Assembly: GCA_946187695.1 (NCBI GenBank)
Contig: CAMHSB010000001.1
Span: 62,001 to 126,000 of the forward strand
Reading direction: 5' to 3'
DNA: 64,000 nucleotides
Source of the DNA: an uncultured Bacteroidales bacterium
GTDB taxonomy: Bacteria; Bacteroidota; Bacteroidia; Bacteroidales; Paludibacteraceae
This document shows, piece by piece, positions 1 through 64,000 of this stretch; positions within the stretch are counted from its first letter, which is position 1, and each line of letters begins with the position of its first letter. The position numbers and the translations under genes are program-made. The notes beneath the pieces are model-generated. The model saw only the letters and a program-made list of their open reading frames with translations. It ran no database searches and was not told where the DNA came from.

Positions 1-1
1 C

Positions 2-1300
2 CCGATCGGCTATATCTCCAATACGATTGAGCTCTGCGAGAAAGAACCGGCCAAATACGGCAACTGGGAGAAATGGTGGAAGAACGACGATACCCGGATG
101 ATCCATTTCATCGGCAAAGACAACATCGTTTTCCACTGCATCGTCTTCCCCGCTATGCTCAAAGCGCAGGGTTACAACCTGCCGGATAACGTACCGAGCA
201 ACGAGTTCCTCAACCTCGAGGGCGACAAGATCTCCACATCCCGCAACTGGGCCGTATGGTTGAACGAGTACCTCGATGATTTCCCCGGTAAGCAGGACGT
301 GCTGCGCTATGTGCTGACCGCTAACGCACCGGAGACCAAGGACAACGACTTCACCTGGGCGGATTTCCAGGCGCGTAACAATAACGAGCTCGTTGCCATT
401 TATGGCAACTTCGTCAACCGCGCTTTGGTACTGACCAACAAATATTTCGAAGGCAAAGTGCCGGCTTGCGGTGCGCTGACCGATTACGACAAGGCAAGCA
501 TTGAAGAGTTCAAGAACGTCAAGGCGACCTTGGAGCAGTTGCTGGAGAACTTCCGTTTCCGCGATGCCCAGAAAGAGGCAATGAACCTCGCCCGCATCGG
601 TAATAAGTACCTCGCTGACACGGAGCCTTGGAAACTTGCCAAGACCGATATGGAGCGTACGGCTACCGTTCTGCATCTGGCCCTGCAGATCGCCGCTAAC
701 CTGGCCATTGCTTTCGAGCCCTTCCTTCCGTTCTCGAGCGAGAAACTGGCGAAGATGCTGCAACTGGATGCCAAGATCGGATGGGAAGACCTCGGTCGTA
801 TCGACCTGCTGCCGGAAGGTCAGTCACTCGGTGAGGTATCGCTCCTTTTCGAGAAGATCGAGGATGCGGCTATCCAGGCTCAGTTAGACCGTCTGGAGCG
901 TATCAAGAAAGAGAACGAAGCCGCAGCGCAAGCAGAGGCACTCAAGAACTGGCGTCCGGAACCGCTCAAAGATGCAACGACCATCGATGAGTTCGACAAA
1001 TCCGATATCCGTGTAGCAACCGTGCTGGAGTGCACGAACGTGAAGAAATCGGACCGTCTGCTGCAGTTCAAGTTGGACGATGGCATGGGTGGCAGAACCA
1101 TCCTGAGCGGTATCGCACAGAGCTATCCGGATCCGTCGGTACTCGTCGGCAAACAAGTGCTGTTCATCGCCAACTTCCCACCGCGTAAGATGATGGGTAT
1201 CGAGAGTCAAGGAATGATCCTGTCAGCGGTCAATGCCGATGGCAAATTGGTGGTCACCACCGTCTCTGCACCCGTCAAAAACGGCAGCCAAGTAGGATAA
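2..1300 (+). CDS. metG: Methionyl-tRNA synthetase, C-terminal part (5' end outside window)
   Basis: Charges tRNA-Met with methionine in the cytoplasm. The frame is open from base 2, so the N-terminal catalytic half with the HIGH motif lies outside the window; 432 residues are visible. The signature loop reads KISTS (bases 227-241), a variant of KMSKS. The anticodon-binding helical domain follows. From about base 985 comes an EMAP-II-like tRNA-binding domain ([14 protein letters not shown] through SQGMILSA), as in long dimeric MetRS. A Met tRNA gene lies 96 bases downstream behind its own promoter. Identification is secure; only the start is missing. Confidence 0.97.
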
Positions 1301-1333
1301 ATTGCTCTTTTTTGACAAAAAAATGCAAAAAAA

Positions 1334-1365
1334 TTTGCTCATGTCAAAAAAAAGCAGTACTTTTG
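1334..1365 (+). promoter_or_regulatory. Bacteroidetes-type promoter of the Met tRNA
   Basis: TTTG at 1334-1337 and TACTTTTG at 1358-1365 are separated by 20 bases, matching the TTTG/TAnnTTTG consensus of the Bacteroidetes primary sigma factor. The tRNA begins 31 bases after the -7 box. Confidence 0.8.
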
Positions 1366-1396
1366 CAGCCGCTTTCGTCCAAAAAACGGTTGCGAT

Positions 1397-1470
1397 GGCG
1401 GGATAGCTCAGCTGGTTAGAGCGCATGATTCATAATCATGAGGTCCCCAGTTCAATCCTGGGTCCCGCTA
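1397..1470 (+). tRNA. tRNA-Met (CAT anticodon)
   Basis: A 74-base cloverleaf. The acceptor stem GGCGGGA pairs with TCCCGCT (G1-U72 wobble at the tip), the D arm is GCTC/GAGC, and the anticodon stem CATGA/TCATG carries loop TTCATAA (CAT). The T arm is CCCAG-TTCAATC-CTGGG. The discriminator is A and CCA is not encoded. CAT can mean elongator Met, initiator Met or lysidine-modified Ile2. The paired wobble end G1-U72 does not look like the unpaired initiator end, so elongator Met is favoured and Ile2 is the alternative. Confidence 0.9.
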
Positions 1471-1472
1471 CA

Positions 1473-1503
1473 AAAAAACCACTCAAGCGAGTGGTTTTTT
1501 GTT
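1473..1503. terminator. Bidirectional intrinsic terminator
   Basis: CCACTC (1479-1484) pairs with GAGTGG (1489-1494) around loop AAGC. The flanking A run at 1472-1478 pairs with the T run from 1495. It can end the tRNA transcript rightward and the pepD transcript leftward. Confidence 0.85.
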
Positions 1504-2943
1504 TTATAGTGCTTTCAGCGTTTGGCACAGCCAACGGTAGCACCTCTCGGTGGATGAGATAGACAAGCGTTCCTGCGGGGAGTGTACACCGTACATCTGC
1601 GGGCCGATAGACACCATATCGAGGTACGGATATTTCTCCAGGAACAGTCCGCATTCCAGTCCGGCATGGATCGCCAGCACTTTCGGTTCGGACTTATAGA
1701 GATCGATATACGCTTTCTTCACCACCTCCAGCAGCGGGGAGTTCGGGTTGGGTGCCCAACCGGGATAACCGTCCCCATGCGTCACCTCATCGCAGGCCAG
1801 CGAGAGCGCTTGCTCAACCGCCCATTTGAGATGATGCTTGGACGTTTCGATCGACGAACGCTGCGAAGTATTCACCTCAATATAGTCTTCGCGCATCTTA
1901 ACGGAAGCGAGGTTGGTACTTGTCTCCACGAGTCCGGGCATGTCCTTGCTCATGGCAATCATACCGTGCGGGCACTCGCAGAGTGCCATGATGAGGCGAT
2001 AGGCTTTGTCGGCAGGGATGAACACCTCCGGCATATCGGTTGTCTCCAGTTCGAGCCGCATGTCTTTCTCCACCTCGCCAAACACCCCTTCCATCTGCGC
2101 TACGTAGTGGTTCCACTCGATCCGGATCTGCTCTTTGTATGCCATCGGGATAGCGAGCACGGCTTCCGCTTCGCGGGCAATGGCATTACGGAGGTTACCG
2201 CCGTTGATAGACGCCAACTGAATCTCCGTCTGCGGCCAGATACGCGCGAGGAACCAGACGAGCAGTTGGTTGGCATTGGCGCGACCTTTGTTGATATCAT
2301 CGCCCGAGTGACCACCGAGCAATCCCGTCACGGAGAGACGGATTGCTATTTGTGATTTGTCATTTGTGATTTGTGATTTGTTATAATGCATTTTGGCGAG
2401 GGTGTCGATACCACCGGCGCAGCCGATGAAGATCTGACCGTCATCCTCGGAGTCGAGGTTGATGAGTCGTTTGCTCTTCAGCATACCGTCCTGCAGTTTC
2501 ATCGCACCGGTCAAGCCGGTCTCTTCATCCACCGTAAAGAGGCACTCGATAGCGGGGTGCGCCAGCTCCTTATCCGTGATCGCCGCCAAAGCCATTGCGA
2601 TACCAATACCGTTGTCCGCACCGAGGGTCGTGCCCTTCGCTTTCAACCAATCGCCGTCCACATAGGTCTCGATCGGGTCCTTGAGGAAATCGTGCTGTAC
2701 GTCCCCGTCTTTCTCCGCCACCATATCCATGTGCGCCTGAAAGATCACGCCCTCATGGTCCTCATAGCCGGGGGTAGCCGGCACACGCATGATGACGTTC
2801 ATCGCCTCATCCACTACACACTCGATACCATGCTCCGTTGCAAAATCATGCAACCACTTACTGATGCGCTCTTCGTGTTTGGAAGGACGCGGTACTTTGC
2901 AGATCTCTGCAAAGATGTCAAAGACATTTTTGCAATTTACCAT
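1504..2943 (-). CDS. pepD: Aminoacyl-histidine dipeptidase (peptidase family M20C)
   Basis: Cytosolic zinc dipeptidase that hydrolyses Xaa-His and other dipeptides. The 479 residues match the usual length of about 485. M20 metal-site motifs are visible: QAHMDMV (His71, Asp73), GADNGIG (Asp110), VDEETG (Glu140/141), NLDSEDDG (near 164) and IHAGLECG near the C-terminus. The lid segment GLLGGHSGDDI is at about 208-217. The oddity is a short insertion at residues about 188-200 (NKSQITNDKSQIA) encoded by five tandem heptamers, in a loop just before the lid domain. It is the second gene after the MATE transporter (20-base gap), so the two are probably co-transcribed. Confidence 0.95.
   Translation of the reverse strand: MVNCKNVFDIFAEICKVPRPSKHEERISKWLHDFATEHGIECVVDEAMNVIMRVPATPGYEDHEGVIFQAHMDMVAEKDGDVQHDFLKDPIETYVDGDWLKAKGTTLGADNGIGIAMALAAITDKELAHPAIECLFTVDEETGLTGAMKLQDGMLKSKRLINLDSEDDGQIFIGCAGGIDTLAKMHYNKSQITNDKSQIAIRLSVTGLLGGHSGDDINKGRANANQLLVWFLARIWPQTEIQLASINGGNLRNAIAREAEAVLAIPMAYKEQIRIEWNHYVAQMEGVFGEVEKDMRLELETTDMPEVFIPADKAYRLIMALCECPHGMIAMSKDMPGLVETSTNLASVKMREDYIEVNTSQRSSIETSKHHLKWAVEQALSLACDEVTHGDGYPGWAPNPNSPLLEVVKKAYIDLYKSEPKVLAIHAGLECGLFLEKYPYLDMVSIGPQMYGVHSPQERLSISSTERCYRWLCQTLKAL
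2348..2382. repeat. Five tandem heptamers ATTTGTG inside pepD
   Basis: Units ATTTGTG, ATTTGTC, ATTTGTG, ATTTGTG and ATTTGTT run head to tail. Read on the minus strand they stay open and give a peptide with a seven-residue period in pepD. Confidence 0.9.
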
Positions 2944-2963
2944 TTGTTCATTTATTTAGTTAT

Positions 2964-4370
2964 TTAATCATTTAGCAATTTGTTTTGCTTAAGGCGCTTC
3001 AATTGTCTGTTAAAGCGTATATGGAAGAGCACCGCCGGAATGGCAAGCGCTATCACGAAAGCGATCCACATACCTTTGGCACCCAAGCCGAGCGGGAAAG
3101 TGAGAGCCAGACCGAGCGGCAAGGCTACGCCTATATAGGCGAAAAGTGCAATGCGCATCGGAACGCGCACATCCTGGATACCGCGCAGCATCGCCGCACC
3201 GATACACTGCAAGCCGTCCACGTACTGGAACGTGCCGGCGATAATGAGCAGCGTCGAAGCAATAGGCGCCACCTCCGGATCATCGGTGAAGATATAGGGG
3301 ATATAGTTCCGTCCGAAAATCATGATCGCCGCGCCGATGGTGTTCATCAGCAGACAGAGATGGATAGAGGCATGACTCGCCATCCGTACGGCATGCAGGT
3401 CACCCTTACCCAACTGGTGCGAGACGCGGATAGTAGTCGCCGAACCGATACCGAGGGCTAACATGAAGGTGAGGTCCGCCATCTGGTTGGCGATATGGTG
3501 AGCAGCCAGCGCCTCCTTACTGATCCAACCGATGATGACGAAAGAAGCCGTGAAAAGGAAGGCCTCCGCAAAAGACTGCAGTCCGATGGGGATACCGATC
3601 GTGAGCAGGTGCTCCACCTCGCGACGAGTGATGAACCAAGCGCGTATCGAAGCGATGTACCGCCTCCAATCGGCCTTGCAGAGCACCGCCACCACAAAGC
3701 ACACCGGCATCAGCGTACGCGCGATAAGCGAAGCCCAACCGGCTCCTTCGGCTCCCATCGCCGGCACGCCCCAATGACCATAGATAAAAATCCAGTTGAG
3801 GAAGATATTGAGCAGGTTACAGCCCAGCGTGATCATCATCGCCACGAAAGTATTCCCCAGCCCCTCCAGGAACTGCTTGAAGAAACAGAACAGCAAAAAA
3901 GGCACAATCGAATATACTATAAGAATATAGTACGGGCGCGCGCATGCGACCACCTCGGGCTCCTGACCAAACTGATCCAGATACGGAATACAGGGTGTCA
4001 GAAGCGCCAGCGACAGCAGACACATCAGGCCGGTAAAGATCAAGCCGTTGATCAGATAGGTACTGATCTGCTCATGCTTATGACCGATCTCGTCCTCCGT
4101 CGTCCCTTGTTGCAGCAGCTTCTCCAACCGTCCGTGCACATGGCCCACCAGCGGCGTCACACCCATCAGCGCCCCCATCGAGAAGACCATGACCGTGAAG
4201 AAAAGGGCATTGGAGAAACTGACCGCCGCCAGATCGGTCGTGCTGTAATGCCCCACCATGATCGAGTCCGCCAAGCCCACCATCGCTGCCCCGAACTGGG
4301 TCAGCATCACCGGAAACGCGACCTTGAGGTTGCGCTTGTAATAGGGCCAATATGTAGAAAACGTGTACAC
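2964..4370 (-). CDS. MATE family multidrug/Na+ antiporter (NorM-like)
   Basis: A polytopic inner-membrane efflux pump of 468 residues, a normal MATE length. The N-terminal half carries the hallmark FPVMLTQFGAAMVGLADSIMVG. The second bundle repeats it (LTIGIPIGLQSFAEAFLFTASFVIIGWIS), giving the expected 12 helices with a hydrophilic loop near residue 100. MATE proteins export cationic drugs or dyes against Na+ or H+ gradients; the substrate here cannot be read from sequence. It is first in a leftward unit with pepD and has its own promoter at 4412-4442. The last residues KLLND are encoded within an ATTT-rich heptamer-like stretch that runs into the pepD gap. Confidence 0.93.
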   Translation of the reverse strand: MYTFSTYWPYYKRNLKVAFPVMLTQFGAAMVGLADSIMVGHYSTTDLAAVSFSNALFFTVMVFSMGALMGVTPLVGHVHGRLEKLLQQGTTEDEIGHKHEQISTYLINGLIFTGLMCLLSLALLTPCIPYLDQFGQEPEVVACARPYYILIVYSIVPFLLFCFFKQFLEGLGNTFVAMMITLGCNLLNIFLNWIFIYGHWGVPAMGAEGAGWASLIARTLMPVCFVVAVLCKADWRRYIASIRAWFITRREVEHLLTIGIPIGLQSFAEAFLFTASFVIIGWISKEALAAHHIANQMADLTFMLALGIGSATTIRVSHQLGKGDLHAVRMASHASIHLCLLMNTIGAAIMIFGRNYIPYIFTDDPEVAPIASTLLIIAGTFQYVDGLQCIGAAMLRGIQDVRVPMRIALFAYIGVALPLGLALTFPLGLGAKGMWIAFVIALAIPAVLFHIRFNRQLKRLKQNKLLND

Positions 4371-4375
4371 GTTTT

Positions 4376-4400
4376 ATTGGTAATTGGTGATTGGTGATTT
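4376..4400. repeat. Three tandem heptamers ATTGGTA/G in the MATE leader
   Basis: ATTGGTA, ATTGGTG and ATTGGTG, then a partial ATTT, lie between the MATE promoter and its start codon. They therefore form part of the 5' untranslated leader. Confidence 0.85.
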
Positions 4401-4411
4401 AAAATTTGGCA

Positions 4412-4442
4412 CAAAGTTACAACTTTTTTTGCATATTTCAAA
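4412..4442 (-). promoter_or_regulatory. Promoter of MATE-pepD, back-to-back with the 4470 promoter
   Basis: Minus-strand -7 box TAACTTTG is at 4419-4412 and the -33 box TTTG at 4442-4439 (19-base spacer). It overlaps the rightward promoter at 4428-4459. Confidence 0.8.
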
Positions 4443-4459
4443 AAAAAGCAGTAATTTTG
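4428..4459 (+). promoter_or_regulatory. Promoter of the 4470 barrel gene
   Basis: TTTG at 4428-4431 and TAATTTTG at 4452-4459 have a 20-base spacer. The start codon follows only 10 bases after the -7 box, so the mRNA is leaderless or nearly so. Confidence 0.8.
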
Positions 4460-4469
4460 TGGCCGATTT

Positions 4470-5237
4470 ATGAAAAAAGTTGGATATATAGTACTTTTTT
4501 TGACCATCGGCGTATGTTCGCTGTGGGCAGATGACCCCCAGAAGCCCGGTTATCAGATTGCAGACAACTCGTTCTTTGATCCTACGAAGAAAGTGAACAA
4601 AGAGCAGGAATATACTTTTAGCGTCGATTATCGGATCGAGGCGGGTTACGTGCAGCATCAGCAACGCACGAGAGGGCTGAACTACCCAGATATGTACCTG
4701 CACGGTGCCCGCATCGGTGCTACGTTCACATTCAATCTGCCGATTCATTTCAGCCTGCAAACCGGTGCTTTCTATACCCTGCTCTACGGTCGCAACGAGC
4801 AGCACTGGCGCAGTCTGGATGCCCCGTCGGTACAAGAGGAATATATCCGCCACCGCGTGCTGGCGCATAACCTGACAATCCCCGTACGCGTTTTCTATAC
4901 CATTCCGTTGTGGAAACAGCTGAATCTCTTCTTCTACACCGGCCCGCAGTTGCAGATCGGTCTGTCCCAATACGACTACATGGATAAGCACCTGAGTGCC
5001 AAAGCGGAGACCTGGTTACAGTCCATCAACGTACCTACCGAGCCGTACGATCGCATGGCGGACGAACTGATCCGCGCGAACATACAGTACGGAGTCGGTG
5101 GAGGTCTGGAATGGGATCGTTACCGTCTGCAAGCCGGCTATGACTTCGGTCTGAACAACCTCGTGCGCCACAAAGCGGTGGAGAACCAGCACATGTGGGA
5201 ATGGGGCTGGTACGTAAGTTTCAGCTACAAGTTCTAA
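4470..5237 (+). CDS. Outer-membrane beta-barrel protein, PorT-like family
   Basis: A 255-residue exported protein with a signal peptide (MKKVGYIVLFLTIGVCSLWA) and alternating hydrophobic strands ending in WYVSFSYKF, a C-terminal aromatic typical of outer-membrane barrels. It has a paralogue at 61767-62507. The two share a YTGPxxQxGLS segment (residues about 150-160 here) and an xYGVGGGLEW...GYDFGLNN segment near residue 220. Function is unknown; small Bacteroidetes barrels of this kind are usually annotated porin family or PorT family. It has its own promoter and a strong terminator, so it is monocistronic. Confidence 0.85.
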   Translation: MKKVGYIVLFLTIGVCSLWADDPQKPGYQIADNSFFDPTKKVNKEQEYTFSVDYRIEAGYVQHQQRTRGLNYPDMYLHGARIGATFTFNLPIHFSLQTGAFYTLLYGRNEQHWRSLDAPSVQEEYIRHRVLAHNLTIPVRVFYTIPLWKQLNLFFYTGPQLQIGLSQYDYMDKHLSAKAETWLQSINVPTEPYDRMADELIRANIQYGVGGGLEWDRYRLQAGYDFGLNNLVRHKAVENQHMWEWGWYVSFSYKF

Positions 5238-5241
5238 AAGA

Positions 5242-5270
5242 AAAGTCCGCGCTTGCGGACTTTCTTTTTT
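5242..5270. terminator. Bidirectional intrinsic terminator
   Basis: AAAGTCCGC (5242-5250) pairs with GCGGACTTT (5255-5263) around loop GCTT, followed by CTTTTTT. It separates the barrel gene from the convergent operon ending at 5269. Confidence 0.9.
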
Positions 5271-6939
5271 ATTCGTGTGTAATCTCCGGTGCCACCATCT
5301 TGAGGAACGGTTCCGGCAGCGGCAAACGGTTCGGACCGCAGCTCTGTCCGTAAGGATTCCGTTTGAACTGACCGTTCTCCTCTTTGCGTTCCTGACCATC
5401 AATGAACTTGGTGATCAGATAGATATAGAGTCGCTGCCAATCGGCCACGAGGTTCTCTGCTTGCGCGCACGAATAAGAGGTAAGGAACGCGCGCGCGTCC
5501 TCGTCCTTCAGTTCGGCAGCCTGCGCATCCACACCGATGATCTGAGTATTGAACTTATCATCCCAAATCTGCTGGTTCTCACGTACATGCGGGTACATAC
5601 GGCTGTACTTGGTATAAGCCCAGTTAGCCACCATGTTAAATGCCCACCATGCACTCGTCGGGGAGAAAGTATAACTGTCGCCGTTGCCTTCCGCAAAACA
5701 TTCCGGCACGCGGGTGAGGCAACTGTACATCGGCGTATAGCACGAGCAAGCCGCATCATCCACACCGAACCAGAAGATGCCGTAAGGACTGTAAGGACGC
5801 ATCTGTGCCACAAACGACCATGCCGTCTGCTGGGTAGCCGTCGGACGCTCATACCAGTACTGGAGTGTGTCCGTACCGTTCACGGCGCACTTGAAGCCCA
5901 GACCACCGAAACGCAGTTTACTCTCCCACGGTCCGGCATCGGTGCCCTTCGTAATATCAAGCGGCGTACCCTTGTACTCATCGCGCATACACTCCTTCAT
6001 ATCCTGCGCACTCACTTTGCGGTTCGGAACAATCCACAACGGCATGTGTTCGCCTTCATTTTTTCCGTTGGAATCGCGGAAAGTCTTACCCGACGCATAG
6101 TCGAAATACTTCTCCATATCGTTGCTGAAATGGTTGAAGAAGGACCATACACGTGCTTCGCACACATAGAGTCCGCTGAAGTCGAAGGGGTTGTAGGCTG
6201 CCTGGAAAGAGAAGTCTTTGTCCGCGCCTGTGAAGTAGCCTTTCTCGCGGGCAAAAGCAATGACCTCCTTATCCCACATCCAGTCGCCGTGGACCATGCA
6301 GTTGAGTTTCTTATTGAGTTTGGCTTTCTTGCTGAGCGGCAGTCGGGTGATGCGCGATTGGTTGGCATGACCGCAGATGGCATTATCCGGAATACGTACC
6401 GCCACCCAGTTAGCGCCTTTCTTACCCGGACCTTTTCCGATCAGGTCCATCATCCATACCTCCTTCGGGTCGCCGAAAGAGAACGTCTCGCCTTCGGAAG
6501 CATAGCCGTATTCGTTGATCAGCGTGATGAACCACTCCATCGCCTCACGGGCGGTCTTGGAGCGCTCCAGCGCAATATAGATCAGGCTACCATAATCGAC
6601 ACCCACGGTATCCCATAACTCCTCGCGACCGCCCCAGGTGGTTTCGCCGATGGTCACTTGGTTCTCATTCATATTGCCCACTACCGTATAGGTATGCGCC
6701 ACCTCCGGGATACTGAGCTGCGGACGACCGGTGTCCCAGTCTTTCACTTCGCGCATCGCACCTTTCGGATGATCCGCTGCGGGGGCAAAATGCAAATAGC
6801 CATACATACCGTACGAGTCAGCGGCATAGGAGATCATCGTACTGCCATCCGCCGAGGCATCTTTGCCAACCAGGAAATTCGTACAAGCGAACGCTGCCAT
6901 CGGCAGCAGGAACGCCATTATCAATAAACTCTTTTTCAT
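5269..6939 (-). CDS. C69-family dipeptidase (peptidase U34), exported
   Basis: A 556-residue N-terminal-nucleophile hydrolase. The first 18 residues form a signal peptide. The next residues CTNFLVGKDAS place Cys19 as the expected catalytic nucleophile, exposed after processing. The family motifs DGSTMISYAADS, GNMNENQVTIGETTWGGR and NEYGYASEGETFSFGD match C69 dipeptidases, which remove N-terminal dipeptides. The C-terminus carries SCGPNRLPLPEPFL. Location is periplasm or outside. The start codon overlaps the stop of the glycogen synthase gene (ATGA), so it is translationally coupled as the last gene of the miaA operon. Confidence 0.94.
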   Translation of the reverse strand: MKKSLLIMAFLLPMAAFACTNFLVGKDASADGSTMISYAADSYGMYGYLHFAPAADHPKGAMREVKDWDTGRPQLSIPEVAHTYTVVGNMNENQVTIGETTWGGREELWDTVGVDYGSLIYIALERSKTAREAMEWFITLINEYGYASEGETFSFGDPKEVWMMDLIGKGPGKKGANWVAVRIPDNAICGHANQSRITRLPLSKKAKLNKKLNCMVHGDWMWDKEVIAFAREKGYFTGADKDFSFQAAYNPFDFSGLYVCEARVWSFFNHFSNDMEKYFDYASGKTFRDSNGKNEGEHMPLWIVPNRKVSAQDMKECMRDEYKGTPLDITKGTDAGPWESKLRFGGLGFKCAVNGTDTLQYWYERPTATQQTAWSFVAQMRPYSPYGIFWFGVDDAACSCYTPMYSCLTRVPECFAEGNGDSYTFSPTSAWWAFNMVANWAYTKYSRMYPHVRENQQIWDDKFNTQIIGVDAQAAELKDEDARAFLTSYSCAQAENLVADWQRLYIYLITKFIDGQERKEENGQFKRNPYGQSCGPNRLPLPEPFLKMVAPEITHE

Positions 6940-8471
6940 AATAAGCGAGGATTTTGAAGTTCGTCTAATCGGGTATCTCTTTTCTTCAAGGCTATCTCAT
7001 AGGCCTTGCGATAATATTTAAAGAAGTGCTTCCAGTCGGCTTTCTTGGCCACCGCCTCCGCCTCTTTGCGGGCACGTGCTTTGTCCTCTCCGCACAAACG
7101 GTCGTACCGCAAGAGCAAATCGGCAATCTGCTCGGCCACTACATCAAAATTGGAGTCCGTACGGTCAATCACCACCACACCGTACTGGTCTTTCTGCTTC
7201 GCAGCCCAGGCTCCGAAACCGGCCAGAGATGTCGTTATCGTCGGTACATGGAAAGCACACGACTCCAGCGGCGTATAGCCCCAAGGCTCGTAATAACTCG
7301 GGAAGACAGTCACGTCCAGACCCAACAGCAAGTCATAGTATTTCATGCCGAACATCGGATCCTGTCCATCCAAGTAATAGGGCACGAACACGGCACTCAC
7401 CTTGCCCTTGCGCGTCGGTGCACGATCCAGATAAGGAATCATCACGAAAGCTACCACCTCTTTCTCCGGTTGGTCGCTGTGGTAGATCTTCTGCGCCAGC
7501 TTGTCCAAAGCCTCAGCAAACACATCGATACCTTTGTTCTTCATCTCCAACCGACCGGATATACCTACCAGCAGCGCGTTCTGCGGCACGACACCCCCCA
7601 GCACTTTGCCGGCTACCCGATGCAAGGCCTCGCGCGCCTTCGCACGACGTTTATCGAACTCCTCCCCTTTGGGTACGTAGGTCGGTTCGAATCCGTTCGG
7701 TGTCACGATATCCACCGGCTTGTCCAGCAACTGCTTGCACTCGCGCGCCGTGATGTCACTCACCGTCGTGAAACAGTCTGCCCAACGCGCCGCCTGTTTC
7801 TCCACCGAGTGCTTGGAAACCATATTCAATTCGTACGCCATCTGGTCGCCGTTATAGCCCTCGAAATAGTCGTACAACGGTTTACCGTTGCCGGCGATCG
7901 ACCGACCGATACAGGTAGCGTGGGTCGTGAAGAGCGTCGCGATATTGGGGCAGTGGTCCTCCAGATAGAAGATCGAGAAAGCCGTCTGCCACTCGTTCGC
8001 GTGCATGCAGAAATTCGGTTTCTTGGCGTTCGATTTCTGAGTCTTGATCAGGAACTTATACAGACTCTCCATCACCATGCCTGCCGCATAACCGAACAGA
8101 CAGGACTCGTCATAATCGCCGTAGGCGGCGTGACTCTGCACCTGGAACTTATCCCATGCCCAGGCATAGATCCCATCTTTCTTCGGCCACAGCGCATCAA
8201 ACTTCAACAGGATCGCGATCGGTTCGCCAGGCACTTGCCAACGACCGATACGGACGGGGATGTCTGCAGGCGCTTCCCATTTCTTGAGAAGGGTTTTGTC
8301 CTGCTTGAAATAGATATTACTGTGGTCGCCGAAGTCGGGACCAAAAAAGAACACTTTGTCCGGGTGCTCTGCCTGCATCGAGGCTGCACGGGTCGAAAGT
8401 ACCGCGTAGATACCGCCCACGCGGTTGCATACCTCCCAAGAGGTCTCAAAAATATAATCCGGTTGCATCAT
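6936..8471 (-). CDS. Glycogen synthase of the GT3-like Bacteroidetes type
   Basis: A 511-residue cytosolic glycosyltransferase expected to extend alpha-1,4-glucan from a sugar nucleotide. The N-terminal FETSWEVCNRVGGIYAVLSTRA is the donor-site signature of eukaryote-like (GT3) glycogen synthases. A GT-B C-terminal domain follows with FPSYYEPWGYTPLESCAFHVP, the acidic catalytic region. It overlaps the lipoprotein gene upstream and the dipeptidase gene downstream by four bases each. A second synthase-like protein, of GT5 type, is at 16976-17815, so this genome has both types close together. Confidence 0.9.
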   Translation of the reverse strand: MMQPDYIFETSWEVCNRVGGIYAVLSTRAASMQAEHPDKVFFFGPDFGDHSNIYFKQDKTLLKKWEAPADIPVRIGRWQVPGEPIAILLKFDALWPKKDGIYAWAWDKFQVQSHAAYGDYDESCLFGYAAGMVMESLYKFLIKTQKSNAKKPNFCMHANEWQTAFSIFYLEDHCPNIATLFTTHATCIGRSIAGNGKPLYDYFEGYNGDQMAYELNMVSKHSVEKQAARWADCFTTVSDITARECKQLLDKPVDIVTPNGFEPTYVPKGEEFDKRRAKAREALHRVAGKVLGGVVPQNALLVGISGRLEMKNKGIDVFAEALDKLAQKIYHSDQPEKEVVAFVMIPYLDRAPTRKGKVSAVFVPYYLDGQDPMFGMKYYDLLLGLDVTVFPSYYEPWGYTPLESCAFHVPTITTSLAGFGAWAAKQKDQYGVVVIDRTDSNFDVVAEQIADLLLRYDRLCGEDKARARKEAEAVAKKADWKHFFKYYRKAYEIALKKRDTRLDELQNPRLL

Positions 8472-9466
8472 TCAATGTTATCGCTTACTATGCATGTGAC
8501 ACCCTTAAGGGTGTTGATCGTTTGGGGTACGGTCACAAACCGATTGTTCTCCGCCCCGACCTGCGGCATGTATCTCACTTCGTTCGCCACCGCCCAGTAG
8601 ATCCGGTTATCCACCATATCCAAATTCATTGCCGGACAGGCTTCCGTCTCTATCTGCACGAGGTTCGTACCGTCTAAAGCCGCCACCCACAGACCGTTCG
8701 CGCGGAAGTAGATCTTGCGGTTCGCAATCTTAAAACCCTCAATAGCAGGGAAGACCGCTTTCAGTTCACTCAGACGGAAAGTTTTGCCGTTATAGACCTG
8801 CAGCGTGTCCTGCGCGTCGTTGAAAACAGAGGTGTCCGTCGTGGGTTTCGGCTCCTCCGAACGGGCACCGAAAATACGCTGCCGGTAATCGCCTGCCGCC
8901 GTGCGGAAATAGACCGAATTAGTCTCCGTATCCGATACGGACAACTCCTTCTCGATATCGGTTGTCTCGCTGTTGTTCACCGTCACTCGCAAGGCCACTT
9001 TGGTCTTCTTGGCCTGCGTGAAATAGGTGGTGAGGGTATTATCCGTTCCCTTCTCTTCTCCGTCCACCGTCCAGCGGTAAGACACCGGAAAATTATAGGG
9101 GTTATAGAGGTTCGCCGTGAACGTATAGTCCTTATAGATCGTAAACACACTGTCCGACATCACAAAAGTCGGAATGGTGTCATAGATCGTGATCTGCTTC
9201 GTGCAGGTCAGCGAGTTCTTATTGTCCACTTTGAGCGTCACCTGGTACGTACCGGGCTGTTTATAGGTATGAGATGGGGATTTGATCGTCGATGTAGCCC
9301 CGTCACCGAACGTCCATGCCCAATCTTCACCTCCATTGGAGAGGTTATTGAACGACACGGCTTCACCCGCACGCGGGGCGGTAGGACTGTAATCGTACGT
9401 CACATCAATCTTCTTGCACGCGAACAGCGCACAACAGATCGTCAATAAGATGAATGTTTGTTTCAT
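8468..9466 (-). CDS. PKD-domain lipoprotein
   Basis: A 332-residue predicted lipoprotein (signal ILLTICCALFAC, lipobox Cys at about 17) with a PKD domain right after the anchor (AGEAVSFNNLSN, WAWTFGDG, SHTYKQPGTYQVTLKV). A second beta-sandwich segment and a C-terminal part resembling repeated beta-strand units follow. PKD domains mediate protein or glycan contacts at the cell surface. The ATG at 9466 was chosen because it begins the signal peptide; an upstream in-frame ATG at 9505 would prefix 13 unrelated residues. The gene begins 62 bases inside the 3' end of miaA and overlaps the next gene by four bases. Specific function unknown. Confidence 0.85.
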   Translation of the reverse strand: MKQTFILLTICCALFACKKIDVTYDYSPTAPRAGEAVSFNNLSNGGEDWAWTFGDGATSTIKSPSHTYKQPGTYQVTLKVDNKNSLTCTKQITIYDTIPTFVMSDSVFTIYKDYTFTANLYNPYNFPVSYRWTVDGEEKGTDNTLTTYFTQAKKTKVALRVTVNNSETTDIEKELSVSDTETNSVYFRTAAGDYRQRIFGARSEEPKPTTDTSVFNDAQDTLQVYNGKTFRLSELKAVFPAIEGFKIANRKIYFRANGLWVAALDGTNLVQIETEACPAMNLDMVDNRIYWAVANEVRYMPQVGAENNRFVTVPQTINTLKGVTCIVSDNIE

Positions 9467-10340
9467 AACTCTCGTTGGCGTTAAGCCAATGTATATCTTT
9501 ATCATGCCGGAACCAAGTCATCTGTCGCTTGGCATAATGGCGTGAGTTCTGCTGTATCAGTTCGATGGCGCGGTCCAGATCGTATTCACCGTCAAAATAA
9601 GCAAACAACTCGCGGTAACCGACCGTCTGCAGGCTGTTGAGTTGGCGCTTGGGATACACCGCCCTTGCTTCTTCCACCAATCCGTCTTTCACCATCTGCT
9701 CCACACGGCGGTTGATCCGGTCGTACAGCACTTCGCGCGGACGCTCCAATGCCACTTTGACGATCCGGAACGGACGCTCTTTGTTCGGGTTGGTCCGCAG
9801 CGACGAATAGGTCTTTCCCGTCATCCTGCACATCTCTATGCAGTGTGCCAACCGTGACGGATTTTGTTGATCCACGATCTCCCAGTAGTCCGGATCCAGC
9901 CGTTGCACTTCGGCTTGCAACCATTCCAAACCGCCCTTTTCGTACGCCGCTTTCACCTCTTGGCGAATCTCTGCCGGCACATTCGGCAGGTCATCCAGAC
10001 CCTTGCATACCGCGTCTGCATAGAGCATCGAACCGCCGCTCATCACCACCACTTCGTGGGTTTTGAACAAATCTTCCAACAATACCAGGGCATCGCGCTC
10101 GTACTGACCGGCATTATAGTCTTCCTCCAAGTCACGCATCGCCACAAAATAATGCTTCACGCGCGCTTGCTCTTCCGCTGTCGGCGCAGCGGTCCCGATG
10201 GGAACAGAACGGTATATCTGCCGACTGTCACAGTTCAGTATCGGACACCCATAGTGCTCCGCTACACGTAGCGACAACTCAGTCTTACCAACACCTGTCG
10301 GACCTAAGATTAGCAACAATGATTTAGAACATGGTGCCAT
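9405..10340 (-). CDS. miaA: tRNA dimethylallyltransferase
   Basis: Transfers dimethylallyl to A37 of tRNAs that read UNN codons. The 311 residues fit the family. The P-loop GPTGVGKT is at about 13-20, with NCDSRQIYR, the substrate segment DLPNVPAEIR, and the C-terminal QTVGYREL...HYAKRQMTWFR typical of MiaA. The start overlaps the end of the upstream gene by 17 bases. The last 62 bases overlap the start of the lipoprotein gene, an unusually deep overlap. Confidence 0.96.
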   Translation of the reverse strand: MAPCSKSLLLILGPTGVGKTELSLRVAEHYGCPILNCDSRQIYRSVPIGTAAPTAEEQARVKHYFVAMRDLEEDYNAGQYERDALVLLEDLFKTHEVVVMSGGSMLYADAVCKGLDDLPNVPAEIRQEVKAAYEKGGLEWLQAEVQRLDPDYWEIVDQQNPSRLAHCIEMCRMTGKTYSSLRTNPNKERPFRIVKVALERPREVLYDRINRRVEQMVKDGLVEEARAVYPKRQLNSLQTVGYRELFAYFDGEYDLDRAIELIQQNSRHYAKRQMTWFRHDKDIHWLNANESYETNIHLIDDLLCAVRVQED

Positions 10341-10872
10341 CGTCGAAACTCAGGTCCTGGAAGCCTTCCATGTCGATGTCGCCCAGATCGTACTCGTCCT
10401 TGAACTCGTCATCGAACAGGAAATCATCGTCTGTCTTGCGGTCAATACCGGCTAAGGGATCTTCCGACTTCAGTTGTTTCGGCGCTTTACCCTTCGACTC
10501 CACGCACTCCACACCGTTCATCGAACCCGGTTTGATCTCCTTCAGGCTACCAAAGAAATAGCGCTCGAACATCGGATCGAAGACATAAATCAGGCGTTGA
10601 CCCTGCTCCTCAATCAAATCGCTCAGGCGCGTTTCGTTCATTACCATGTTGTCGTACTCGAAGTTCGAGTCCATCTCCACCAAGGTCACCTCCTGACCCT
10701 TCTCCCACTCGTCGTTGCACAGGAAGAAAGAAGTCATCTGGTCGTCGGGATAACCCACACTCTTCAAAATAGCTTCATGCAGTTCCAGAAAAGTGGCATC
10801 TGCATCGGCTTCAAACACGCGGCGGAAAGTAGGATCACCTTCCTCACACGAAAAAACAAATCTGTATATCAT
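10324..10872 (-). CDS. pRiA4b ORF-3-like family protein
   Basis: A 182-residue cytosolic protein. The N-terminal MIYRFVFSCEE...FRRVFEADADATFLELHEAI, then FFLCNDEWEKGQEV and a turn with RLIYVFDP, matches the pRiA4b ORF-3-like family. The tail of about 45 residues is very acidic (KTDDDFLFDDEFKDEYDLGD) and probably disordered. The molecular role of the family is not established. It lies between the DUF4294 gene and miaA and overlaps miaA by 17 bases, so it belongs to the operon. Confidence 0.85.
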   Translation of the reverse strand: MIYRFVFSCEEGDPTFRRVFEADADATFLELHEAILKSVGYPDDQMTSFFLCNDEWEKGQEVTLVEMDSNFEYDNMVMNETRLSDLIEEQGQRLIYVFDPMFERYFFGSLKEIKPGSMNGVECVESKGKAPKQLKSEDPLAGIDRKTDDDFLFDDEFKDEYDLGDIDMEGFQDLSFDDGTMF

Positions 10873-10896
10873 AGCAATATTGTTTGTTGTCTTTTC

Positions 10897-11481
10897 TTAT
10901 AACTGCCCCGCTTCCACCAGGTTGATCACGCGCTCCGTGATCCGGTCTTTGTCGGTAGCATCATACTCATCCTTCAAGTCGTTCTTGAACAGCTTGGCGA
11001 TGAACTGCCAGAAATCCGCAGTCGCTTTGCTCTTGTACTGCTTGATCAACTCATAACTCGTCTTGTCGGTCTCGCGGTCTAACAGCTTCATGAGCATCAT
11101 GCCCTGGCTGGCGTACATGCCCCGGAAGTCCTTCTCATATTTCTTGAACAGGTGCTTCTCAAAGGCGCGCCACCATTTCTTCTGCGCTTTCTTATCCGGC
11201 AATTGGGCCAGCTGTTCATCGGCATAGGCCATGTCCTTGGTGATGCTCTTAGCGTACGGCAAGCATTTCTTCACATCCCGCACGGTGCGCCAGTAGAACT
11301 TCTCCTGCTTCTTGTTCTTGAACTGCAGCGGCGGATACACCCACACCTCGTGCAGATAAGCCAAGTACAGCGTGTCGCCTTCCTGCACCCGGATCATACA
11401 TGAATCCAGGTACGCTTCGGCGGCGGAGAGCTGCAGCGCCAAGGCCAAAGCCGGTACTATGTACAGTAGTCGTCTCATCAT
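10897..11481 (-). CDS. DUF4294 family protein
   Basis: A 194-residue exported protein with a signal peptide (MMRRLLYIVPALALALQLSAAEA). The body carries the hallmarks of Bacteroidetes DUF4294: EGDTLYLAYLHEVWVYPP, KNKKQEKFYWRTVRDVKKCLPYAK, then ADEQLAQLPDKKAQKKWWRAFEKHLFKKYEKD. It is lysine- and tryptophan-rich and probably periplasmic. No reaction is known for the family. It is the second gene after proS in the leftward operon (30-base gap). Confidence 0.88.
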   Translation of the reverse strand: MMRRLLYIVPALALALQLSAAEAYLDSCMIRVQEGDTLYLAYLHEVWVYPPLQFKNKKQEKFYWRTVRDVKKCLPYAKSITKDMAYADEQLAQLPDKKAQKKWWRAFEKHLFKKYEKDFRGMYASQGMMLMKLLDRETDKTSYELIKQYKSKATADFWQFIAKLFKNDLKDEYDATDKDRITERVINLVEAGQL

Positions 11482-11511
11482 CTTACCGAACTACTGACAA
11501 ATACCGTGCCA

Positions 11512-13002
11512 TCAATAACTCAACGCAAAGATCACGCGGCCGGCGGACGGTTTGCCCGTCACCATACACTTACCCGGCTCGTTCTTATGTCCCGGCAGTT
11601 CGATCGACGGGATACAACGGATAGTCGCCTTTGTCTCGTCCTTGATCTTCTGCTCGGTCTCTACCGTGCCGTCCCAATGTGCCAGGATGAATCCGCCTTT
11701 CTTCACTTCCTCTTTGAACTCCTCATAGCTGTTCACCTCGCGCGTGTTGGCGATGCGGAAATCCAATGCTTTCGTTAACAAATTCTTCTGGATCTCCTCC
11801 AACAATGCCTGCACTTTTTCCACGATTCCATCGAGCGAAATGGTCTCTTTGCTCTGCGTGTCACGACGTGCGATCTCGATCGTATTGTTCTCCAGATCAC
11901 GACCACCCATTGCCAGACGAACAGGCACGCCCTTCAACTCATAGTCTGCGAACTTATAACCCGGGGTATATTTCTCGTCGGTATCGACCTTCACGCGGAT
12001 ACCCAGCGCTTTCATCTGGTCCGCAATCGGGTTCAGTTTCTCCATCAGTTTCGCCAAGTCTTCCTCTTTCTTGAAGATCGGCACGATAACCACCTGAATC
12101 GGAGCCAAGTGCGGCGGCAAAACGAGTCCGTTGTCGTCCGAGTGCGTCATGATCAGCGCACCCATCAGACGCGTCGAAACACCCCAAGACGTTGCCCAAA
12201 CATACTCGTATTTATTCTCCTTGCTCAGGAACTGCACGTCAAAGCTCTTCGCGAAGTTCTGACCTAAGAAGTGACTCGTACCGGCTTGCAATGCCTTACC
12301 GTCCTGCATCATCGCCTCGATACAATAGGTATTCAACGCACCCGCAAAACGCTCGTTCGGACTCTTCACACCTTTCACCACCGGAATAGCCATCACGTTC
12401 TCTGCAAAGTCCGCATACACATCCAACATCTGACGGGCATAATCCTCTGCCTCTTCCTTCGTAGCGTGTGCCGTGTGCCCTTCTTGCCACAAAAACTCGG
12501 CAGTGCGCAGGAACAGACGCGTACGCATCTCCCAACGCATTACGTTACACCACTGGTTGCACAGAATCGGCAGATCGCGATAAGACGAGATCCAGTTCTT
12601 GTACGTGCTCCAGATGATGGTCTCCGAGGTCGGACGGATAATCAACTCTTCCTCCAACTTCGCTTGCGGATCCACGATCACACCTTTTCCGTTCGGGTCG
12701 TTCATCAAACGGTGATGGGTCACCACCGCACACTCTTTCGCAAAACCCTCCACGTGCTCGGCCTCACGGCTCAAGAACGATTTCGGAATCAACAACGGGA
12801 AATAAGCGTTCTTCACACCCTGCGCCTTAAAACGACGGTCTAACTCTGCCTGAATGGTCTCCCAAATGGCATAGCCATAAGGCTTGATCACCATACAACC
12901 ACGAACGGCACTCTGCTCTGCCAAGTCGGCCTTTACCACCAACTCATTGTACCACTTTGAATAATCCTCTCCACGAGGAGTCAACTTCTGAAAACTTGCC
13001 AT
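11512..13002 (-). CDS. proS: Prolyl-tRNA synthetase, archaeal/eukaryotic type
   Basis: Charges tRNA-Pro. The 496-residue length and [22 protein letters not shown] start fit the short form without the bacterial editing insertion. Class II motifs are visible: [40 protein letters not shown] (motif 2) and [27 protein letters not shown] (motif 3). A Pro-specific C-terminal domain ends in Tyr. An in-frame ATG at 13065 would add 21 unrelated residues upstream of the transcription start, so the ATG at 13002 was chosen. First gene of the operon; its promoter is at 13043-13074. Confidence 0.96.
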
Positions 13003-13042
13003 ATAAATGTTTACTTTACGATGTTCCTTAAAAAATCGGCTG

Positions 13043-13074
13043 CAAAGATACGAAAAAATTTGCATATATGCAAA
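13043..13074 (-). promoter_or_regulatory. Promoter of proS, half of a symmetric divergent promoter
   Basis: Minus-strand -7 TATCTTTG (13050-13043) and -33 TTTG (13074-13071) have a 20-base spacer. The -33 box is one arm of the palindrome TTTGCATATATGCAAA at 13059-13074. Confidence 0.85.
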
Positions 13075-13090
13075 AAAAAGTGTACTTTTG
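13059..13090 (+). promoter_or_regulatory. Promoter of the 13110 metallopeptidase, other half of the symmetric promoter
   Basis: TTTG at 13059-13062 and TACTTTTG at 13083-13090 have a 20-base spacer. The centre of the shared palindrome (between 13066 and 13067) is 16.5 bases from both -7 boxes. Confidence 0.85.
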
Positions 13091-13109
13091 CACCGAAAAA
13101 TAGGATTTT

Positions 13110-15104
13110 ATGAAAGTTCATCATTTTATTATGGGCTGTATGATTTTAGCCTCGTGTACTCAAAAAAGTCCGGTTTCTCTGCCGCAAAATGGCGCGATTC
13201 CTTCGGTTTCAACGGATAAATCTGCGCCGCTTGGTGTACAACAAGCCGCAGCGCTCTGGACCGAACAAGACGGCTCTCAAGCCGATTTCGACCAACTTGT
13301 AGCAGACTATTATTGCACTTCCGACAGCGAACGCCTTGCGCTCTTCGAGTCGCTGAGTCGTATTTTCGAGAACGTCTATCAATCAGCGGATTTGCTGACG
13401 GTCGATCTGCTCAAACCGACCCAACTCACCAATGCTGCTGAACCGCAGGCTCCCGATTGGATCATGTCCGGTTATAGCCCCTTAGCGCATTTCTCCGACG
13501 ATATGTACGCTAACAAATTAGCGTTCATCACGATCATTAACTTCCCTCATTACACGCTCGAAGAGAAGAATACCCTCGGTAAGCACTGGACACGGCAGGA
13601 GTGGGCCTACGCCCGCATGGGAGACATCTTTACCACCCGCGTACCCGCCGAAGTGAACGCCCGCTTGGCGCAAGCTAACGCCAACGCGGAGAACTATATC
13701 GCCGACTACAACATCTACATGGGCAACCTCCGCACGAAAGACGGTCGCCAACTTTGGGAGCAGAACAAAATACTGCTTAGCCACTGGAACCTTCGCGACG
13801 AACTCAAAGCCCTCTATGGCGCCGAGAACGGTCAGGAGAAACAGGAGATGATCTATCAGGTCATGCAACGGATTGTCGCACAAACCATCCCTCAAAAAGC
13901 CATCAATAATCCGGACTTCATCTGGCAGCCTTATTCCGATGGAATCGAAGGAAATGAACCCTATACCCGCTATCAGAAGATCCTCGATATCGCCCACGCC
14001 TATTTTGCCGAAGACGCCTATTGTCCCTCGATGCCGACGGGTATTATTCGCAATTTCGAAGGAGGTGTAGAGATTCCGGCTGCTGAACTCGACAGTCTCT
14101 TCCGAGCTTTAGTCGGTTCCAAGCAAGTAGCCCAGGTAGCCGCCATCATTCGTGAGCGTTTAGGTCGCGACCTGCGTCCCTACGATATCTGGTACGATGG
14201 CTTCAAAGCACGTGCCTCCCTTAACGAAGACGAACTGTCTTCCCAAACACGCCAACTCTATCCCGATGCCAATGCCTTTGCTGCCGACATGCCGCGTCTG
14301 CTGCAACAAATGGGCTTCTACTCAGAGGACGCCCGCGCTATCGCGCATCACATCGTAGTGGAACCCGCACGCGGTTCGGGGCACGCATGGCCTTGTCTGG
14401 GTCGTAAAGAAGAGGCACGTCTCCGTACCCGCATTCCTGCAAATGGCATGGATTACAAGGGTTATAACATCGCCGTTCATGAGTTCGGACATTGTGTAGA
14501 ACAAGTACTCGATATGTACTTCATCGACCACTACATGCTCTCCGGCGTACCCAACACCGCCTACACCGAAGCGTCCGCTTTCCTCTGGCAACACCGCGAT
14601 TTACAACTCCTTCCGGGCGCCCGGATGGGCAATGGCATCAATGATCCGAACGAAGTGTTGGATCAGTTCTGGTCGATGTACGAGATCATGGGCGTGAGTC
14701 TCGTCGATATGGCGATGTGGAAATGGATCTATGCGCATCCGAAGGCCACCGCCAAAGAACTCTGTGAGGCGACCCAACAGATTGCTAAAGAGATTTGGAA
14801 TCAATACTACGAACCCGTTTTAGGCGAACACGATTGTATCCTCTTGGCCGTCTACAGCCATATGGTGAACGCACCGATGTACTTACCGAACTACCCGCTC
14901 GGACATATCGTGCAGTACCAGTTAGAAGAGCATTTGGCAAAATGCAAGAACCAAATGGAGTTTGCGCAAGAATATATGCGCATCTATCGTTTAGGTCGTC
15001 TGACTCCGAAGCAGTGGATGATCGAAGCCGTAGGCGAAGCTCCCTCTATCGAACCTATCCTTCGCGCAGCCGATACGATTTGCGCAGCGCCTCAAAAGCA
15101 GTAG
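13110..15104 (+). CDS. Zinc metallopeptidase lipoprotein (HExxH, M3-like)
   Basis: A 664-residue predicted lipoprotein (MILASC lipobox near residue 16). The helical body carries HEFGH at residues 457-461 (VHEFGHCVEQ) and a downstream Glu in YTEASAF at about 487, the gluzincin arrangement of two His and a Glu on zinc. The overall helical layout and length resemble M3-type oligopeptidases. It probably cleaves peptides at the cell surface or in the periplasm; substrate unknown. It has its own promoter and a short leader. Its last 50 bases overlap the 3' end of the convergent pdxB gene. Confidence 0.8.
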   Translation: MKVHHFIMGCMILASCTQKSPVSLPQNGAIPSVSTDKSAPLGVQQAAALWTEQDGSQADFDQLVADYYCTSDSERLALFESLSRIFENVYQSADLLTVDLLKPTQLTNAAEPQAPDWIMSGYSPLAHFSDDMYANKLAFITIINFPHYTLEEKNTLGKHWTRQEWAYARMGDIFTTRVPAEVNARLAQANANAENYIADYNIYMGNLRTKDGRQLWEQNKILLSHWNLRDELKALYGAENGQEKQEMIYQVMQRIVAQTIPQKAINNPDFIWQPYSDGIEGNEPYTRYQKILDIAHAYFAEDAYCPSMPTGIIRNFEGGVEIPAAELDSLFRALVGSKQVAQVAAIIRERLGRDLRPYDIWYDGFKARASLNEDELSSQTRQLYPDANAFAADMPRLLQQMGFYSEDARAIAHHIVVEPARGSGHAWPCLGRKEEARLRTRIPANGMDYKGYNIAVHEFGHCVEQVLDMYFIDHYMLSGVPNTAYTEASAFLWQHRDLQLLPGARMGNGINDPNEVLDQFWSMYEIMGVSLVDMAMWKWIYAHPKATAKELCEATQQIAKEIWNQYYEPVLGEHDCILLAVYSHMVNAPMYLPNYPLGHIVQYQLEEHLAKCKNQMEFAQEYMRIYRLGRLTPKQWMIEAVGEAPSIEPILRAADTICAAPQKQ

Positions 15105-16014
15105 GATTCGCTTTGAGAGAAGCAGAGATTCGGGAGATCCAGCCGGGAGCTGAATCTCCCTTTTCTGTCGAGATTTCCGGGTCTCGGGCTGTCGAGATAT
15201 CGATTCGCTTCAACCCGAAACTTTCCGCGATTTGATCGAGACACATCTGCGAGGCGTTACGCTTCCCTTCTACACTATATCCGGCGATATGCATAGAGGC
15301 TAAGGCTGCTTTTTGCAACACCTCCGTACTAATAGCCGGTTCGCCTTCCCATGTATCCAAGATATAAGGATGTCCGCTTTGTAGCAACGCCTCTTCATCT
15401 ACCACTCCCCCGCGAGCTGCATTGATAATGAGCGCACCGGGTTTGCATTTATAAAGAAACGCCTCATTGCACAGATGATAAGTGGTCTTATCGAGCGGTA
15501 CATGGAAAGTAATAATATCGCTATTTTGTGCGATGAAATCGAGCGAAACACCTATCCCTTTCGGCGGGTCATTCAATAATACCTTCATTCCTTTTCGCTC
15601 TGCCATCTTCGCTACTAAAGATCCTACATGACCGACTCCGACTACGCCGATAGCCGGCGTATTGGTCATTGGTAATTGGTCATTGGTAATTTCATTCAAC
15701 ACCTCTTCGATATAATCGCATACCGCCTGTGCGTTACAGCCCGGACAGGACATCCAACGGATACCGCGCGATTCGCAATAAGCCGTATCGATATGATCAA
15801 AACCGATGGTAGCCGTGCAGACCAATTGTACCTTTGATCCCCTCAATAAAGTCTCATTGACCTTCGTTCGGGTTCGCACGATGAGTACATCCGCATCCCA
15901 TATCGCTTTAGCATCGATTTCCTCCGGTTTCAACGGGCAAATATCGACATGAGGCCATTCTTTTCGAACAGCCTCAGCCACAAAAGGAATATATCTATCG
16001 CAGATAATGCGCAT
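15055..16014 (-). CDS. pdxB: Erythronate-4-phosphate dehydrogenase-like NAD-dependent enzyme
   Basis: A D-2-hydroxyacid dehydrogenase of 319 residues. The PdxB-type segment CPGCNAQAVCDYI precedes the Rossmann motif GVVGVGHVGSLVA, with AARGGVVDEEAL and the catalytic-His segment HIAGYSVEGK. PdxB oxidises 4-phosphoerythronate in pyridoxal phosphate synthesis; the shortness compared with Escherichia PdxB is usual in this phylum. A seven-residue-period insert (ITNDQLPMTN) encoded by tandem heptamers sits just before the Rossmann fold. It follows panC with a one-base TAATG overlap, coupling two cofactor pathways. Another 2-hydroxyacid dehydrogenase activity cannot be excluded. Confidence 0.88.
   Translation of the reverse strand: MRIICDRYIPFVAEAVRKEWPHVDICPLKPEEIDAKAIWDADVLIVRTRTKVNETLLRGSKVQLVCTATIGFDHIDTAYCESRGIRWMSCPGCNAQAVCDYIEEVLNEITNDQLPMTNTPAIGVVGVGHVGSLVAKMAERKGMKVLLNDPPKGIGVSLDFIAQNSDIITFHVPLDKTTYHLCNEAFLYKCKPGALIINAARGGVVDEEALLQSGHPYILDTWEGEPAISTEVLQKAALASMHIAGYSVEGKRNASQMCLDQIAESFGLKRIDISTARDPEISTEKGDSAPGWISRISASLKANPTAFEALRKSYRLREG
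15661..15688. repeat. Four tandem heptamers ATTGGTC/A inside pdxB
   Basis: ATTGGTC, ATTGGTA, ATTGGTC and ATTGGTA are followed by ATTTC. On the minus strand the repeat is in frame and encodes the ITNDQLPMTN segment. Confidence 0.9.
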
Positions 16015-16874
16015 TAATACTTGATATTGTCAATCAAACGTACCGGACCGCAATAAACGGTGACACAACCGATCGCATGGTCAAAAGTATCGGTAGGGAG
16101 CAAAGTCGTTTGATCCACGATCTCGTAGTACTCCACTTCCAGCCCCTCAACCGCGTTGATGGCATCGATCACTCTTTGCTGTACACCTGCAACCGTCGCA
16201 CCTGCTTCTTTTGCCCATTTCAACGACTCAAAAAGCGTTTTGGAGATGGCTAAAGCAGTTTGTTTTTCATCAGCCGAAAGACGTTCGTTGCGACTGGACA
16301 AAGCCAAACCCGATTCCTCACGCACGATCGGACAATCGATAATTTGCAGATTGCCAAAAGTTCCCGCCATCGAACTGCGTTCTACCATATGATGGATGAT
16401 AGCGAGTTGCTGGAAGTCTTTCTCGCCGAAATAGGCTTTATCCGGTTGTGCCAGATAGAACAGACGGCTTACCACTTGTACGACACCATTGAAATGGCCC
16501 GGACGCATCTTGCCTTCCATCACCTTGTCCAATCCGGCAAAATCAAATGCAAAGGTGGTATTCATCTCTTCTGCCGAATACATCTCCTCCGGAGTAGGCG
16601 CAAACACATAATGCGCACCGATCGAACTGAGCAACTCGGCATCGCGCTCAATATTACGCGGGTATTTCGCCAGATCTTCTTTGTTGTTAAATTGCGTCGG
16701 ATTGACAAAAACCGAAACGACACAAATGTCGTTATCTGCTACGGCGCGTTTCACAAGCGAAGCGTGCCCCTGATGAAGGGCGCCCATGGTCGGTACCAAA
16801 CCGATCGTCTTTCCCTCTTTTTTACATTGCTGTACCGCTGTTTGTAACGCGGCTTTGGTAGTAATAATCTGCAT
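16014..16874 (-). CDS. panC: Pantoate-beta-alanine ligase
   Basis: Condenses pantoate and beta-alanine with ATP to make pantothenate for coenzyme A. The 286 residues match the family. The HIGH-type motif PTMGALHQGHASL is at about 28-40, with FVNPTQF, the pantoate-site segment MRPGHFNGVVQVV, FGEKDFQQL and the KMSKS-like LSSRNERLS. Its promoter is back-to-back with that of the GT5 gene, and pdxB follows with a one-base overlap. Confidence 0.97.
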   Translation of the reverse strand: MQIITTKAALQTAVQQCKKEGKTIGLVPTMGALHQGHASLVKRAVADNDICVVSVFVNPTQFNNKEDLAKYPRNIERDAELLSSIGAHYVFAPTPEEMYSAEEMNTTFAFDFAGLDKVMEGKMRPGHFNGVVQVVSRLFYLAQPDKAYFGEKDFQQLAIIHHMVERSSMAGTFGNLQIIDCPIVREESGLALSSRNERLSADEKQTALAISKTLFESLKWAKEAGATVAGVQQRVIDAINAVEGLEVEYYEIVDQTTLLPTDTFDHAIGCVTVYCGPVRLIDNIKY

Positions 16875-16902
16875 TTTTTTCTTATTTGATTAAAAAATCG
16901 TA

Positions 16903-16933
16903 CAAAATTACAACTTTTTTTGCATATATCAAA
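16903..16933 (-). promoter_or_regulatory. Promoter of panC-pdxB, half of a symmetric divergent promoter
   Basis: Minus-strand -7 TAATTTTG (16910-16903) and -33 TTTG (16933-16930). The shared centre at 16926.5 is 16.5 bases from both -7 boxes. Confidence 0.82.
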
Positions 16934-16950
16934 ATTTTTTTGTAACTTTG
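16919..16950 (+). promoter_or_regulatory. Promoter of the GT5-DUF4270 pair
   Basis: TTTG at 16919-16922 and TAACTTTG at 16943-16950 with a 20-base spacer. It overlaps the leftward panC promoter. Confidence 0.82.
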
Positions 16951-16975
16951 CACCGAAAAGCGATAATATAAGCCT

Positions 16976-17815
16976 ATGAAAGAGCCGAAACGCATCCTAT
17001 TTATCTCGCAGGAGATAAGCCCTTATTTGGCAGAAGAGAATCCGATTCGTCTTCTTAATCGTCAGCTTCCGGAGTATTTCCAGGGACATGGTTACGAGAC
17101 ACGCACCTTCATGCCGAAGTTTGGCGAGATTAACGAGCGTCGCAACCAGTTGCACGAAGTGATTCGACTCTCAGGCATGAACCTGATCATCGAAGAGTCG
17201 GACCATCCGCTGCTTATCAAGGTAGCATCGATTCAATCCGCTCGTATTCAGATTTATTTCATTGACAATGACGATCTCTTCCACCGCCGCAAAGGCGTGG
17301 CGGACGAGAACGGTGTCGAGTATGAGGATAACGACGATCGCGTGATCTTCTATGCCCGCGGCGTGATCGAGACGGTGAAGAAACTGCGTTGGACTCCGGA
17401 TGTGATCGTTTGCTCCGGCTGGATGAGTGCCTTAGCGCCGTTATATCTGAAGAAAGCCTTCAACGATGAACCTTTCTTTGCGCATTCGAAGATCGTGCTG
17501 GCCCTGGATGATCATGAGTACCAAAAGCCTTTCCATTCGAAGTTTACAGATAAATTGCGTCTCGAAGGTATTACCAACACGGACGTTCGTTCGATTGCCG
17601 GTTTCTCGGTAGGTTACGAAGAACTGATGCGTCTGGCGGTTGATTATTCAGATGCAATCGTCTATGCAACTCCCAAAGTGAATCAACGTGTGGCGAACTA
17701 TGCAGAAACCAAGGGTAAGCCGACTCTGGCTTACGCCGAGACCGAGACGGTGGTTGATGCATGCAAGCGCCAGTGGGAATTCTACCAGACTTTGTTCCAG
17801 AAAGAGGATGAGTAA
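16976..17815 (+). CDS. Glycogen/starch synthase N-terminal (GT5) domain protein
   Basis: A 279-residue cytosolic protein that is only the N-terminal Rossmann half of a GT5 glycogen synthase: ILFISQEISPYLAEENPIRLLNRQLPEYF, FMPKFGEINERRNQLHEVIRLSGM, then DVIVCSGWMSALAPLYLKK. The donor-binding C-terminal half is missing, so it is unlikely to be a complete synthase on its own. Such short proteins are known in Bacteroidetes, often next to panC and a DUF4270 gene as here. It may be an accessory or regulatory form (inference). The stop overlaps the next start by eight bases. Confidence 0.85.
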   Translation: MKEPKRILFISQEISPYLAEENPIRLLNRQLPEYFQGHGYETRTFMPKFGEINERRNQLHEVIRLSGMNLIIEESDHPLLIKVASIQSARIQIYFIDNDDLFHRRKGVADENGVEYEDNDDRVIFYARGVIETVKKLRWTPDVIVCSGWMSALAPLYLKKAFNDEPFFAHSKIVLALDDHEYQKPFHSKFTDKLRLEGITNTDVRSIAGFSVGYEELMRLAVDYSDAIVYATPKVNQRVANYAETKGKPTLAYAETETVVDACKRQWEFYQTLFQKEDE

Positions 17816-19247
17816 ACGCTTTGCGTTCATAGGGGTATTAGTTGTTATTGCGTGCTGTTGGACAGCATGTAAGGACGATGCCGCCAGTACCGGAAGTCAT
17901 ATCCTGGATAACAGCGACAGCATCATCGTAATTGCCGATACGTTTGAGCTCCGCTCGCGCATCGATACCAGTAGCGCTATCGTCTCCCAGCCGGACTCAA
18001 CCTTGTTAGGTGAGATAGAGACCGGTTACGGTACCGTACGCGCACGTATCTTGACGCAACTGGCTTGTCCGGAAGGTTATGCCTACCCGAGCAATGCGAT
18101 TATCGATTCGATATCCCTCTTCTTCTATTACTCCACATGGACAGGCGACGGGTTGGCTCCGCTTACCATCAATGTATATGAGATGGACGGTGCATCGCTC
18201 TCTTATACGCAGACCTACAAGACCGATATTCCTGTGGATGAATATTGCTCGCGCACGAAGAGTATCCTTCGCAGTCGCCGCATCGTGGTGGCGTCCGAAA
18301 AACGCGATTCAATCCAGGATAACAATGGTTACTACGTGCCGATGGTTCGCCTGATGACCGACTCCACTTCAGATTTCTTCCGTCGTTTTGCAGCCATCCG
18401 TTCTTTCACCACCCAAGAAGCGTTCAACAAGCAGTTCAAGGGCTTGCTCATCGAGTCGGATTTCGGTAGTTCCACCATTCTCAATGTCAACGACATTGCT
18501 TTAGGCGTGTACTACCATTTCACCTACGCCAAAGCCGGCAAAGACACCACGGTGAACGACATGAAGGCTTTCTACGCCAACTCCGAGGTGCGTACGGTCA
18601 ATTCTATCCAGTACATGAACAAAGATAAGTTGCTGCAAAGCCTGCGGCAAGACTCTGCTAACTTCAACTATATCGTCGGTCCGGCAGGTATCTTCACCCG
18701 CATCGCGCTACCGGTTAAACAGTTGAAGAATTCGATGCGTGAGAACCTGATAGAAAGCATCTTCGAGAACGGCGATACGCTCCTCAAACGCCCGTACGTA
18801 AACTTAGCGGAACTGCGCGTGGACGTAACAAACGTTTTCACCGGTTCGACTGCAGAACGCACCAGCAACGACTGGTTGCAACCGGCGCCGTACATGCTGC
18901 TGGTAAGGGATGCTTCCGCCGAGCGTGTTTTGTTGGGTAGCGAGGTGCCGACCGACACCTGTGCCCTTGTCGGTACCCTCACGTCCGGTGTGGATGCAGA
19001 TGGTAACACCACCTATTATTACAGTTATGACCTGTCTACGCTCCTGACCCAAGAGATACGCAAAGAAGAGGTTCCGGAGCAATTGATCTTGCGTCTGGTG
19101 CCGGTAGCTATACAGACCGCTACAACGACTTCTTCGACCACTATCATCTCTTCCGTTAAAGAGGCGCAGACCCTTTCTGCAACAAAAATCCGCTCGGCGC
19201 AGAGCGCGAGCGGACTGTCTCTCAAACTGGTTTACTCCGGTTTCTAA
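17808..19247 (+). CDS. DUF4270 lipoprotein
   Basis: A 479-residue predicted lipoprotein: signal MSKRFAFIGVLVVIACCWTAC, then DUF4270 hallmarks (GYGTVRARILTQLACPEGYAYPSNAIIDSISLFFYYSTWTGD in pieces, FKGLLIESDFGSSTIL, TYYYSYDLSTLLTQEIR). The family is restricted to Bacteroidetes, predicted to face outward, and of unknown function. The start at 17808 gives a clean lipoprotein signal and an eight-base overlap with the GT5 gene. Starting further upstream would translate that gene's 3' end in the wrong frame. Confidence 0.9.
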   Translation: MSKRFAFIGVLVVIACCWTACKDDAASTGSHILDNSDSIIVIADTFELRSRIDTSSAIVSQPDSTLLGEIETGYGTVRARILTQLACPEGYAYPSNAIIDSISLFFYYSTWTGDGLAPLTINVYEMDGASLSYTQTYKTDIPVDEYCSRTKSILRSRRIVVASEKRDSIQDNNGYYVPMVRLMTDSTSDFFRRFAAIRSFTTQEAFNKQFKGLLIESDFGSSTILNVNDIALGVYYHFTYAKAGKDTTVNDMKAFYANSEVRTVNSIQYMNKDKLLQSLRQDSANFNYIVGPAGIFTRIALPVKQLKNSMRENLIESIFENGDTLLKRPYVNLAELRVDVTNVFTGSTAERTSNDWLQPAPYMLLVRDASAERVLLGSEVPTDTCALVGTLTSGVDADGNTTYYYSYDLSTLLTQEIRKEEVPEQLILRLVPVAIQTATTTSSTTIISSVKEAQTLSATKIRSAQSASGLSLKLVYSGF

Positions 19248-19253
19248 GAAACC

Positions 19254-20498
19254 TTATACGGCGTTTCGCAGCCGCACATAGTCGGCTTTTTCCAGTTTCT
19301 GGCGTGCATAATCCTTGGTGACAGTGAAGACTTGCTGTTCGCCTAACTGTTTCTTATTGGGCAGTTCGAACATCAGATCGGTCATCAGCGTCTCCATCAA
19401 GCCTCTTAAGCCACGCGCACCGAGTTGGTACTCCAGGGCTTTATCGACGATATAATCGAGTGCGTTCTCATCAAAGAGCAACTTCACATTATCCATCGCC
19501 AGCAGTTTCTGATACTGCTTGGTCAGGGCGTTCTTGGGCTGCGTGAGGATACTACGCAAGGCTTCACGATTGAGCGGGTGCATATAGGTCAGTACCGGCA
19601 GACGACCGATGATCTCGGGAATCAATCCGTAGGACTTGAGGTCCTGCGGCGCGATATACTTCAGTATATTCTCCTTATCAATCTGCTCGGCTTCCTGCTG
19701 GGCATTAAATCCGATGACTTGCGTATGCATACGCTGCGCGATCTTACGTTCGATACCGTCAAAAGCACCACCGCAGATGAAGAGGATGTTTTTCGTATCC
19801 ACATGGATCATCTCCTGGTCCGGATGCTTACGACCACCCTGAGGCGGCACGTTCACCACCGATCCTTCGAGCATCTTCAACAAGCTCTGCTGAACCCCCT
19901 CTCCGCTCACGTCACGCGTGATGGACATATTCTCAGATTTACGGGCAATCTTGTCGATTTCATCGATAAAAACGATGCCTCGTTGTGCCTTCGTTACATC
20001 GTAATTAGCATCTTGCAACAGGCGCACTAAAAGAGTCTCTACATCCTCACCTACGTACCCTGCCTGGGTGAGCGAAGTGGCATCACCGATAGCAAAAGGA
20101 ACCTTGAGCAACTTAGCGATCGTACGCGCCAAGAGCGTCTTACCTGTTCCGGTCGAACCCACCAAGAGGATGTTGGATTTCTCGATCTCTACATCGTCGT
20201 TGGTGATTTCTTGAAGCACGCGTTTGTAATGGTTATAGACAGCGACCGAGAGGAAGCGTTTTGCTTCCTCCTGGCCGATGACATATTGATCCAGAAAATC
20301 CTTAATCTTCTGCGGGGTCGGCAGATTCTCTACCGTCAGTTCTTCGCTATTGAGTGAACGCGCTTTGGGACGCGACATAAGAATCTTATGTCCCTGCTCG
20401 ATACACTCGCTGCAGATCAGCACATCGTTGTCCTGCGCGGAGAACATCTCCGGCATCGACCGACCGCAGAAATTACAAAAATTTCCTTTTCTTCCCAT
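19254..20498 (-). CDS. clpX: ClpX, ATP-dependent unfoldase of ClpXP
   Basis: AAA+ unfoldase that recognises tagged proteins and feeds ClpP. The 414 residues include an N-terminal zinc-binding domain (Cys8, Cys11, Cys29, Cys32), Walker A GSTGTGKT, the pore loop GYVGED, Walker [13 protein letters not shown], a hydrophobic ClpP-docking loop region and sensor 2 GARGLRGL. The start shares one base with the secDF stop (TAATG). clpP is not adjacent, unlike the usual clpP-clpX order. Confidence 0.98.
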
Positions 20499-23400
20499 TA
20501 CTTCTTAGCCTCAGCTTTCTTGGCTGCACGTTTCGCCTGTGCCAATTGAATGTCATAAGCAATCGGCGAAGCGATGAACAGAGACGAATAGGTACCTACG
20601 ATTACACCCATGAGGAGTGCGAATACGAAGCCTTGGATCGTCTCACCACCGAAGATAAAGATTGCGAGCAATACAACGAACGTACTCATAGAGGTCGAGA
20701 ACGTACGGCTGAGCGTGTTGTTCAAAGCGTCGTTGATGTTCACTTTCTTCTCGCGCTTCGGATAGAGTCCGTTGTACTCACGAACACGGTCGAAGATGAC
20801 CACGGTATCGTTGATCGAATAACCGATAACGGTCAGGATAGCAGCGATGAAGGCCTGGTCGATCTCCATAGAGAAAGGCATGATCTTCCACAGGACAGCA
20901 TACAGACCGAGGATGATCACGGTATCGTGTGCCAATGCAACCAATGCACCAACCGAGTAAGCGAAGTTACGGAAGCGGAGCAGGATATAGAGGAAGATCA
21001 CGATCAGTGCAGCAAAGATAGCCCAAACGGCACTGGTCTTGATATCGTCTGCAATCGCCGGACCAACCTTCTGGCTCGACATGATACCTACCTCGGCATT
21101 CGAGTCGGTCGAACGGAAGTCATCGAAGGTGATATTCTCACCCAAGAACGGCTTGCAGCCCTCGTAGAGCAGTGCCTCGATCGCCTCGTCAGCCTCAGCA
21201 TTATCCTCGTGGATACGATAGTTGGTGGAGATACGAACCTGGTTGGCGTCGTTACCGTAGGTGATCACATTCAGCGAGAAGAGTTCGCCGTCCTCCAGCG
21301 TAGCGCTGAAAGTCTTATCAAGGCTCTCGCGTACATCCTGGGTGTTGATATTCCGGTCGAAACGGACAACATAGTTACGTCCTCCAGAGAAATCAATACC
21401 GAGGTTCAGTTTACCGAAGATATGCGGCTCCAGACCCAGAACAGCGAAGATAACCAATGCGCCCGACAGGCAGTAAGCCCATTTGCGCGCAGCCACGAAA
21501 TCGAAATGTATATTCTGGAGGAAGTTCTTCATCAGTTTGGTGGTGAAGCTGAGCTCCTTCGCAGTCTCTTTCTTTGCATAGTCTTCGAGCAACAGACGGG
21601 TGATGAACACAGCCGTGAGGAACGAAGAGATGATACCGATCATGTAGGTAACAGCGAAGCCCTTGATCGGACCGGTACCGAAGATAGCCAAGATAGCACC
21701 CGTCAGGAACGAAGTAACGTTCGCATCCACGATGGCGCTGATGGCACCCTTGAAACCGTCCTCGATAGCCTTACGCATGCCCTTACCTGCGCGCAACTCC
21801 TCGCGGATACGCTCGTAGATAAGCACGTTTGCATCGACCGCCATACCCATCGTCAACACGATACCTGCGATACCCGGCAAGGTCAGTACAGCGCTGAACG
21901 AAGAGAGGATACCCACCAACAGGAAGACGTTACATACCAAAGCAGCATCGGCGATCAGACCCGGGATCCAACCATAGTAGAAGATCATGTAGATCAGGAT
22001 GAGGCAGAAACCGAGTACGAAAGACCAGAGACCCGACTGGATAGCCTCACGACCCAGCGACGGACCTACCACGCTCTCCTCGATGATACGAGCAGGAGCC
22101 GGCATCTTACCCGACTTGAGGGTGTTGGCCAAGTCTTTTGCCTCTTCTACGGTGAAGTTACCGGTGATCTGACTGTTGCCACCTGCGATCTCGCTCTGTA
22201 CGGTCGGGAACGAATAAACGTATCCGTCCAGTACGATAGCTACCGACTTACCAATGTTATCTTTGGTCAGACGCTGCCAGGTCTTTGCACCTTCGGCATT
22301 CATCGACATCGATACATTTGCATAGGCACTCAGCTGCGAGAAGTCTGCACGTGCGTCCGTGATCACGTCACCTTCGAGGCTTGCACGACCGTCACGCTGC
22401 GCTTTGAGCGCTACCAGGTTATAGTAAGCGTTTGCCTCATCGATAGCCTTCACCGTCCAGTAGAAACGAGCGTCACGCGGCAGAACGGCTTTTGCGATCT
22501 GCGAGGTGAGCATTGCGTTTACCTTCGCGGTATCCGTATAATGAACGGTACCTACGACCGGACCACGATAAGCCTGACCGGCTTGGTTGATAGACGGATT
22601 GAGGATAGCGAAGAGCGGGTTGCTCTTTTTGTACTCTGCTACTTGCGCAGCTTGATCCGCCTCAGCAGCGGTGCTGTCACCTAACAACTCAGCGAGCTCA
22701 TCACCCTCTGCCTTCGGAGCCTCTTCCTCTTTTACTTCCTCTGCCTTAACCTCTTCTGCCTCTTCAGCTTGCGCACCGGCGGCAAACTCACGGTTGATCT
22801 GCGCGAGCATCGGCAGCAACTCGGAAGCCTCATAGGTCTCCCAGAACTCGAGGTTAGCCGAACCTTGGAGCAGTTTACGAACACGCTCCGGCTCTTTGAT
22901 ACCCGGCAACTCAATCAGGATACGACCCGGTTGAGCCAATTTCTGAATATTCGGCTGAACAACACCGAAACGGTCGATACGCGTACGGAGCACGTTGAAC
23001 GAGTTCTGAATCGCACCGTCAACCTCCTCACGGATCACTTTCTCTACCTCATCGTTGGTCGAAGTGAGGGTCACTTTGTCTTTCAACTCGAAAGTCGAGA
23101 AGATAGAAGCCAACTGACCTTCCGGATCAATCTCTTTGAATGACTCAATGAAGAGCGTAACGAAGTCCGCACCGCTCGATTTCTGTTTCTGTTTAGCAAG
23201 CGCCAAAGCCTCTTTGTAGTTCGGGGTCTCATTGTGACCGCTGAGCGCATCGAGAATGTCCGGAACGGACACTTCCATCGTTACGTTCATACCGCCCTTC
23301 AAGTCCAGACCGAGATTGATCTCTTTCTCGCGGCACTCCTTAAGGGTGTAACCAAACCACACTTTCTTAGCAGCAATAGAGTCCAGATAGAGGTACTCTT

Positions 23401-23533
23401 TTGCATCATCGCCTGCCGCATACTCTTTGGCCTTCTTGTCATAATGACTGGTTACCAAAGAGAACGACAGATAGAAGGCGCATACCAACGCAAGGCACAC
23501 CGCCAAAATTCTAACAAGTCCTTTGTTTTGCAT
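20498..23533 (-). CDS. secDF: SecDF, fused protein-export membrane protein
   Basis: Uses proton motive force to help SecYEG complete translocation. A single 1011-residue chain fuses SecD (N-terminal helix, EINLGLDLKGGMNVTME, large periplasmic P1 domain, GMAVDANVLIYERIREE) and SecF (from about 660; GIDFSGGRNYVVRF, YSINDTVVIFDRVRE). About 12 helices are expected. A Glu/Ala-rich linker at about 255-290 inside the P1 domain is an insertion common in Bacteroidetes. Its promoter is at 23624-23655 and it is co-transcribed with clpX. Confidence 0.97.
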   Translation of the reverse strand: MQNKGLVRILAVCLALVCAFYLSFSLVTSHYDKKAKEYAAGDDAKEYLYLDSIAAKKVWFGYTLKECREKEINLGLDLKGGMNVTMEVSVPDILDALSGHNETPNYKEALALAKQKQKSSGADFVTLFIESFKEIDPEGQLASIFSTFELKDKVTLTSTNDEVEKVIREEVDGAIQNSFNVLRTRIDRFGVVQPNIQKLAQPGRILIELPGIKEPERVRKLLQGSANLEFWETYEASELLPMLAQINREFAAGAQAEEAEEVKAEEVKEEEAPKAEGDELAELLGDSTAAEADQAAQVAEYKKSNPLFAILNPSINQAGQAYRGPVVGTVHYTDTAKVNAMLTSQIAKAVLPRDARFYWTVKAIDEANAYYNLVALKAQRDGRASLEGDVITDARADFSQLSAYANVSMSMNAEGAKTWQRLTKDNIGKSVAIVLDGYVYSFPTVQSEIAGGNSQITGNFTVEEAKDLANTLKSGKMPAPARIIEESVVGPSLGREAIQSGLWSFVLGFCLILIYMIFYYGWIPGLIADAALVCNVFLLVGILSSFSAVLTLPGIAGIVLTMGMAVDANVLIYERIREELRAGKGMRKAIEDGFKGAISAIVDANVTSFLTGAILAIFGTGPIKGFAVTYMIGIISSFLTAVFITRLLLEDYAKKETAKELSFTTKLMKNFLQNIHFDFVAARKWAYCLSGALVIFAVLGLEPHIFGKLNLGIDFSGGRNYVVRFDRNINTQDVRESLDKTFSATLEDGELFSLNVITYGNDANQVRISTNYRIHEDNAEADEAIEALLYEGCKPFLGENITFDDFRSTDSNAEVGIMSSQKVGPAIADDIKTSAVWAIFAALIVIFLYILLRFRNFAYSVGALVALAHDTVIILGLYAVLWKIMPFSMEIDQAFIAAILTVIGYSINDTVVIFDRVREYNGLYPKREKKVNINDALNNTLSRTFSTSMSTFVVLLAIFIFGGETIQGFVFALLMGVIVGTYSSLFIASPIAYDIQLAQAKRAAKKAEAKK

Positions 23534-23623
23534 AATAGTTTTTTGTATTTAATTTTTATTTATATGCATTATTTTTCGTGTGTACGCAACGGGCATACCT
23601 GCGCACGACACACAAAAAGTGCG

Positions 23624-23655
23624 CAAAATTACAAAAAAAAAATGAATTGCGCAAG
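23624..23655 (-). promoter_or_regulatory. Promoter of secDF-clpX
   Basis: Minus-strand -7 TAATTTTG (23631-23624) and -33 CTTG (23655-23652) with a 20-base spacer. The leader to the start codon is about 85 bases. Confidence 0.75.
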
Positions 23656-23670
23656 AAAAAAATGGAAAAA

Positions 23671-23702
23671 CTTGCGTATTTGCAAATTTTGTAGTACTTT
23701 TG
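23671..23702 (+). promoter_or_regulatory. Promoter of the 23724 membrane protein
   Basis: CTTG at 23671-23674 and TACTTTTG at 23695-23702. It is separate from, not overlapping, the leftward secDF promoter. Confidence 0.78.
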
Positions 23703-23723
23703 CAGCCGTTTTTGGGAATAATT

Positions 23724-24251
23724 ATGAGTGAAACAGTAGATAAACGTACGCTGACTGCCATGTACCGTCGTTGGGCATACATGGTGATTGCGATCGCGGC
23801 ATCGGCCTTTTTGTTTACCCGACCGGTATTCAATTTTCAAGACGATAAGGGCATCATTTATGTCCGTAGTTTTTCGATGGATCAGACTACTTTCTATGTC
23901 ACCCAAACGGATTTACAAACGGGCAGGCAAGAGGTAGTGGCGACCATGTCGGTGAAGTTGCTTTATTACTGCAACAAACTGATGCTTTGGAGTTGCATCC
24001 TCTGCTTTTTGTGCTTCTTCAGCAACCAAGGACGCATGTGGATTGCACTTATCACCGCCTTGATCGGTGGTGCGTACTATGGGCTGATGCTCTATTACGC
24101 ACTCAAGATGTCCGACCTGCATTATGTGACGCTCTATCCGCATCTGATATCCGCCCTTCCGGCAGTAGTGATCGAGATGATGATTCTGCTCCGACATAAC
24201 ATTGTCGGTTCGATGCTCTACCTCGACGAGACAGCCGGTACGGAAGAGTAA
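23724..24251 (+). CDS. Four-helix membrane protein, DUF4293-like
   Basis: A 175-residue inner-membrane protein. One helix lies near the N-terminus (AYMVIAIAASAFLFTRPVF). A hydrophilic loop of about 45 residues follows (YVTQTDLQTGRQEVVATMS), then three helices (MLWSCILCFLCFFS, MWIALITALIGGAYYGLMLYYAL and LISALPAVVIEMMILL). The layout resembles DUF4293 of Bacteroidetes, but I assign it only from topology and length. The ATG at 23724 was chosen because an earlier one at 23700 lies inside the promoter. A strong terminator follows. Confidence 0.75.
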   Translation: MSETVDKRTLTAMYRRWAYMVIAIAASAFLFTRPVFNFQDDKGIIYVRSFSMDQTTFYVTQTDLQTGRQEVVATMSVKLLYYCNKLMLWSCILCFLCFFSNQGRMWIALITALIGGAYYGLMLYYALKMSDLHYVTLYPHLISALPAVVIEMMILLRHNIVGSMLYLDETAGTEE

Positions 24252-24270
24252 AAAGAAGCGTAAAAAAACA

Positions 24271-24302
24271 AATCAGGCGCCCGATTGGACGCCTGATTTT
24301 TT
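24271..24302. terminator. Bidirectional intrinsic terminator
   Basis: AATCAGGCG (24271-24279) pairs with CGCCTGATT (24290-24298) around a 10-base loop, with a T run rightward and an A run leftward. It serves the membrane protein gene and the convergent pckA. Confidence 0.9.
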
Positions 24303-24328
24303 GTATTCGCCAAGTTTGGCGAAACCGG

Positions 24329-25933
24329 TTAGAGTTGCGGACCTGCAGCAACAAGTGCCTTACCTGCTTCGTTCGACGTATATTTGTCGAAGTTCTTGAT
24401 GAAGCGAGCAGCGAGGTCTTTTGCTTTCTCCTCCCACTGAGCAGCGTCAGCGTAGGTGTCACGCGGATCCAAGATGTTCGGATCAACACCCGGCAGAGCG
24501 GTCGGTACTTCGAAGTTGAAGTACGGAATTTTCTTTGTCGGAGCGCTCAGGATGTCGCCACCGAGGATAGCGTCGATGATACCACGGGTGTCGCGGATCG
24601 AGATACGCTTACCGGTACCGTTCCAACCGGTGTTAACGAGGTATGCCTTCGCACCGGATTTCTCCATCTTCTTAACCAGCTCCTCTGCATATTTGGTCGG
24701 ATGGAGCTCCAAGAATGCCTGACCGAAGCAAGCGGAGAAGGTCGGAGTCGGCTCGGTGATACCACGCTCGGTACCTGCCAACTTAGCCGTGAAACCGCTC
24801 AGGAAGTAGTACTTCGTCTGCTCCGGAGTCAGGATCGATACAGGAGGCAGTACGCCAAAGGCGTCAGCACTCAGGAAGATCACGTTCTTAGCTGCCGGAC
24901 CTGCAGATACCGGACGAACGATTTTCTCGATATGGTTGATCGGATAGCTTACACGGGTGTTCTCGGTTACGCTCTTATCAGCGAAATCGATCTTGCCGTT
25001 CTCGTCAACCGTTACGTTCTCGAGGAGTGCGTTACGACGGATAGCAGCGTAGATGTCCGGCTCGCTTTCTTTGTCAAGGTTGATCACCTTTGCATAGCAA
25101 CCACCTTCGAAGTTGAACACACCCTGATCGTCCCATCCGTGCTCGTCGTCACCGATAAGCAGACGTTTCGGGTCGGTGGACAGAGTGGTCTTACCGGTAC
25201 CGGAGAGACCGAAGAAGATAGCGGTGTTCTTGCCTTCCATGTCGGTGTTAGCCGAGCAGTGCATGGATGCGATGCCCTTCAGCGGCAGGTAGTAGTTCAT
25301 CATGGAGAACATACCTTTCTTCATCTCACCACCGTACCAGGTATTGAGGATAACCTGCTCACGGCTCGTGGTGTTGAAGGCAACGCAAGTCTCGCTGTTC
25401 AGACCGAGCTCTTTGTAGTTCTCTACTTTTGCCAACGAAGCGTTGTAGATCACGAAGTCCGGCTCGAAGTTAGCCAACTCCTCTTCACTCGGCTGGATGA
25501 ACATGTTCTTTACGAAGTGAGCCTGCCATGCAACCTCCACGATGAAGCGTACAGCCATGCGGGTGTCTTTGTTAGCGCCGCAGAAAGCATCTACTACGTA
25601 CAGGTTCTTGCCGCTCAGCTCCTTGATAGCGAGCTCTTTTACCTTAGCCCAAACGTCCTCAGACATCGGGTGGTTGTCGTTCTTGTAACCCTCGGTGGTC
25701 CACCAAACGGTGTCCTTCGAGTTAGCGTCCATCACGATGTATTTGTCTTTCGGCGAACGACCGGTGTAGATACCGGTCATTACGTTCACCGCGTTCAGCT
25801 CGGTGTTCTGACCTTTTGCGTAGCCTGTGAGCTCCGGCTTGGTCTCCTCTGCGAACAGATACTCGTACGACGGGTTGTGTGCGATAACGGTCGCACCCTT
25901 GATACCATACTTGGTAAGATCTAATTCTTTCAT
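24329..25933 (-). CDS. pckA: Phosphoenolpyruvate carboxykinase (ATP)
   Basis: Interconverts oxaloacetate + ATP and phosphoenolpyruvate + CO2 + ADP. In anaerobic Bacteroidales it often runs in the carboxylating direction, feeding succinate formation. 534 residues. The kinase P-loop [11 protein letters not shown], metal-site [30 protein letters not shown] near residue 58 and the [17 protein letters not shown] segment are all present. It is monocistronic, with its own promoter (25982-26013) and terminator. Confidence 0.98.
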
Positions 25934-25981
25934 TTTAGTATATATTTTGTGATTTTTAATAATTCGTTAATAAACCGGCTA

Positions 25982-26013
25982 CAAAATTACTACATTTTTT
26001 GCAATTGTGCAAA
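25982..26013 (-). promoter_or_regulatory. Promoter of pckA
   Basis: Minus-strand -7 TAATTTTG (25989-25982) and -33 TTTG (26013-26010) with a 20-base spacer. The -33 box is one arm of the 16-base near-palindrome TTTGCAATTGTGCAAA (25998-26013). Confidence 0.8.
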
Positions 26014-26059
26014 TGTAAAACGCTTTTTTTAAGAAATTTTCTTAAAATTGTACAATTTG

Positions 26060-26091
26060 TTTGCCAAATCCAACTTTTTTTTGTAATTTTG
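26060..26091 (+). promoter_or_regulatory. Promoter of the 26101 operon
   Basis: TTTG at 26060-26063 and TAATTTTG at 26084-26091 with a 20-base spacer. The ATG at 26101 is only 10 bases past the -7 box. Confidence 0.8.
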
Positions 26092-26100
26092 CAGTCCGTA

Positions 26101-26697
26101 ATGGATTTTGAACGCTACGATAAGGAGGATTTGCAAGCCGCACTGCAGGTGTTACGCAACGGAGGCATCATCGTCTATCCCACGGATACCGTGTGGGGTA
26201 TCGGCTGTGATGCAACGAAAGCCGAAGCGGTTGCCAAGATCTATGCCCTCAAGCAGCGGGAAGACAGCAAATCCATGCTCGTGCTGCTGGACAGCCCTGC
26301 CAAGTTGCCGTACTATGTCGGTGAAATCCCCGATGCGGCGTGGGCGATGTTAGAGGCCGTTCAGGATGCCGAAGAAACAAAACCCCTGACGATTATCTAT
26401 CCGAATGCCCGCAATATGGCAGCGAATTTAATTGCCGAAGATGATTCGGTTGGCATTCGCATCACCAACGAGCCCTTCAGTAAAGCCCTCTGCGCCCAAC
26501 TGAAACATCCGCTTGTATCGACCAGCGCGAATATAAGCGGTCATCCGACGGCGCGGTTCTTCCACGAGATAGAAAACGAGATTCTGGAAGGAGCCGACTA
26601 TGTTTGCCGGTTCCGGCGCGAGGATGACTGTCCGCACGAGCCCAGTAGTATTATTAAGATTCATGCCGACGGCACTTTCCAAATCATTCGCCCATGA
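26101..26697 (+). CDS. Sua5/YciO/YrdC family protein (threonylcarbamoyl-AMP synthase)
   Basis: A 198-residue cytosolic protein of the YrdC fold. GGIIVYPTDTVWGIGCDA near the N-terminus, IYALKQREDSKSMLVLL and HPLVSTSANISGHPT are the family motifs that bind ATP and the threonine/bicarbonate intermediate. The expected role is making threonylcarbamoyl-AMP for t6A37 in tRNA; the YciO branch is the alternative. An in-frame ATG at 25999 lies upstream of the promoter and would add 34 residues, so it was rejected. The stop overlaps the next start by four bases. Confidence 0.9.
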   Translation: MDFERYDKEDLQAALQVLRNGGIIVYPTDTVWGIGCDATKAEAVAKIYALKQREDSKSMLVLLDSPAKLPYYVGEIPDAAWAMLEAVQDAEETKPLTIIYPNARNMAANLIAEDDSVGIRITNEPFSKALCAQLKHPLVSTSANISGHPTARFFHEIENEILEGADYVCRFRREDDCPHEPSSIIKIHADGTFQIIRP

Positions 26698-27965
26698 CGC
26701 TCCGACGCAAACAACAATTATGGTATCTTACCGCCGACTTCATCAGTAGCGAACTGGTGTGGATCTTTTTCTTAGGCTTCCGCTGGATGGTCTATGACGG
26801 TCGTGTGTCGCTATTGAATGAGGTGCTCGTTCCGGCGTTCAGCTACTGGCTTCCGCTCTTGGTTTATCCGTTCATCTGTCTGGTGGTTTACTACCTGTCC
26901 GGCTACTACCTGCGTCCCTTCCAAAAGCCCTTATGGCGCGAGTTCCTGCGCACAGCAGGCTCGGCAGTCGTCATATCGTTGCTCTTTTTCTTCATTATCA
27001 TTATAGATGATAACGTAGAATCCTACAACCAATACCTGACCTCCCTGGCTGTGTTGTTCGGACTGCAGTTCACGCTCAGCTATATTCCCCGTCTGACGAT
27101 CACCCTTCTCTCCCGTCGCCGCGGCGTTCAGCGCACGCGCATCGTGCACTCCATGGAGGAAGCGGAAGAACTGGTAACCGGAGAACAGGACGAGGTCATT
27201 ATTGACCTGCCTCAAGACTACACCGACCGGCAGTTATACGAACTCATCGCGCGCCTGTACCCGCTCTCGTGCGAAATAAGTATGGTTCCGCGCGTGTACG
27301 ATATGCTTACCGGTGCGGCGCGTATCGGTCATCTCGACCGACCGTCCCTTATCCGCATCACCGAGTTCCATATGTCTGACTCCGAGTTGTGTACCAAACG
27401 TGCGTTTGATGTAGTAGCCTCCGGAATAGGTCTGATCTTGACCTCACCGCTTTTCGCCCTGATCGCACTGCTGGTCAAGTGCAGTTCCAAAGGTCCGGTT
27501 TTCTATGGTCAGGAGCGCATCGGACAATACGGTATCCCCTTCCGCATCTATAAGTTCCGCACGATGATCGACCATGCGGAAGCAGACGGCGTACCGCATC
27601 TGACGCTGGATCATGACCCGCGTATCACCTCGGTCGGACTCTGGCTCCGCAAATACCGCCTGGACGAACTGCCGCAACTATGGAATATCCTCCGCGGCGA
27701 CATGTCTATTGTCGGTCCGCGCCCTGAACGCGCCTATTTCATTGAGCAGATCATGAAAGAGGCTCCCTATTACTGCCTCATCTACAAAGTGCGACCGGGA
27801 CTGACCAGCTGGGGTCCCATCCGCGTCGGTTACACGGATACAATGGAAAAAATGATCGAGCGCCTGAACTGCGATATCGTCTATGTGGAAAATATGTCGC
27901 TACTGCTCGACCTCAAGATCTTATTCTTCACCACCGGTGTTATTATTCATGGAAAAGGACAATAA
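26694..27965 (+). CDS. Polyprenyl-phosphate sugar phosphotransferase (exopolysaccharide/undecaprenyl glycosyltransferase)
   Basis: A 423-residue inner-membrane enzyme that starts glycan assembly by moving a sugar-1-phosphate to undecaprenyl phosphate. Four N-terminal helices (residues about 10-150) and a soluble middle region precede the bacterial sugar transferase domain: [67 protein letters not shown] and VGPRPE. It overlaps the YrdC-like gene by four bases. No other polysaccharide genes are adjacent, so the glycan is unknown. Confidence 0.93.
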
Positions 27966-28131
27966 ACTGACCTACGACGAGGCCCTGCAAAAGGCGGAAG
28001 CCATCATTGCACAATTGGAGCAATCCAAGGCCATCAGCATGGATGCCTACAAAAAAGCGGCAGCCGAAGCCACCGCACTTCTAAAATATTGCAAATCCGA
28101 GGTTGAGGGTATGCAAAAGGATTTATCTTAG
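27949..28131 (+). CDS. xseB: Exodeoxyribonuclease VII small subunit
   Basis: A 60-residue two-helix protein (LTYDEALQKAEAIIAQLEQ, then ISMDAYKKAAAEATALLKYCK) matching XseB, which binds the XseA catalytic subunit to degrade single-stranded DNA. The ATG at 27949 gives the family's N-terminus and overlaps the sugar transferase gene by 17 bases. xseA is not in the window. It ends the operon and is the last core gene before the AT-rich island. Confidence 0.9.
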   Translation: MEKDNKLTYDEALQKAEAIIAQLEQSKAISMDAYKKAAAEATALLKYCKSEVEGMQKDLS

Positions 28132-28157
28132 TCCATCATACCATTTTACTTTCATTC

Positions 28158-28183
28158 TCGCGACCATTTCGCGACCATTACGG
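28158..28183 (+). repeat. Left end repeat of the accessory island
   Basis: TCGCGACCATT occurs twice in tandem (28158-28168, 28169-28179). The second copy extends to CGCGACCATTACGG (28170-28183), whose inverted, one-mismatch partner is at 32689-32702. Apart from this the 122-base gap holds nothing I recognise. Confidence 0.7.
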
Positions 28184-28253
28184 ACGTCACTGGTAGGTGT
28201 GAGATCGGATGTATCTCTGTCCTATCAGTTCGTTTATCACACTTTCGTATCTA

Positions 28254-28973
28254 TCAGAAATGCAATGCTAAACCTAAACCGTTGGAAGAAGATTGCAGGG
28301 TTAGATCAAGGGGAGAGGCTGCAGCTTTGCGATAGGACTGCCCAATAACAAGGCACGGAACAGATACAACTACGATCTCACTACCAAGACCAATCAAGGC
28401 ATATCCGATTTGTGCGTTGATACGATTTGCATCCATATAGGGGCCGTACTTATGCCGGTGTACACCGTAGTAGTACCCGAGAAAGCCGCCCGTGAGTACC
28501 GTTGCTGTTCCTATGCCGAAGAGACTCCAACCGGCTTTCCATAACGCGTTGCCTTTTTTATAACTCTTTTTTATTTCCTCGCATCTCCTTTCCGGACCAC
28601 AATTCCACTCTTCTATTGTTTTCAGTGATGCCTTTTTGCGCTGACCGATGGCGAGGCAAGGTATGGAAGCCACAACCGCTCCAAAACCAGCACCTAATAA
28701 ACCTATACTGGTTATGGGCATTGCTAATGAATTTTTACTACCTATTGGTGCATTTACTACCCCTTTCCAAAATAGGATACCTCCAATACATTCCGCTGAC
28801 AATCCTGCGCCAAACAACCCCCAACCGGTTTTCCAAAGGGCATCGGCTTTCTGGTAGTTAGTCCACGCTTCCATGCACGCCTCATTCGGTTCTGCAGGTT
28901 GTACCAAAGATTGCGCATAAGATGGCAAAATAGATATACAAACTAACAATAGAATGGTGATGAATTTATTCAT
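28254..28973 (-). CDS. Exported membrane protein with an internal duplication
   Basis: A 239-residue protein with a signal peptide (MNKFITILLLVCISILPSYAQ). The mature part is two copies of a unit of about 75 residues (40-114 and 138-216). Each begins with Y-K/Q-K-x-x-ALWKxGWxLFGxG, has two hydrophobic glycine-rich segments, and ends in PCL-A/V-IGQ-x-x-KKA or similar. Each half looks like a helical hairpin, so four membrane segments are possible. Cysteines at about 33, 62, 125 and 131 could form disulfides. I do not recognise a function. It ends the string of exported proteins in the island; the leader TAAATAATACGATT matches that of the 30074 gene. Confidence 0.7.
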   Translation of the reverse strand: MNKFITILLLVCISILPSYAQSLVQPAEPNEACMEAWTNYQKADALWKTGWGLFGAGLSAECIGGILFWKGVVNAPIGSKNSLAMPITSIGLLGAGFGAVVASIPCLAIGQRKKASLKTIEEWNCGPERRCEEIKKSYKKGNALWKAGWSLFGIGTATVLTGGFLGYYYGVHRHKYGPYMDANRINAQIGYALIGLGSEIVVVSVPCLVIGQSYRKAAASPLDLTLQSSSNGLGLALHF

Positions 28974-29007
28974 AATCGTATTATTTAGAGATTATTTTTT
29001 AGATAGA

Positions 29008-29598
29008 TTATTCATGTGATGCCCACATAGTGGAGACTTTTGCGCTATATTTATCCAATTGACCGCCGTCAATTATTGTATTGATAGCTTTTGCGATATC
29101 GTCAATGGTCATCTCCTGGCGTTTTTTGTCGGTAATTTTCTCCAGCGATGAGATTTCAAAGGAGCGTATCTCCGAATATAGTGCATTGGCAGTACAAAGG
29201 ACCGGTAGATCCTTCAAATTGGCATTGCAAATATTCCCCCACTTTTCCTTACGCGCCACACAATTTTCATCGCCGTGGATGGCGGTGTATGGGAAATAGG
29301 TATAATACTTCTCGTGCAGGGCTAACAACTTCTCTTCTGTAGCCAATTCGCAAAGATCGTATTTGTACTTTTCCGGATTCTGCGCCCATCGTGCATTTCC
29401 GAAATACGGTTCGTTTTTATAGCGCTTGGGACATTTAGGAATACTGTCATTCGTTGTGATGATCCATTCTTTGTATGTTTCATCGGCATACCGGAAGATA
29501 TAGAAACTGTATTCTTTTTCTTCGAGTAACTGCGGTGTATCACAACCGATTGCAAATACTGCAATGAACAAAAGGAATAATAATCTAATTGCTTTCAT
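29008..29598 (-). CDS. Predicted lipoprotein, function unknown
   Basis: A 196-residue predicted lipoprotein: MKAIRLLFLLFIAVFAIGC with the lipobox Cys at 19. The mature part is charged and Tyr-rich (EEKEYSFYIFRYADETYKEW, then KCPKRYKNEPYFGNARWAQNPEKY). It has four further cysteines, which could pair outside the cytoplasm. The C-terminal part has a helix-rich stretch (EKITDKKRQEMTIDDIAKAINTII). No family recognised. The ATG at 29598 was preferred over one at 29655 because it opens the signal peptide directly. Low G+C (the line from 29461 has 21 G+C of 60). Confidence 0.65.
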   Translation of the reverse strand: MKAIRLLFLLFIAVFAIGCDTPQLLEEKEYSFYIFRYADETYKEWIITTNDSIPKCPKRYKNEPYFGNARWAQNPEKYKYDLCELATEEKLLALHEKYYTYFPYTAIHGDENCVARKEKWGNICNANLKDLPVLCTANALYSEIRSFEISSLEKITDKKRQEMTIDDIAKAINTIIDGGQLDKYSAKVSTMWASHE

Positions 29599-29633
29599 GT
29601 TATTGATGTAATATTGTTGTTTGCACGTATAGT

Positions 29634-30074
29634 TTATTTCAAAATAAGAGTCCAAGTTACTTCAGTCTGCCGTTGCCCCACTTTTAAATCGCTTTTCCAT
29701 AAACCAAGAAAATCACGATCACCGTCGTCATCCTCTTCAGTTTCAATTAACTTACGGGAGTATATTGTGTCTCCGTTTATCTTTAAGATGCAAAACTTAT
29801 CAAATGTGATAAAAGGACTGGCCGGTTCCTGTGAAGCATCAATGGGAACGTATCCTACTTCTTCTGCTACTATTAGGTGTTTCTGACTTCCAGACGGAAC
29901 CGTTTCCTTCACATAAATCATACCAGACTTATCATAACTGGAAAAACATTCATAGTCCAAAATCACGTTCTCGGACAATTGATTATCAACAATATAATAA
30001 ACTTTCTGTTTAAATTTTCCACAAGAAATAAAACAGAAGAGGCATAAAAATAAAAAGGCAAATTTTTTATTCAT
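29634..30074 (-). CDS. Small predicted lipoprotein, function unknown
   Basis: A 146-residue predicted lipoprotein: MNKKFAFLFLCLFCFISC with the lipobox Cys at 18. The body looks like a single beta-sandwich (VYYIVDNQLSENVILDYECF, then GSQKHLIVAEEVGYVP, FITFDKFCILKINGDTIYSRKL) and carries an acidic run EEDDDGDRD near the end. No family recognised. The ATG at 30074 is used; an in-frame ATG at 30143 would add an unlikely N-terminus. It shares its leader sequence with the 28973 gene, hinting at common initiation control. Confidence 0.65.
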   Translation of the reverse strand: MNKKFAFLFLCLFCFISCGKFKQKVYYIVDNQLSENVILDYECFSSYDKSGMIYVKETVPSGSQKHLIVAEEVGYVPIDASQEPASPFITFDKFCILKINGDTIYSRKLIETEEDDDGDRDFLGLWKSDLKVGQRQTEVTWTLILK

Positions 30075-30150
30075 AATCGTATTATTTATATATTTACTTT
30101 TAAGTAGACGAGTTATGTTTTTGATAAATTTTCCGATTGACACCGCGAAA

Positions 30151-30777
30151 TTACTGCTCCACCTTGACTCTTTTCCATACTGTCCGGTCGTCCAGCGAGA
30201 AGTCAGTCATACCTTTTCCTTTGACGATATGTGCATATGCTCCCTTGGGCGCGGATTCCATGTCGCCGCTTGCTGACCGCTTACCTGTTATCTGAACGAT
30301 GATCGTATCCGTGAACTGTGCGAGCACATTCTCAGTCGGGCAAGTCACGCTTGCTGAACCTTGATAGAACTCCTCTTTGCTAAGGCGCAGCGACATGTCC
30401 CACCGAATAAAGACTGTTTTGCTGCCTCCCTCGTGCTCCAACAAGGTGCCTATTTCGCTCACGATTTCTTTATTGGAATTTATCCCGCCTTCCTCAAACG
30501 ATGTTGAGATGGTTGCACTTCTATCTCCGCTGCATTTGGAGCCGGGTTCATTCTTGCAAATAATTATATGCGAATTGCACGCATTTGCATTGAGATCCCA
30601 TTGGCGTTCGAGGTCTTCATTCCAGAAACTAACGCTCTCACCCTGCGAGTACGGATAATAGGCTTTCAGTGCCTCTATATAGTTTTTCATGTCAGTTTCC
30701 GTTGGTTCCTCTTGTTTACAAGATACCATCAAACCCAGAACTATCGCCATGAGGCTTGCAATAAGTACTTTTTTCAT
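30151..30777 (-). CDS. Predicted lipoprotein, function unknown
   Basis: A 208-residue predicted lipoprotein: MKKVLIASLMAIVLGLMVSC with the lipobox Cys at 20. The mature part begins with an acidic segment and KNYIEALKAYYPYSQGESVSFWNED. It then forms a beta-rich domain with three more cysteines (CNSHIIICKNEPGSKC) and ends RTVWKRVKVEQ. I do not recognise it. It has its own consensus promoter at 30800-30831. Together with the next three leftward genes it forms a run of exported proteins that may be one transcript or several. Confidence 0.68.
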   Translation of the reverse strand: MKKVLIASLMAIVLGLMVSCKQEEPTETDMKNYIEALKAYYPYSQGESVSFWNEDLERQWDLNANACNSHIIICKNEPGSKCSGDRSATISTSFEEGGINSNKEIVSEIGTLLEHEGGSKTVFIRWDMSLRLSKEEFYQGSASVTCPTENVLAQFTDTIIVQITGKRSASGDMESAPKGAYAHIVKGKGMTDFSLDDRTVWKRVKVEQ

Positions 30778-30799
30778 ATGCTTAATTCGTTTGACACTG

Positions 30800-30831
30800 C
30801 AAAATTACTGCTTTTTTTCGATATGCGCAAG
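30800..30831 (-). promoter_or_regulatory. Promoter of the 30777 lipoprotein
   Basis: Minus-strand -7 TAATTTTG (30807-30800) and -33 CTTG (30831-30828) with a 20-base spacer. The start codon is 22 bases past the -7 box. Confidence 0.78.
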
Positions 30832-30890
30832 AAAATCGTTCTAAATTACACAAAATCGCGCTCTTTTCAATTTTTTAACGTATGTTTGTC

Positions 30891-30965
30891 CTATTCTTCT
30901 GCGTGTAACACGCATGGTATTGTAAGGAGTGCGCCCAATACCAAAGCAAGAATTTTTGTTTTCAT
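30891..30965 (-). CDS. 24-residue signal-peptide-like ORF, small protein or remnant
   Basis: ATG at 30965 and TAG at 30893-30891 enclose 24 residues: MKTKILALVLGALLTIP, then a Cys and ending HAEE. This looks like a complete secretion signal with a cleavage site and almost no mature part. It begins like the signal peptides MKTKV of the 45666 and 52767 surface proteins. It has a consensus promoter at 31024-31055. It may be a genuine tiny exported peptide, a leader, or the stump of a decayed secreted protein. The rest of the 375-base gap 30778-31153 holds only the two promoters and an inverted repeat. Confidence 0.4.
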   Translation of the reverse strand: MKTKILALVLGALLTIPCVLHAEE

Positions 30966-30998
30966 TGCAATTTTTGGTTATAGTTAAACAATAAAATA

Positions 30999-31023
30999 CA
31001 CCGCCATCTTTCGAAAGGCGGTG
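30999..31023. promoter_or_regulatory. Inverted repeat next to a -7 box, operator candidate
   Basis: CACCGCC (30999-31005) and GGCGGTG (31017-31023) flank 11 bases. The right arm abuts the -7 box that begins at 31024, so the repeat covers the expected start of the leftward transcript. A protein bound here would block that promoter (inference). No rightward T run follows, so a terminator is less likely. Confidence 0.45.
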
Positions 31024-31055
31024 CAAAATTACAGTTTTTTTTACATCCTCGCAAG
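31024..31055 (-). promoter_or_regulatory. Promoter upstream of the 24-residue ORF
   Basis: Minus-strand -7 TAATTTTG (31031-31024) and -33 CTTG (31055-31052) with a 20-base spacer. Confidence 0.72.
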
Positions 31056-31153
31056 AAAAGAATGTAGTTTTTCTTTTAATGCAATATACTCATTATCAAT
31101 TGATTATAAATGTCGTATGTAGTTTTTTGTATTATATAACCTTGTCAGGTGAA

Positions 31154-32632
31154 CTATTCTATAATCTTTTCCATCAAAAAAGCACGCATATTAGCGCTTG
31201 TCGTTCCTAATTTTAAAGCAATATGCCTTTTTGTACTGCGTATGGATTTATGTGAATAATATAGTATATCTGCCATCTGTTTATCCAAGAAACCTCCTAT
31301 AACTACTAATATACATAGTCTAACTTCCTGTTCGGATAGATTCATTTTTTGTAAAGTAGTAGCTAACTTATTAAAATGATGATTTACAATTTTGCACATT
31401 TGAAGATAATCTTTCCAGTTCAATTCTGATAGAATGTCTTTGGAGTTTCGTAGTGTGCTGCACGTAGTTTCTATGTTCGACAATAATTGTTGGTGTGTTT
31501 TCTGTTGCTGCTCGGATAATTGAGATATTTCAGAATGCATGGCTACAATGCTACTCTCTAGTTGTGTTTTCTGTTCTTGTTTTATATCTATATCATGTAT
31601 CAACCTACTATGTACTTTACGTTTGTGCCATAGATAATACAATATAGCACATGAACCTGCAAACAAAATAACTCCAATTATAGTGTATAGCCATCGATAA
31701 TCCGGCTTGCGATGCAAGTCTTGATCTAATAACTGAACCGCCTGAGATAGTTTGCCTTGGTATATTTCCAGTAATTTCTGAGCATCAGAACGGCTTGCTG
31801 CCGTTTCTCGGATGGCAGAATTATTTTTAGAGTTGTCGTCATTAGTGAGTATATACAACGCGTTATTTATCTCATATAAAGAATGTGTTGATTTAATAAC
31901 AATATTTGCGTAATGCGTTGCTGAATCTTTACGACCAATGTAAGAGTATCCTTGTGCGAGCAGCAATGCAGATGAGGAAAGTGGGAATAGGTATTTCTGA
32001 GATAAATGAGCGTAATAGATTACCGAATCATATTGTTTTACTTTGAGGCATGCCCTCGCTTGAGATACATAGTTATATGCCGTCAGAATACTATCACCGG
32101 CTTCATGAATTTTTACTTTGGAAATCAAGGAATAACAACTATCCTTTTTGCCTTGTTCTGCTAATTCAAACGCCATGTCATTGAGCAGGAAATAATATGA
32201 TAAAGAATCATTATCGGCAAGAAAACACTTAGCCGACTTTTCGTACATATCGTACGATAACTGAAATTCATCTGCCAAATGGCAGATAGAACCCATATTA
32301 CTATACACACGGCCGAGAATATGGTAATCATGCGTGCGTGAATGAGTGGCGGCAATGAACACCTGCATCGCTTCTACCGGGTTCTCTTTTGCACGGAGCA
32401 GTTTGCCGTAGTGATAGCAGGCATGGGCATATTCATCCGCATAAAAGGCACGCCACGCGTGGAGCGCGCTATATGTACGTGCAAGTTGTGTACTATCATC
32501 GTACATCTGCCCTTGTTGCCACAGGCTATCTGCCTCTCCAACTACATGCAGCGTTTCATGCAACGTACGAAACGAACAGCCGGTTAAAAGACACAGGCTC
32601 AACAGCATCCGTATGTATCGACGAATATACAT
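31154..32632 (-). CDS. Membrane-spanning TPR regulator with LuxR-like HTH
   Basis: A 492-residue one-component regulator. The N-terminal lipoprotein-like signal (MLLSLCLLTGC) is followed by TPR-like helical repeats in the periplasm (residues about 40-290, e.g. YHYGKLLRAKENPVEAMQVFIAA). A transmembrane helix (LYTIIGVILFAGSCAILYYL, about 320-340) leads to a cytoplasmic coiled coil. The C-terminal helix-turn-helix reads MNLSEQEVRLCILVVIGG, FLDKQMADIL, then HKSIRSTKRHIALKLG. The scheme suggests sensing outside and DNA binding inside (inference). A paralogue is at 58809-60251. Very AT-rich (16 G+C of 60 in the line from 31321). The ATG at 32632 opens the signal peptide; one at 32719 would add 29 unrelated residues. 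Confidence 0.78.
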   Translation of the reverse strand: MYIRRYIRMLLSLCLLTGCSFRTLHETLHVVGEADSLWQQGQMYDDSTQLARTYSALHAWRAFYADEYAHACYHYGKLLRAKENPVEAMQVFIAATHSRTHDYHILGRVYSNMGSICHLADEFQLSYDMYEKSAKCFLADNDSLSYYFLLNDMAFELAEQGKKDSCYSLISKVKIHEAGDSILTAYNYVSQARACLKVKQYDSVIYYAHLSQKYLFPLSSSALLLAQGYSYIGRKDSATHYANIVIKSTHSLYEINNALYILTNDDNSKNNSAIRETAASRSDAQKLLEIYQGKLSQAVQLLDQDLHRKPDYRWLYTIIGVILFAGSCAILYYLWHKRKVHSRLIHDIDIKQEQKTQLESSIVAMHSEISQLSEQQQKTHQQLLSNIETTCSTLRNSKDILSELNWKDYLQMCKIVNHHFNKLATTLQKMNLSEQEVRLCILVVIGGFLDKQMADILYYSHKSIRSTKRHIALKLGTTSANMRAFLMEKIIE

Positions 32633-32676
32633 TTTTGTATTAAAAGAACTTTCTCGTGTTGTTCTTAGGTCGTTCT

Positions 32677-32702
32677 CGGGACTTGGTCCCGTGATGGTCG
32701 CG
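32677..32702. repeat. Hairpin plus right end repeat of the accessory island
   Basis: CGGGAC-TTG-GTCCCG (32677-32691) is a perfect 6-base stem. It overlaps CCGTGATGGTCGCG (32689-32702), the inverted copy (13 of 14) of CGCGACCATTACGG at 28170-28183. It lies in the leader of the TPR regulator. Confidence 0.6.
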
Positions 32703-32748
32703 TTCTTGATACGATACACTCAGGTTATACTAAGGATACCATACTTAA

Positions 32749-34557
32749 TCACTCCTCGCTGAAATGCACGAGGACGTGGCGGTATGAGTTGAAGATCTTG
32801 GATTTGGAGACAAAACCCAGGTATCGTCTGTCTTGGTCCACCACCGGCAAGTTCCAGGCACCGGTGTCTTCGAAAATCTCCATCACTTTCTCCATCGGCA
32901 GATCAAACCGCAAGATAGCAGCCGGTGAGGTCATGAGCTGACCGACCGTGAAGCGCTTATAGAGTCGTGGTTGGAACATGATATTTCGTACCTCGTCGAG
33001 CAAAAGGATACCTTTGAGGTGTCCTTTTTTGTCGATCACCGGAAAGATATTGCGTTTGCTCTCGCTGATCACTTTGACCAGTTCACCCAGCGTCATCTCC
33101 GGCATGATCGCCACGAAATCTGTCTCCAGTACACTATCCATCTTCAACAAAGTCAGCACATTACGATCTTTGTTGTGGGTAAGCAACTCGCCTTTCTGCG
33201 CGAGACGCATGGCATACAAAGAGTGCGGCTCGAAGAGCATGATCATCAGATACGAGACCACACTCACGATCATCAGCGGCATGAAGAGGTGATAGCCGCC
33301 GGTCAGTTCCGCGATAAGGAAGATACCGGTCAGCGGGGCGTGCATGACACCCGACATCAGACCCGCCATGCCTACCAGCGCAAAGTTCGACTCCGGTACA
33401 AAAATTCCACACATATTCATGACGCGCGCCGTCACAAATCCCACGATGGCACCCATGAAAAGCGAGGGTGCGAAGATACCTCCGACACCACCGCCACCAT
33501 TCGTCGCAACCGAGGCAACGATCTTCAAAAGAATGATGAGTACGAAATAACCGACGATGATCAGTTGCGTATTCAGGGTAGAGAGTCGGGCATAAAAGTC
33601 CGTAGGAACGATATATTTCTGCAGCGGGCTGTTGTTGAGCGCACTGAGACTGTCGCCGTTGATGAGCTGGTGTATCACATCGTAACCCTCACCGTAGAGC
33701 GGCGGGAAGAGGAAGATCAGAATACTCAGCGTCACGCCGCCCACAAGGATCTTCAGCCCCACGGAACGCACATTATGCTTCATCCATTGCTCGAGTTTGT
33801 TCATGCCCCGCGTGAAATAGAGGCTTGCCAGACCGCAGACCGCACCGAGAATAAGGTACCACGGAATACGGCTTACGGCAAAATCCTCGATGTACTTGAG
33901 GGGAAACATGGGATCGGTTCCGGTGAGGATATACGAGATGGCCGTAGCGGTCACCGACGAGATAAGCAGCGGCGCTACAGAGGTCATGGTCAGGTCCATC
34001 ATCAGCACCTCGAGCGTAAAGACCAGACCGGCAATAGGCGCTTTGAAGATACCGCCTATCGCACCGGCCGCACCGCAGCCGATCATGAGCATCATCGTCT
34101 TCTGATCCAAACGGAAGGCTTTGGCGAGGTTCGAACCGATGGCGGCACCGGTGAGCACGATAGGTGCCTCGGCTCCGACCGATCCACCAAAACCGATCGT
34201 CAGACCGGATCCTACCACCGAGGACCACATGTTATGCGGCTTGATGATAGATTTGCGTTGCGAGATAGCATAGAGGATCTTGGTGATACCGTGTGAGATA
34301 TCATCCCGAACGATGTACTTGACGAAGAGCGCCGCCAGCGTGATACCGATAATCGGCGTGATGAGGTACCACCAGGTATGCTCACCGGCAATCAGCTGCT
34401 CCTCTACCAAGCGCTCAATAAGATGAATAAAAGACTTCAAGATCGCCGCAGCCGCGGCAGAGAACATACCTACGAAAAAGGAGAGCAGAAGGACCAGGTT
34501 CTTCTCGCTGATGTGACGTTCCCGCCACTCGATCATCCTATCATACCACTGCGTCAT
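32749..34557 (-). CDS. ClC-family chloride channel/antiporter with CBS pair
   Basis: A 602-residue inner-membrane ClC protein. The selectivity and gating motifs are present: GSVGAEAPIVLTGAAIGS (the gating Glu is retained, as in transporters), GGVGGIFAPSLFMGA, and a conserved GxAGxxSGVMHAPLTG segment. From about residue 470 two CBS domains (MPEMTLGELVKVISESKRNIFPVIDKKG and LPMEKVMEIFEDTGAWNLPVVDQD) probably bind nucleotides to regulate it. It may move Cl- against H+ for acid or osmotic stress. The ATG at 34557 fits the family start; an in-frame ATG at 34677 would overlap obg deeply. It is third in an adk-obg-clc order. Confidence 0.92.
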   Translation of the reverse strand: MTQWYDRMIEWRERHISEKNLVLLLSFFVGMFSAAAAAILKSFIHLIERLVEEQLIAGEHTWWYLITPIIGITLAALFVKYIVRDDISHGITKILYAISQRKSIIKPHNMWSSVVGSGLTIGFGGSVGAEAPIVLTGAAIGSNLAKAFRLDQKTMMLMIGCGAAGAIGGIFKAPIAGLVFTLEVLMMDLTMTSVAPLLISSVTATAISYILTGTDPMFPLKYIEDFAVSRIPWYLILGAVCGLASLYFTRGMNKLEQWMKHNVRSVGLKILVGGVTLSILIFLFPPLYGEGYDVIHQLINGDSLSALNNSPLQKYIVPTDFYARLSTLNTQLIIVGYFVLIILLKIVASVATNGGGGVGGIFAPSLFMGAIVGFVTARVMNMCGIFVPESNFALVGMAGLMSGVMHAPLTGIFLIAELTGGYHLFMPLMIVSVVSYLMIMLFEPHSLYAMRLAQKGELLTHNKDRNVLTLLKMDSVLETDFVAIMPEMTLGELVKVISESKRNIFPVIDKKGHLKGILLLDEVRNIMFQPRLYKRFTVGQLMTSPAAILRFDLPMEKVMEIFEDTGAWNLPVVDQDRRYLGFVSKSKIFNSYRHVLVHFSEE

Positions 34558-34588
34558 TGTTTTGCCCCTTCCGTCTAGGGTTTCCCCG

Positions 34589-35782
34589 TTAATCGGGGAC
34601 ACCGTCATCCCATCCGATACCTTTGTACTTATCGAGGTCCCATTCTTCCTCCACCTCATTGAGATAAATAGTCTCATTTACCATTTGGTCATCTACCATT
34701 TGGTCATTTTCATCACGTTCTATTTTCTCAACATCAATCGGGGCGTGACTGATCTCGATAACTTGGTTCTGCTCCTTGTTGAGTTCGGTCCAGAGGGCAT
34801 CTTTGAGTTCGTCTATACCCTGTCCGGCTACCGATGAAATCGGGAGAATCTCTATGCCGAGCTTCTTGCTAAGTTTCTTCAAATCGATTGCAGGAAGTGC
34901 GTTTCCTTCGTCATCCACGCGCGGCAGATCGCACTTGGTTACGGCCAAGATGCGTGCCTTGGTGAGCAGTTCGGGATTGTACTGCTCCAACTCGTTGAGC
35001 AGGATCTTGTACTCGGCTTCGATATCCTTGCTCGTTGCCGGTACCATGAAGAGCAATACCGCGTTGCGCTCGATATGGCGTAAGAAGCGCAAACCGAGTC
35101 CCTTGCCTTCGCTGGCTCCCTCGATGATACCGGGGATATCAGCCATACAGAAAGACCGTCCGTCTCGGTAGGAGACGATGCCCAACTGGGGTGTCAGGGT
35201 GGTAAAGGGATAGTCCGCTATCTCGGGTTTGGCGGCAGAAACGACACTGAGCAGCGTCGATTTGCCGGCATTGGGGAAGCCCACCAGACCGACATCGGCC
35301 AGCACTTTGAGCTGCATGATCACCGTGCGTTCCTGCGCGGGTTCACCGGGCTGCGCGTAGCGCGGGGTCTGGTTCGTTGCCGTACGGAAATGCCAGTTAC
35401 CCAAGCCTCCCCGACCGCCTTTGAGCAGCACGACGCGCTCGTTATGCTCCTTGACCTCACAGATGAACTCGCCGGTTTCACCGTCATAAACGACCGTACC
35501 GCAGGGCACTTCGATGATCTTGTCTTCGCCGTCCTTACCGAAGGAACGGCTCTGTCCGCCCTTGCCGCCATCGGTCGCCATGATATGCTTCTGGTACTTG
35601 AGATGCAGCAAGGTCCAGAGATTGCGGTTGCCGCGTAAGATGATCGACCCGCCTTTGCCTCCGTCACCGCCGTCCGGTCCGCCTTTGGGCAGATACTTGG
35701 CCCGATGGAGGTGCATACAACCTGCGCCGCCCTTTCCGGAGCGGCAGTAGATCTTCACATAGTCGATGAAATTCGCAGCCAT
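34589..35782 (-). CDS. obgE: Obg GTPase
   Basis: Essential GTPase acting in 50S ribosome assembly and stress control. 397 residues: a glycine-rich Obg fold ([25 protein letters not shown]) to about 158, then the G domain with [25 protein letters not shown] and TKCD. The C-terminal tail after about residue 335 is not the usual Obg C-terminal domain but a low-complexity acidic stretch. It includes a 5-residue repeat ([10 protein letters not shown]) encoded by tandem 15-base units. It sits nine bases after adk. Confidence 0.96.
34676..34711. repeat. 7+8-base tandem repeat inside obg
   Basis: ATTTACC, ATTTGGTC, ATCTACC, ATTTGGTC, then ATTTTC. Alternating 7- and 8-base units make a 15-base period that preserves frame and encodes the [10 protein letters not shown] repeats in the Obg tail. 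Confidence 0.88.
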
Positions 35783-35791
35783 AATAAGTTA

Positions 35792-36376
35792 TTAGTGTTT
35801 ATCCAGACTCGCCAACTCGATCACTCGCATGATCTGCAGGAAGACATCCGCCATGCTGTGGTTGCCGTTTACGGCAAAATAGTTGCCGTGATGCAAGTAG
35901 TAATGCGCGATAGGTTCCGTTTGCTGGTGATAGACCGCGATGCGGTGACGAATCGTGTTGAGGTTGTCGTCCTTGCGTCCGCTCACTTTGCCGCGCTCGA
36001 TAAGGCGCTGGATGAGCAACTGCTCGTCCACCATCAGATCGATCAGGATGGCATCCATGTCGTATTTCTTGAGCAGCTTGGTCAGCGACTCCGCCTGCGC
36101 TACCGTACGGGGATAACCATCAAAGATGGTACCCTTACAATCAGCCGGCAGACCGGCGATATAATTCTCAATTACACCGAACATTAAATCGTCCGGAACT
36201 AAATTGCCTTGAGAGATGAGTGCATCAATCTTCTTACCCAACTCACTGCCTTTGGCAATCTCTGCACGGAGTACATCTCCCGTAGAGAGGTGCTGCACGC
36301 CGTATTTGTTTGCGATGAAAGCCGACTGCGTACCTTTACCGCTCCCCGGCGCACCGCATAAGATAATATTTAACAT
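35792..36376 (-). CDS. adk: Adenylate kinase (short form)
   Basis: Catalyses ATP + AMP = 2 ADP. 194 residues with P-loop GAPGSGKGT (8-16), AMP-site TGDVLRAEIAKGS, DGYPRTVAQAE and the lid start ERGKVSGRKDD. The lid is short and lacks zinc cysteines, the usual Bacteroidetes form. It is transcribed leftward with obg and clc. A terminator separates it from the HU gene upstream. Confidence 0.97.
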   Translation of the reverse strand: MLNIILCGAPGSGKGTQSAFIANKYGVQHLSTGDVLRAEIAKGSELGKKIDALISQGNLVPDDLMFGVIENYIAGLPADCKGTIFDGYPRTVAQAESLTKLLKKYDMDAILIDLMVDEQLLIQRLIERGKVSGRKDDNLNTIRHRIAVYHQQTEPIAHYYLHHGNYFAVNGNHSMADVFLQIMRVIELASLDKH

Positions 36377-36401
36377 ACTAATACCGATTACAGAACAGAC
36401 A

Positions 36402-36435
36402 AAACGAGTTGCCCGGCAATAGGGGCAACTCGTTT
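36402..36435 (-). terminator. Intrinsic terminator of the HU gene
   Basis: An 11-base stem ACGAGTTGCCC (36404-36414)/GGGCAACTCGT (36423-36433) with flanking A and T bases. On the leftward transcript it is followed by TTTTG. Confidence 0.85.
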
Positions 36436-36454
36436 ATGAAGCTTCATTGCCTAA

Positions 36455-36718
36455 TTAGAGAGCAAACTTAGCACCCGGTTTGATTTTAACAACCTTGCGT
36501 GCCGGGATCTCGATAGCCTGCTTGGTAGCCGGGTTGATACCCTTGCGAGCTGCCTTGTGAGCAACAGCGATGGTAGCGTAACCAACGAGTTGTACATTCT
36601 CACCTTTCTTAACTGCTGCAACAGCCTCTTCGAGAGCTGCGTCAATAACTTTTGCTGCCAATGCTGCAGATACCTCAGCCTTAGCTGCTACTGCTTTAAT
36701 AAGTTCTGATTTGTTCAT
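36455..36718 (-). CDS. HU-family DNA-binding protein
   Basis: An 87-residue nucleoid protein of HU type: MNKSELIKAVAAKAEVSAALAAKVIDAAL, then VQLVGYATIAVAHKAARKGINP with the DNA-minor-groove arm, ending KVVKIKPGAKF. It bends DNA as a dimer. It is monocistronic, with a promoter at 36781-36811 and a strong terminator, consistent with high expression. Confidence 0.96.
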   Translation of the reverse strand: MNKSELIKAVAAKAEVSAALAAKVIDAALEEAVAAVKKGENVQLVGYATIAVAHKAARKGINPATKQAIEIPARKVVKIKPGAKFAL

Positions 36719-36780
36719 AACTCAGAGTTTTTAGTTATTAATAATGTTAATTAGTTGTTCCCCTTTTCGGAATGTTGCCG

Positions 36781-36811
36781 CAAAATTACTAAAAAATCTT
36801 TATATACCAAA
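36781..36811 (-). promoter_or_regulatory. Promoter of the HU gene
   Basis: Minus-strand -7 TAATTTTG (36788-36781) and -33 TTTG (36811-36808), with a 19-base spacer and a 62-base leader. Confidence 0.78.
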
Positions 36812-36876
36812 TATTTTTTGCAAAAAAAATGCATTTTTATGTAAAAAAACACTTTTTTCGGCATTTTGGCGCACTT

Positions 36877-36912
36877 TTTGTATGATTATATCAAGAAAAA
36901 GCAGTACCTTTG
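36877..36912 (+). promoter_or_regulatory. Promoter of the rhomboid gene
   Basis: The -7 box TACCTTTG (36905-36912) is clear. The nearest TTTG (36877-36880) is 24 bases upstream, four more than usual, so the -33 assignment is weak. The ATG at 36921 is eight bases past the -7 box. Confidence 0.6.
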
Positions 36913-36920
36913 TCGTCGTT

Positions 36921-37679
36921 ATGAGAAATTTACCAACAGTGACGCGCTATCTGCTGATAGCCAATTTTGCAGTCTTCTTCCTTGCCGCTATCTTCCAGCG
37001 GTACGGTCTTGATTTGAATACGATCGCCGGACTCCATTACTGGGGTGCATCGTCGTTCCATTGGTGGCAACCGATCACCTATATGTTCCTCCATGCGAAC
37101 TTCAGCCATATATTCTTCAATATGTTTGCGGTGTGGATGTTTGCCCCGGTGATTGAGCAGCAATGGGGTACGCGTCGGTTTGCGTTGTACTATCTGGTTT
37201 GCGGACTCGGTGCCGCCTTGATTCAGGAACTGGTCTGGATGATGATGCTCAGTAACCTGAGTGCCAGCTATAGTGCGGAGAGTCTGGCTTATTATGCCAC
37301 GATGCTGAATACGATCGGTGCTTCCGGTGCGGTGTTCGGTATATTGTTTGCTTTCGGCTGGCTCTACCCCGACGTACCGATGTACATCCTCTTTATTCCT
37401 GTGCCTATACGCGCGCGCGTTTTCGTTATTATATATGCGCTCATTGAGCTTTTCGCGGGTCTGGGCTCTGTAGCCGGTTTCTCGGCCGATAACGTCGCCC
37501 ATTTCGCCCACTTAGGCGGTATGCTCTTCGGATGGTTGCTGATCCTATATTGGAAGAAAACGAACTGGCGTGAGCCGGGGGAGTTGTGGAACCGTATCCG
37601 CACTAAATTAGGCGGTCACCAGCGCCTGGACAGCACGGATGACCGCTTCAAAGAGTATCACTACCACAAACGGGTTTGA
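36921..37679 (+). CDS. Rhomboid-family intramembrane serine protease
   Basis: A 252-residue six-helix membrane protease. HANFSHIFFNMFAVW (loop/helix 2), GASGAVFG with catalytic Ser135 and FAHLGG with catalytic His197 are all intact. It cleaves transmembrane segments; the substrate is unknown. The ATG at 36921 lies immediately after the promoter, and an upstream in-frame ATG at 36744 would read through it. The gene ends one base before the convergent nuclease gene. Confidence 0.94.
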   Translation: MRNLPTVTRYLLIANFAVFFLAAIFQRYGLDLNTIAGLHYWGASSFHWWQPITYMFLHANFSHIFFNMFAVWMFAPVIEQQWGTRRFALYYLVCGLGAALIQELVWMMMLSNLSASYSAESLAYYATMLNTIGASGAVFGILFAFGWLYPDVPMYILFIPVPIRARVFVIIYALIELFAGLGSVAGFSADNVAHFAHLGGMLFGWLLILYWKKTNWREPGELWNRIRTKLGGHQRLDSTDDRFKEYHYHKRV

Positions 37680-38447
37680 TCACCAATCCAGTACTGCTAC
37701 TACCGGCCTATGATCTGAGCCGGTAGTTTTTTGTACCTTGCAAGATACCGGCTTCAAGGGGTCGGAGCAGAGGATATAGTCAATCCGCAAGCCGATTCCT
37801 TTGTATTCGTAGGTAGCGCCCATTTCCCAGAAATGATGGGTCTCGTTCCAAGCATCATGCAGCCCGCGGGAGATATTCCAGTAGGCGAAACTGAGAGCCA
37901 CCGAATTAAAATCCCCCACGACGATCACCGGATACGGACTCGCTTCGATCTCGCGTCTCACCACTTGCGCCTGCGCGTTGCGAAGAGGGATGGCACGTTT
38001 CCATTTTGCCTCTATTCGGTCCACGTCTTTCAGGTCTTCGGACTCCAATTTGTAGGATTCGAGATGATTGTTAATGAGCCGGATCGTATCGTGCCCTTTG
38101 ACGATATCGCAACGGTTGGAGAGGTTACCTTGGGTGACATAATGGATGCTCTGTTTGTTAATTAAGGGGTACTTGGACCAGACCATGGTACCATACTGGT
38201 GGCGTTTGTCATAGACCGAGAAATCCAGATAGGAGTAGGGGTATTTGGTGCTCAGCGCTTGCCGTACATCGGGCAAAGTCAGGTATTTCGCATCCTTATA
38301 GACGTCCACTTCCTGCAGGCAGACGACCTCCGCATCCTGCGCCAAGAGGAACTGCAGCACCGCGTTGTCCGCAGGCTTGTTCTTGTAGTCCATGCGCGCG
38401 GTGTTCCACGTCAGGACCGAGATTGCTATAATCAATAAATTGATCAT
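37680..38447 (-). CDS. Endonuclease/exonuclease/phosphatase family protein
   Basis: A 255-residue EEP-fold metal-dependent hydrolase with a hydrophobic N-terminus (MINLLIIAISVLTWNTARMD) and family motifs VCLQEVD, NNHLESYKLESEDLKD, VVGDFNS and GSDHRPVVA. Exported DNase or phosphodiesterase roles are usual for such proteins; substrate unknown. The start codon lies in an ATTTATG heptamer tract that also contains the end of porX. It is last in the PASTA-RluD-PorX operon. Confidence 0.88.
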   Translation of the reverse strand: MINLLIIAISVLTWNTARMDYKNKPADNAVLQFLLAQDAEVVCLQEVDVYKDAKYLTLPDVRQALSTKYPYSYLDFSVYDKRHQYGTMVWSKYPLINKQSIHYVTQGNLSNRCDIVKGHDTIRLINNHLESYKLESEDLKDVDRIEAKWKRAIPLRNAQAQVVRREIEASPYPVIVVGDFNSVALSFAYWNISRGLHDAWNETHHFWEMGATYEYKGIGLRIDYILCSDPLKPVSCKVQKTTGSDHRPVVAVLDW

Positions 38448-38473
38448 TTATGATTTATGATTTCAAATTTATG
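38446..38473. repeat. Four heptamers ATTTATG between porX and the EEP gene
   Basis: ATTTATG, ATTTATG, ATTTCAA and ATTTATG. The tract includes the porX stop (38471-38469) and two bases of the next start codon. Confidence 0.85.
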
Positions 38474-40016
38474 ATTTTTTAGGAACCAGCGTTACCAAGG
38501 GGATAATCATCTCTTCGAGCGAGATACCGCCGTGCTGGAAAGTGTTGCGGTAGTATTGCGCATAGTAGTTAAACTGATTTGGGTAGGCAAAGAAGTCCGA
38601 TCCGGTGCAGAAAGCATACGAGCTGCTGATGTTGGGGCACGGCAGTCCGACCCGCTTGGGTTGCTCGATGGTGAAGACATTCTTCGAGGCGGTGTTGAGC
38701 GCCTTGCCCACCTTGTAACGGATATTGGTGTTGGTGTTCTTGTCCGCCACGATCTGTACGGCGTTCTTGACGCGGGTCGTGCCGTGGTCGGTGGTGAGCA
38801 CGAGCGTGAAGCCCAACTCGGCGGCACGGCGCAGCAGGTCGTAGGTGGGCGAGTGCTTGAACCAACTAAGCGTCAGACTGCGGTAAGCCGCTTCGTCATT
38901 CGCCAGTTCGCGCATCATCTTACTCTCCGTACGGGAGTGAGAGAGCATGTCGATAAAATTGAGGACGACGATATTGAGCGGTGCGTGCGCGCCCTTCAGT
39001 TGGGCGATGACGCGCTCACAGAAATCGCTCTCGTTCACTTTCCAGTAGTTGAAAGTCTCGCGGCGGCGGTAGCGGTCGAGCAGGGTCTGTACCAGTTCTT
39101 TCTCATGGAGATTCTTGCTCTCCTCGTCGCCTTCTTCCACCCACAGATCGGGGAACATCTGCTGGATCTGCAGCGGCATGAGTCCGGCAAAGATCGCGTT
39201 GCGGGCATACTGGGTCGCGGTAGGGAGGATGGAGGTGTATTGTTCCTCGCGGGTGACGGAGTAGAACTCGCTGATGAGCGGCTGGATGGTTTTCCACTGG
39301 TCATAACGGAAGTTATCGATCACGCAGAGCAGTACTTTCTCGCCTTTGTCGAGCAGCGGAAAGACGGCGTGTTTCATCACGTCGGGGGACATCAAGGGTT
39401 TGGCGTTGGTCGCTTCGCTGTTGATAAACCACGACTCGTAGTTCTTCGCGATCCATTTGCTGAAAGCGGCATTGGCCTGGGTGCGTTGGTCCTCGATGAG
39501 CGAACGCATGGGGGCGTTCTCGAGTTCCAGATCCCAGCGACTGAGCGTGCGCTCGACGGCCTGCCATTCCTCGATGGTGGTGGCGGTATCGATCATATAA
39601 GAGATGTCGCTCCACTCCTGGCGATAGTTCTGCTGCACCTGTTCGGTGACAATATCGCGACTATGGACGTGCTTCTTGAGACAAAGCAGGATCTGCGAGG
39701 GGTTGACGGGCTTGATCAGATAATCGGCTATCTTCTCCCCGATGGCCTGCTCCATGATATGCTCTTCTTCGGATTTGGTGATCATCACGACGGGCACCTC
39801 GGGATGCAGGCGTTTGATCTCCTGGAGCGTCTCCAGTCCGCTCATACCGGGCATGTTCTCATCGAGGAAGACGATATCCGGCACCGCCTCAGCAAGGGCG
39901 TCAATCGCGTCCTCACCGTTGCTTGCCACCCGTACATCGTAGTTTTTACCTTTTAGGTAAATGATATAGGGTTGCAGCAAATCTATCTCATCGTCACACC
40001 AGAGTATTTGGTTCAT
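38469..40016 (-). CDS. porX: PorX, T9SS response regulator with PglZ domain
   Basis: Controls the type IX secretion system with the histidine kinase PorY. 515 residues: an N-terminal receiver domain (acidic pocket CDDE at 7-10, phosphoacceptor Asp52 in FLDENMPG, Thr80, Lys102), a helical linker, then a PglZ/alkaline-phosphatase-like domain (LLCVIDNFRYDQW, SILPTATQYARNAIF, MLSHSRTE and TTDHGTTR metal-site segments). There is no DNA-binding domain. The start overlaps the RluD gene by 23 bases. It shows that T9SS regulation exists in this genome, fitting the T9SS-type surface protein at 47202-50723. Confidence 0.95.
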   Translation of the reverse strand: MNQILWCDDEIDLLQPYIIYLKGKNYDVRVASNGEDAIDALAEAVPDIVFLDENMPGMSGLETLQEIKRLHPEVPVVMITKSEEEHIMEQAIGEKIADYLIKPVNPSQILLCLKKHVHSRDIVTEQVQQNYRQEWSDISYMIDTATTIEEWQAVERTLSRWDLELENAPMRSLIEDQRTQANAAFSKWIAKNYESWFINSEATNAKPLMSPDVMKHAVFPLLDKGEKVLLCVIDNFRYDQWKTIQPLISEFYSVTREEQYTSILPTATQYARNAIFAGLMPLQIQQMFPDLWVEEGDEESKNLHEKELVQTLLDRYRRRETFNYWKVNESDFCERVIAQLKGAHAPLNIVVLNFIDMLSHSRTESKMMRELANDEAAYRSLTLSWFKHSPTYDLLRRAAELGFTLVLTTDHGTTRVKNAVQIVADKNTNTNIRYKVGKALNTASKNVFTIEQPKRVGLPCPNISSSYAFCTGSDFFAYPNQFNYYAQYYRNTFQHGGISLEEMIIPLVTLVPKKS

Positions 40017-41022
40017 AACTTCTCCATTTATTGATTAGTTTGGTCATATCTTCCGGCCAGTTGCTGTCAAAAAAGAGTCTTTCGCCTGTGCGTGGGTGGG
40101 TAAAACCGAGGGTCTTGGCATGCAAGACCTGCCGCGGACAAAGGGCAAAACAGTTCTCGATAAACTGGCGGTATTTCTGGGTACGAAGACCCTTGAGAAT
40201 TTCGCAGCCACCGTACTTCTCATCACCAAAAAGGGGGTGACCGATATGTTTCATGTGCACACGGATCTGATGGGTACGTCCGGTCTCCAGACGACACTCA
40301 ACGAGCGTCACATAGGGGAACTGCTCGAGTACGCGCCAATGGGTGATGGCTTCTTTGGCCTGCGGACAATCCTCGAGATCCCATACTTTGTAGATCGTGC
40401 GATCCCTGTTATCGCGGGCAAGCGCTCCTTCGATCGTACCGGACGGCTCCTTGAAAGTACCCCAGACGAGGGCGTTATAGGTGCGCTCGGTCGTATGGTC
40501 AAAGAACTGCTTGGCGAGATTGGCTTTGGCTTCCGGGGTCTTGGCGATCAGCAGCAAGCCGGAGGTGTCTTTATCGATGCGGTGGACGAGTCCGATAGAA
40601 GGATCGTTCATGTCGAGGGCCCCTCCGAAGTAGTATGCCAGGGCATTCAGCAGGGTATGTTCGTAGTTGCCGTGCCCCGGGTGCACGACCAGTCCGGCGG
40701 GCTTATTAACGACCAAGAGGTCGTTATCCTCATAGACGATATCGAGGGGGATGTTTTCGGGGGTGATGGTATAGTCGTGGGGCTCGTGGTCGAGGAGCAC
40801 CTGAATGATATCGCCGGGTTTGACGCGGTAGTTGGAGGCGACGGCATTGCCGTTTACCCACACATTCCCTGCGTCCGCAGCCGTCTGGATGCGGTTGCGG
40901 CTGGTGTTGGTCATGTGTTCGGCAAGGTATTTGTCGATACGCTCCTTGCCTTGGCCCTTATCGACCTCGCACCGCCAACGTTCCCATAGAAGATCGTCCT
41001 CAACGAGATTAGAACCAGTCAT
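39994..41022 (-). CDS. rluD: RluA/RluD-family 23S rRNA pseudouridine synthase
   Basis: Isomerises uridines in 23S rRNA. 342 residues with an N-terminal S4 RNA-binding domain (ERIDKYLAEHMTNTSRNRIQ) and a catalytic domain with HRIDKDTSGLLLIAKT (catalytic Asp). RLETGRTHQIRVHMKHIGHPLFGDEKYG follows. RluD is likely, but the exact target within the RluA family is uncertain. The ATG at 41022 overlaps the PASTA gene by 14 bases and suits the family start. Confidence 0.93.
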   Translation of the reverse strand: MTGSNLVEDDLLWERWRCEVDKGQGKERIDKYLAEHMTNTSRNRIQTAADAGNVWVNGNAVASNYRVKPGDIIQVLLDHEPHDYTITPENIPLDIVYEDNDLLVVNKPAGLVVHPGHGNYEHTLLNALAYYFGGALDMNDPSIGLVHRIDKDTSGLLLIAKTPEAKANLAKQFFDHTTERTYNALVWGTFKEPSGTIEGALARDNRDRTIYKVWDLEDCPQAKEAITHWRVLEQFPYVTLVECRLETGRTHQIRVHMKHIGHPLFGDEKYGGCEILKGLRTQKYRQFIENCFALCPRQVLHAKTLGFTHPRTGERLFFDSNWPEDMTKLINKWRSYEPNTLV

Positions 41023-41833
41023 CCTCTTCGCTTTTGCTGTTATTAGCTCCTGTAGCGGCTTTCTCGATGTCCTTGGAGAGCTTGAGTGCGACGGTCTCGC
41101 CTTCAAGCAGCTGCTCGCCGGCACTCGGTATCTGGCGATAGACGTACTGCGGGACGCCCTCTTGAGAAGGCTCGTCGTAGGTAACGGCACCCACCGTCAG
41201 ACGGCGGCTGAGAAGCAGACTGCGGGCATCTTGGAGCGTCAGACCCAAGACCATCGGCACTTCGACCTGCTCGGTGCCTCGACCGAAACCGACCACCAGA
41301 CGCACTTTGGTGCCCACCGGCACTTTCTGCCCCGGGCGGAGGCTGCCTTCCATGGACTTGACGTCCAAGACCAGATCGCGGTACGCCGAAGGCTCATAGT
41401 CATAGACGGTATCGACCTCGAGTCCCATGCCGCGGAGGGTCGTTTCCGCCTGACGGTAACTCATATCCTGCAGATCGGGCATGGTGACCTGCCGTTTGGT
41501 AGAGGCATTGACGGTGACGTATACCGCGCGTCCGTGCTTGGCATGACTGCCGGGCTTCGGGTCCTGATCGACGATGGTACCGAAGGGCACCTTATCGGAA
41601 TAGGTAGAGTCGATGACGACGAGCACGAGCTGCTGTCCGCCCAAGATCGGCTCGGCCTCCGCCTGCACCATTCCGCGGACATCGGCCACCTCCACTTCGA
41701 TGCCATGCTCCGTATAACGACGGAGGTAAGCGATCAAGACGATGAGAATCGCCACGCCTACCAAGAAAGCAAGCACGATATTTGCCCCTATAAATTTGAG
41801 GTCTGTCTTATCAAAAAAGCCCTTTTTTTCCAT
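41009..41833 (-). CDS. PASTA-domain membrane protein
   Basis: A 274-residue protein with a short cytosolic start, one transmembrane helix (about 16-36, IVLAFLVGVAILIVLIAYL) and three PASTA domains outside (about 48-112, 113-186, 187-255; e.g. VADVRGMVQAEAEPIL, MPDLQDMSYRQAETTLRGMG, VPMVLGLTLQDARSLLLS). It ends in a short acidic tail. PASTA domains bind peptidoglycan fragments; no kinase domain is present, so it is probably a structural or sensing partner. First gene of the operon with RluD and PorX. Confidence 0.92.
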   Translation of the reverse strand: MEKKGFFDKTDLKFIGANIVLAFLVGVAILIVLIAYLRRYTEHGIEVEVADVRGMVQAEAEPILGGQQLVLVVIDSTYSDKVPFGTIVDQDPKPGSHAKHGRAVYVTVNASTKRQVTMPDLQDMSYRQAETTLRGMGLEVDTVYDYEPSAYRDLVLDVKSMEGSLRPGQKVPVGTKVRLVVGFGRGTEQVEVPMVLGLTLQDARSLLLSRRLTVGAVTYDEPSQEGVPQYVYRQIPSAGEQLLEGETVALKLSKDIEKAATGANNSKSEEDDWF

Positions 41834-41853
41834 AAAATGTCAGATTTATTGCG

Positions 41854-41885
41854 CAAAATTACAAAAAAGTTTGCACATATGCAAA
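41854..41885 (-). promoter_or_regulatory. Promoter of the PASTA-RluD-PorX operon
   Basis: Minus-strand -7 TAATTTTG (41861-41854) and -33 TTTG (41885-41882). It overlaps the rightward promoter with the same 16.5-base symmetry. Confidence 0.82.
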
Positions 41886-41901
41886 AAAGTTTGTACTTTT
41901 G
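41870..41901 (+). promoter_or_regulatory. Promoter of the Cys-rich lipoprotein
   Basis: TTTG at 41870-41873 and TACTTTTG at 41894-41901 with a 20-base spacer. A leader of about 140 bases follows. Confidence 0.82.
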
Positions 41902-41937
41902 TAGCGTTTTTCGCAGAAATACGAAGAATAAAAAGAA

Positions 41938-42046
41938 AATAAAGCTTTATTAACCCAAATTATGAAGGTTTGTGCAAGTCGAATGTAAGCTTGCTTACGC
42001 AATTCGACGAAGCCAAAGCTCCACAATTTAAAATTCATTTTAAATT
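41938..42046 (+). promoter_or_regulatory. Structured 5' leader with a small upstream ORF
   Basis: The leader of the Cys-rich lipoprotein contains four elements. First is a 14-base palindrome AATAAAGCTTTATT (41938-41951). Second is an 8-codon ORF at 41962-41988 (MKVCASRM). Third is a hairpin at 41978-42008, with GTCGAAT/ATTCGAC and GTAAGC/GCTTAC stems, which contains the ORF's stop. Fourth is a perfect 10-base A/T stem at 42025-42046 ending directly against the start codon. Together they look like translational control by the upstream ORF (inference). Confidence 0.5.
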
Positions 42047-42199
42047 ATGAAGAAGATGCTTCTTATCGTAGCTGTTGCTTTCGCTGCAATGAGCTGCGGC
42101 AACAAGTGCTGTGAGAAAAAGTGCTGCCAGGACAGCTGCTGCCACCAAGACACCGTTGAGGTAGTTGAGGCAGAGGCTGCTGTTGAGGTAGCTGAGTAA
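42047..42199 (+). CDS. 50-residue Cys-rich lipoprotein
   Basis: A complete 50-codon gene: signal MKKMLLIVAVAFAAMSC with the lipobox Cys at 17, then CC pairs at 21-22, 26-27 and 31-32 followed by His33. The evenly spaced C-x3-CC-x3-CC-x3-CC-H pattern suggests metal binding. The tail (VEVVEAEAAVEVAE) is acidic and repetitive. Codons are biased to GCT, GTT, GTA, GAG and AAG, as in highly expressed genes. It has its own promoter, long leader and terminator. No family recognised; a metallothionein-like or thiol-based envelope role is inference only. Confidence 0.82.
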   Translation: MKKMLLIVAVAFAAMSCGNKCCEKKCCQDSCCHQDTVEVVEAEAAVEVAE

Positions 42200-42233
42200 T
42201 TGTTGCTCACTTAGGTATTAGACCTGAAAAAGA

Positions 42234-42263
42234 AGCGACCCTTTCGGGCCGCTCTCTTTTTTT
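42234..42263 (+). terminator. Intrinsic terminator of the Cys-rich lipoprotein
   Basis: AGCG-A-CCC pairs with GGG-C-CGCT around loop TTTC (one internal mismatch), followed by a T run from 42257. Confidence 0.78.
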
Positions 42264-43794
42264 AGTGGATGAGGTTCTTACCGGTCATCTCTTTCGGTTG
42301 CTCGATACCCATGATGTGGCAGAGCGAAGGCGCGACGTCAGCCAAGATACCGTCCTCCACGTGCGCGTGCGTATGTTCCTTACTAATATAGATGAAGGGC
42401 ACGGGGTTCAAGGAGTGCGCGGTGTTGGGCGTACCATCGGGGTTGATGGCGTTATCGCAGTTACCGTGGTCGGCGATGACGATGATCTCATAGCCGTTCT
42501 CGAGGGCTGCCTCGATGACCTTGTGGCTGCATTCGTCGATGGTCTTGACGGCTTTCACGATCGCCTCATAGACACCGGTATGACCGACCATATCTCCGTT
42601 AGCGAAGTTGAGGGTGATATAGTCGAACTTCTGCGTTTGGATAGCCGCAACGAGGGCTTCGGTCACTTCGGGTGCCGACATCTCAGGCTTCATGTCGTAG
42701 GTCGGCACTTTCGGAGACGGGATAAGGATACGCTCCTCGCCCGGGTACTCGGCTTCGCGGCCGCCGTTGAAGAAGAAGGTGACGTGTGCAAACTTCTCCG
42801 TCTCGGCGATGCGCAGCTGCTTGAGTCCGAGCTTGCTCACTACCTCGCCGAGGGTGTTCTTTACGTTCTCTTTGGGGAAGAGGACATGCAGGCCTTGGAA
42901 GGAAGAGTCGTACGGGGTCATGCAGCAGTAGTGCAGTCCGGGGATGGTCTTCATGCCTTGCTCGGGCATGTCCTGCTGGGTGAGGACGATGGTGATCTCC
43001 TTGGCGCGATCGTTGCGGTAGTTGAAGAAGATGACTACATCGCCTTCGGCAATCCGTCCGTCGCAGTTGGCGTTTACGAGCGGTTCCATGAACTCGTCGG
43101 TGTCCTTATGCTCCTCGGTGTGGCGGTCGTAGCAACCCTGTACAGCGGCTACCATATCGGTCTCTTTGCGGCCCTCGCCGTTGACGAGCTGGTCGTAGGC
43201 GATCTTGATACGCTCCCAGCGTTTGTCGCGGTCCATGGCGTAGAAACGTCCGATGATGGAAGCGATATGCGCACCGGTCTCGTCGCACACTTTCTGGAGG
43301 TCGGCGATGAAGCCTTTACCGCTACGCGGGTCGGTGTCACGGCCGTCCATGAAGCAGTGGACAAAAGTGCGATCGGCCACGCCGTATTCCTTGGCGATCT
43401 GCACGAGTTTGAAGAGGTGATCGAGGGAGGAGTGGACGCCACCGTTGGAGCATAAACCCATGATATGCAGCTTTTTACCGGCTGCTTGGGCAGCCTTGTA
43501 CGCAGCTACTATCTCGGGGTTCTGCATGATGGAGTTGTCGCGGATGGAGCGGTTGATCTTGACCAGATCCTGGTACACGACGCGTCCTGCGCCGATGTTG
43601 AGGTGCCCCACCTCGGAGTTACCCATCTGCCCGTCGGGCAGACCTACATTTTCGCCGCTCGCCTGCAACTGCGAATGCGGGTATTTGGCCAACAGTGCAT
43701 CCCAATTCGGCGTTGGCGTGACGCTGATGACATCGGCTTTGGACTTGTTACCAATGCCCCAGCCATCCAAAATCATTAATAATGCTTTACTCAT
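42262..43794 (-). CDS. gpmI: 2,3-bisphosphoglycerate-independent phosphoglycerate mutase
   Basis: Glycolytic enzyme converting 3- to 2-phosphoglycerate using two Mn ions. 510 residues with MILDGWG (metal Asp), [15 protein letters not shown] (catalytic Ser), [34 protein letters not shown] and VIADHGNCD. The ATG at 43794 fits the family N-terminus ([13 protein letters not shown]); an upstream in-frame ATG at 43866 lies inside the promoter. Monocistronic. Confidence 0.97.
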
Positions 43795-43835
43795 ATGATT
43801 ATTGTTTAAATTTGTCTCAACCGATTTTGCGGCTG

Positions 43836-43867
43836 CAAAGGTACTACAAAAAAATGACATACGCAAG
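43836..43867 (-). promoter_or_regulatory. Promoter of gpmI
   Basis: Minus-strand -7 TACCTTTG (43843-43836) and -33 CTTG (43867-43864) with a 20-base spacer. Confidence 0.78.
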
Positions 43868-43911
43868 TTTGTATGTCACTTTTTGAAAATTTTCTCTTGT
43901 AAGACCAATTG

Positions 43912-45666
43912 TTATCTCACTTCTTGACCGGTTAGGGTATAGGCCTTGCCGTCACGAATGATGAGGAGCCGGCCGTTCAGGAAGATTTTGCCGTTCGTGC
44001 CCACTGAAGTATCCCAATAGGAGGATTGTTCGAGGTCCGTTGTCGTTCCCGATTCTTCCGGGTTGGAGGGGATAATCGGCGGAGTCGGAATGATTTCGTA
44101 ACCTCCTTCTATCAGTTCGCCTGTATAGCCCGTAGTAGCAAACGCACCGATATAGACGTGTAATGGCGTGCCGTTTGCATCGAGCGTAGAGAGGACGTAG
44201 TTGTAACGGGAAGCAACATCGAGACCGGTGATATTAAACGACAGGGTGGCAGGCAGTTGGGTACTGTTACCCGTTTCGCCTTCCGCACTCTGCTCATTTC
44301 GTTTTGGCGCATTGAACGTTATTCCCTGCAATTGTCCGGTCGGACCAAGCGTCAAATGACAGAAGACCGCACCGCTTTTGTAGATATCAATCTGGTATGA
44401 ACCGGCGGCACTATCAGTAGGCCATGTCATGACCGCACTGGTCTGAGCCGGATCAACCGTCACTTTGTCAAGAGTTGTTTCAACAGCAGCCGTGTGGAAA
44501 CTGCCGGAAACGGTACTGATAGTCTGACCGTTCACGTCTTCTCCGGAAATAGCGTACCAATAGTCCGTATTGGCCTGTAAACCGTTGAGCGTATAGAAGA
44601 AAAGCCTGTCCGTATATTCGGTATCTTCCGCTTTGGTACGTGCCGGAGCATGAGGGATAAAATGCAGACCGGTCACTACGCCGTTACGATCAAAGGTTAT
44701 ATAAAACGCCTCTTCCGTCCGTGTACTGTCTGAATAGACATGCAGGATATACGTCTCGGCATTCGGTACCGATGTCCATTGAAAGATAGCACTGTGGGTA
44801 TTCGGCACAACGGGGAAAAGGTCACTGCCGTCATGGTTTTGGACGAGACGCACTCCTTTGCCCACATAGCGGTTGTCCATTAACTTAACAGGGGTTCCAT
44901 AAGGAACAAAGTAATATGCTCCATTGGCATTGGTTTGCGTGGCTGTCCAATAACGCGCCGATTGTGCCACATAAACGGATGTGCAGTACGATGTTGACCA
45001 CGAGGTCATGGTTCGTTCATACGTAACAGGAAGAAATACTGCTCCTGCCATTTCCATAATCATCCATTCATCCGCCGTATAGATATTTGGGGCCAAGGTA
45101 GAATCAGTACTGTTGGATGGTTTGAAATGCATACCTTCAGGTAGAATCCAATTATCAGGAAGGAGGATTGCACCGTTCACACCATTCACTTTTCCGTTCG
45201 CACGAAGTTCTGCAGCGTTACGCCTATTATTATATAAGTATTCCCAATTATAGACACTCAGTGTCCACCATTGATTAGGAGTGTTCCCTCCATTACTAAT
45301 GGCATTATTTCCCCAGTCATTAAACGAACTATAATCGGTGTTATAGGTAGTACTGGTATTCGGTTTTTGGCCTGTTCCCCATCCGAAGAGATCGAGCCAT
45401 CCCAGATAGTTCCATACCCATCCTCCACCGGAAGAAGACCATTGATAATCACGGATGCGCTCATTGTCCGTACCCACAAAGTCCCACTGGTTCTCGGCGA
45501 AACGCCATGTGGACGTACTGGGTTGGTACTGAAGGTTGCCACGCGAGAAAGCCACCGTGTCCGTTGAGCTGATAGCGAACTTACCACGCAATGCGCCTTC
45601 TGTTGCGTACATGCTGCTTGCCATCCAAATCAGGCAAACAAGAATAATAGATACTTTCGTTTTCAT
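43912..45666 (-). CDS. Surface protein: lectin-like domain, two fibronectin-like modules, sorting-like tail
   Basis: A 584-residue exported protein (signal MKTKVSIILVCLIWMASS). The N-terminal region (about 25-285) has FSRGNLQYQPSTSTWRFAENQW, WLDLFGWGTG, ILLPDNWILPEGMHF and a RYWTATQTNANGAYYF block. It resembles the FISUMP-type, possibly C-type-lectin-like, domains common in Bacteroidales and Fibrobacter (moderate certainty). Two fibronectin-III-like modules follow (about 290-395 and 400-520). The 20-residue tail contains GRLLIIRDGKAYTLTGQEVR. Both its ends are nearly identical in DNA to the 50734-52767 gene. It has its own promoter after the OmpA gene. Confidence 0.8.
   Translation of the reverse strand: MKTKVSIILVCLIWMASSMYATEGALRGKFAISSTDTVAFSRGNLQYQPSTSTWRFAENQWDFVGTDNERIRDYQWSSSGGGWVWNYLGWLDLFGWGTGQKPNTSTTYNTDYSSFNDWGNNAISNGGNTPNQWWTLSVYNWEYLYNNRRNAAELRANGKVNGVNGAILLPDNWILPEGMHFKPSNSTDSTLAPNIYTADEWMIMEMAGAVFLPVTYERTMTSWSTSYCTSVYVAQSARYWTATQTNANGAYYFVPYGTPVKLMDNRYVGKGVRLVQNHDGSDLFPVVPNTHSAIFQWTSVPNAETYILHVYSDSTRTEEAFYITFDRNGVVTGLHFIPHAPARTKAEDTEYTDRLFFYTLNGLQANTDYWYAISGEDVNGQTISTVSGSFHTAAVETTLDKVTVDPAQTSAVMTWPTDSAAGSYQIDIYKSGAVFCHLTLGPTGQLQGITFNAPKRNEQSAEGETGNSTQLPATLSFNITGLDVASRYNYVLSTLDANGTPLHVYIGAFATTGYTGELIEGGYEIIPTPPIIPSNPEESGTTTDLEQSSYWDTSVGTNGKIFLNGRLLIIRDGKAYTLTGQEVR
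44037..44229. repeat. Copy 1 of a 193-base C-terminal module repeat
   Basis: Aligns without gaps to 50847-51039 with seven mismatches by my count. It encodes RYNYVLSTLDANGTP, then IGAFATTGYTGELIEGGYE and the Pro-rich linker. Confidence 0.9.
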
Positions 45667-45675
45667 GATCGTATA
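45605..45675. repeat. Copy 1 of the signal-peptide repeat
   Basis: Aligns to 52706-52776 with five mismatches in 71 bases, covering the signal peptide and the leader just upstream. Confidence 0.88.
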
Positions 45676-45739
45676 ATTATATCAAGTTTAAACATTCTAT
45701 ATACCTTATTTTTTACAGATTTTACTACAAAAATGCCTG

Positions 45740-45771
45740 CAAAATTACTGTGTTTTTTTGATATATGCAAG
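45740..45771 (-). promoter_or_regulatory. Promoter of the 45666 surface protein
   Basis: Minus-strand -7 TAATTTTG (45747-45740) and -33 CTTG (45771-45768), giving a 73-base leader. Confidence 0.78.
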
Positions 45772-45780
45772 AGTTAAAAA

Positions 45781-47205
45781 TCATTTTTTCCTCAAATCGG
45801 GAATGATTTCGACACGGCGGTCTTTGGATAATTGTTTTTCGGCATTATATCTATAGGGTTTGTTGGCTCCGTATGACCAGACGAACATCCGGTCTCCCGA
45901 GATTCCTTTTTCTTCCAGCAATGCGGCTACCGCTTGGGCGCGCAGGAGGGCCAGACGTCGGTTATAGCGTTCTGTCCCAAGCCGGCAAGCATGCCCGTTA
46001 ATGTGAATACGCAGGCTTGGATGACGATGCATCATCGCAGCTATGGAATCCAATATATATGCCGGCTCAAGGATCGGAATATATTCGTCCAGATGGAACC
46101 ATATTACTGCTTCCGACAGCAATGAATCTAATCTTTTTTGTGGAGAGGAGCAGATGGTGTCGTGAATCAATCCCGTGTTCCGGATAACTATGGTATCATG
46201 CAGGTAGATGGTATCATGTACGACCTCCTTAGCGGCCATTTCCGGGAATTGTTTCTGGAGTTCCTTCAGTTCTCTTTTCTTCTCTTTGTCGGTCTTTCCG
46301 GGCCATATGGACAGGCCTGCTTTCACGCCGGCCATCCAGGGGTGGCTGCTACCGGTTTTATCCGTGCCGATAAGTCCCCGGTATTCGTTCATGAACGCGT
46401 ATCGGTTTGTCTCGTTTCGAAATCCCAAAGCGGTTTTTTCATTTTGCTGAATAGCGCAGAAATCATTGATCATCATCTGCCCGAATGCCGCTACGTAGAG
46501 TTCAAGATGCGGGTTGATCCGGATGGCGGTTCCTAACTCGGCGTAGGCCTCTGCGTTGATTATATGCAGTCGGTCAGCCATGCTTTCTTCCTGCGGTTCG
46601 CGGAACCTCTCGGTCTCAAACCTGCCCGGAAGATCACGGAGCAATAGTTGCCATTGCTCATACCATCCGGTGTGGGTGATATCCCCCGAGACACGGGTGT
46701 AACCCGCTATCACGGGAAAAGCAACTTTCAGTCCGGCAGCGGCGTGCAATCCGATCCGGCTCTCGCGGTTCTTGAAATACCTGAACCGCAATCCTACCGG
46801 TATCTCTAATAAATAGGCCTGCTGATTCTCTTGCCAATGATCAAGTTCGGTACGATGGATATATGTCTCGCCCATATAGTCGGTTAGAGCAGAGCCGTCC
46901 TGCCATTCGCGCCATTCCATCGGTTGGGTTAGTCGGGCAGATGAGGCTATGCGGCTGAAAGACAATCCTGCCTGCACGCCGATACCGGGAAGAAAAAAGA
47001 ACGTGTATCCTGCGCCTGCAGAAAAAGCACCTCCGATAGTCACTTCCCCTCCGGTCAACGGATAATTCCAATGACTCACGCCTCCGGCTCCGTAGATATC
47101 TATATAATGACGAACGGGCTTCTCTTCCGGTGCTTTCTGCTTACCGGAAACATCGGTACAAACAGCGATGAAAACGGAGAAAATGATGATTCCGATGCGT
47201 TTCAT
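45781..47205 (-). CDS. OmpA-family outer-membrane protein
   Basis: A 474-residue protein: signal peptide, an N-terminal beta-barrel of about 280 residues (YIDIYGAGGVSHWNYPL, GAGYTFFFLPGIGVQAGLSFS), a charged linker (KTDKEKKRELKELQKQFPEM) and a C-terminal OmpA domain. That domain (about 370-474) reads LRIHINGHACRLGTERYNRRLALLRAQAVAALL, then YGANKPY and DRRVEI, the peptidoglycan-binding signature. Its start overlaps the T9SS-type surface protein by four bases (ATGA), so the two are made together and may form an anchor-and-adhesin pair (inference). Last gene of the five-gene operon. Confidence 0.9.
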   Translation of the reverse strand: MKRIGIIIFSVFIAVCTDVSGKQKAPEEKPVRHYIDIYGAGGVSHWNYPLTGGEVTIGGAFSAGAGYTFFFLPGIGVQAGLSFSRIASSARLTQPMEWREWQDGSALTDYMGETYIHRTELDHWQENQQAYLLEIPVGLRFRYFKNRESRIGLHAAAGLKVAFPVIAGYTRVSGDITHTGWYEQWQLLLRDLPGRFETERFREPQEESMADRLHIINAEAYAELGTAIRINPHLELYVAAFGQMMINDFCAIQQNEKTALGFRNETNRYAFMNEYRGLIGTDKTGSSHPWMAGVKAGLSIWPGKTDKEKKRELKELQKQFPEMAAKEVVHDTIYLHDTIVIRNTGLIHDTICSSPQKRLDSLLSEAVIWFHLDEYIPILEPAYILDSIAAMMHRHPSLRIHINGHACRLGTERYNRRLALLRAQAVAALLEEKGISGDRMFVWSYGANKPYRYNAEKQLSKDRRVEIIPDLRKK

Positions 47206-50200
47206 GGTATAAGTATTTTACGGATTTGTATTTGTGTCTTCCCGTCATGCCATCGGATGAGATAAATTCCGCTTTTATCGGCATGAACGCATCTCCTGCC
47301 GTCCATAGTATAAATCTCCGTCTCTCCTTCGCTCCAGACGGGTAAGACAGCTGTTTCCTCTAATCCTTCGGTAGGTCGCATTTCGTATACACAACTACGA
47401 TAGACTATGCCGTCATCCCCGGTCATCTCTACCTGGTAGTAACCGTTCAAACCGAGGTACTCATAGTAGAATTGCTCTGTTGCGTTTTCCATCCGTTCTC
47501 CGTTCCGATACCATTGATAAGCGGTAAAAGTCAGGCCCGCGTCATTATTCTTTCCGCTGTTGTCTACGAAGAGTACATCGTTTCCTTTACGATGAACCAA
47601 TCCGTCCAGATCTATGGAAGCCTGTATCTCATGAGGAAGGCCTCTGCACTCGCTCTCTCCGGCCGATGATGCGTAAAAAAGCACGGTGAAATCGAGCATA
47701 GTTATGGGTAATTCGCCGGGTATGGGTACTACTATCGGTCCTTCGGCAGGCAACTCTTCCCCATAGACGGAGACAAATCCTAAGGCTGCGGCTTTTTCGG
47801 AAACGATCAGGTCGTATAGGTCCGGATGGCCTTCACGGATGTCATAATGTATCTCCATAGAGGCGTCGGATTCGCAAATAGAGATCACCGGCTTGACTTC
47901 CACTACGGGCACCGGGGTAACTTGGCAAACCAAACTCACTTCCAGCGGACAACCTTCCTCTGTCCGGTCGGTCATCACTACTGTTTCCCCTGTCTCGGAG
48001 AAAGAGTATTCCTTTGTAGTCCCGTCGGCAAAGGAGTATATACCATGGTAAGGCATGTCGGTCATACAAACGGTGACAACCTTTCTTCGCTTCTCTGCTC
48101 GTCCAAGTCTCCACATGGCGGTGTTGGCCGAGTGTTGCCATTCGGTCACGCATCTGGAGTTCTGTACGGCCCGCTTGACGCAAACCGTTACCGGCACGGC
48201 CAGACCGTAACGGCTCAGCGTAATGGTAGTATCCAAAGAGGCCGAATTAACCCGTAAGGTATCCAGAAGTTCTTCTCCGTCTCCTCCGCGGTACAACAAC
48301 CAGCAATACGTGAAATCTCCTTCTCCGCTCGCACTCTCATCATCGCTGATATGCATCTCTACTTCCTGTATCGTCCCGTTCTCCAGGCATACCTGCTCCT
48401 CTATTTCCCCGATGGAACCGGCGTTATATGCACTATACACATGAATGACTACTTCTCCTTCCGCGGCTGTCCAGTCCATCAAACCGGTATTGTCCTTTAC
48501 CTCCCTGCGGAACACGTAATTCTCACCGTTAATCATCGGAATACGTGCTATCTCCAGTTCCGTGGTATCGCTCTCGGGAATAACGACGTCGTTGCAAAGC
48601 CATCGGTAGGTATAAATGCCGTTTCCTCCGGTTACCGTTTCAGTCTCCCGGACGATATCTGTACAAACAGGGGTGCATAACTCGCGTTCGTAGGATTCTA
48701 TCTTCCCCGGATGGATCGTATTAAAGGCCACTACTTTGTGCGCGTGCTCGCATGATAGGGGTAATGCTTGGCAGGTTGCTTCGCTGACCTTCCGGTAGAA
48801 TGTGTATTCTCCGGCTTCCTTGAAGGTGTAATCAAAAGAAGCTGTACTTACTTTGGAGGAACCTATATAAAGCGGTTCGCGCGTGTCTTCTTCTACTTTA
48901 TCCCAACTCTGACTCGCCGTATCCAGTACGGCATGCTCCATCTTCCATACATACTCAAACTTGCCCCCTCCGCCGGTAGCATCCGATTTACTGTGTATCG
49001 TCAGTACTTGCGGTAATCCGTATAGGGTGTCCGGCTCTTCGTACAAATCTCCCGGATCAAACCTCCGGCGGACAAAGAGACAGAGTCTTCCTTCTGCTTC
49101 TCCCGTCCCGCCTTTCGATGCCGTCCATTCCGTCTTGCATTTCGTGTCATGGGCATATCGGCGGAAGGCGTATTCTCCCGGGACGTCTGTCGGCATAGAC
49201 CAATCTTTGTACGTCGGCTGCGACATATAAAAAGTATCTATGGGTTCAAAATCATTCGGAAAACCGTTCTCATCGTGGCCCAAGATGGTGTCGCGGATAA
49301 TCATGTATTGGTAGGATGCGTTCGTATGGTCCTGCTCGTCGTCTTTTCCGCCGCTGGCTTCCTTTCCGCTGTTGTTCTTGTCCTTAAATCGTACATCCTC
49401 CTCATTCCAGCAGGCAGAATATACTCCGGTCACGATGCCGGCATCGAAGGCTTCATACCCCTTTACAATCGTGTACACCTGCTTCACTGCCGGACCGCAA
49501 CTGATGGTCAGGATCACCTCCTGATTGCCGCAAGGCCGTTTCACTTCTGCCGACGCACCCCTGGGATTGGGAATAAAAATAACATCCGGACTCGGCGAGT
49601 ACCAATCTCCGGAACCAAAAGCCGCATTGTTCAGCCTCTCCAGACCTATACTATTACGCGGTTTGTTTCCTTCTTCCGGCGCTCCCACTCCTTCCGCACG
49701 CATGACCGGTACGGTCTCTGCATCCAGCAAGACGGTCTTGACAGAGACCTCCGAAGCAATGTGGTTGCCAAAACAAACCAGCTGCGGGTGGCTCTCATAG
49801 CCTCCTGCAAAGCACCTCCATTCCTCTTCCGGATACTCATAGTAAGGACTTGAAAGCCCGATGAAATCGGACGATTTGGCAATCGCGTATTGGGTGTTGT
49901 CTGTGAGGATGGGATCTGCGGCTCCGTATCCGGTGGCGTACATACGTGTCAGCTGTTGGTCGAAGAACACCGTCGTCAGATTCCCCTGCGGCGCTTCGTT
50001 CTTGCCGAATAGCGCGCCTACATGGTCGGTTCCCTTGCAATACCCTATGTTGTAGCAGTTGTTCAAAACGGCGGTGGCTTTGTTATAGCCCACTAATCCG
50101 CCTACATGATTGTTGCCGTCGGTGATGATCCCGGCGTTGTATGAATAGCTGATTCCGCCGTAGTTAGTACCCACGAGACCACCGATGTTATCACCGTTGT

Positions 50201-50723
50201 GCGCGATAATCTGCGCCATATTAAAACAATGGTGTATCTGTCCGCGGTTGATTCCTGCGAGGCATCCGACATTACTGGTAGCGTCCGTCATGATTTGTCC
50301 CTGCGCGATACCCAGATGGTGAACGACCGCCGAGTTCCCGCTTTCTGCAATCAGTCCTGCGCCAGCAGGGAAGAGCGAAGAGAGCATGTACAGATTATAA
50401 ATCACATGGTTGGCTCCGTCCAACTCGCCCTGAAACGGTCTGGCTGCGCTGCCTATCGGTTCCCAACTCGGCGGAGTAGAGCCGTTTCCCCCTAAATCAA
50501 GGTCTGAAGCGAGAAGAATGGTCTTCCCCGCAAAATCATCCGTGCGGCTTGCTGCGGCTATCCATGCTAACTCTTCAGCAGTCCGGATAGTGTAGATTTC
50601 TCCGTTGAAATTGGGCATTTGTGTACCTCCGCTCCAGGGTATCAAACTCTGCGCAGAGGTATGGGTTACCCCTAATACCATGCTTATCAGCACAGTATTT
50701 ATCCACATAAATACGCGTGTCAT
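47202..50723 (-). CDS. Large T9SS-type surface protein with GLUG motifs
   Basis: An 1173-residue exported protein (signal MTRVFMWINTVLISMVLG). The N-terminal region has GLUG-type repeats (VGCLAGINRGQIHHC, IGGLVGTNYGGISYSYN, VGGLVGYNKATAVLNNC, about 150-265). The middle (about 330-1090) is a string of Ig/PKD-like beta domains with disulfide-capable Cys. The end has the standard T9SS type A pattern: EIYTMDGRRC, then KSGIYLIRW, then KTQIQIRKILIP. It is therefore expected to cross the outer membrane through T9SS and be displayed; adhesion is plausible but not shown. It overlaps the OmpA gene and follows the 677-residue gene by 10 bases. Confidence 0.85.
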   Translation of the reverse strand: MTRVFMWINTVLISMVLGVTHTSAQSLIPWSGGTQMPNFNGEIYTIRTAEELAWIAAASRTDDFAGKTILLASDLDLGGNGSTPPSWEPIGSAARPFQGELDGANHVIYNLYMLSSLFPAGAGLIAESGNSAVVHHLGIAQGQIMTDATSNVGCLAGINRGQIHHCFNMAQIIAHNGDNIGGLVGTNYGGISYSYNAGIITDGNNHVGGLVGYNKATAVLNNCYNIGYCKGTDHVGALFGKNEAPQGNLTTVFFDQQLTRMYATGYGAADPILTDNTQYAIAKSSDFIGLSSPYYEYPEEEWRCFAGGYESHPQLVCFGNHIASEVSVKTVLLDAETVPVMRAEGVGAPEEGNKPRNSIGLERLNNAAFGSGDWYSPSPDVIFIPNPRGASAEVKRPCGNQEVILTISCGPAVKQVYTIVKGYEAFDAGIVTGVYSACWNEEDVRFKDKNNSGKEASGGKDDEQDHTNASYQYMIIRDTILGHDENGFPNDFEPIDTFYMSQPTYKDWSMPTDVPGEYAFRRYAHDTKCKTEWTASKGGTGEAEGRLCLFVRRRFDPGDLYEEPDTLYGLPQVLTIHSKSDATGGGGKFEYVWKMEHAVLDTASQSWDKVEEDTREPLYIGSSKVSTASFDYTFKEAGEYTFYRKVSEATCQALPLSCEHAHKVVAFNTIHPGKIESYERELCTPVCTDIVRETETVTGGNGIYTYRWLCNDVVIPESDTTELEIARIPMINGENYVFRREVKDNTGLMDWTAAEGEVVIHVYSAYNAGSIGEIEEQVCLENGTIQEVEMHISDDESASGEGDFTYCWLLYRGGDGEELLDTLRVNSASLDTTITLSRYGLAVPVTVCVKRAVQNSRCVTEWQHSANTAMWRLGRAEKRRKVVTVCMTDMPYHGIYSFADGTTKEYSFSETGETVVMTDRTEEGCPLEVSLVCQVTPVPVVEVKPVISICESDASMEIHYDIREGHPDLYDLIVSEKAAALGFVSVYGEELPAEGPIVVPIPGELPITMLDFTVLFYASSAGESECRGLPHEIQASIDLDGLVHRKGNDVLFVDNSGKNNDAGLTFTAYQWYRNGERMENATEQFYYEYLGLNGYYQVEMTGDDGIVYRSCVYEMRPTEGLEETAVLPVWSEGETEIYTMDGRRCVHADKSGIYLIRWHDGKTQIQIRKILIP

Positions 50724-50733
50724 AAATTCGTGC

Positions 50734-52767
50734 TTACTCGATCCGTTTTCCGGTTATATCATAGGTACCTTGCGGTGTAATAAAGAGAAGTCGTCCTTCA
50801 ATAATGGCTTTTTTCTCCGGGACCTCCGAGCCGGTTTCTTCTATTCCCGTTGTCGTTCCCGATTCTTCCGGATTGGAGGGAATGATCGGCGGAGTCGGAA
50901 TGATTTCGTAACCTCCTTCTATCAGTTCGCCCGTATAGCCCGTAGTAGCAAACGCACCGATATAGACGTGAATGGGCGTGCCGTTTGCATCGAGCGTAGA
51001 GAGGACGTAGTTGTAACGGGAAGCAACATCGAGACCGGTCACTTTGAAAGACAAGGTATAAGGCTGAGTGTCATTGGCATTGTCCATCGGTGCTCTTCTA
51101 CCCGGCGCGGAGAACGTGATGGCTAACAACTGTCCCCTGTTGCCGAGCGTTAGCTTGCAGAAGACCGCGCCGTCCTTGTATATGTCTATCTGATAACTAT
51201 GCGCCGCGCTGTCTGTCGGCCAAGTGAAATCCGCCGTCGTTTGTCCCGGATCGACCGTCACAGAGCGCTGAATCATGGCGGAGTCAGGTGTGTCATTCAT
51301 GCGGAAACGACCCCAGTAAGGGTGCTCGCGGTAAAGTTTGCGGCTATCAGGTAACACACTCAATAAAGCGCTGTCCGGAATGTCCGCCAATGTCCCTTCG
51401 CTTACTGCCGGAGGAGTAGCCGCCCAGACGGAAATATGCGTTATTGCGCTGTCACCCTTGAAGGCATTATCCCCGATGAGAACGACGTTTTTGCCAATCG
51501 ACAACTCCTTGAGCGCGCTCCAATTTTCAAACGCGTTCGTGCCGATGGAGATCACTTTGTCGGGGATGGCCAACGAGTCTTGCAACTTAACCCCTGAGAA
51601 AGCACTTCCGCCGATCATCGTCAGTTCTTTCGGCAGTACGATATAATCCAAGTTAGGACACCCCGAGAAGGCATTATCCCCGATAGTGCTGACGCTATCA
51701 GGTATCTCGACTCGCCTCAAGGCTGAACACCCGTTGAATACGGAAGAATTGATGGCTTTCACTTTCTGAGGTATAGTGATTCGCTGAATCTTCGTACATC
51801 CCTTGAAAGCCTCTTGGTGAATGGCTGTCAACGTAGAAGGAAGGATAAGCGTATCCAACTTGTTGTTACCCGAGAAGGCGCCTGAACCGATATATTTACA
51901 GCCCTCAGGCAGCACGATTTTCTTCATGAGTACCTGCTGGCATAGACCTGACGGCACAAACTCTACATCCGGACCGAAGATAAAATCGCCCCTCCAGTAG
52001 CAGTAAAGATTATAAAATACCGACGAAGAAGCCGGAGGGTTCTTGGCGTTCCAAACAATAACAGGACTATCGTGGTAGCACCACGAGATCTGTTTGTTCG
52101 AGCGGAACGTCGCCGGGAAGAACAGCGTGTCCCGAAGCGGAATAGTGGCTACACTATTTTGGTCGTATGACGCTCTATCGGGTTCGCCGTCAAAAATACT
52201 GCCGTCAATCACCTCCAGACAATCCGACCAGCGGACAGAGTTCAAGTGATAGCAGTTCTGGAAGGCCATCTGACCGATATACTTAACCCCCTTGCCCAAA
52301 TCGCACTTCACCATCGTCGTGCAGTTGCTGAAGGCGTATTGCCCCACGGTGTCCACCGAGTTAGGCAGTTTGATCTCCTTTAACTGGTAGCAGCTCTCAA
52401 ATAGGTAAGCAGGTATTTTTGTCACGCCTTCGGGGATCTCGCACGCCGTCAGGTTCCACCAATCCCGGAATGTAGCACCGCTGAATCCCGTCAGCCCTTC
52501 CGGTAACGAAATCGTCTTACACGAGTTATACGGATAGTACGTCTTATAACTCGTTGACCACGACGAAGCCTGCAGCACCTGTTTGTTCCACCAGAGACTA
52601 TCGACGACATTCTTCAACTCGCCGTAGCCATCAATGGTCATGTGCGCCGTCTCCGTATCATAGCTCCACGTCAGATGCTCTCCACACACGCCGGTATACA
52701 CCGTCGCGTACGCGCTGCTTGCCATCCAAATCAGGCAAACAAGGATAATAAATACTTTTGTTTTCAT
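50734..52767 (-). CDS. BspA-like leucine-rich-repeat surface protein with fibronectin-like module and tail
   Basis: A 677-residue exported protein (signal MKTKVFIILVCLIWMASS). After GVCGEHLTWSYDTETAHMTI come about 15 BspA-type LRR units (e.g. IPDSVSTIGDNAFSGCPNL, IGTNAFENWSALKELSI) to about residue 480. A fibronectin-III-like module and a Pro-rich linker follow, then the tail GRLLFITPQGTYDITGKRIE. BspA-type LRRs bind host or environmental proteins. The signal-peptide and C-terminal DNA is nearly identical to the 43912 gene while the middles are unrelated. Third of five genes in the operon. Confidence 0.87.
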   Translation of the reverse strand: MKTKVFIILVCLIWMASSAYATVYTGVCGEHLTWSYDTETAHMTIDGYGELKNVVDSLWWNKQVLQASSWSTSYKTYYPYNSCKTISLPEGLTGFSGATFRDWWNLTACEIPEGVTKIPAYLFESCYQLKEIKLPNSVDTVGQYAFSNCTTMVKCDLGKGVKYIGQMAFQNCYHLNSVRWSDCLEVIDGSIFDGEPDRASYDQNSVATIPLRDTLFFPATFRSNKQISWCYHDSPVIVWNAKNPPASSSVFYNLYCYWRGDFIFGPDVEFVPSGLCQQVLMKKIVLPEGCKYIGSGAFSGNNKLDTLILPSTLTAIHQEAFKGCTKIQRITIPQKVKAINSSVFNGCSALRRVEIPDSVSTIGDNAFSGCPNLDYIVLPKELTMIGGSAFSGVKLQDSLAIPDKVISIGTNAFENWSALKELSIGKNVVLIGDNAFKGDSAITHISVWAATPPAVSEGTLADIPDSALLSVLPDSRKLYREHPYWGRFRMNDTPDSAMIQRSVTVDPGQTTADFTWPTDSAAHSYQIDIYKDGAVFCKLTLGNRGQLLAITFSAPGRRAPMDNANDTQPYTLSFKVTGLDVASRYNYVLSTLDANGTPIHVYIGAFATTGYTGELIEGGYEIIPTPPIIPSNPEESGTTTGIEETGSEVPEKKAIIEGRLLFITPQGTYDITGKRIE
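50847..51039. repeat. Copy 2 of the 193-base C-terminal module repeat
   Basis: Partner of 44037-44229. Identity falls sharply just beyond 51039, which suggests a local exchange boundary. Confidence 0.9.
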
Positions 52768-52776
52768 GATCGTATA
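52706..52776. repeat. Copy 2 of the signal-peptide repeat
   Basis: Partner of 45605-45675. It ends at the stop codon of the preceding gene. Confidence 0.88.
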
Positions 52777-55700
52777 TTATTTGATTTGGGTTCCTCGTAT
52801 ATCGTACATCCGTCCTTCGCGCAGAATATAAATCTGCCCGTCTCGCAGCACCTTTGTACACCGCACATCGTTGCTGTGCACATCCTCGATGCCTGTAGTC
52901 GTTCCACTCTCACCGAGTGTGCGGAACGAGCCGGAACGGCTGTCCAGAATGCCGCCTTGTTCGCCTGACGCTGTCAGCGTGTACCAGTAGGTCGTGCCCG
53001 GCGACAGGTCTTCTATTCGATGGCTGAACTCCGTCTGCCATAGGGCTACAGAAGGAATAGCTGAATACTGATAACTGATGGCTGACGGCTGATTCCGTGC
53101 CGGCATATGCGAGAAGTCAATCGCCAGAACCGTACCCTTGGCATCAAAGAGAATGGTACACAGTTTGACGGTATGCGCCTCGTCCGCCCAGATGGTCAAC
53201 GAATAGCCCGTTGCGCCGTCCACTTTCGGCCAGGTGAAGAACGCACTCTCCTCTTCCGGCTCCACCGTAACCGGCTCACGGAAGGTTACAGGCTCCTCGC
53301 GCTGCGCCGTATAGCGGAAGGACATCGTATAATTGAGAGCTCCTCCAGCAGAAACATTCGCATAGTAAGCCTCCAGCGGTCGCGCCAGCCAGTCTTCGTT
53401 CGTGAAAACAGAAGCCAGGGTAGCCTCGGCAACACTATACGTTTGCGGAGAAAGAAGGCTGTATTGGCTCATCGGCGAGCCGTAAGAGAAGGACCATGCC
53501 TCGGCATCAACCAAACCGTCGCAGGTTATCTGACGGGCGGAACGGGAAACGATATTGCCGTCTTCGTCAAAAGTATAGTGTTTCTGTTTGTTCCCGCGGT
53601 AAGTGGGAGCGGCGCACACCCATTCCGGCTCCTGCCATACGGAGCGGAAAGACATATACCAGTCTTTCTCTCCCGGCTCATAGAGATACTCATATTGCTC
53701 GGCGGGCACGATTCCGGTGCTGTCTGCGGAAGCCGCATAGTTGGTCAAAGTCACCAGACGGCCCTCGCTGTCCGATATATGTTCGCCACTGTTGGCAAAA
53801 GCAAACTTGCTCCACACCTCTGTCTCTTTGTTATAGCCCGACCATGTGATAGCAGCTACGCACTCGCCGGTCTGCTCACTGTAGAAATAAATCTTCTTGG
53901 TGTCCGGCACACTGTCTTTGTACGCTACATGAACAGCTACACGCCCCTCTGCATCGTAGCTGAAGGCATTATGTATCTGCGTCACAGGAGTCATGCTTCC
54001 GTCATTATACGTGCGCGTCTCCAGCAGCCATCCGTCCGCATTGTATGTTTTGAAGGTGTGGCTGTATGTCCTCGTGCCGACTAAACGCATCTCATGCAGC
54101 GGAGCATGAATGGTGTCTGCTCCTGACAAACGGTTGTGCCAATCCACTCCGAGATTAGAGTATCTCCATGAACTGTAATTGCTCTGGGTGGGATCATCGG
54201 AATCAATTCCATAGTCCGTCCATGTATCAGCCAGCGAATAACTGTGACGCTTGGCAATGACAGCTTTCCCGTCTTCTTCAGGGAAATATTCATAGACGAA
54301 ATAGCGCACAAGCTTCCACTCCCCGCAGAAGGCATAGCGGTACAACGTATCTATGCGTCCTTGCGCATCATAATGACGTTTGTTGTAGATACCGTTCACA
54401 TTCACGTGCGTTATGGGTAAATAATGCGATACGCAGTTCACAAAATAGCCCAGGTAATTACCCTCACGGTCATAATACGTATAGTCCTCGCAGTCATAGG
54501 GATGAATGGTTTCTTTAGAATAGATATCCGCTGTGTCATACATGCTCCATGCCACACGCTGGCAGACATACCGTTGCTCGTCCTCGTCCCAACGGTGGAA
54601 CAGGTAATAATCTCTATCGGTTTTTGTGTTGTTGTTTTGGGTGGTGGCAGAGATAGCAGACACGGGCTCACCGGTCATGTCGAACGTCACTACATACTTG
54701 CTACTCTCCGTTATTTCCCATTTCATCGAGGAAATATCAAACTTCTCTGTGGTGCTCTCGCTGTCCCAGCCGTTGCTGTATTTCTTGGAAGTCGTCCGCG
54801 TGCTGTCTTTGGTATTCACGCTCATCGACCATGTATATTCGTCCGTCACCAGTTTCTCTTTGGTCAGATACCATGTATCTATGAAACCATGGGTATATTC
54901 TTTTTCGTCAACTACGGTATTATCGTCCGCATACACATATTCCTTGAGTGAATAGGTTCCCCATTCAGGGCTATATCGCTTGTAAGAATATTTGGTTCCC
55001 TCCCATTCCACAGAGTCCGTATAAGGAACTTCCACTTGCGCGGAATCACCTGCCAGCAATATATTGAATCGCTCATCATAACGATACCACTGGTGCTTCT
55101 CCAAATAAACGGTATCGTACCTGATGGTTATATACTCTATATAGTTACCATTGGGTACAGTTATATATATCCTAAGCACCTTCGGATAAAGCTCATCTTT
55201 ATAGAGCAAATGCGCCTTTTTAGCGTCTGCCGTCTCTTCTATCATCCATTGCTCTTCATTGTAGATTTGCTCGATTCCATCGGTAGTAATCGTTTTCTTG
55301 GCATAGATGGTTTGATTGATGGAAGAGTCATACAGACGCTGCTCGCGGGTAATCTTCGAATGCTGCTCCCCCTCCGCATCAACCGGCCATGCACGCGACT
55401 CTTTGATCTCCAATACACTGTCGCCGCCCAAATAGGTCACGTCTTTCATAGCATAATACGTCGGAACGGAGTCTTCCGTCCAGCGCTCCGTCAGTTCGTA
55501 GGTTCCGGTTTGGATACCATATTTGTTATAGCGGGTGCTTTTCGTCACGCGGGACGGTTTTTTATTGTACGGTTTGATATTTATCTCCGATTTCATCGAT
55601 AAAATATGGTCTTTGTATTGCTCCGTGCGGATAGGGCTCTGCAACTCCCAGACCACAGGGAGATACGAATATACGGCGGTATTCAGAAACCTCATTTCCG

Positions 55701-56373
55701 TACTGCTGCTGTCGGTCTGAATCAGCACATTGCGGTCATACGTCTCATAGGGAAGCTTGTTGTAATCGGCAATGGAAAACTCGCCGCTTTCTTTATAATC
55801 CTCCAGAAATTTATTCAAGGAGTCATAGTCTATATAATGCCTTGTGTAGTCATAATTACGTATCTGGCGGAGGAGATTGCCCTCTTCGTCATATACATTG
55901 CGGTAGGTGTCATAAGCGTAATCTTCGTATTCCATGGCTGCTATGACGGTATCTTTGAAAGGATCAATCTGCGGAATGCTATCTACGAAACGAACCTTAT
56001 TGCCCCCTTTGTGCAGACGGAGATTATAGACTTTCTCCCTGTGCTTGCCGTCCGGACCGAGTTGGTCATAATCGGTTTTAGAGATGCGGTTGGAAACCTC
56101 TATCGTATCCGCAATACGGTCCACTTGCGGATACCGAACCACGCTGAAGGATGAGTCGGTGTAGAAAAAGCGCACCAGAGAACCGCTGTAAATGAGGTCC
56201 CCGTAATCCGATACCAATTTCTTGTCATAGGTAGAGACCATCTCGTCCAGCCGCCACGCATACTTGTCCGTGGAGATCGTTTGACCGCCTTGGGCTTCTT
56301 GCGCGTACACGCATGTTCCTTCTAATAACATTCCTGCTACCAACAGCAGGCCCAAAATGAAGCTCTTTTTCAT
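52777..56373 (-). CDS. Large YD-repeat-like surface protein with sorting-like tail
   Basis: A 1198-residue exported protein (signal MKKSFILGLLLVAGMLLEGTCVYAQ). The long body is beta-rich and aromatic, with many short units of the type YDEEGNLLRQIRNYDY, YDAEGRVAVHVAYKD and FDEDGNIVSRSARQ. These resemble the Y-D-x-x-G-x-L core of YD/RHS repeats, though irregular. Near 1010-1130 is a fibronectin-III-like module containing a heptamer-encoded NQPSAISYQYSAI insert. The tail GQIYILREGRMYDIRG is nearly that of the 56394 gene. The ATG at 56373 opens the signal peptide. Second gene of the operon. Function unknown. Confidence 0.8.
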   Translation of the reverse strand: MKKSFILGLLLVAGMLLEGTCVYAQEAQGGQTISTDKYAWRLDEMVSTYDKKLVSDYGDLIYSGSLVRFFYTDSSFSVVRYPQVDRIADTIEVSNRISKTDYDQLGPDGKHREKVYNLRLHKGGNKVRFVDSIPQIDPFKDTVIAAMEYEDYAYDTYRNVYDEEGNLLRQIRNYDYTRHYIDYDSLNKFLEDYKESGEFSIADYNKLPYETYDRNVLIQTDSSSTEMRFLNTAVYSYLPVVWELQSPIRTEQYKDHILSMKSEINIKPYNKKPSRVTKSTRYNKYGIQTGTYELTERWTEDSVPTYYAMKDVTYLGGDSVLEIKESRAWPVDAEGEQHSKITREQRLYDSSINQTIYAKKTITTDGIEQIYNEEQWMIEETADAKKAHLLYKDELYPKVLRIYITVPNGNYIEYITIRYDTVYLEKHQWYRYDERFNILLAGDSAQVEVPYTDSVEWEGTKYSYKRYSPEWGTYSLKEYVYADDNTVVDEKEYTHGFIDTWYLTKEKLVTDEYTWSMSVNTKDSTRTTSKKYSNGWDSESTTEKFDISSMKWEITESSKYVVTFDMTGEPVSAISATTQNNNTKTDRDYYLFHRWDEDEQRYVCQRVAWSMYDTADIYSKETIHPYDCEDYTYYDREGNYLGYFVNCVSHYLPITHVNVNGIYNKRHYDAQGRIDTLYRYAFCGEWKLVRYFVYEYFPEEDGKAVIAKRHSYSLADTWTDYGIDSDDPTQSNYSSWRYSNLGVDWHNRLSGADTIHAPLHEMRLVGTRTYSHTFKTYNADGWLLETRTYNDGSMTPVTQIHNAFSYDAEGRVAVHVAYKDSVPDTKKIYFYSEQTGECVAAITWSGYNKETEVWSKFAFANSGEHISDSEGRLVTLTNYAASADSTGIVPAEQYEYLYEPGEKDWYMSFRSVWQEPEWVCAAPTYRGNKQKHYTFDEDGNIVSRSARQITCDGLVDAEAWSFSYGSPMSQYSLLSPQTYSVAEATLASVFTNEDWLARPLEAYYANVSAGGALNYTMSFRYTAQREEPVTFREPVTVEPEEESAFFTWPKVDGATGYSLTIWADEAHTVKLCTILFDAKGTVLAIDFSHMPARNQPSAISYQYSAIPSVALWQTEFSHRIEDLSPGTTYWYTLTASGEQGGILDSRSGSFRTLGESGTTTGIEDVHSNDVRCTKVLRDGQIYILREGRMYDIRGTQIK
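53057..53091. repeat. Five heptamers of type ATAACTG inside the YD-like gene
   Basis: ATAGCTG, AATACTG, ATAACTG, ATGGCTG and ACGGCTG. In frame on the minus strand, they encode QPSAISYQYSAI in the fibronectin-like module. Confidence 0.85.
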
Positions 56374-56384
56374 AATTATATAGG

Positions 56385-56413
56385 ATTTACCAATTACCAA
56401 TCACCAATCATCC
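56385..56413. repeat. Four heptamer-like units at the end of the 56394 gene
   Basis: ATTTACC, AATTACC, AATCACC and AATCATCC. They encode the last residues IGDW and the stop of the LRR protein, then run into the gap before the next gene. Confidence 0.85.
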
Positions 56414-58643
56414 TTCCTCGTACATCGTACATCCGTCCTTCGCGCATCAGATAGATTTGTCCGTTTATCACTACCTTGGTCCTTAGGCCTTGGTCACTTA
56501 GTCCTTGGTCACTTGGTCCTTCCTCTACTCCTGTCGGCGTACCGGCTCCGGCTGTGGCAAACGAACCGGAGGTCTGGAAAAGCTCGGTATCTTGGGCATC
56601 ATAAGCCCCCATTGTGTACCAATAGTGAGTGTTCTCGTCCAAACCGTTGTAACGGAACGAGAAGGTACCAGCGGTATTCATCGCCCGACGTACAGGTGCG
56701 TGCTTGGAGAAGTCGATCTCAACGAGTTGTCCCATGGAGTTGAACGTCAGCGTACATATCTTCTCCGTACGCTCTTCATTCGCCCAGATGATGAGTGTGT
56801 AGTAGCTGGCACCGTCCACGGCCGGCCATGTGAACTGCACGCTGTGCTCGTCGGGTTGCGTCTCTACTTCCGGCTCTTTTTCCGGCAGCTCCAGAAGTGT
56901 ACTGTCCACTTGGATGTTAAAGCCGTTCCAGATGCTATTAGCACGATAGATCTCCGCAAGCGAGTCACAAGGTACTAAAAGCACCGTTTGTGCTTGGTTA
57001 AGAAGATTGAAAGGATTGCCCTGAGTTGCCGGAACCGACATCATCGGCGCTACAATCGTGTCTATCACCGCCGAAACATCGTTACCCAAGTAATAGCCGC
57101 CGAACAACTCGTTCTCTATTTGACTCAGACCTTTCGGCAATACCAACTTACGAAGATTCACCGCTCTGAGCGAAGAAGAACGCAAGGTGTTTACTTCTTC
57201 CGGTAGCACGAACTCCTCTCCGTCATGCTTGCACGGATAGAGCGCCAACGCCGTCGTGTCTGCCGAATAGAGAACGCCGTCTATCGCACGGAAGTGCGCG
57301 TTGGCTTTCGGCATCCGGATATACCAGAGTGCGGGACATTTATGAAAAGCATAAGCGCCTATCTCTCTGAGACTGTCGCCTATCTCAATAATTTCCAGAT
57401 TATTGCAGATTCGGAATTGTCCTTTACCGATCATGGGACTGTTGATGACCGCTTTCTTGAGTTTCGGACTGTCGGCAAATACCTGTTCACCCATCTGTTT
57501 AAGCGAGGAAGGTATCGTTACCTGCTCCATGGCATAAGAGCGTAAGAATGCCTCGTCGCCTATTTCTTCCACCGTTTCAGGTATAACATAATGTCTGTTG
57601 CTGTCATACTTCCCAAGGCTGTTGGCCTCGAAAGCGTATTCGCCGATAGAGCGCACTTTGGTCATGGTCAGATCAACAGCGGAAACAGAGAAAGCATCCG
57701 CAGCGATATGAACGACACTTTCCGGCAAAGTGAAAGCGCCATTTATTGCCGCCGGACAACATATTACGGTATCCATGTTGATAGTCATAAGCATGTTGTT
57801 CCATGTAGTGTAGTGCGTGTTGCCTTCAGCAACGGAGATTTTCCGCAATGAGCCGCCAAAAATCGCCCCGGGAGTAACATATTCCAACGAAGCCGGTAGA
57901 TGGAGCGTTTTAATGACAGCATTGAGACTGAACATCAGTCCGTAGTGTTCAATACGCTTCACGCCTTCCGGGATGGTAAGGCTCGTAATTTGTGTACAGC
58001 CGTAGAATGCACTCTTGTAAATCACCTGAATGCCCGCAGGTATCGTATAGGCACCTTGGTAACTATCCGGCATCAGCACAAACAGACTGTCGTTGTAAAT
58101 CGGATCTTGAAGCGCAGGTAGGATATAGAAGGACCACGATGTCAGCGACTTCACCGAATTAGCAAGGTGTACACGTTGCAAATTGGGCATCTGCTCAAAC
58201 GAACGTTGCTCAATATAAGTCACGCCTTCCGGCACGCGGAACTCAATGAGTCCTGCCTTCAAGAACGCCTCAAAAGGAATCTCTGTGATCGTACTGTCCG
58301 GAATGATACACGATGTAAGATTCGTGCATTCCAGGAATGCTTCTCGCCCTAAATTACGCAGGGTTTGTGGCAATACAATGGATGTCAGTTGATTGCATCC
58401 AGAAAATGCAGCGTTAGCCATACCCGTAACTGCGTAATTCGCGCCCTCGTACGTCACGGTGTCATTAATAACAATGTCACCAACAGCGGTAGTTTTACTC
58501 TGTACCGCAATTTGTGCCGTCATAGCTGTAGTGTCCAGCGTATAATAAACGCTGTCAATGAAAACTCGTTGTGCGTACATGCACGTTCCTTTTAATAACA
58601 TAATTGCTACAAAAAGCAGACAAATTTGATTTTTCTTTTCCAT
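56394..58643 (-). CDS. BspA-like leucine-rich-repeat surface protein, first gene of the surface operon
   Basis: A 749-residue exported protein (signal MEKKNQICLLFVAIMLLKGTCMYAQ). Residues about 60-560 are BspA-type LRR units (IVLPQTLRNLGREAFLECTNL, IPAGIQVIYKSAFYGCTQI, VEEIGDEAFLRSYAMEQ). A fibronectin-III-like module follows (about 595-700), then a heptamer-encoded GPSDQGLSDQGL linker and the tail GQIYLMREGRMYDVRGR. It appears lengthened at the very end by a second heptamer tract (IGDW). The start at 58643 is preferred; 58652 is also in frame. Its promoter faces that of the adjacent TPR regulator, which may control it. Confidence 0.87.
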   Translation of the reverse strand: MEKKNQICLLFVAIMLLKGTCMYAQRVFIDSVYYTLDTTAMTAQIAVQSKTTAVGDIVINDTVTYEGANYAVTGMANAAFSGCNQLTSIVLPQTLRNLGREAFLECTNLTSCIIPDSTITEIPFEAFLKAGLIEFRVPEGVTYIEQRSFEQMPNLQRVHLANSVKSLTSWSFYILPALQDPIYNDSLFVLMPDSYQGAYTIPAGIQVIYKSAFYGCTQITSLTIPEGVKRIEHYGLMFSLNAVIKTLHLPASLEYVTPGAIFGGSLRKISVAEGNTHYTTWNNMLMTINMDTVICCPAAINGAFTLPESVVHIAADAFSVSAVDLTMTKVRSIGEYAFEANSLGKYDSNRHYVIPETVEEIGDEAFLRSYAMEQVTIPSSLKQMGEQVFADSPKLKKAVINSPMIGKGQFRICNNLEIIEIGDSLREIGAYAFHKCPALWYIRMPKANAHFRAIDGVLYSADTTALALYPCKHDGEEFVLPEEVNTLRSSSLRAVNLRKLVLPKGLSQIENELFGGYYLGNDVSAVIDTIVAPMMSVPATQGNPFNLLNQAQTVLLVPCDSLAEIYRANSIWNGFNIQVDSTLLELPEKEPEVETQPDEHSVQFTWPAVDGASYYTLIIWANEERTEKICTLTFNSMGQLVEIDFSKHAPVRRAMNTAGTFSFRYNGLDENTHYWYTMGAYDAQDTELFQTSGSFATAGAGTPTGVEEGPSDQGLSDQGLRTKVVINGQIYLMREGRMYDVRGRMIGDW
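56475..56518. repeat. Six 7/8-base units CTTGGTC inside the LRR gene
   Basis: CTTGGTC, CTTAGGC, CTTGGTCA, CTTAGTC, CTTGGTCA and CTTGGTC. On the minus strand they encode the SDQGLSDQGL linker just before the tail. Confidence 0.88.
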
Positions 58644-58645
58644 AA

Positions 58646-58677
58646 TTTGCATATGTTAAAAAGTTTTACTAATTTTG
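58646..58677 (+). promoter_or_regulatory. Promoter of the TPR regulator, facing the surface-operon promoter
   Basis: TTTG at 58646-58649 and TAATTTTG at 58670-58677 with a 20-base spacer. Its transcript would start near 58684 and run through the leftward promoter. The leader is about 125 bases. Confidence 0.7.
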
Positions 58678-58706
58678 CGACGTGATTTATGTTTTGAAAT
58701 CCGGTG

Positions 58707-58738
58707 CAAAGGTACTGCTTTTTTCTGATATGTGCAAA
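58707..58738 (-). promoter_or_regulatory. Promoter of the surface-protein operon
   Basis: Minus-strand -7 TACCTTTG (58714-58707) and -33 TTTG (58738-58735) with a 20-base spacer. The transcript would start near 58700 and run through the rightward promoter. Confidence 0.8.
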
Positions 58739-58808
58739 TTTAGCAGTTGTACGAGCAGTGTTTTGCATGTTTTGTAAATTATTGTAAATAAGCAAATTAT
58801 ATTTTTAT

Positions 58809-60251
58809 ATGAAAAATAAAGTTGTACGCGTATATTTTTTATGCCTTTTGGGCTTGACTTTTTGTTGGCAGAGTTGCCATTCGGGGTCTCAAAACACCCG
58901 AAATCAGTTGCATGAGGCAGAAGAATTATACCAACAAGGTATCTCTTCTAACAGCAGTAGTCAGTACGAAAGTTCTACCGCCTATTTAAAGCAAGCGGAG
59001 GAGATTCTGGTGGATCTTCCGCAGTCGGCGCAAAGAGATCAGTTGTTAGGCCTGACTTGGTTTCGTTTAGGCAACACCTCGGAAAGCGAGATGCTGTACG
59101 ACATCGCGCAAAATTATTACCGCAAAGCTATCCCGATGTTAGATCCCGATAGTAATGCAGTTTATTTAGCCTGTGCCTACCGTGACATCGCACGTACGAT
59201 GGCTATAGCGGGCAGCAAACAAGACAGTGCGCTTTGGTATTTTGCGCAAGCAGAGCGGTATGCGCGCGCAGCCAACAGTCCTTTGCTCTTACTCGATATA
59301 GATGCCTATCGCTACCAACTCTGCTATCCGGACAGCGTAGACCACCGCCTGGCGGTCTGCAAGCAGCTGGCAGAAGAGTACCACATTCCTACGCGTTATT
59401 CGGAGATCGTCGAACTGCTCTTGGCGCAACACGCTACGGACTCTGCCGCCTATTATCTGGAGCACTTACAACCTACCGACTCTGCCTACGCCTATTGGTT
59501 CGAACAAAGTTATGCGTATCTGAACAGCAAGATCCTCCGTCAACGCGGACAAGCCGACACGGCCTACAGCGTGTTGTTGGATTTGTATGATCGCAAGATA
59601 GACGAGCTGCAGCGCGACGCGGGCGCACGCACGTACGCGCTTTCCTTACATTATGATGTCGCACGCGAGCAACAACGCGCCGAAGAGGCACAACGTGAAC
59701 GACAATGGCAACGCAAGATCTCGTTTGTGCTGGTACTATTGTTAGCGGTCGTTCTGGTGCTGTTTATCGTCCTTTGGAGGTATTGGCAGCAACGACGTCG
59801 TGAACAAGCAAGACAGTTAGAGGCCTTGCGGGACAAGTACGTACAGCAGTTACAATTGGCGTTGGAACGGCTTCAGCAGAAAGTAAACCTCACCCGCGAG
59901 ATAGAGATGCAGCGAATGCGCGGCAACGAAGTAGAGTTCCCGAAATGGCTGCAGACCTACCGCGATGAGCAACTGACGATGAGCAAAGAGAGTCTGGACG
60001 AACTGATTGCTTCGATTGATAAAGCCTTAGATGGCGCCATCAGTCGCTTGCGCGCGGAGTATCCGGAACTGACCGAATCGGATATGCAGTTCGCTATTCT
60101 ATCCATCATCGGTGCCTCCGACAACGATATGTCTATCGTGCTGAACGTACAAAAACAAACAATCTACCATAGAAGGCAGATCGTCCGTAAACATATCAAC
60201 TCAGAGATAGAGGATATTGATGCGTGGCTGCGCACTTACGTGCTGCGTTAA
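58809..60251 (+). CDS. Membrane-spanning TPR regulator with LuxR-like HTH
   Basis: A 480-residue paralogue of the 31154 regulator. A lipoprotein-like signal (FCWQSC) precedes TPR helices outside (about 30-290; QLHEAEELYQQGISS, YDIAQNYYRKAIPML, ALWYFAQAERYARAA). A transmembrane helix follows (FVLVLLLAVVLVLFIVLW, about 305-324), then a long basic coiled coil (about 330-390). The C-terminal helix-turn-helix reads LTESDMQFAILSIIGASDNDMS, then NVQKQTIYHRRQIVRKHIN. The divergent surface operon is the obvious candidate target (inference). Confidence 0.8.
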   Translation: MKNKVVRVYFLCLLGLTFCWQSCHSGSQNTRNQLHEAEELYQQGISSNSSSQYESSTAYLKQAEEILVDLPQSAQRDQLLGLTWFRLGNTSESEMLYDIAQNYYRKAIPMLDPDSNAVYLACAYRDIARTMAIAGSKQDSALWYFAQAERYARAANSPLLLLDIDAYRYQLCYPDSVDHRLAVCKQLAEEYHIPTRYSEIVELLLAQHATDSAAYYLEHLQPTDSAYAYWFEQSYAYLNSKILRQRGQADTAYSVLLDLYDRKIDELQRDAGARTYALSLHYDVAREQQRAEEAQRERQWQRKISFVLVLLLAVVLVLFIVLWRYWQQRRREQARQLEALRDKYVQQLQLALERLQQKVNLTREIEMQRMRGNEVEFPKWLQTYRDEQLTMSKESLDELIASIDKALDGAISRLRAEYPELTESDMQFAILSIIGASDNDMSIVLNVQKQTIYHRRQIVRKHINSEIEDIDAWLRTYVLR

Positions 60252-60256
60252 GAGCG

Positions 60257-60769
60257 TTAGCGGAGGGAGGAGAGTTTGCGGATTTGGTCGATTTGGCGTT
60301 TGTCGTCAGCCTCGCGGAGGGCTTGGCGTTTGTCGTAGGTATGTTTACCCTGGCAGAGGGCAATCTCCATTTTTGCCAGTCCTTTCTCATTGATAAAGAG
60401 GCACAGGGGGATGATGGTCTTACCGGTGTCCTTGGTAGCTTTCTCGAGTTTGCGTATCTCGCGTCGCTGGAGTAGCAGCTTGCGGTCACGTTTGACCTCA
60501 TGGTTGGCGTAGGAGCCGAAGCGGTACTCGGCTATATGCATCTGCTTGACGTACATCTCGCCGTGCTCGACGGCACAATAGGCGTCCACGAGGGATGCTT
60601 TGCCCTCGCGGATGGACTTGATCTCGGTGCCGAAGAGTTGCATCCCCGCCGTATAGCGGTCAAGGATGATGTACTCAAACTTCGCCTTCTTGTTCAGGAT
60701 CTGTATGTTGCTCTTTAACTTCAACTTTCTTGTATTTTTTCTGTCTTTGTTCCCATCTGTCTCGTGCAT
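60257..60769 (-). CDS. smpB: SsrA-binding protein SmpB
   Basis: Binds tmRNA for rescue of stalled ribosomes. The core ([40 protein letters not shown] in pieces, [51 protein letters not shown]) is typical SmpB, with the C-terminal basic tail. The ATG at 60769 gives 170 residues and a 95-base overlap with the CNNM gene. A TTG at 60724 would give 155 residues starting (M)[13 protein letters not shown], closer to the usual family start, so the true start is uncertain. Confidence 0.93.
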
Positions 60770-61763
60770 ACTGCTGCATGTCGATGACGGTATCGTTCTC
60801 GTCGATGATCTCGAGTCCGAAGATGGTCTCGATGATATCTTCGAGGGTGAGGATGCCGACGAACATGCCGTACTCGTCTATGATCTGTGCGATCTGGCTC
60901 TTCTGCTTGAGCATGGAGTCGAAGATGACGCCGAGTGTGAGGTCCTGATCGAAAGCGGGCAGGGCTCTTTTGATGCCTCCGAGGGTCTTGCGGAAATGGT
61001 CCTCGGTGAGTTCCTCGAGGGCGTCGTTACGGAGGACGTAGCCGGTGATATACTCGGGTGCCTCGGGTTTATAGAGGGGTATACGGGAGAAATGGTCGTA
61101 CTCATCGTTATCGTAATAAGCGCGGAGGGTCATGTTCTCGGGGGCTATCTTCGCCACGACGCGCGGAGTCATGACATCGTAGGCATGGATCGAGTCGAGT
61201 CGCATGAGGTTGGTGAAGATCTTATTCTCATCCTCATCGACGACGCCCTCTTCCTCGCCCACGTTGACCATAGCGAGCACCTCCTCGCGGGAGACAGTAG
61301 GATCATCCTCGTTATCGGGGAAAGCCTTGGTGATGAGTTCGACGAGGAGGACGAAGGGATATAATATAAAGATGAGCGCGCGTATCGTGCGCGCGGTAAA
61401 GCCCATGAGCTGGCGCCAATAGGTGGTACCGATGACCTTAGGAATGATCTCGGAGAAGATGAGGATGAGGAGGGTGGTGATGACAGACATGAGTCCGAAC
61501 CACTTGGATCCGAAGACGGCTGTGACCTGCATACCGACACCTGCTGCACCGATGGTGTTGGCGATGGTGTTGAGGGAGAGGATGGCAGCGAGGGGACGAC
61601 TGGTGTCGTCCTTATAGGCTTTCATGAGCTTCGCGGGCGCATATCCTTCTTCTTCGCGTAAGTTGATATAGCTGTAGGTGGTAGTCATGAGCACCGATTC
61701 CAATACCGAGCAGAGGAAACTGATGCCCATCGCACCGAATAAAAACAAAAGCAGTAGTTCCAT
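60675..61763 (-). CDS. CNNM/CBS-domain membrane protein (CorC-like)
   Basis: A 362-residue inner-membrane protein. The N-terminal CNNM (DUF21) domain has three to four helices ([55 protein letters not shown]). A CBS pair follows (about 195-330; [21 protein letters not shown] and [17 protein letters not shown]). It lacks the C-terminal CorC/HlyC domain and ends in a charged tail. Family members are linked to Mg or Co efflux. It lies between the barrel gene and smpB; the overlap with smpB suggests coupled translation. Confidence 0.9.
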
Positions 61764-61766
61764 AGA

Positions 61767-62507
61767 TTATTTATTATACCATAAATACGCGCCGATTTTG
61801 ATCTCCCAGGAGTCGAGTCGTCCGCGGGTGTTGCGGTCCATGAGCGTGCCGTCTGCGGCGGTGAACTGGCGGTTTTTGTAGGGATTGATGAGACCGAAGT
61901 CATATCCACCTCGAATGAAATAGCGTTGGTACTGAAAACCGGCACCGATGCCCCAGGTGACGTTGAGTCGCTGCAGATCCTCGTTAGGTTCGTTATCGTC
62001 AAAGAGGTCGTTGTCGCCCTCCGGATAAGCGGTGATGTTATCGAAATAATCCTGCTGGGCTTTCTTCTTATAGGAGAGTCCGCATTGGATCTTGGGCCCG
62101 GTATAGAGCATGAGATAGGTCTCTTGTGCTACCTCGAACTTATACTGCCAATCGACGAAGACCTCGAGGGCGTGGTAGTAGAGTTGACTGCGGTACATGG
62201 GGTACTGTCCGATCGTTTGGGAAGAGGTCTTCCACTCGGTACGGGCGGCACCGAAGACATAATTGATACCGATGGTCGAGCCGAAGCCCTTGATGATGCT
62301 GGCGTCGTAAGAGGCACCGATCTTGAAGCCGTGGAGTTGGGTACGGTTGACGAGGGAGTCTTTCGCCAGGCTCTCGTTGGCATCATTGAGCCGATAGGTC
62401 GGCTGGGCATAGCCGATATGGAGACCGAATCCCTGTGCGGGCATGTCCGCCGCATAGATCGCCGTAGCCAGCAGCCCGATGGTCATTAAAAAAGCTATTC
62501 TTTTCAT
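61767..62507 (-). CDS. Outer-membrane beta-barrel protein, paralogue of the 4470 protein
   Basis: A 246-residue exported barrel (signal MKRIAFLMTIGLLATAIYAADMP). GFGLHIGYAQPTYRL and alternating strands lead to LMLYTGPKIQCGLSYKK and WGIGAGFQYQRYFIRGGYDFGLINPYKN. These match the 4470-5237 protein (YTGPxxQxGLS; GYDFGLxN). Function unknown. It lies between the lipoprotein gene (one-base gap) and the CNNM gene (three-base gap), so it is part of a compact leftward operon. Confidence 0.85.
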   Translation of the reverse strand: MKRIAFLMTIGLLATAIYAADMPAQGFGLHIGYAQPTYRLNDANESLAKDSLVNRTQLHGFKIGASYDASIIKGFGSTIGINYVFGAARTEWKTSSQTIGQYPMYRSQLYYHALEVFVDWQYKFEVAQETYLMLYTGPKIQCGLSYKKKAQQDYFDNITAYPEGDNDLFDDNEPNEDLQRLNVTWGIGAGFQYQRYFIRGGYDFGLINPYKNRQFTAADGTLMDRNTRGRLDSWEIKIGAYLWYNK

Positions 62508-62508
62508 G

Positions 62509-63438
62509 TTACTTAACTATACTTTGGGTAGGTTTGAAATAGGCCTCCATCTCTTCGCCGGTCCAGGTGAAGCGATAGATGACATCGAATCCGATGTGGC
62601 CGTCAAAAGAGACGATGGCGGTGTAATACGTATGACCGAGTTCGAACAGTTCTTTGGTATTATAGCCGTCGTTGTAAACGACCTGTACGCCGTAACGGAT
62701 CTGATCCTTGGCGTTGACATCGGCGATGGCCTGAAAATAATCGGTGAAATACTGTTCGGGAGATATACCGTCCCAGTAGTCGACGAGCGTGAGGCTGTCC
62801 ACGGTAGCTGCCAGATAGGGGAAGTGGTTATTGATCTTACCGCCCGGGTTGAGGGGGTAGATATAATCCCAGTAGCCTCTGATGCGGTACTCGAAATGCA
62901 CATCGACGACGCTGGTCTTCTTGGTGCGGACCTTCTGCATGAAGAGCTTGCCGGCAGGCTGTATCTTCTCCGGATCGACGACGAAAGCGTATATCCAGTA
63001 GTCGGTATCGGGGATGAGGTTGGTGAAGAAATGGTCGATGTTACCGTACTGGAGGCAATGGCTGGAGTAAGGCGCGATATTAAACTCCCCGGCCGTGAGT
63101 TGGTCGTGGCGCCAGTTGATGTACTCGGTGTTGGCAGAATCGAGGGCGAGCATCATGAAGGGTTTCTGGTGCTCCATGGGGTTGACACCGGGCTGCGCGG
63201 GTTCGCAGGCAATGAGGTAATAAGCCTCTTTGTCGGTGGTAAAAGAGCACTCGATATACGCCGCCGAGATGGTGGAAGGCGAGATAGTGATCGCCACGTC
63301 CTTGGTCTCGTACTGGGCATCGGGGTTGCAGGATAGAGCGCAAAGCGCTATGACCGTTAGCACTGTAAGACCGGCGATAAATCGCCTGTAAGACCGCTGT
63401 GCTGTTAGACCGCGCAGAGCGCTGTTAGACTTACTCAT
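62509..63438 (-). CDS. Predicted lipoprotein with fibronectin-like segments
   Basis: A 309-residue predicted lipoprotein. The signal is unusual: a basic stretch of about 30 residues (SALRGLTAQRSYRRF) precedes the hydrophobic core IAGLTVLTVIALCALSC. The mature part has alternating beta strands (VAITISPSTISAAYIECSF, LIPDTDYWIYAFVVDPEKIQPAGKLF), reminiscent of Bacteroidales surface lipoproteins of unknown role. The DNA of the basic stretch is repetitive (CTGTTAGACC units). The ATG at 63438 overlaps the hydrolase gene by eight bases. A shorter signal from an internal start is possible, but I see no ATG. Confidence 0.72.
   Translation of the reverse strand: MSKSNSALRGLTAQRSYRRFIAGLTVLTVIALCALSCNPDAQYETKDVAITISPSTISAAYIECSFTTDKEAYYLIACEPAQPGVNPMEHQKPFMMLALDSANTEYINWRHDQLTAGEFNIAPYSSHCLQYGNIDHFFTNLIPDTDYWIYAFVVDPEKIQPAGKLFMQKVRTKKTSVVDVHFEYRIRGYWDYIYPLNPGGKINNHFPYLAATVDSLTLVDYWDGISPEQYFTDYFQAIADVNAKDQIRYGVQVVYNDGYNTKELFELGHTYYTAIVSFDGHIGFDVIYRFTWTGEEMEAYFKPTQSIVK
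63368..63430. repeat. Dispersed CTGTTAGACC-type repeat in the lipoprotein signal
   Basis: CTGTAAGACC or CTGTTAGACC-like units recur at uneven spacing through 63364-63430. They encode the Arg-rich extension before the hydrophobic signal core. Confidence 0.6.
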
Positions 63439-64000
63439 ACTGCCTCCTTTCTTCCTCTTCCTGCTCGAGGAGCGACTGGACAGAGTAGATGAAGCGGAGG
63501 CAGGTCTGGACGTGTCCGCCATAGTGTCCGAAGTTATAGGTAATATTGGCGTTGCTCCATTTGGATTTGGCATGTGCCGCGTTGGCGAAAGGCACGGTCT
63601 CGTCGTCCATCGAGTGTGCGATATAGACCGGTGCTTCGGGGATCCAGTTATAGGACGTGATGGAGTTCTGCACCATTGCTTTCTGGAGCTCCGACACTTT
63701 CCATGAGGTCTGGTCCATCGCCTCGTCGGTAAGCATCTCGTGGGTGACCTTGGTGCCGATGAGTCCGTTGATCTGTCCGGAGGTATAACGTTTGGAGTTG
63801 ACCCATTCGTCGAGGTGGTCGTAGAGCCAGGGCTGCATGAGGTCGGTCATCTTGATATCGAGGTTATTACCGAGGATCATGCCCTGTACGACGAGGGGCA
63901 CGGCGACGGGATAAGAGGCGGTGTCGGTGTTGACGAAGCGCTCGTAGGTCGCCTTGACATCGTAAGGTCCGCCCCCGGCAAAGACGCGGTGGATTTTGAC
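63431..64000 (-). CDS. Alpha/beta-hydrolase, C-terminal part (5' end outside window)
   Basis: The frame is open to the window edge, giving 189 residues; the visible GTG at 63901 is only an internal codon. The catalytic Asp segment HSMDDETVPF and the catalytic His segment GHYGGHVQTC are present, with YNWIPEAPVYI before them, as in secreted lipase/esterase-type hydrolases. The nucleophile Ser lies outside the window. The C-terminus is charged (EQEEEERRQYE). First visible gene of the lipoprotein-barrel-CNNM-smpB operon, overlapping the next by eight bases. Confidence 0.78.
   Translation of the reverse strand, partial: VKIHRVFAGGGPYDVKATYERFVNTDTASYPVAVPLVVQGMILGNNLDIKMTDLMQPWLYDHLDEWVNSKRYTSGQINGLIGTKVTHEMLTDEAMDQTSWKVSELQKAMVQNSITSYNWIPEAPVYIAHSMDDETVPFANAAHAKSKWSNANITYNFGHYGGHVQTCLRFIYSVQSLLEQEEEERRQYE

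Follow-up and report, generated by a model that had tools for sequence, protein, structure and literature searches.

Surface-protein genes in an uncultured Bacteroidales bacterium are probably body cassettes exchanged between fixed joints

In the window that we analysed (64,000 nt from an uncultured Bacteroidales bacterium), four genes, A to D, lie in an array and probably encode secreted proteins of the cell surface. We propose that their bodies are exchangeable cassettes that are swapped, by recombination, between fixed joints, and we consider this explanation very probable as a whole. When species are compared, bodies of different families are seen to share the leader that precedes them and the tail that follows, and the breakpoints lie at the border of signal peptide and body and near the tail. 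One leader with four kinds of body, a joint that recurs across loci, and a long tract that is nearly identical between species together imply that modules are exchanged both within and between species. Because bodies have apparently been swapped between species as well, surface proteins seem to form a common pool from which related species draw. Our comparison covers one genome per species, and nearly all of the relatives named here are metagenome bins, in which repeats can give chimeric joins. The features are as follows:

43912..45666, minus strand: gene A, 584 amino acids; signal peptide, body of about 263 amino acids, two Fn3-like modules and a short tail
44037..44229, minus strand: shared patch in A; second half of the last Fn3 module plus linker
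45605..45675, minus strand: 5' joint part of A; about 9 nt of leader plus signal peptide
45605..50850, minus strand: 5.2-kb tract, from near the tail of B to the end of the A signal peptide; 98.1% identical to relative L081 and (from 50839) relative L085
45781..47205, minus strand: gene O, 474 amino acids; OmpA-family C-terminus; inside the transferred tract
47202..50723, minus strand: gene E, 1173 amino acids; inside the transferred tract; tail like a sorting domain, by eye only
50734..52767, minus strand: gene B, 677 amino acids; BspA-type leucine-rich repeat (LRR) body, one Fn3-like module and a short tail
50847..51039, minus strand: shared patch in B, partner of the patch in A
52702..52841, minus strand: joint between C and B, our reference joint; C tail, 9-nt spacer and B signal peptide
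52706..52776, minus strand: 5' joint part of B; about 9 nt of leader plus signal peptide
52777..56373, minus strand: gene C, 1198 amino acids; module order as in A and B; body with no family match above cut-off
56394..58652, minus strand: gene D, 749-752 amino acids; BspA-type LRR body; occupies slot 1, with the slot-1 leader
58809..60251, plus strand: divergent flanking gene, 480 amino acids; weak TPR-like match below cut-off; anchor of the array

Each joint starts with about 100 nt of gene tail, continues with a spacer of 9 nt, and ends with the next gene's signal peptide (66 nt). Copies of at least 80 nt number 37, including the window's own; they occur in 31 of 66 loci and are 73.6-100% identical to the joint between C and B.

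Slot 1, which adjoins the divergent gene at 58809, carries one type of leader in 14 of 41 anchored loci, and the bodies behind this leader are of type D (6 loci), B (6 loci), A (1 locus), or C (1 locus). The first gene of the remaining 27 anchored loci has a leader of a different type. In gapped identity profiles of 13 hand-chosen pairs, identity changes in a step at +60 to +75 nt, which is the border of signal peptide and body, and the steps are reciprocal. (Averaged ungapped profiles of pairs with the same body and different leaders gave no information because leader lengths differ.) We also compared 112 genes other than E from 57 of the 66 loci by gapped local scores, after dropping genes that were on the minus strand, open, cut, or near a contig edge, as well as bodies of under 60 residues. 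Among pairs from different loci whose bodies are less than 25% identical, 305 of 3,875 share the leader region (local score of at least 50), as compared to 4 of 12,220 control pairs. Conversely, among the 411 pairs whose bodies are at least 80% identical, the leaders are unrelated in 60 (score below 25) and the tails are unrelated in 301. Across loci, tails and joints are independent of body type (averages over 60 of 189 pairs and 31 of 31 pairs). For A-type proteins, we took A itself and 59 of the 120 proteins among the matches listed (6,351 in all): in the 56 with a complete signal peptide, the identities of different segments correlate at 0.09-0.68, versus 0.82 between the two halves of the body, and there are 24 combinations of segments. 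The preliminary description of this DNA had suggested that modules were swapped between constant ends and had proposed comparing related genomes for alternative middles. We see traces of such swapping: four body types behind one leader, reciprocal steps, and tails and joints that do not follow the body. Relatives with the same four genes and a smooth decay of identity, which would have spoken against that suggestion, are not what we found.

Could selection that acts on the DNA or RNA itself (as an export signal, a translation start, or a regulatory leader) instead preserve the likeness of the ends, without any exchange? Third positions in the slot-1 signal peptide are 92% identical (12 loci, the full set of 14 less L125 and L137), while those D and B bodies that are alike between species are 75-89% identical, which leaves room for such constraint. 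These silent sites have hardly changed between species in which the flanking gene is close to saturation, and many spacers share the length of 9 nt. Nevertheless, we consider this explanation improbable. It does not account for the same body behind unrelated leaders, and within classes of signal peptides, changes of amino acid outnumber silent ones: in the largest class, pairs differ by 4.82 amino-acid codons and just 1.99 silent codons, as compared to 1.32 and 6.97 in the body control. Nor does a constrained leader explain the 5-kb tracts at 98% identity or the patch in the middle of genes A and B, both described below. If the joint serves as a standard connector, then the excess of amino-acid changes in signal peptides would reflect repeated exchange of small haplotypes. 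More speculatively, the joint may be such a connector across the genus and be kept as a substrate for recombination; this would give an open and putatively recombinase-free pool of cassettes, and the species identity of a cell would be uncoupled from the make-up of its surface.

The strongest signal in our data is transfer between species, which the preliminary description had not anticipated. The 5.2-kb tract runs at 98% identity through O and into the signal peptide of the A slot, and is then followed by a different body in two relatives, L081 and L085. O matches at 298 of 300 positions in L081 and at 295 of 300 in L085; the spacer between O and A matches at 109 of 114 and 110 of 114, respectively; and the A-slot signal peptide matches at 60 of 63 in both, with an unrelated body beyond it. 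Third positions of E and O are 96-98% identical to those of L080, L081, L085, and L106, whereas the values for gpmI, porX, and the flanking gene, wherever these were located in the same relatives, are 51-70%. (Core baselines were available for 16 of 65 named loci, and L106 lacks those for gpmI and porX.) A tract of about 5 kb at 98%, set against core third positions at 51-63%, is far too alike for vertical descent. Furthermore, O is found at 99% identity in 5 other genomes of 178, and the next best matches are at 68-71%.

As most of these genomes are metagenome bins, hybrid genes might be chimeras of assembly. Several contigs do stop inside array genes (L085, L113, and L138), repeats break assemblies, and some shared leaders are 100% identical, so single cases could still be chimeric. 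As a general explanation, though, this is very improbable: the same hybrid type, the slot-1 leader with a B-like body, is found in 6 loci from separately named assemblies; the tract and the diverged flanking gene are on one contig in both L080 and L106; and the blocks shared by A and B are not identical but differ at 4-8% of positions.

Those two blocks, from which the preliminary description had started, are real. We recovered a repeat of 232 nt at 91% identity (44023-44254 versus 50833-51064), whose core is the 193-nt patch with 7 mismatches (96.4% identity), and a 5' repeat of 74 nt at 92% (45602-45675 versus 52703-52776), which covers the signal peptide and extends about 9 nt ahead of the ATG. 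Only the 5' block is an end, however. The C-terminal block, which had been taken for a shared gene end, is a patch: it comprises the second half of the last Fn3 module and the linker, and in the last three windows after it, A and B are just 44-58% identical, so their 3' ends are not common. The claim that D and C show the same trend more weakly was borne out (60% amino-acid identity over 25 residues of signal peptide and 43% over 173 residues of C-terminal module).

The edges of the patch are sharp. In a 190-codon alignment, 30-nt windows that start at about codons 481 to 536 of A have 27-30 of 30 positions identical, versus 7-24 of 30 outside, and the flanks are about 60% identical. Inside the patch, silent sites are as alike as other sites, while outside they are largely changed. 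In the one relative that has both genes (L080), we could compare paralogues with orthologues. A and B are 92-97% identical to each other in five of the six windows of the patch, but in these five windows, A is only 76-83% identical and B only 56-75% identical to its L080 counterpart. Upstream of the patch, A and B each follow their own L080 counterpart; downstream, B shows a clear signal of orthology (90-100%), and that of A is weaker (67-83%). Paralogues that are closer to each other within a sharply bounded block than to their orthologues, with flanks that follow orthology, are the trace expected of gene conversion, as had been suggested, or of an imported patch. Among 178 congeneric genomes, 45 (including its own) have a match to the patch, and the nearest copy elsewhere is 85% identical at the nucleotide level. 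Because a public protein (P0028) has a patch that resembles B's as closely as A's does (63 of 65 residues in either case), the patch may have passed directly between the two genes or have been drawn by each from the pool. Such patches within a genome are occasional: just 5 of 125 module pairs, each from a single locus, share a block of at least 60 nt at 92% identity or more (3 in Fn3 modules or linkers and 2 at the tail). Plain tandem duplication, with middles that then diverged under diversifying selection, would fit the common module order and related Fn3 modules of A to D and the LRR bodies of both B and D, but it is the least probable of the alternatives, as the edges are sharp rather than graded, the bodies belong to different families, and orthologous bodies have unrelated ends.

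The preliminary description had called the body of B LRR and that of A lectin-like. The first holds, for D as well: both match PF13306 (225.4 bits for B and 198.4 bits for D; cut-off, 27.7), which A, C, and E do not. "Lectin-like" was not confirmed, as A matches no Pfam family above cut-off. It has no sequence match in the PDB at E ≤ 1, and fold searches of the PDB with A gave mostly Fn3- or Ig-type rows, none of which settles the body; the VIA-align rows lie mainly over residues 283-395, whereas the body is residues 23-285. A model of A from 11 sequences had a mean pLDDT of 43, and one from 80 sequences had a mean of 69, with values of at least 80 across most of the body. None of A to E matches a sorting domain in Pfam or NCBIfam at E ≤ 0.1, and the resemblance of the array genes' tails to short sorting tails is by eye only. 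The genome does encode type IX machinery (SprA_N at 623 bits), and Por_Secre_tail is over its cut-off at 4 places. We infer that type IX secretion carries the array's products to the cell surface, and the benefit would be variety in what the surface binds or exposes.

As to mechanism, the modules would most likely be exchanged by ordinary homologous recombination or gene conversion, with the short shared joints and the Fn3/linker regions providing the homology, and DNA from relatives that enters the cell would be the source of new modules. In shufflons and other phase-variable inversion systems, alternative bodies are placed behind a constant start. Here, the joints are in direct orientation, and the inverted repeats in the locus are imperfect only (14 pairs of 20-32 nt, 72-81% complementary). 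An invertible shufflon would have strong inverted repeats at the gene ends, which were not found. No Rfam family reaches its gathering score in 41000-60500.

If our explanation is correct, this is a clear natural case, in gut Bacteroidales, of surface proteins being reassorted between species at defined joints. It is relevant to the ways in which gut bacteria vary contact with the host, diet, or phages, to the failure of surface-protein gene trees as species markers, and to the breaks in metagenome assemblies at loci of this kind. Since each joint is a short, defined stretch, rates of exchange should be measurable from long reads.

Our search of the literature by titles and the starts of abstracts found no description of this locus, but surface proteins that exchange modules are already known, in Porphyromonas gingivalis and in the streptococcal emm cluster. 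In P. gingivalis, modules recombine among the adhesin domains of gingipains and HagA and in other variable surface proteins; gene conversion has been proposed, and the variants form a mosaic that is unrelated to the genome phylogeny (PMC5266723). Those proteins, too, belong to the surface of Bacteroidales and have type IX export signals, but there the modules are adhesin domains inside a few genes in strains of one species, whereas here whole bodies of unrelated families lie between the joints of an array in many species. For the KLIKK proteases of Tannerella forsythia, a recent common origin of a domain was suggested (PMC4404884). The bodies there are proteases, rather than LRR and other folds, and the passages on KLIKK proteins describe neither a joint array nor exchange between species. 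The streptococcal emm/enn/mrp cluster (PMC9993116) is likewise a set of adjacent genes for surface proteins in which homologous recombination gives rise to chimeras, but its proteins are LPXTG-anchored and related to each other, whereas the array described here holds several bodies of different families.

Related genomes carry the alternative middles between the same ends that the preliminary description had envisaged: one slot-1 leader, that of the first gene beside the divergent anchor gene (58809-60251), stands before D-, B-, A- and C-like bodies. (A, B, C and D are the putative surface-protein genes at 43912-45666, 50734-52767, 52777-56373 and 56394-58652.) We mapped loci in the window and in 65 named genome records, one genome per species and mostly metagenome bins, titled Bacteroidales or Paludibacteraceae, with one Candidatus Colicola caccequi; where the records name a source, the hosts are goat, sheep, roe or red deer, dairy cattle, and horse. 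The anchor gene and the gene following it were found in 41 loci. An MQIM-type leader starts the first gene in 14 of them, at a distance of 143-188 nt from the anchor; behind it lies a D-like (6 loci), B-like (6), A-like (1) or C-like (1) body; the first gene starts differently in the other 27. Identity profiles are reciprocal at the border between signal peptide and body: D and the first gene of relative L106 are 93-100% identical from the ATG to about +75 and 33-53% thereafter, while the same L106 gene matches B at 20-60% in the signal peptide and at 73-100% beyond about +75. In L113, a D body lies behind A's signal peptide (93-100% up to +60). The slot-1 B-type gene of L106 (9974-11925) consists of two overlapping reading frames.

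The same pattern shows when genes are paired across loci. Among 3,875 such pairs whose bodies are less than 25% identical, 305 share the leader region (local score of at least 50), versus 4 of 12,220 control pairs against the anchor genes, O (45781-47205) and E (47202-50723). Conversely, bodies match at 80% or more in 411 pairs; the leader is common to 124 of these and unrelated in 60, and the tail is unrelated in 301. For A-type proteins (56 complete proteins from the best 120 of 6,351 hits), pairwise identities correlate at 0.82 between the two halves of the body versus 0.09-0.68 between different segments; there are 24 segment combinations among the 56, and the nearest relative of A changes from body to first Fn3 module, second Fn3 module and block (the 193-nt repeat shared with B). 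Elsewhere in the same genome, two genes 8.3 kb apart (L079 3073 and 11383; G000:C2:79039 and 87374) begin alike, with 95% identity over 81 nt of leader and signal peptide, then differ in body (1302- and 476-aa ORFs) and have partly similar tails.

Slot-1 signal peptides before unlike bodies are on average 92% alike at third positions (45 pairs, 12 loci), compared to 49% for the anchor gene. In three signal-peptide classes (L080-L144 and the window), amino-acid differences outnumber silent differences (4.82 vs 1.99, 3.38 vs 1.30 and 2.98 vs 0.96 codons per pair), and B bodies show the reverse (1.32 vs 6.97). The signal-peptide pattern fits recent spread via repeated exchange; constraint on the nucleic acid could also conserve these silent sites.

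Some segments appear to have moved between species. We compared third codon positions of the window with those of 16 relatives, as far as each gene was found there: gpmI is 35-63% identical, the porX homologue 37-59% and the anchor gene 39-79%. For E and O the figure rises to 96-98% against L080, L081, L085 and L106, and several loci have D or B bodies at 75-89%. The 5.2-kb tract at 45605-50850 is present in those four relatives (5.1-5.4 kb, 98.1-98.2%) and in L120 (95.8%). Of the 178 genomes searched, 5 besides the window's own have an O at 99% identity; the 3 that come next are at 68-71%. In L081 and L085, the likeness runs through O (298/300 and 295/300), the spacer between O and A (109/114 and 110/114) and the signal peptide (60/63 in both), then gives way to an unrelated body (65/140 aligned). 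For L080 and L106, where one contig carries the tract and the diverged anchor gene, misbinning is improbable. Vertical descent does not fit the likeness of the E/O tract between species. E genes (L061, L082, L121 and others) fall into groups at about 62-64% or 95-98% amino-acid identity to the window's, with others lower; their tails are either classical sorting-like ends or short tails resembling those of the cassette genes.

Both repeats reported between A and B, C-terminal and signal-peptide, were recovered at their coordinates. The C-terminal block (44037-44229 vs 50847-51039) is not, as had been thought, a gene end common to both: it stops ~40 residues short, and the stretch beyond it has 44-58% nucleotide identity. 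In a codon alignment, near-identity spans roughly codons 478 to 543 of A, edged on both sides. We compared both genes with their counterparts in L080 (UBA2800). In five windows 5' of the block, A resembles L080 A (88-97%) and B resembles L080 B (76-100%), with A vs B at 59-67%; a gap-rich window adjoining the block is low in all comparisons (33-58%). Inside the block, which covers six windows, A vs B rises to 92-97% in five and is 83% in the one at the edge; in the same five, A vs L080 A is 76-83% and B vs L080 B is 56-75%. In the last two windows, B returns to its L080 likeness (90-100%) and A vs L080 A is lower (67-83%). A public A-type protein, P0028, whose tail is 96% like A's, argues against simple copying within the genome: of 65 residues, its patch has 2 unlike those of B, and A's is no closer. 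The patch may instead be a haplotype in circulation, a reading that fixes neither donor nor direction. The block has matches in 45 of 178 genomes of the genus, its own included (top match elsewhere, 85%). Under stringent limits (at least 60 nt at 92% or more), such blocks were seen in 5 of the 125 module pairs within loci, spread over 5 loci: three in Fn3/linker regions (window, L085, L083) and two in tails (L116, L114).

Tails, too, vary independently of the bodies. A common tail joins 31 gene pairs with unrelated bodies, and mean likeness in these pairs carries on past the stop codon, across the spacer and into the gene that follows (91, 85, 84, then 70%), although in some it ends at the stop codon; in 189 pairs the tails are unrelated while the bodies match at 85% or more. 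The joint between C and B (tail, 9-nt spacer and next signal peptide) has 37 copies, its own included (at least 80 nt, 73.6-100%), in 31 of 66 loci, with two copies in each of 6; these separate many combinations of body types. In P0038, another public A-type protein, a slot-1 leader and a few D-like residues precede an A body with its customary signal peptide. This double leader resembles the trace that a fusion at a joint would leave, or else the start was called too far upstream.

The genome encodes SprA and proteins with sorting tails; none of the sorting-domain models matched the short tails in which A-D end. A gene that we take to be a porX-type regulator of type IX secretion lies about 4 kb away from the array:

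38469-40016, minus strand: receiver and PglZ protein

We infer that the array products are likely displayed on the surface.

Our literature search, with most subscription papers outside its scope, found no account of this locus. According to published accounts, P. gingivalis combines modules of its type IX cargo by recombination (PMC5266723), T. forsythia has different proteases with near-identical ends (PMC4404884), and chimeras arise in a streptococcal surface-gene cluster (PMC9993116). We rate this kind of system as already known and the present locus as a new form of it.
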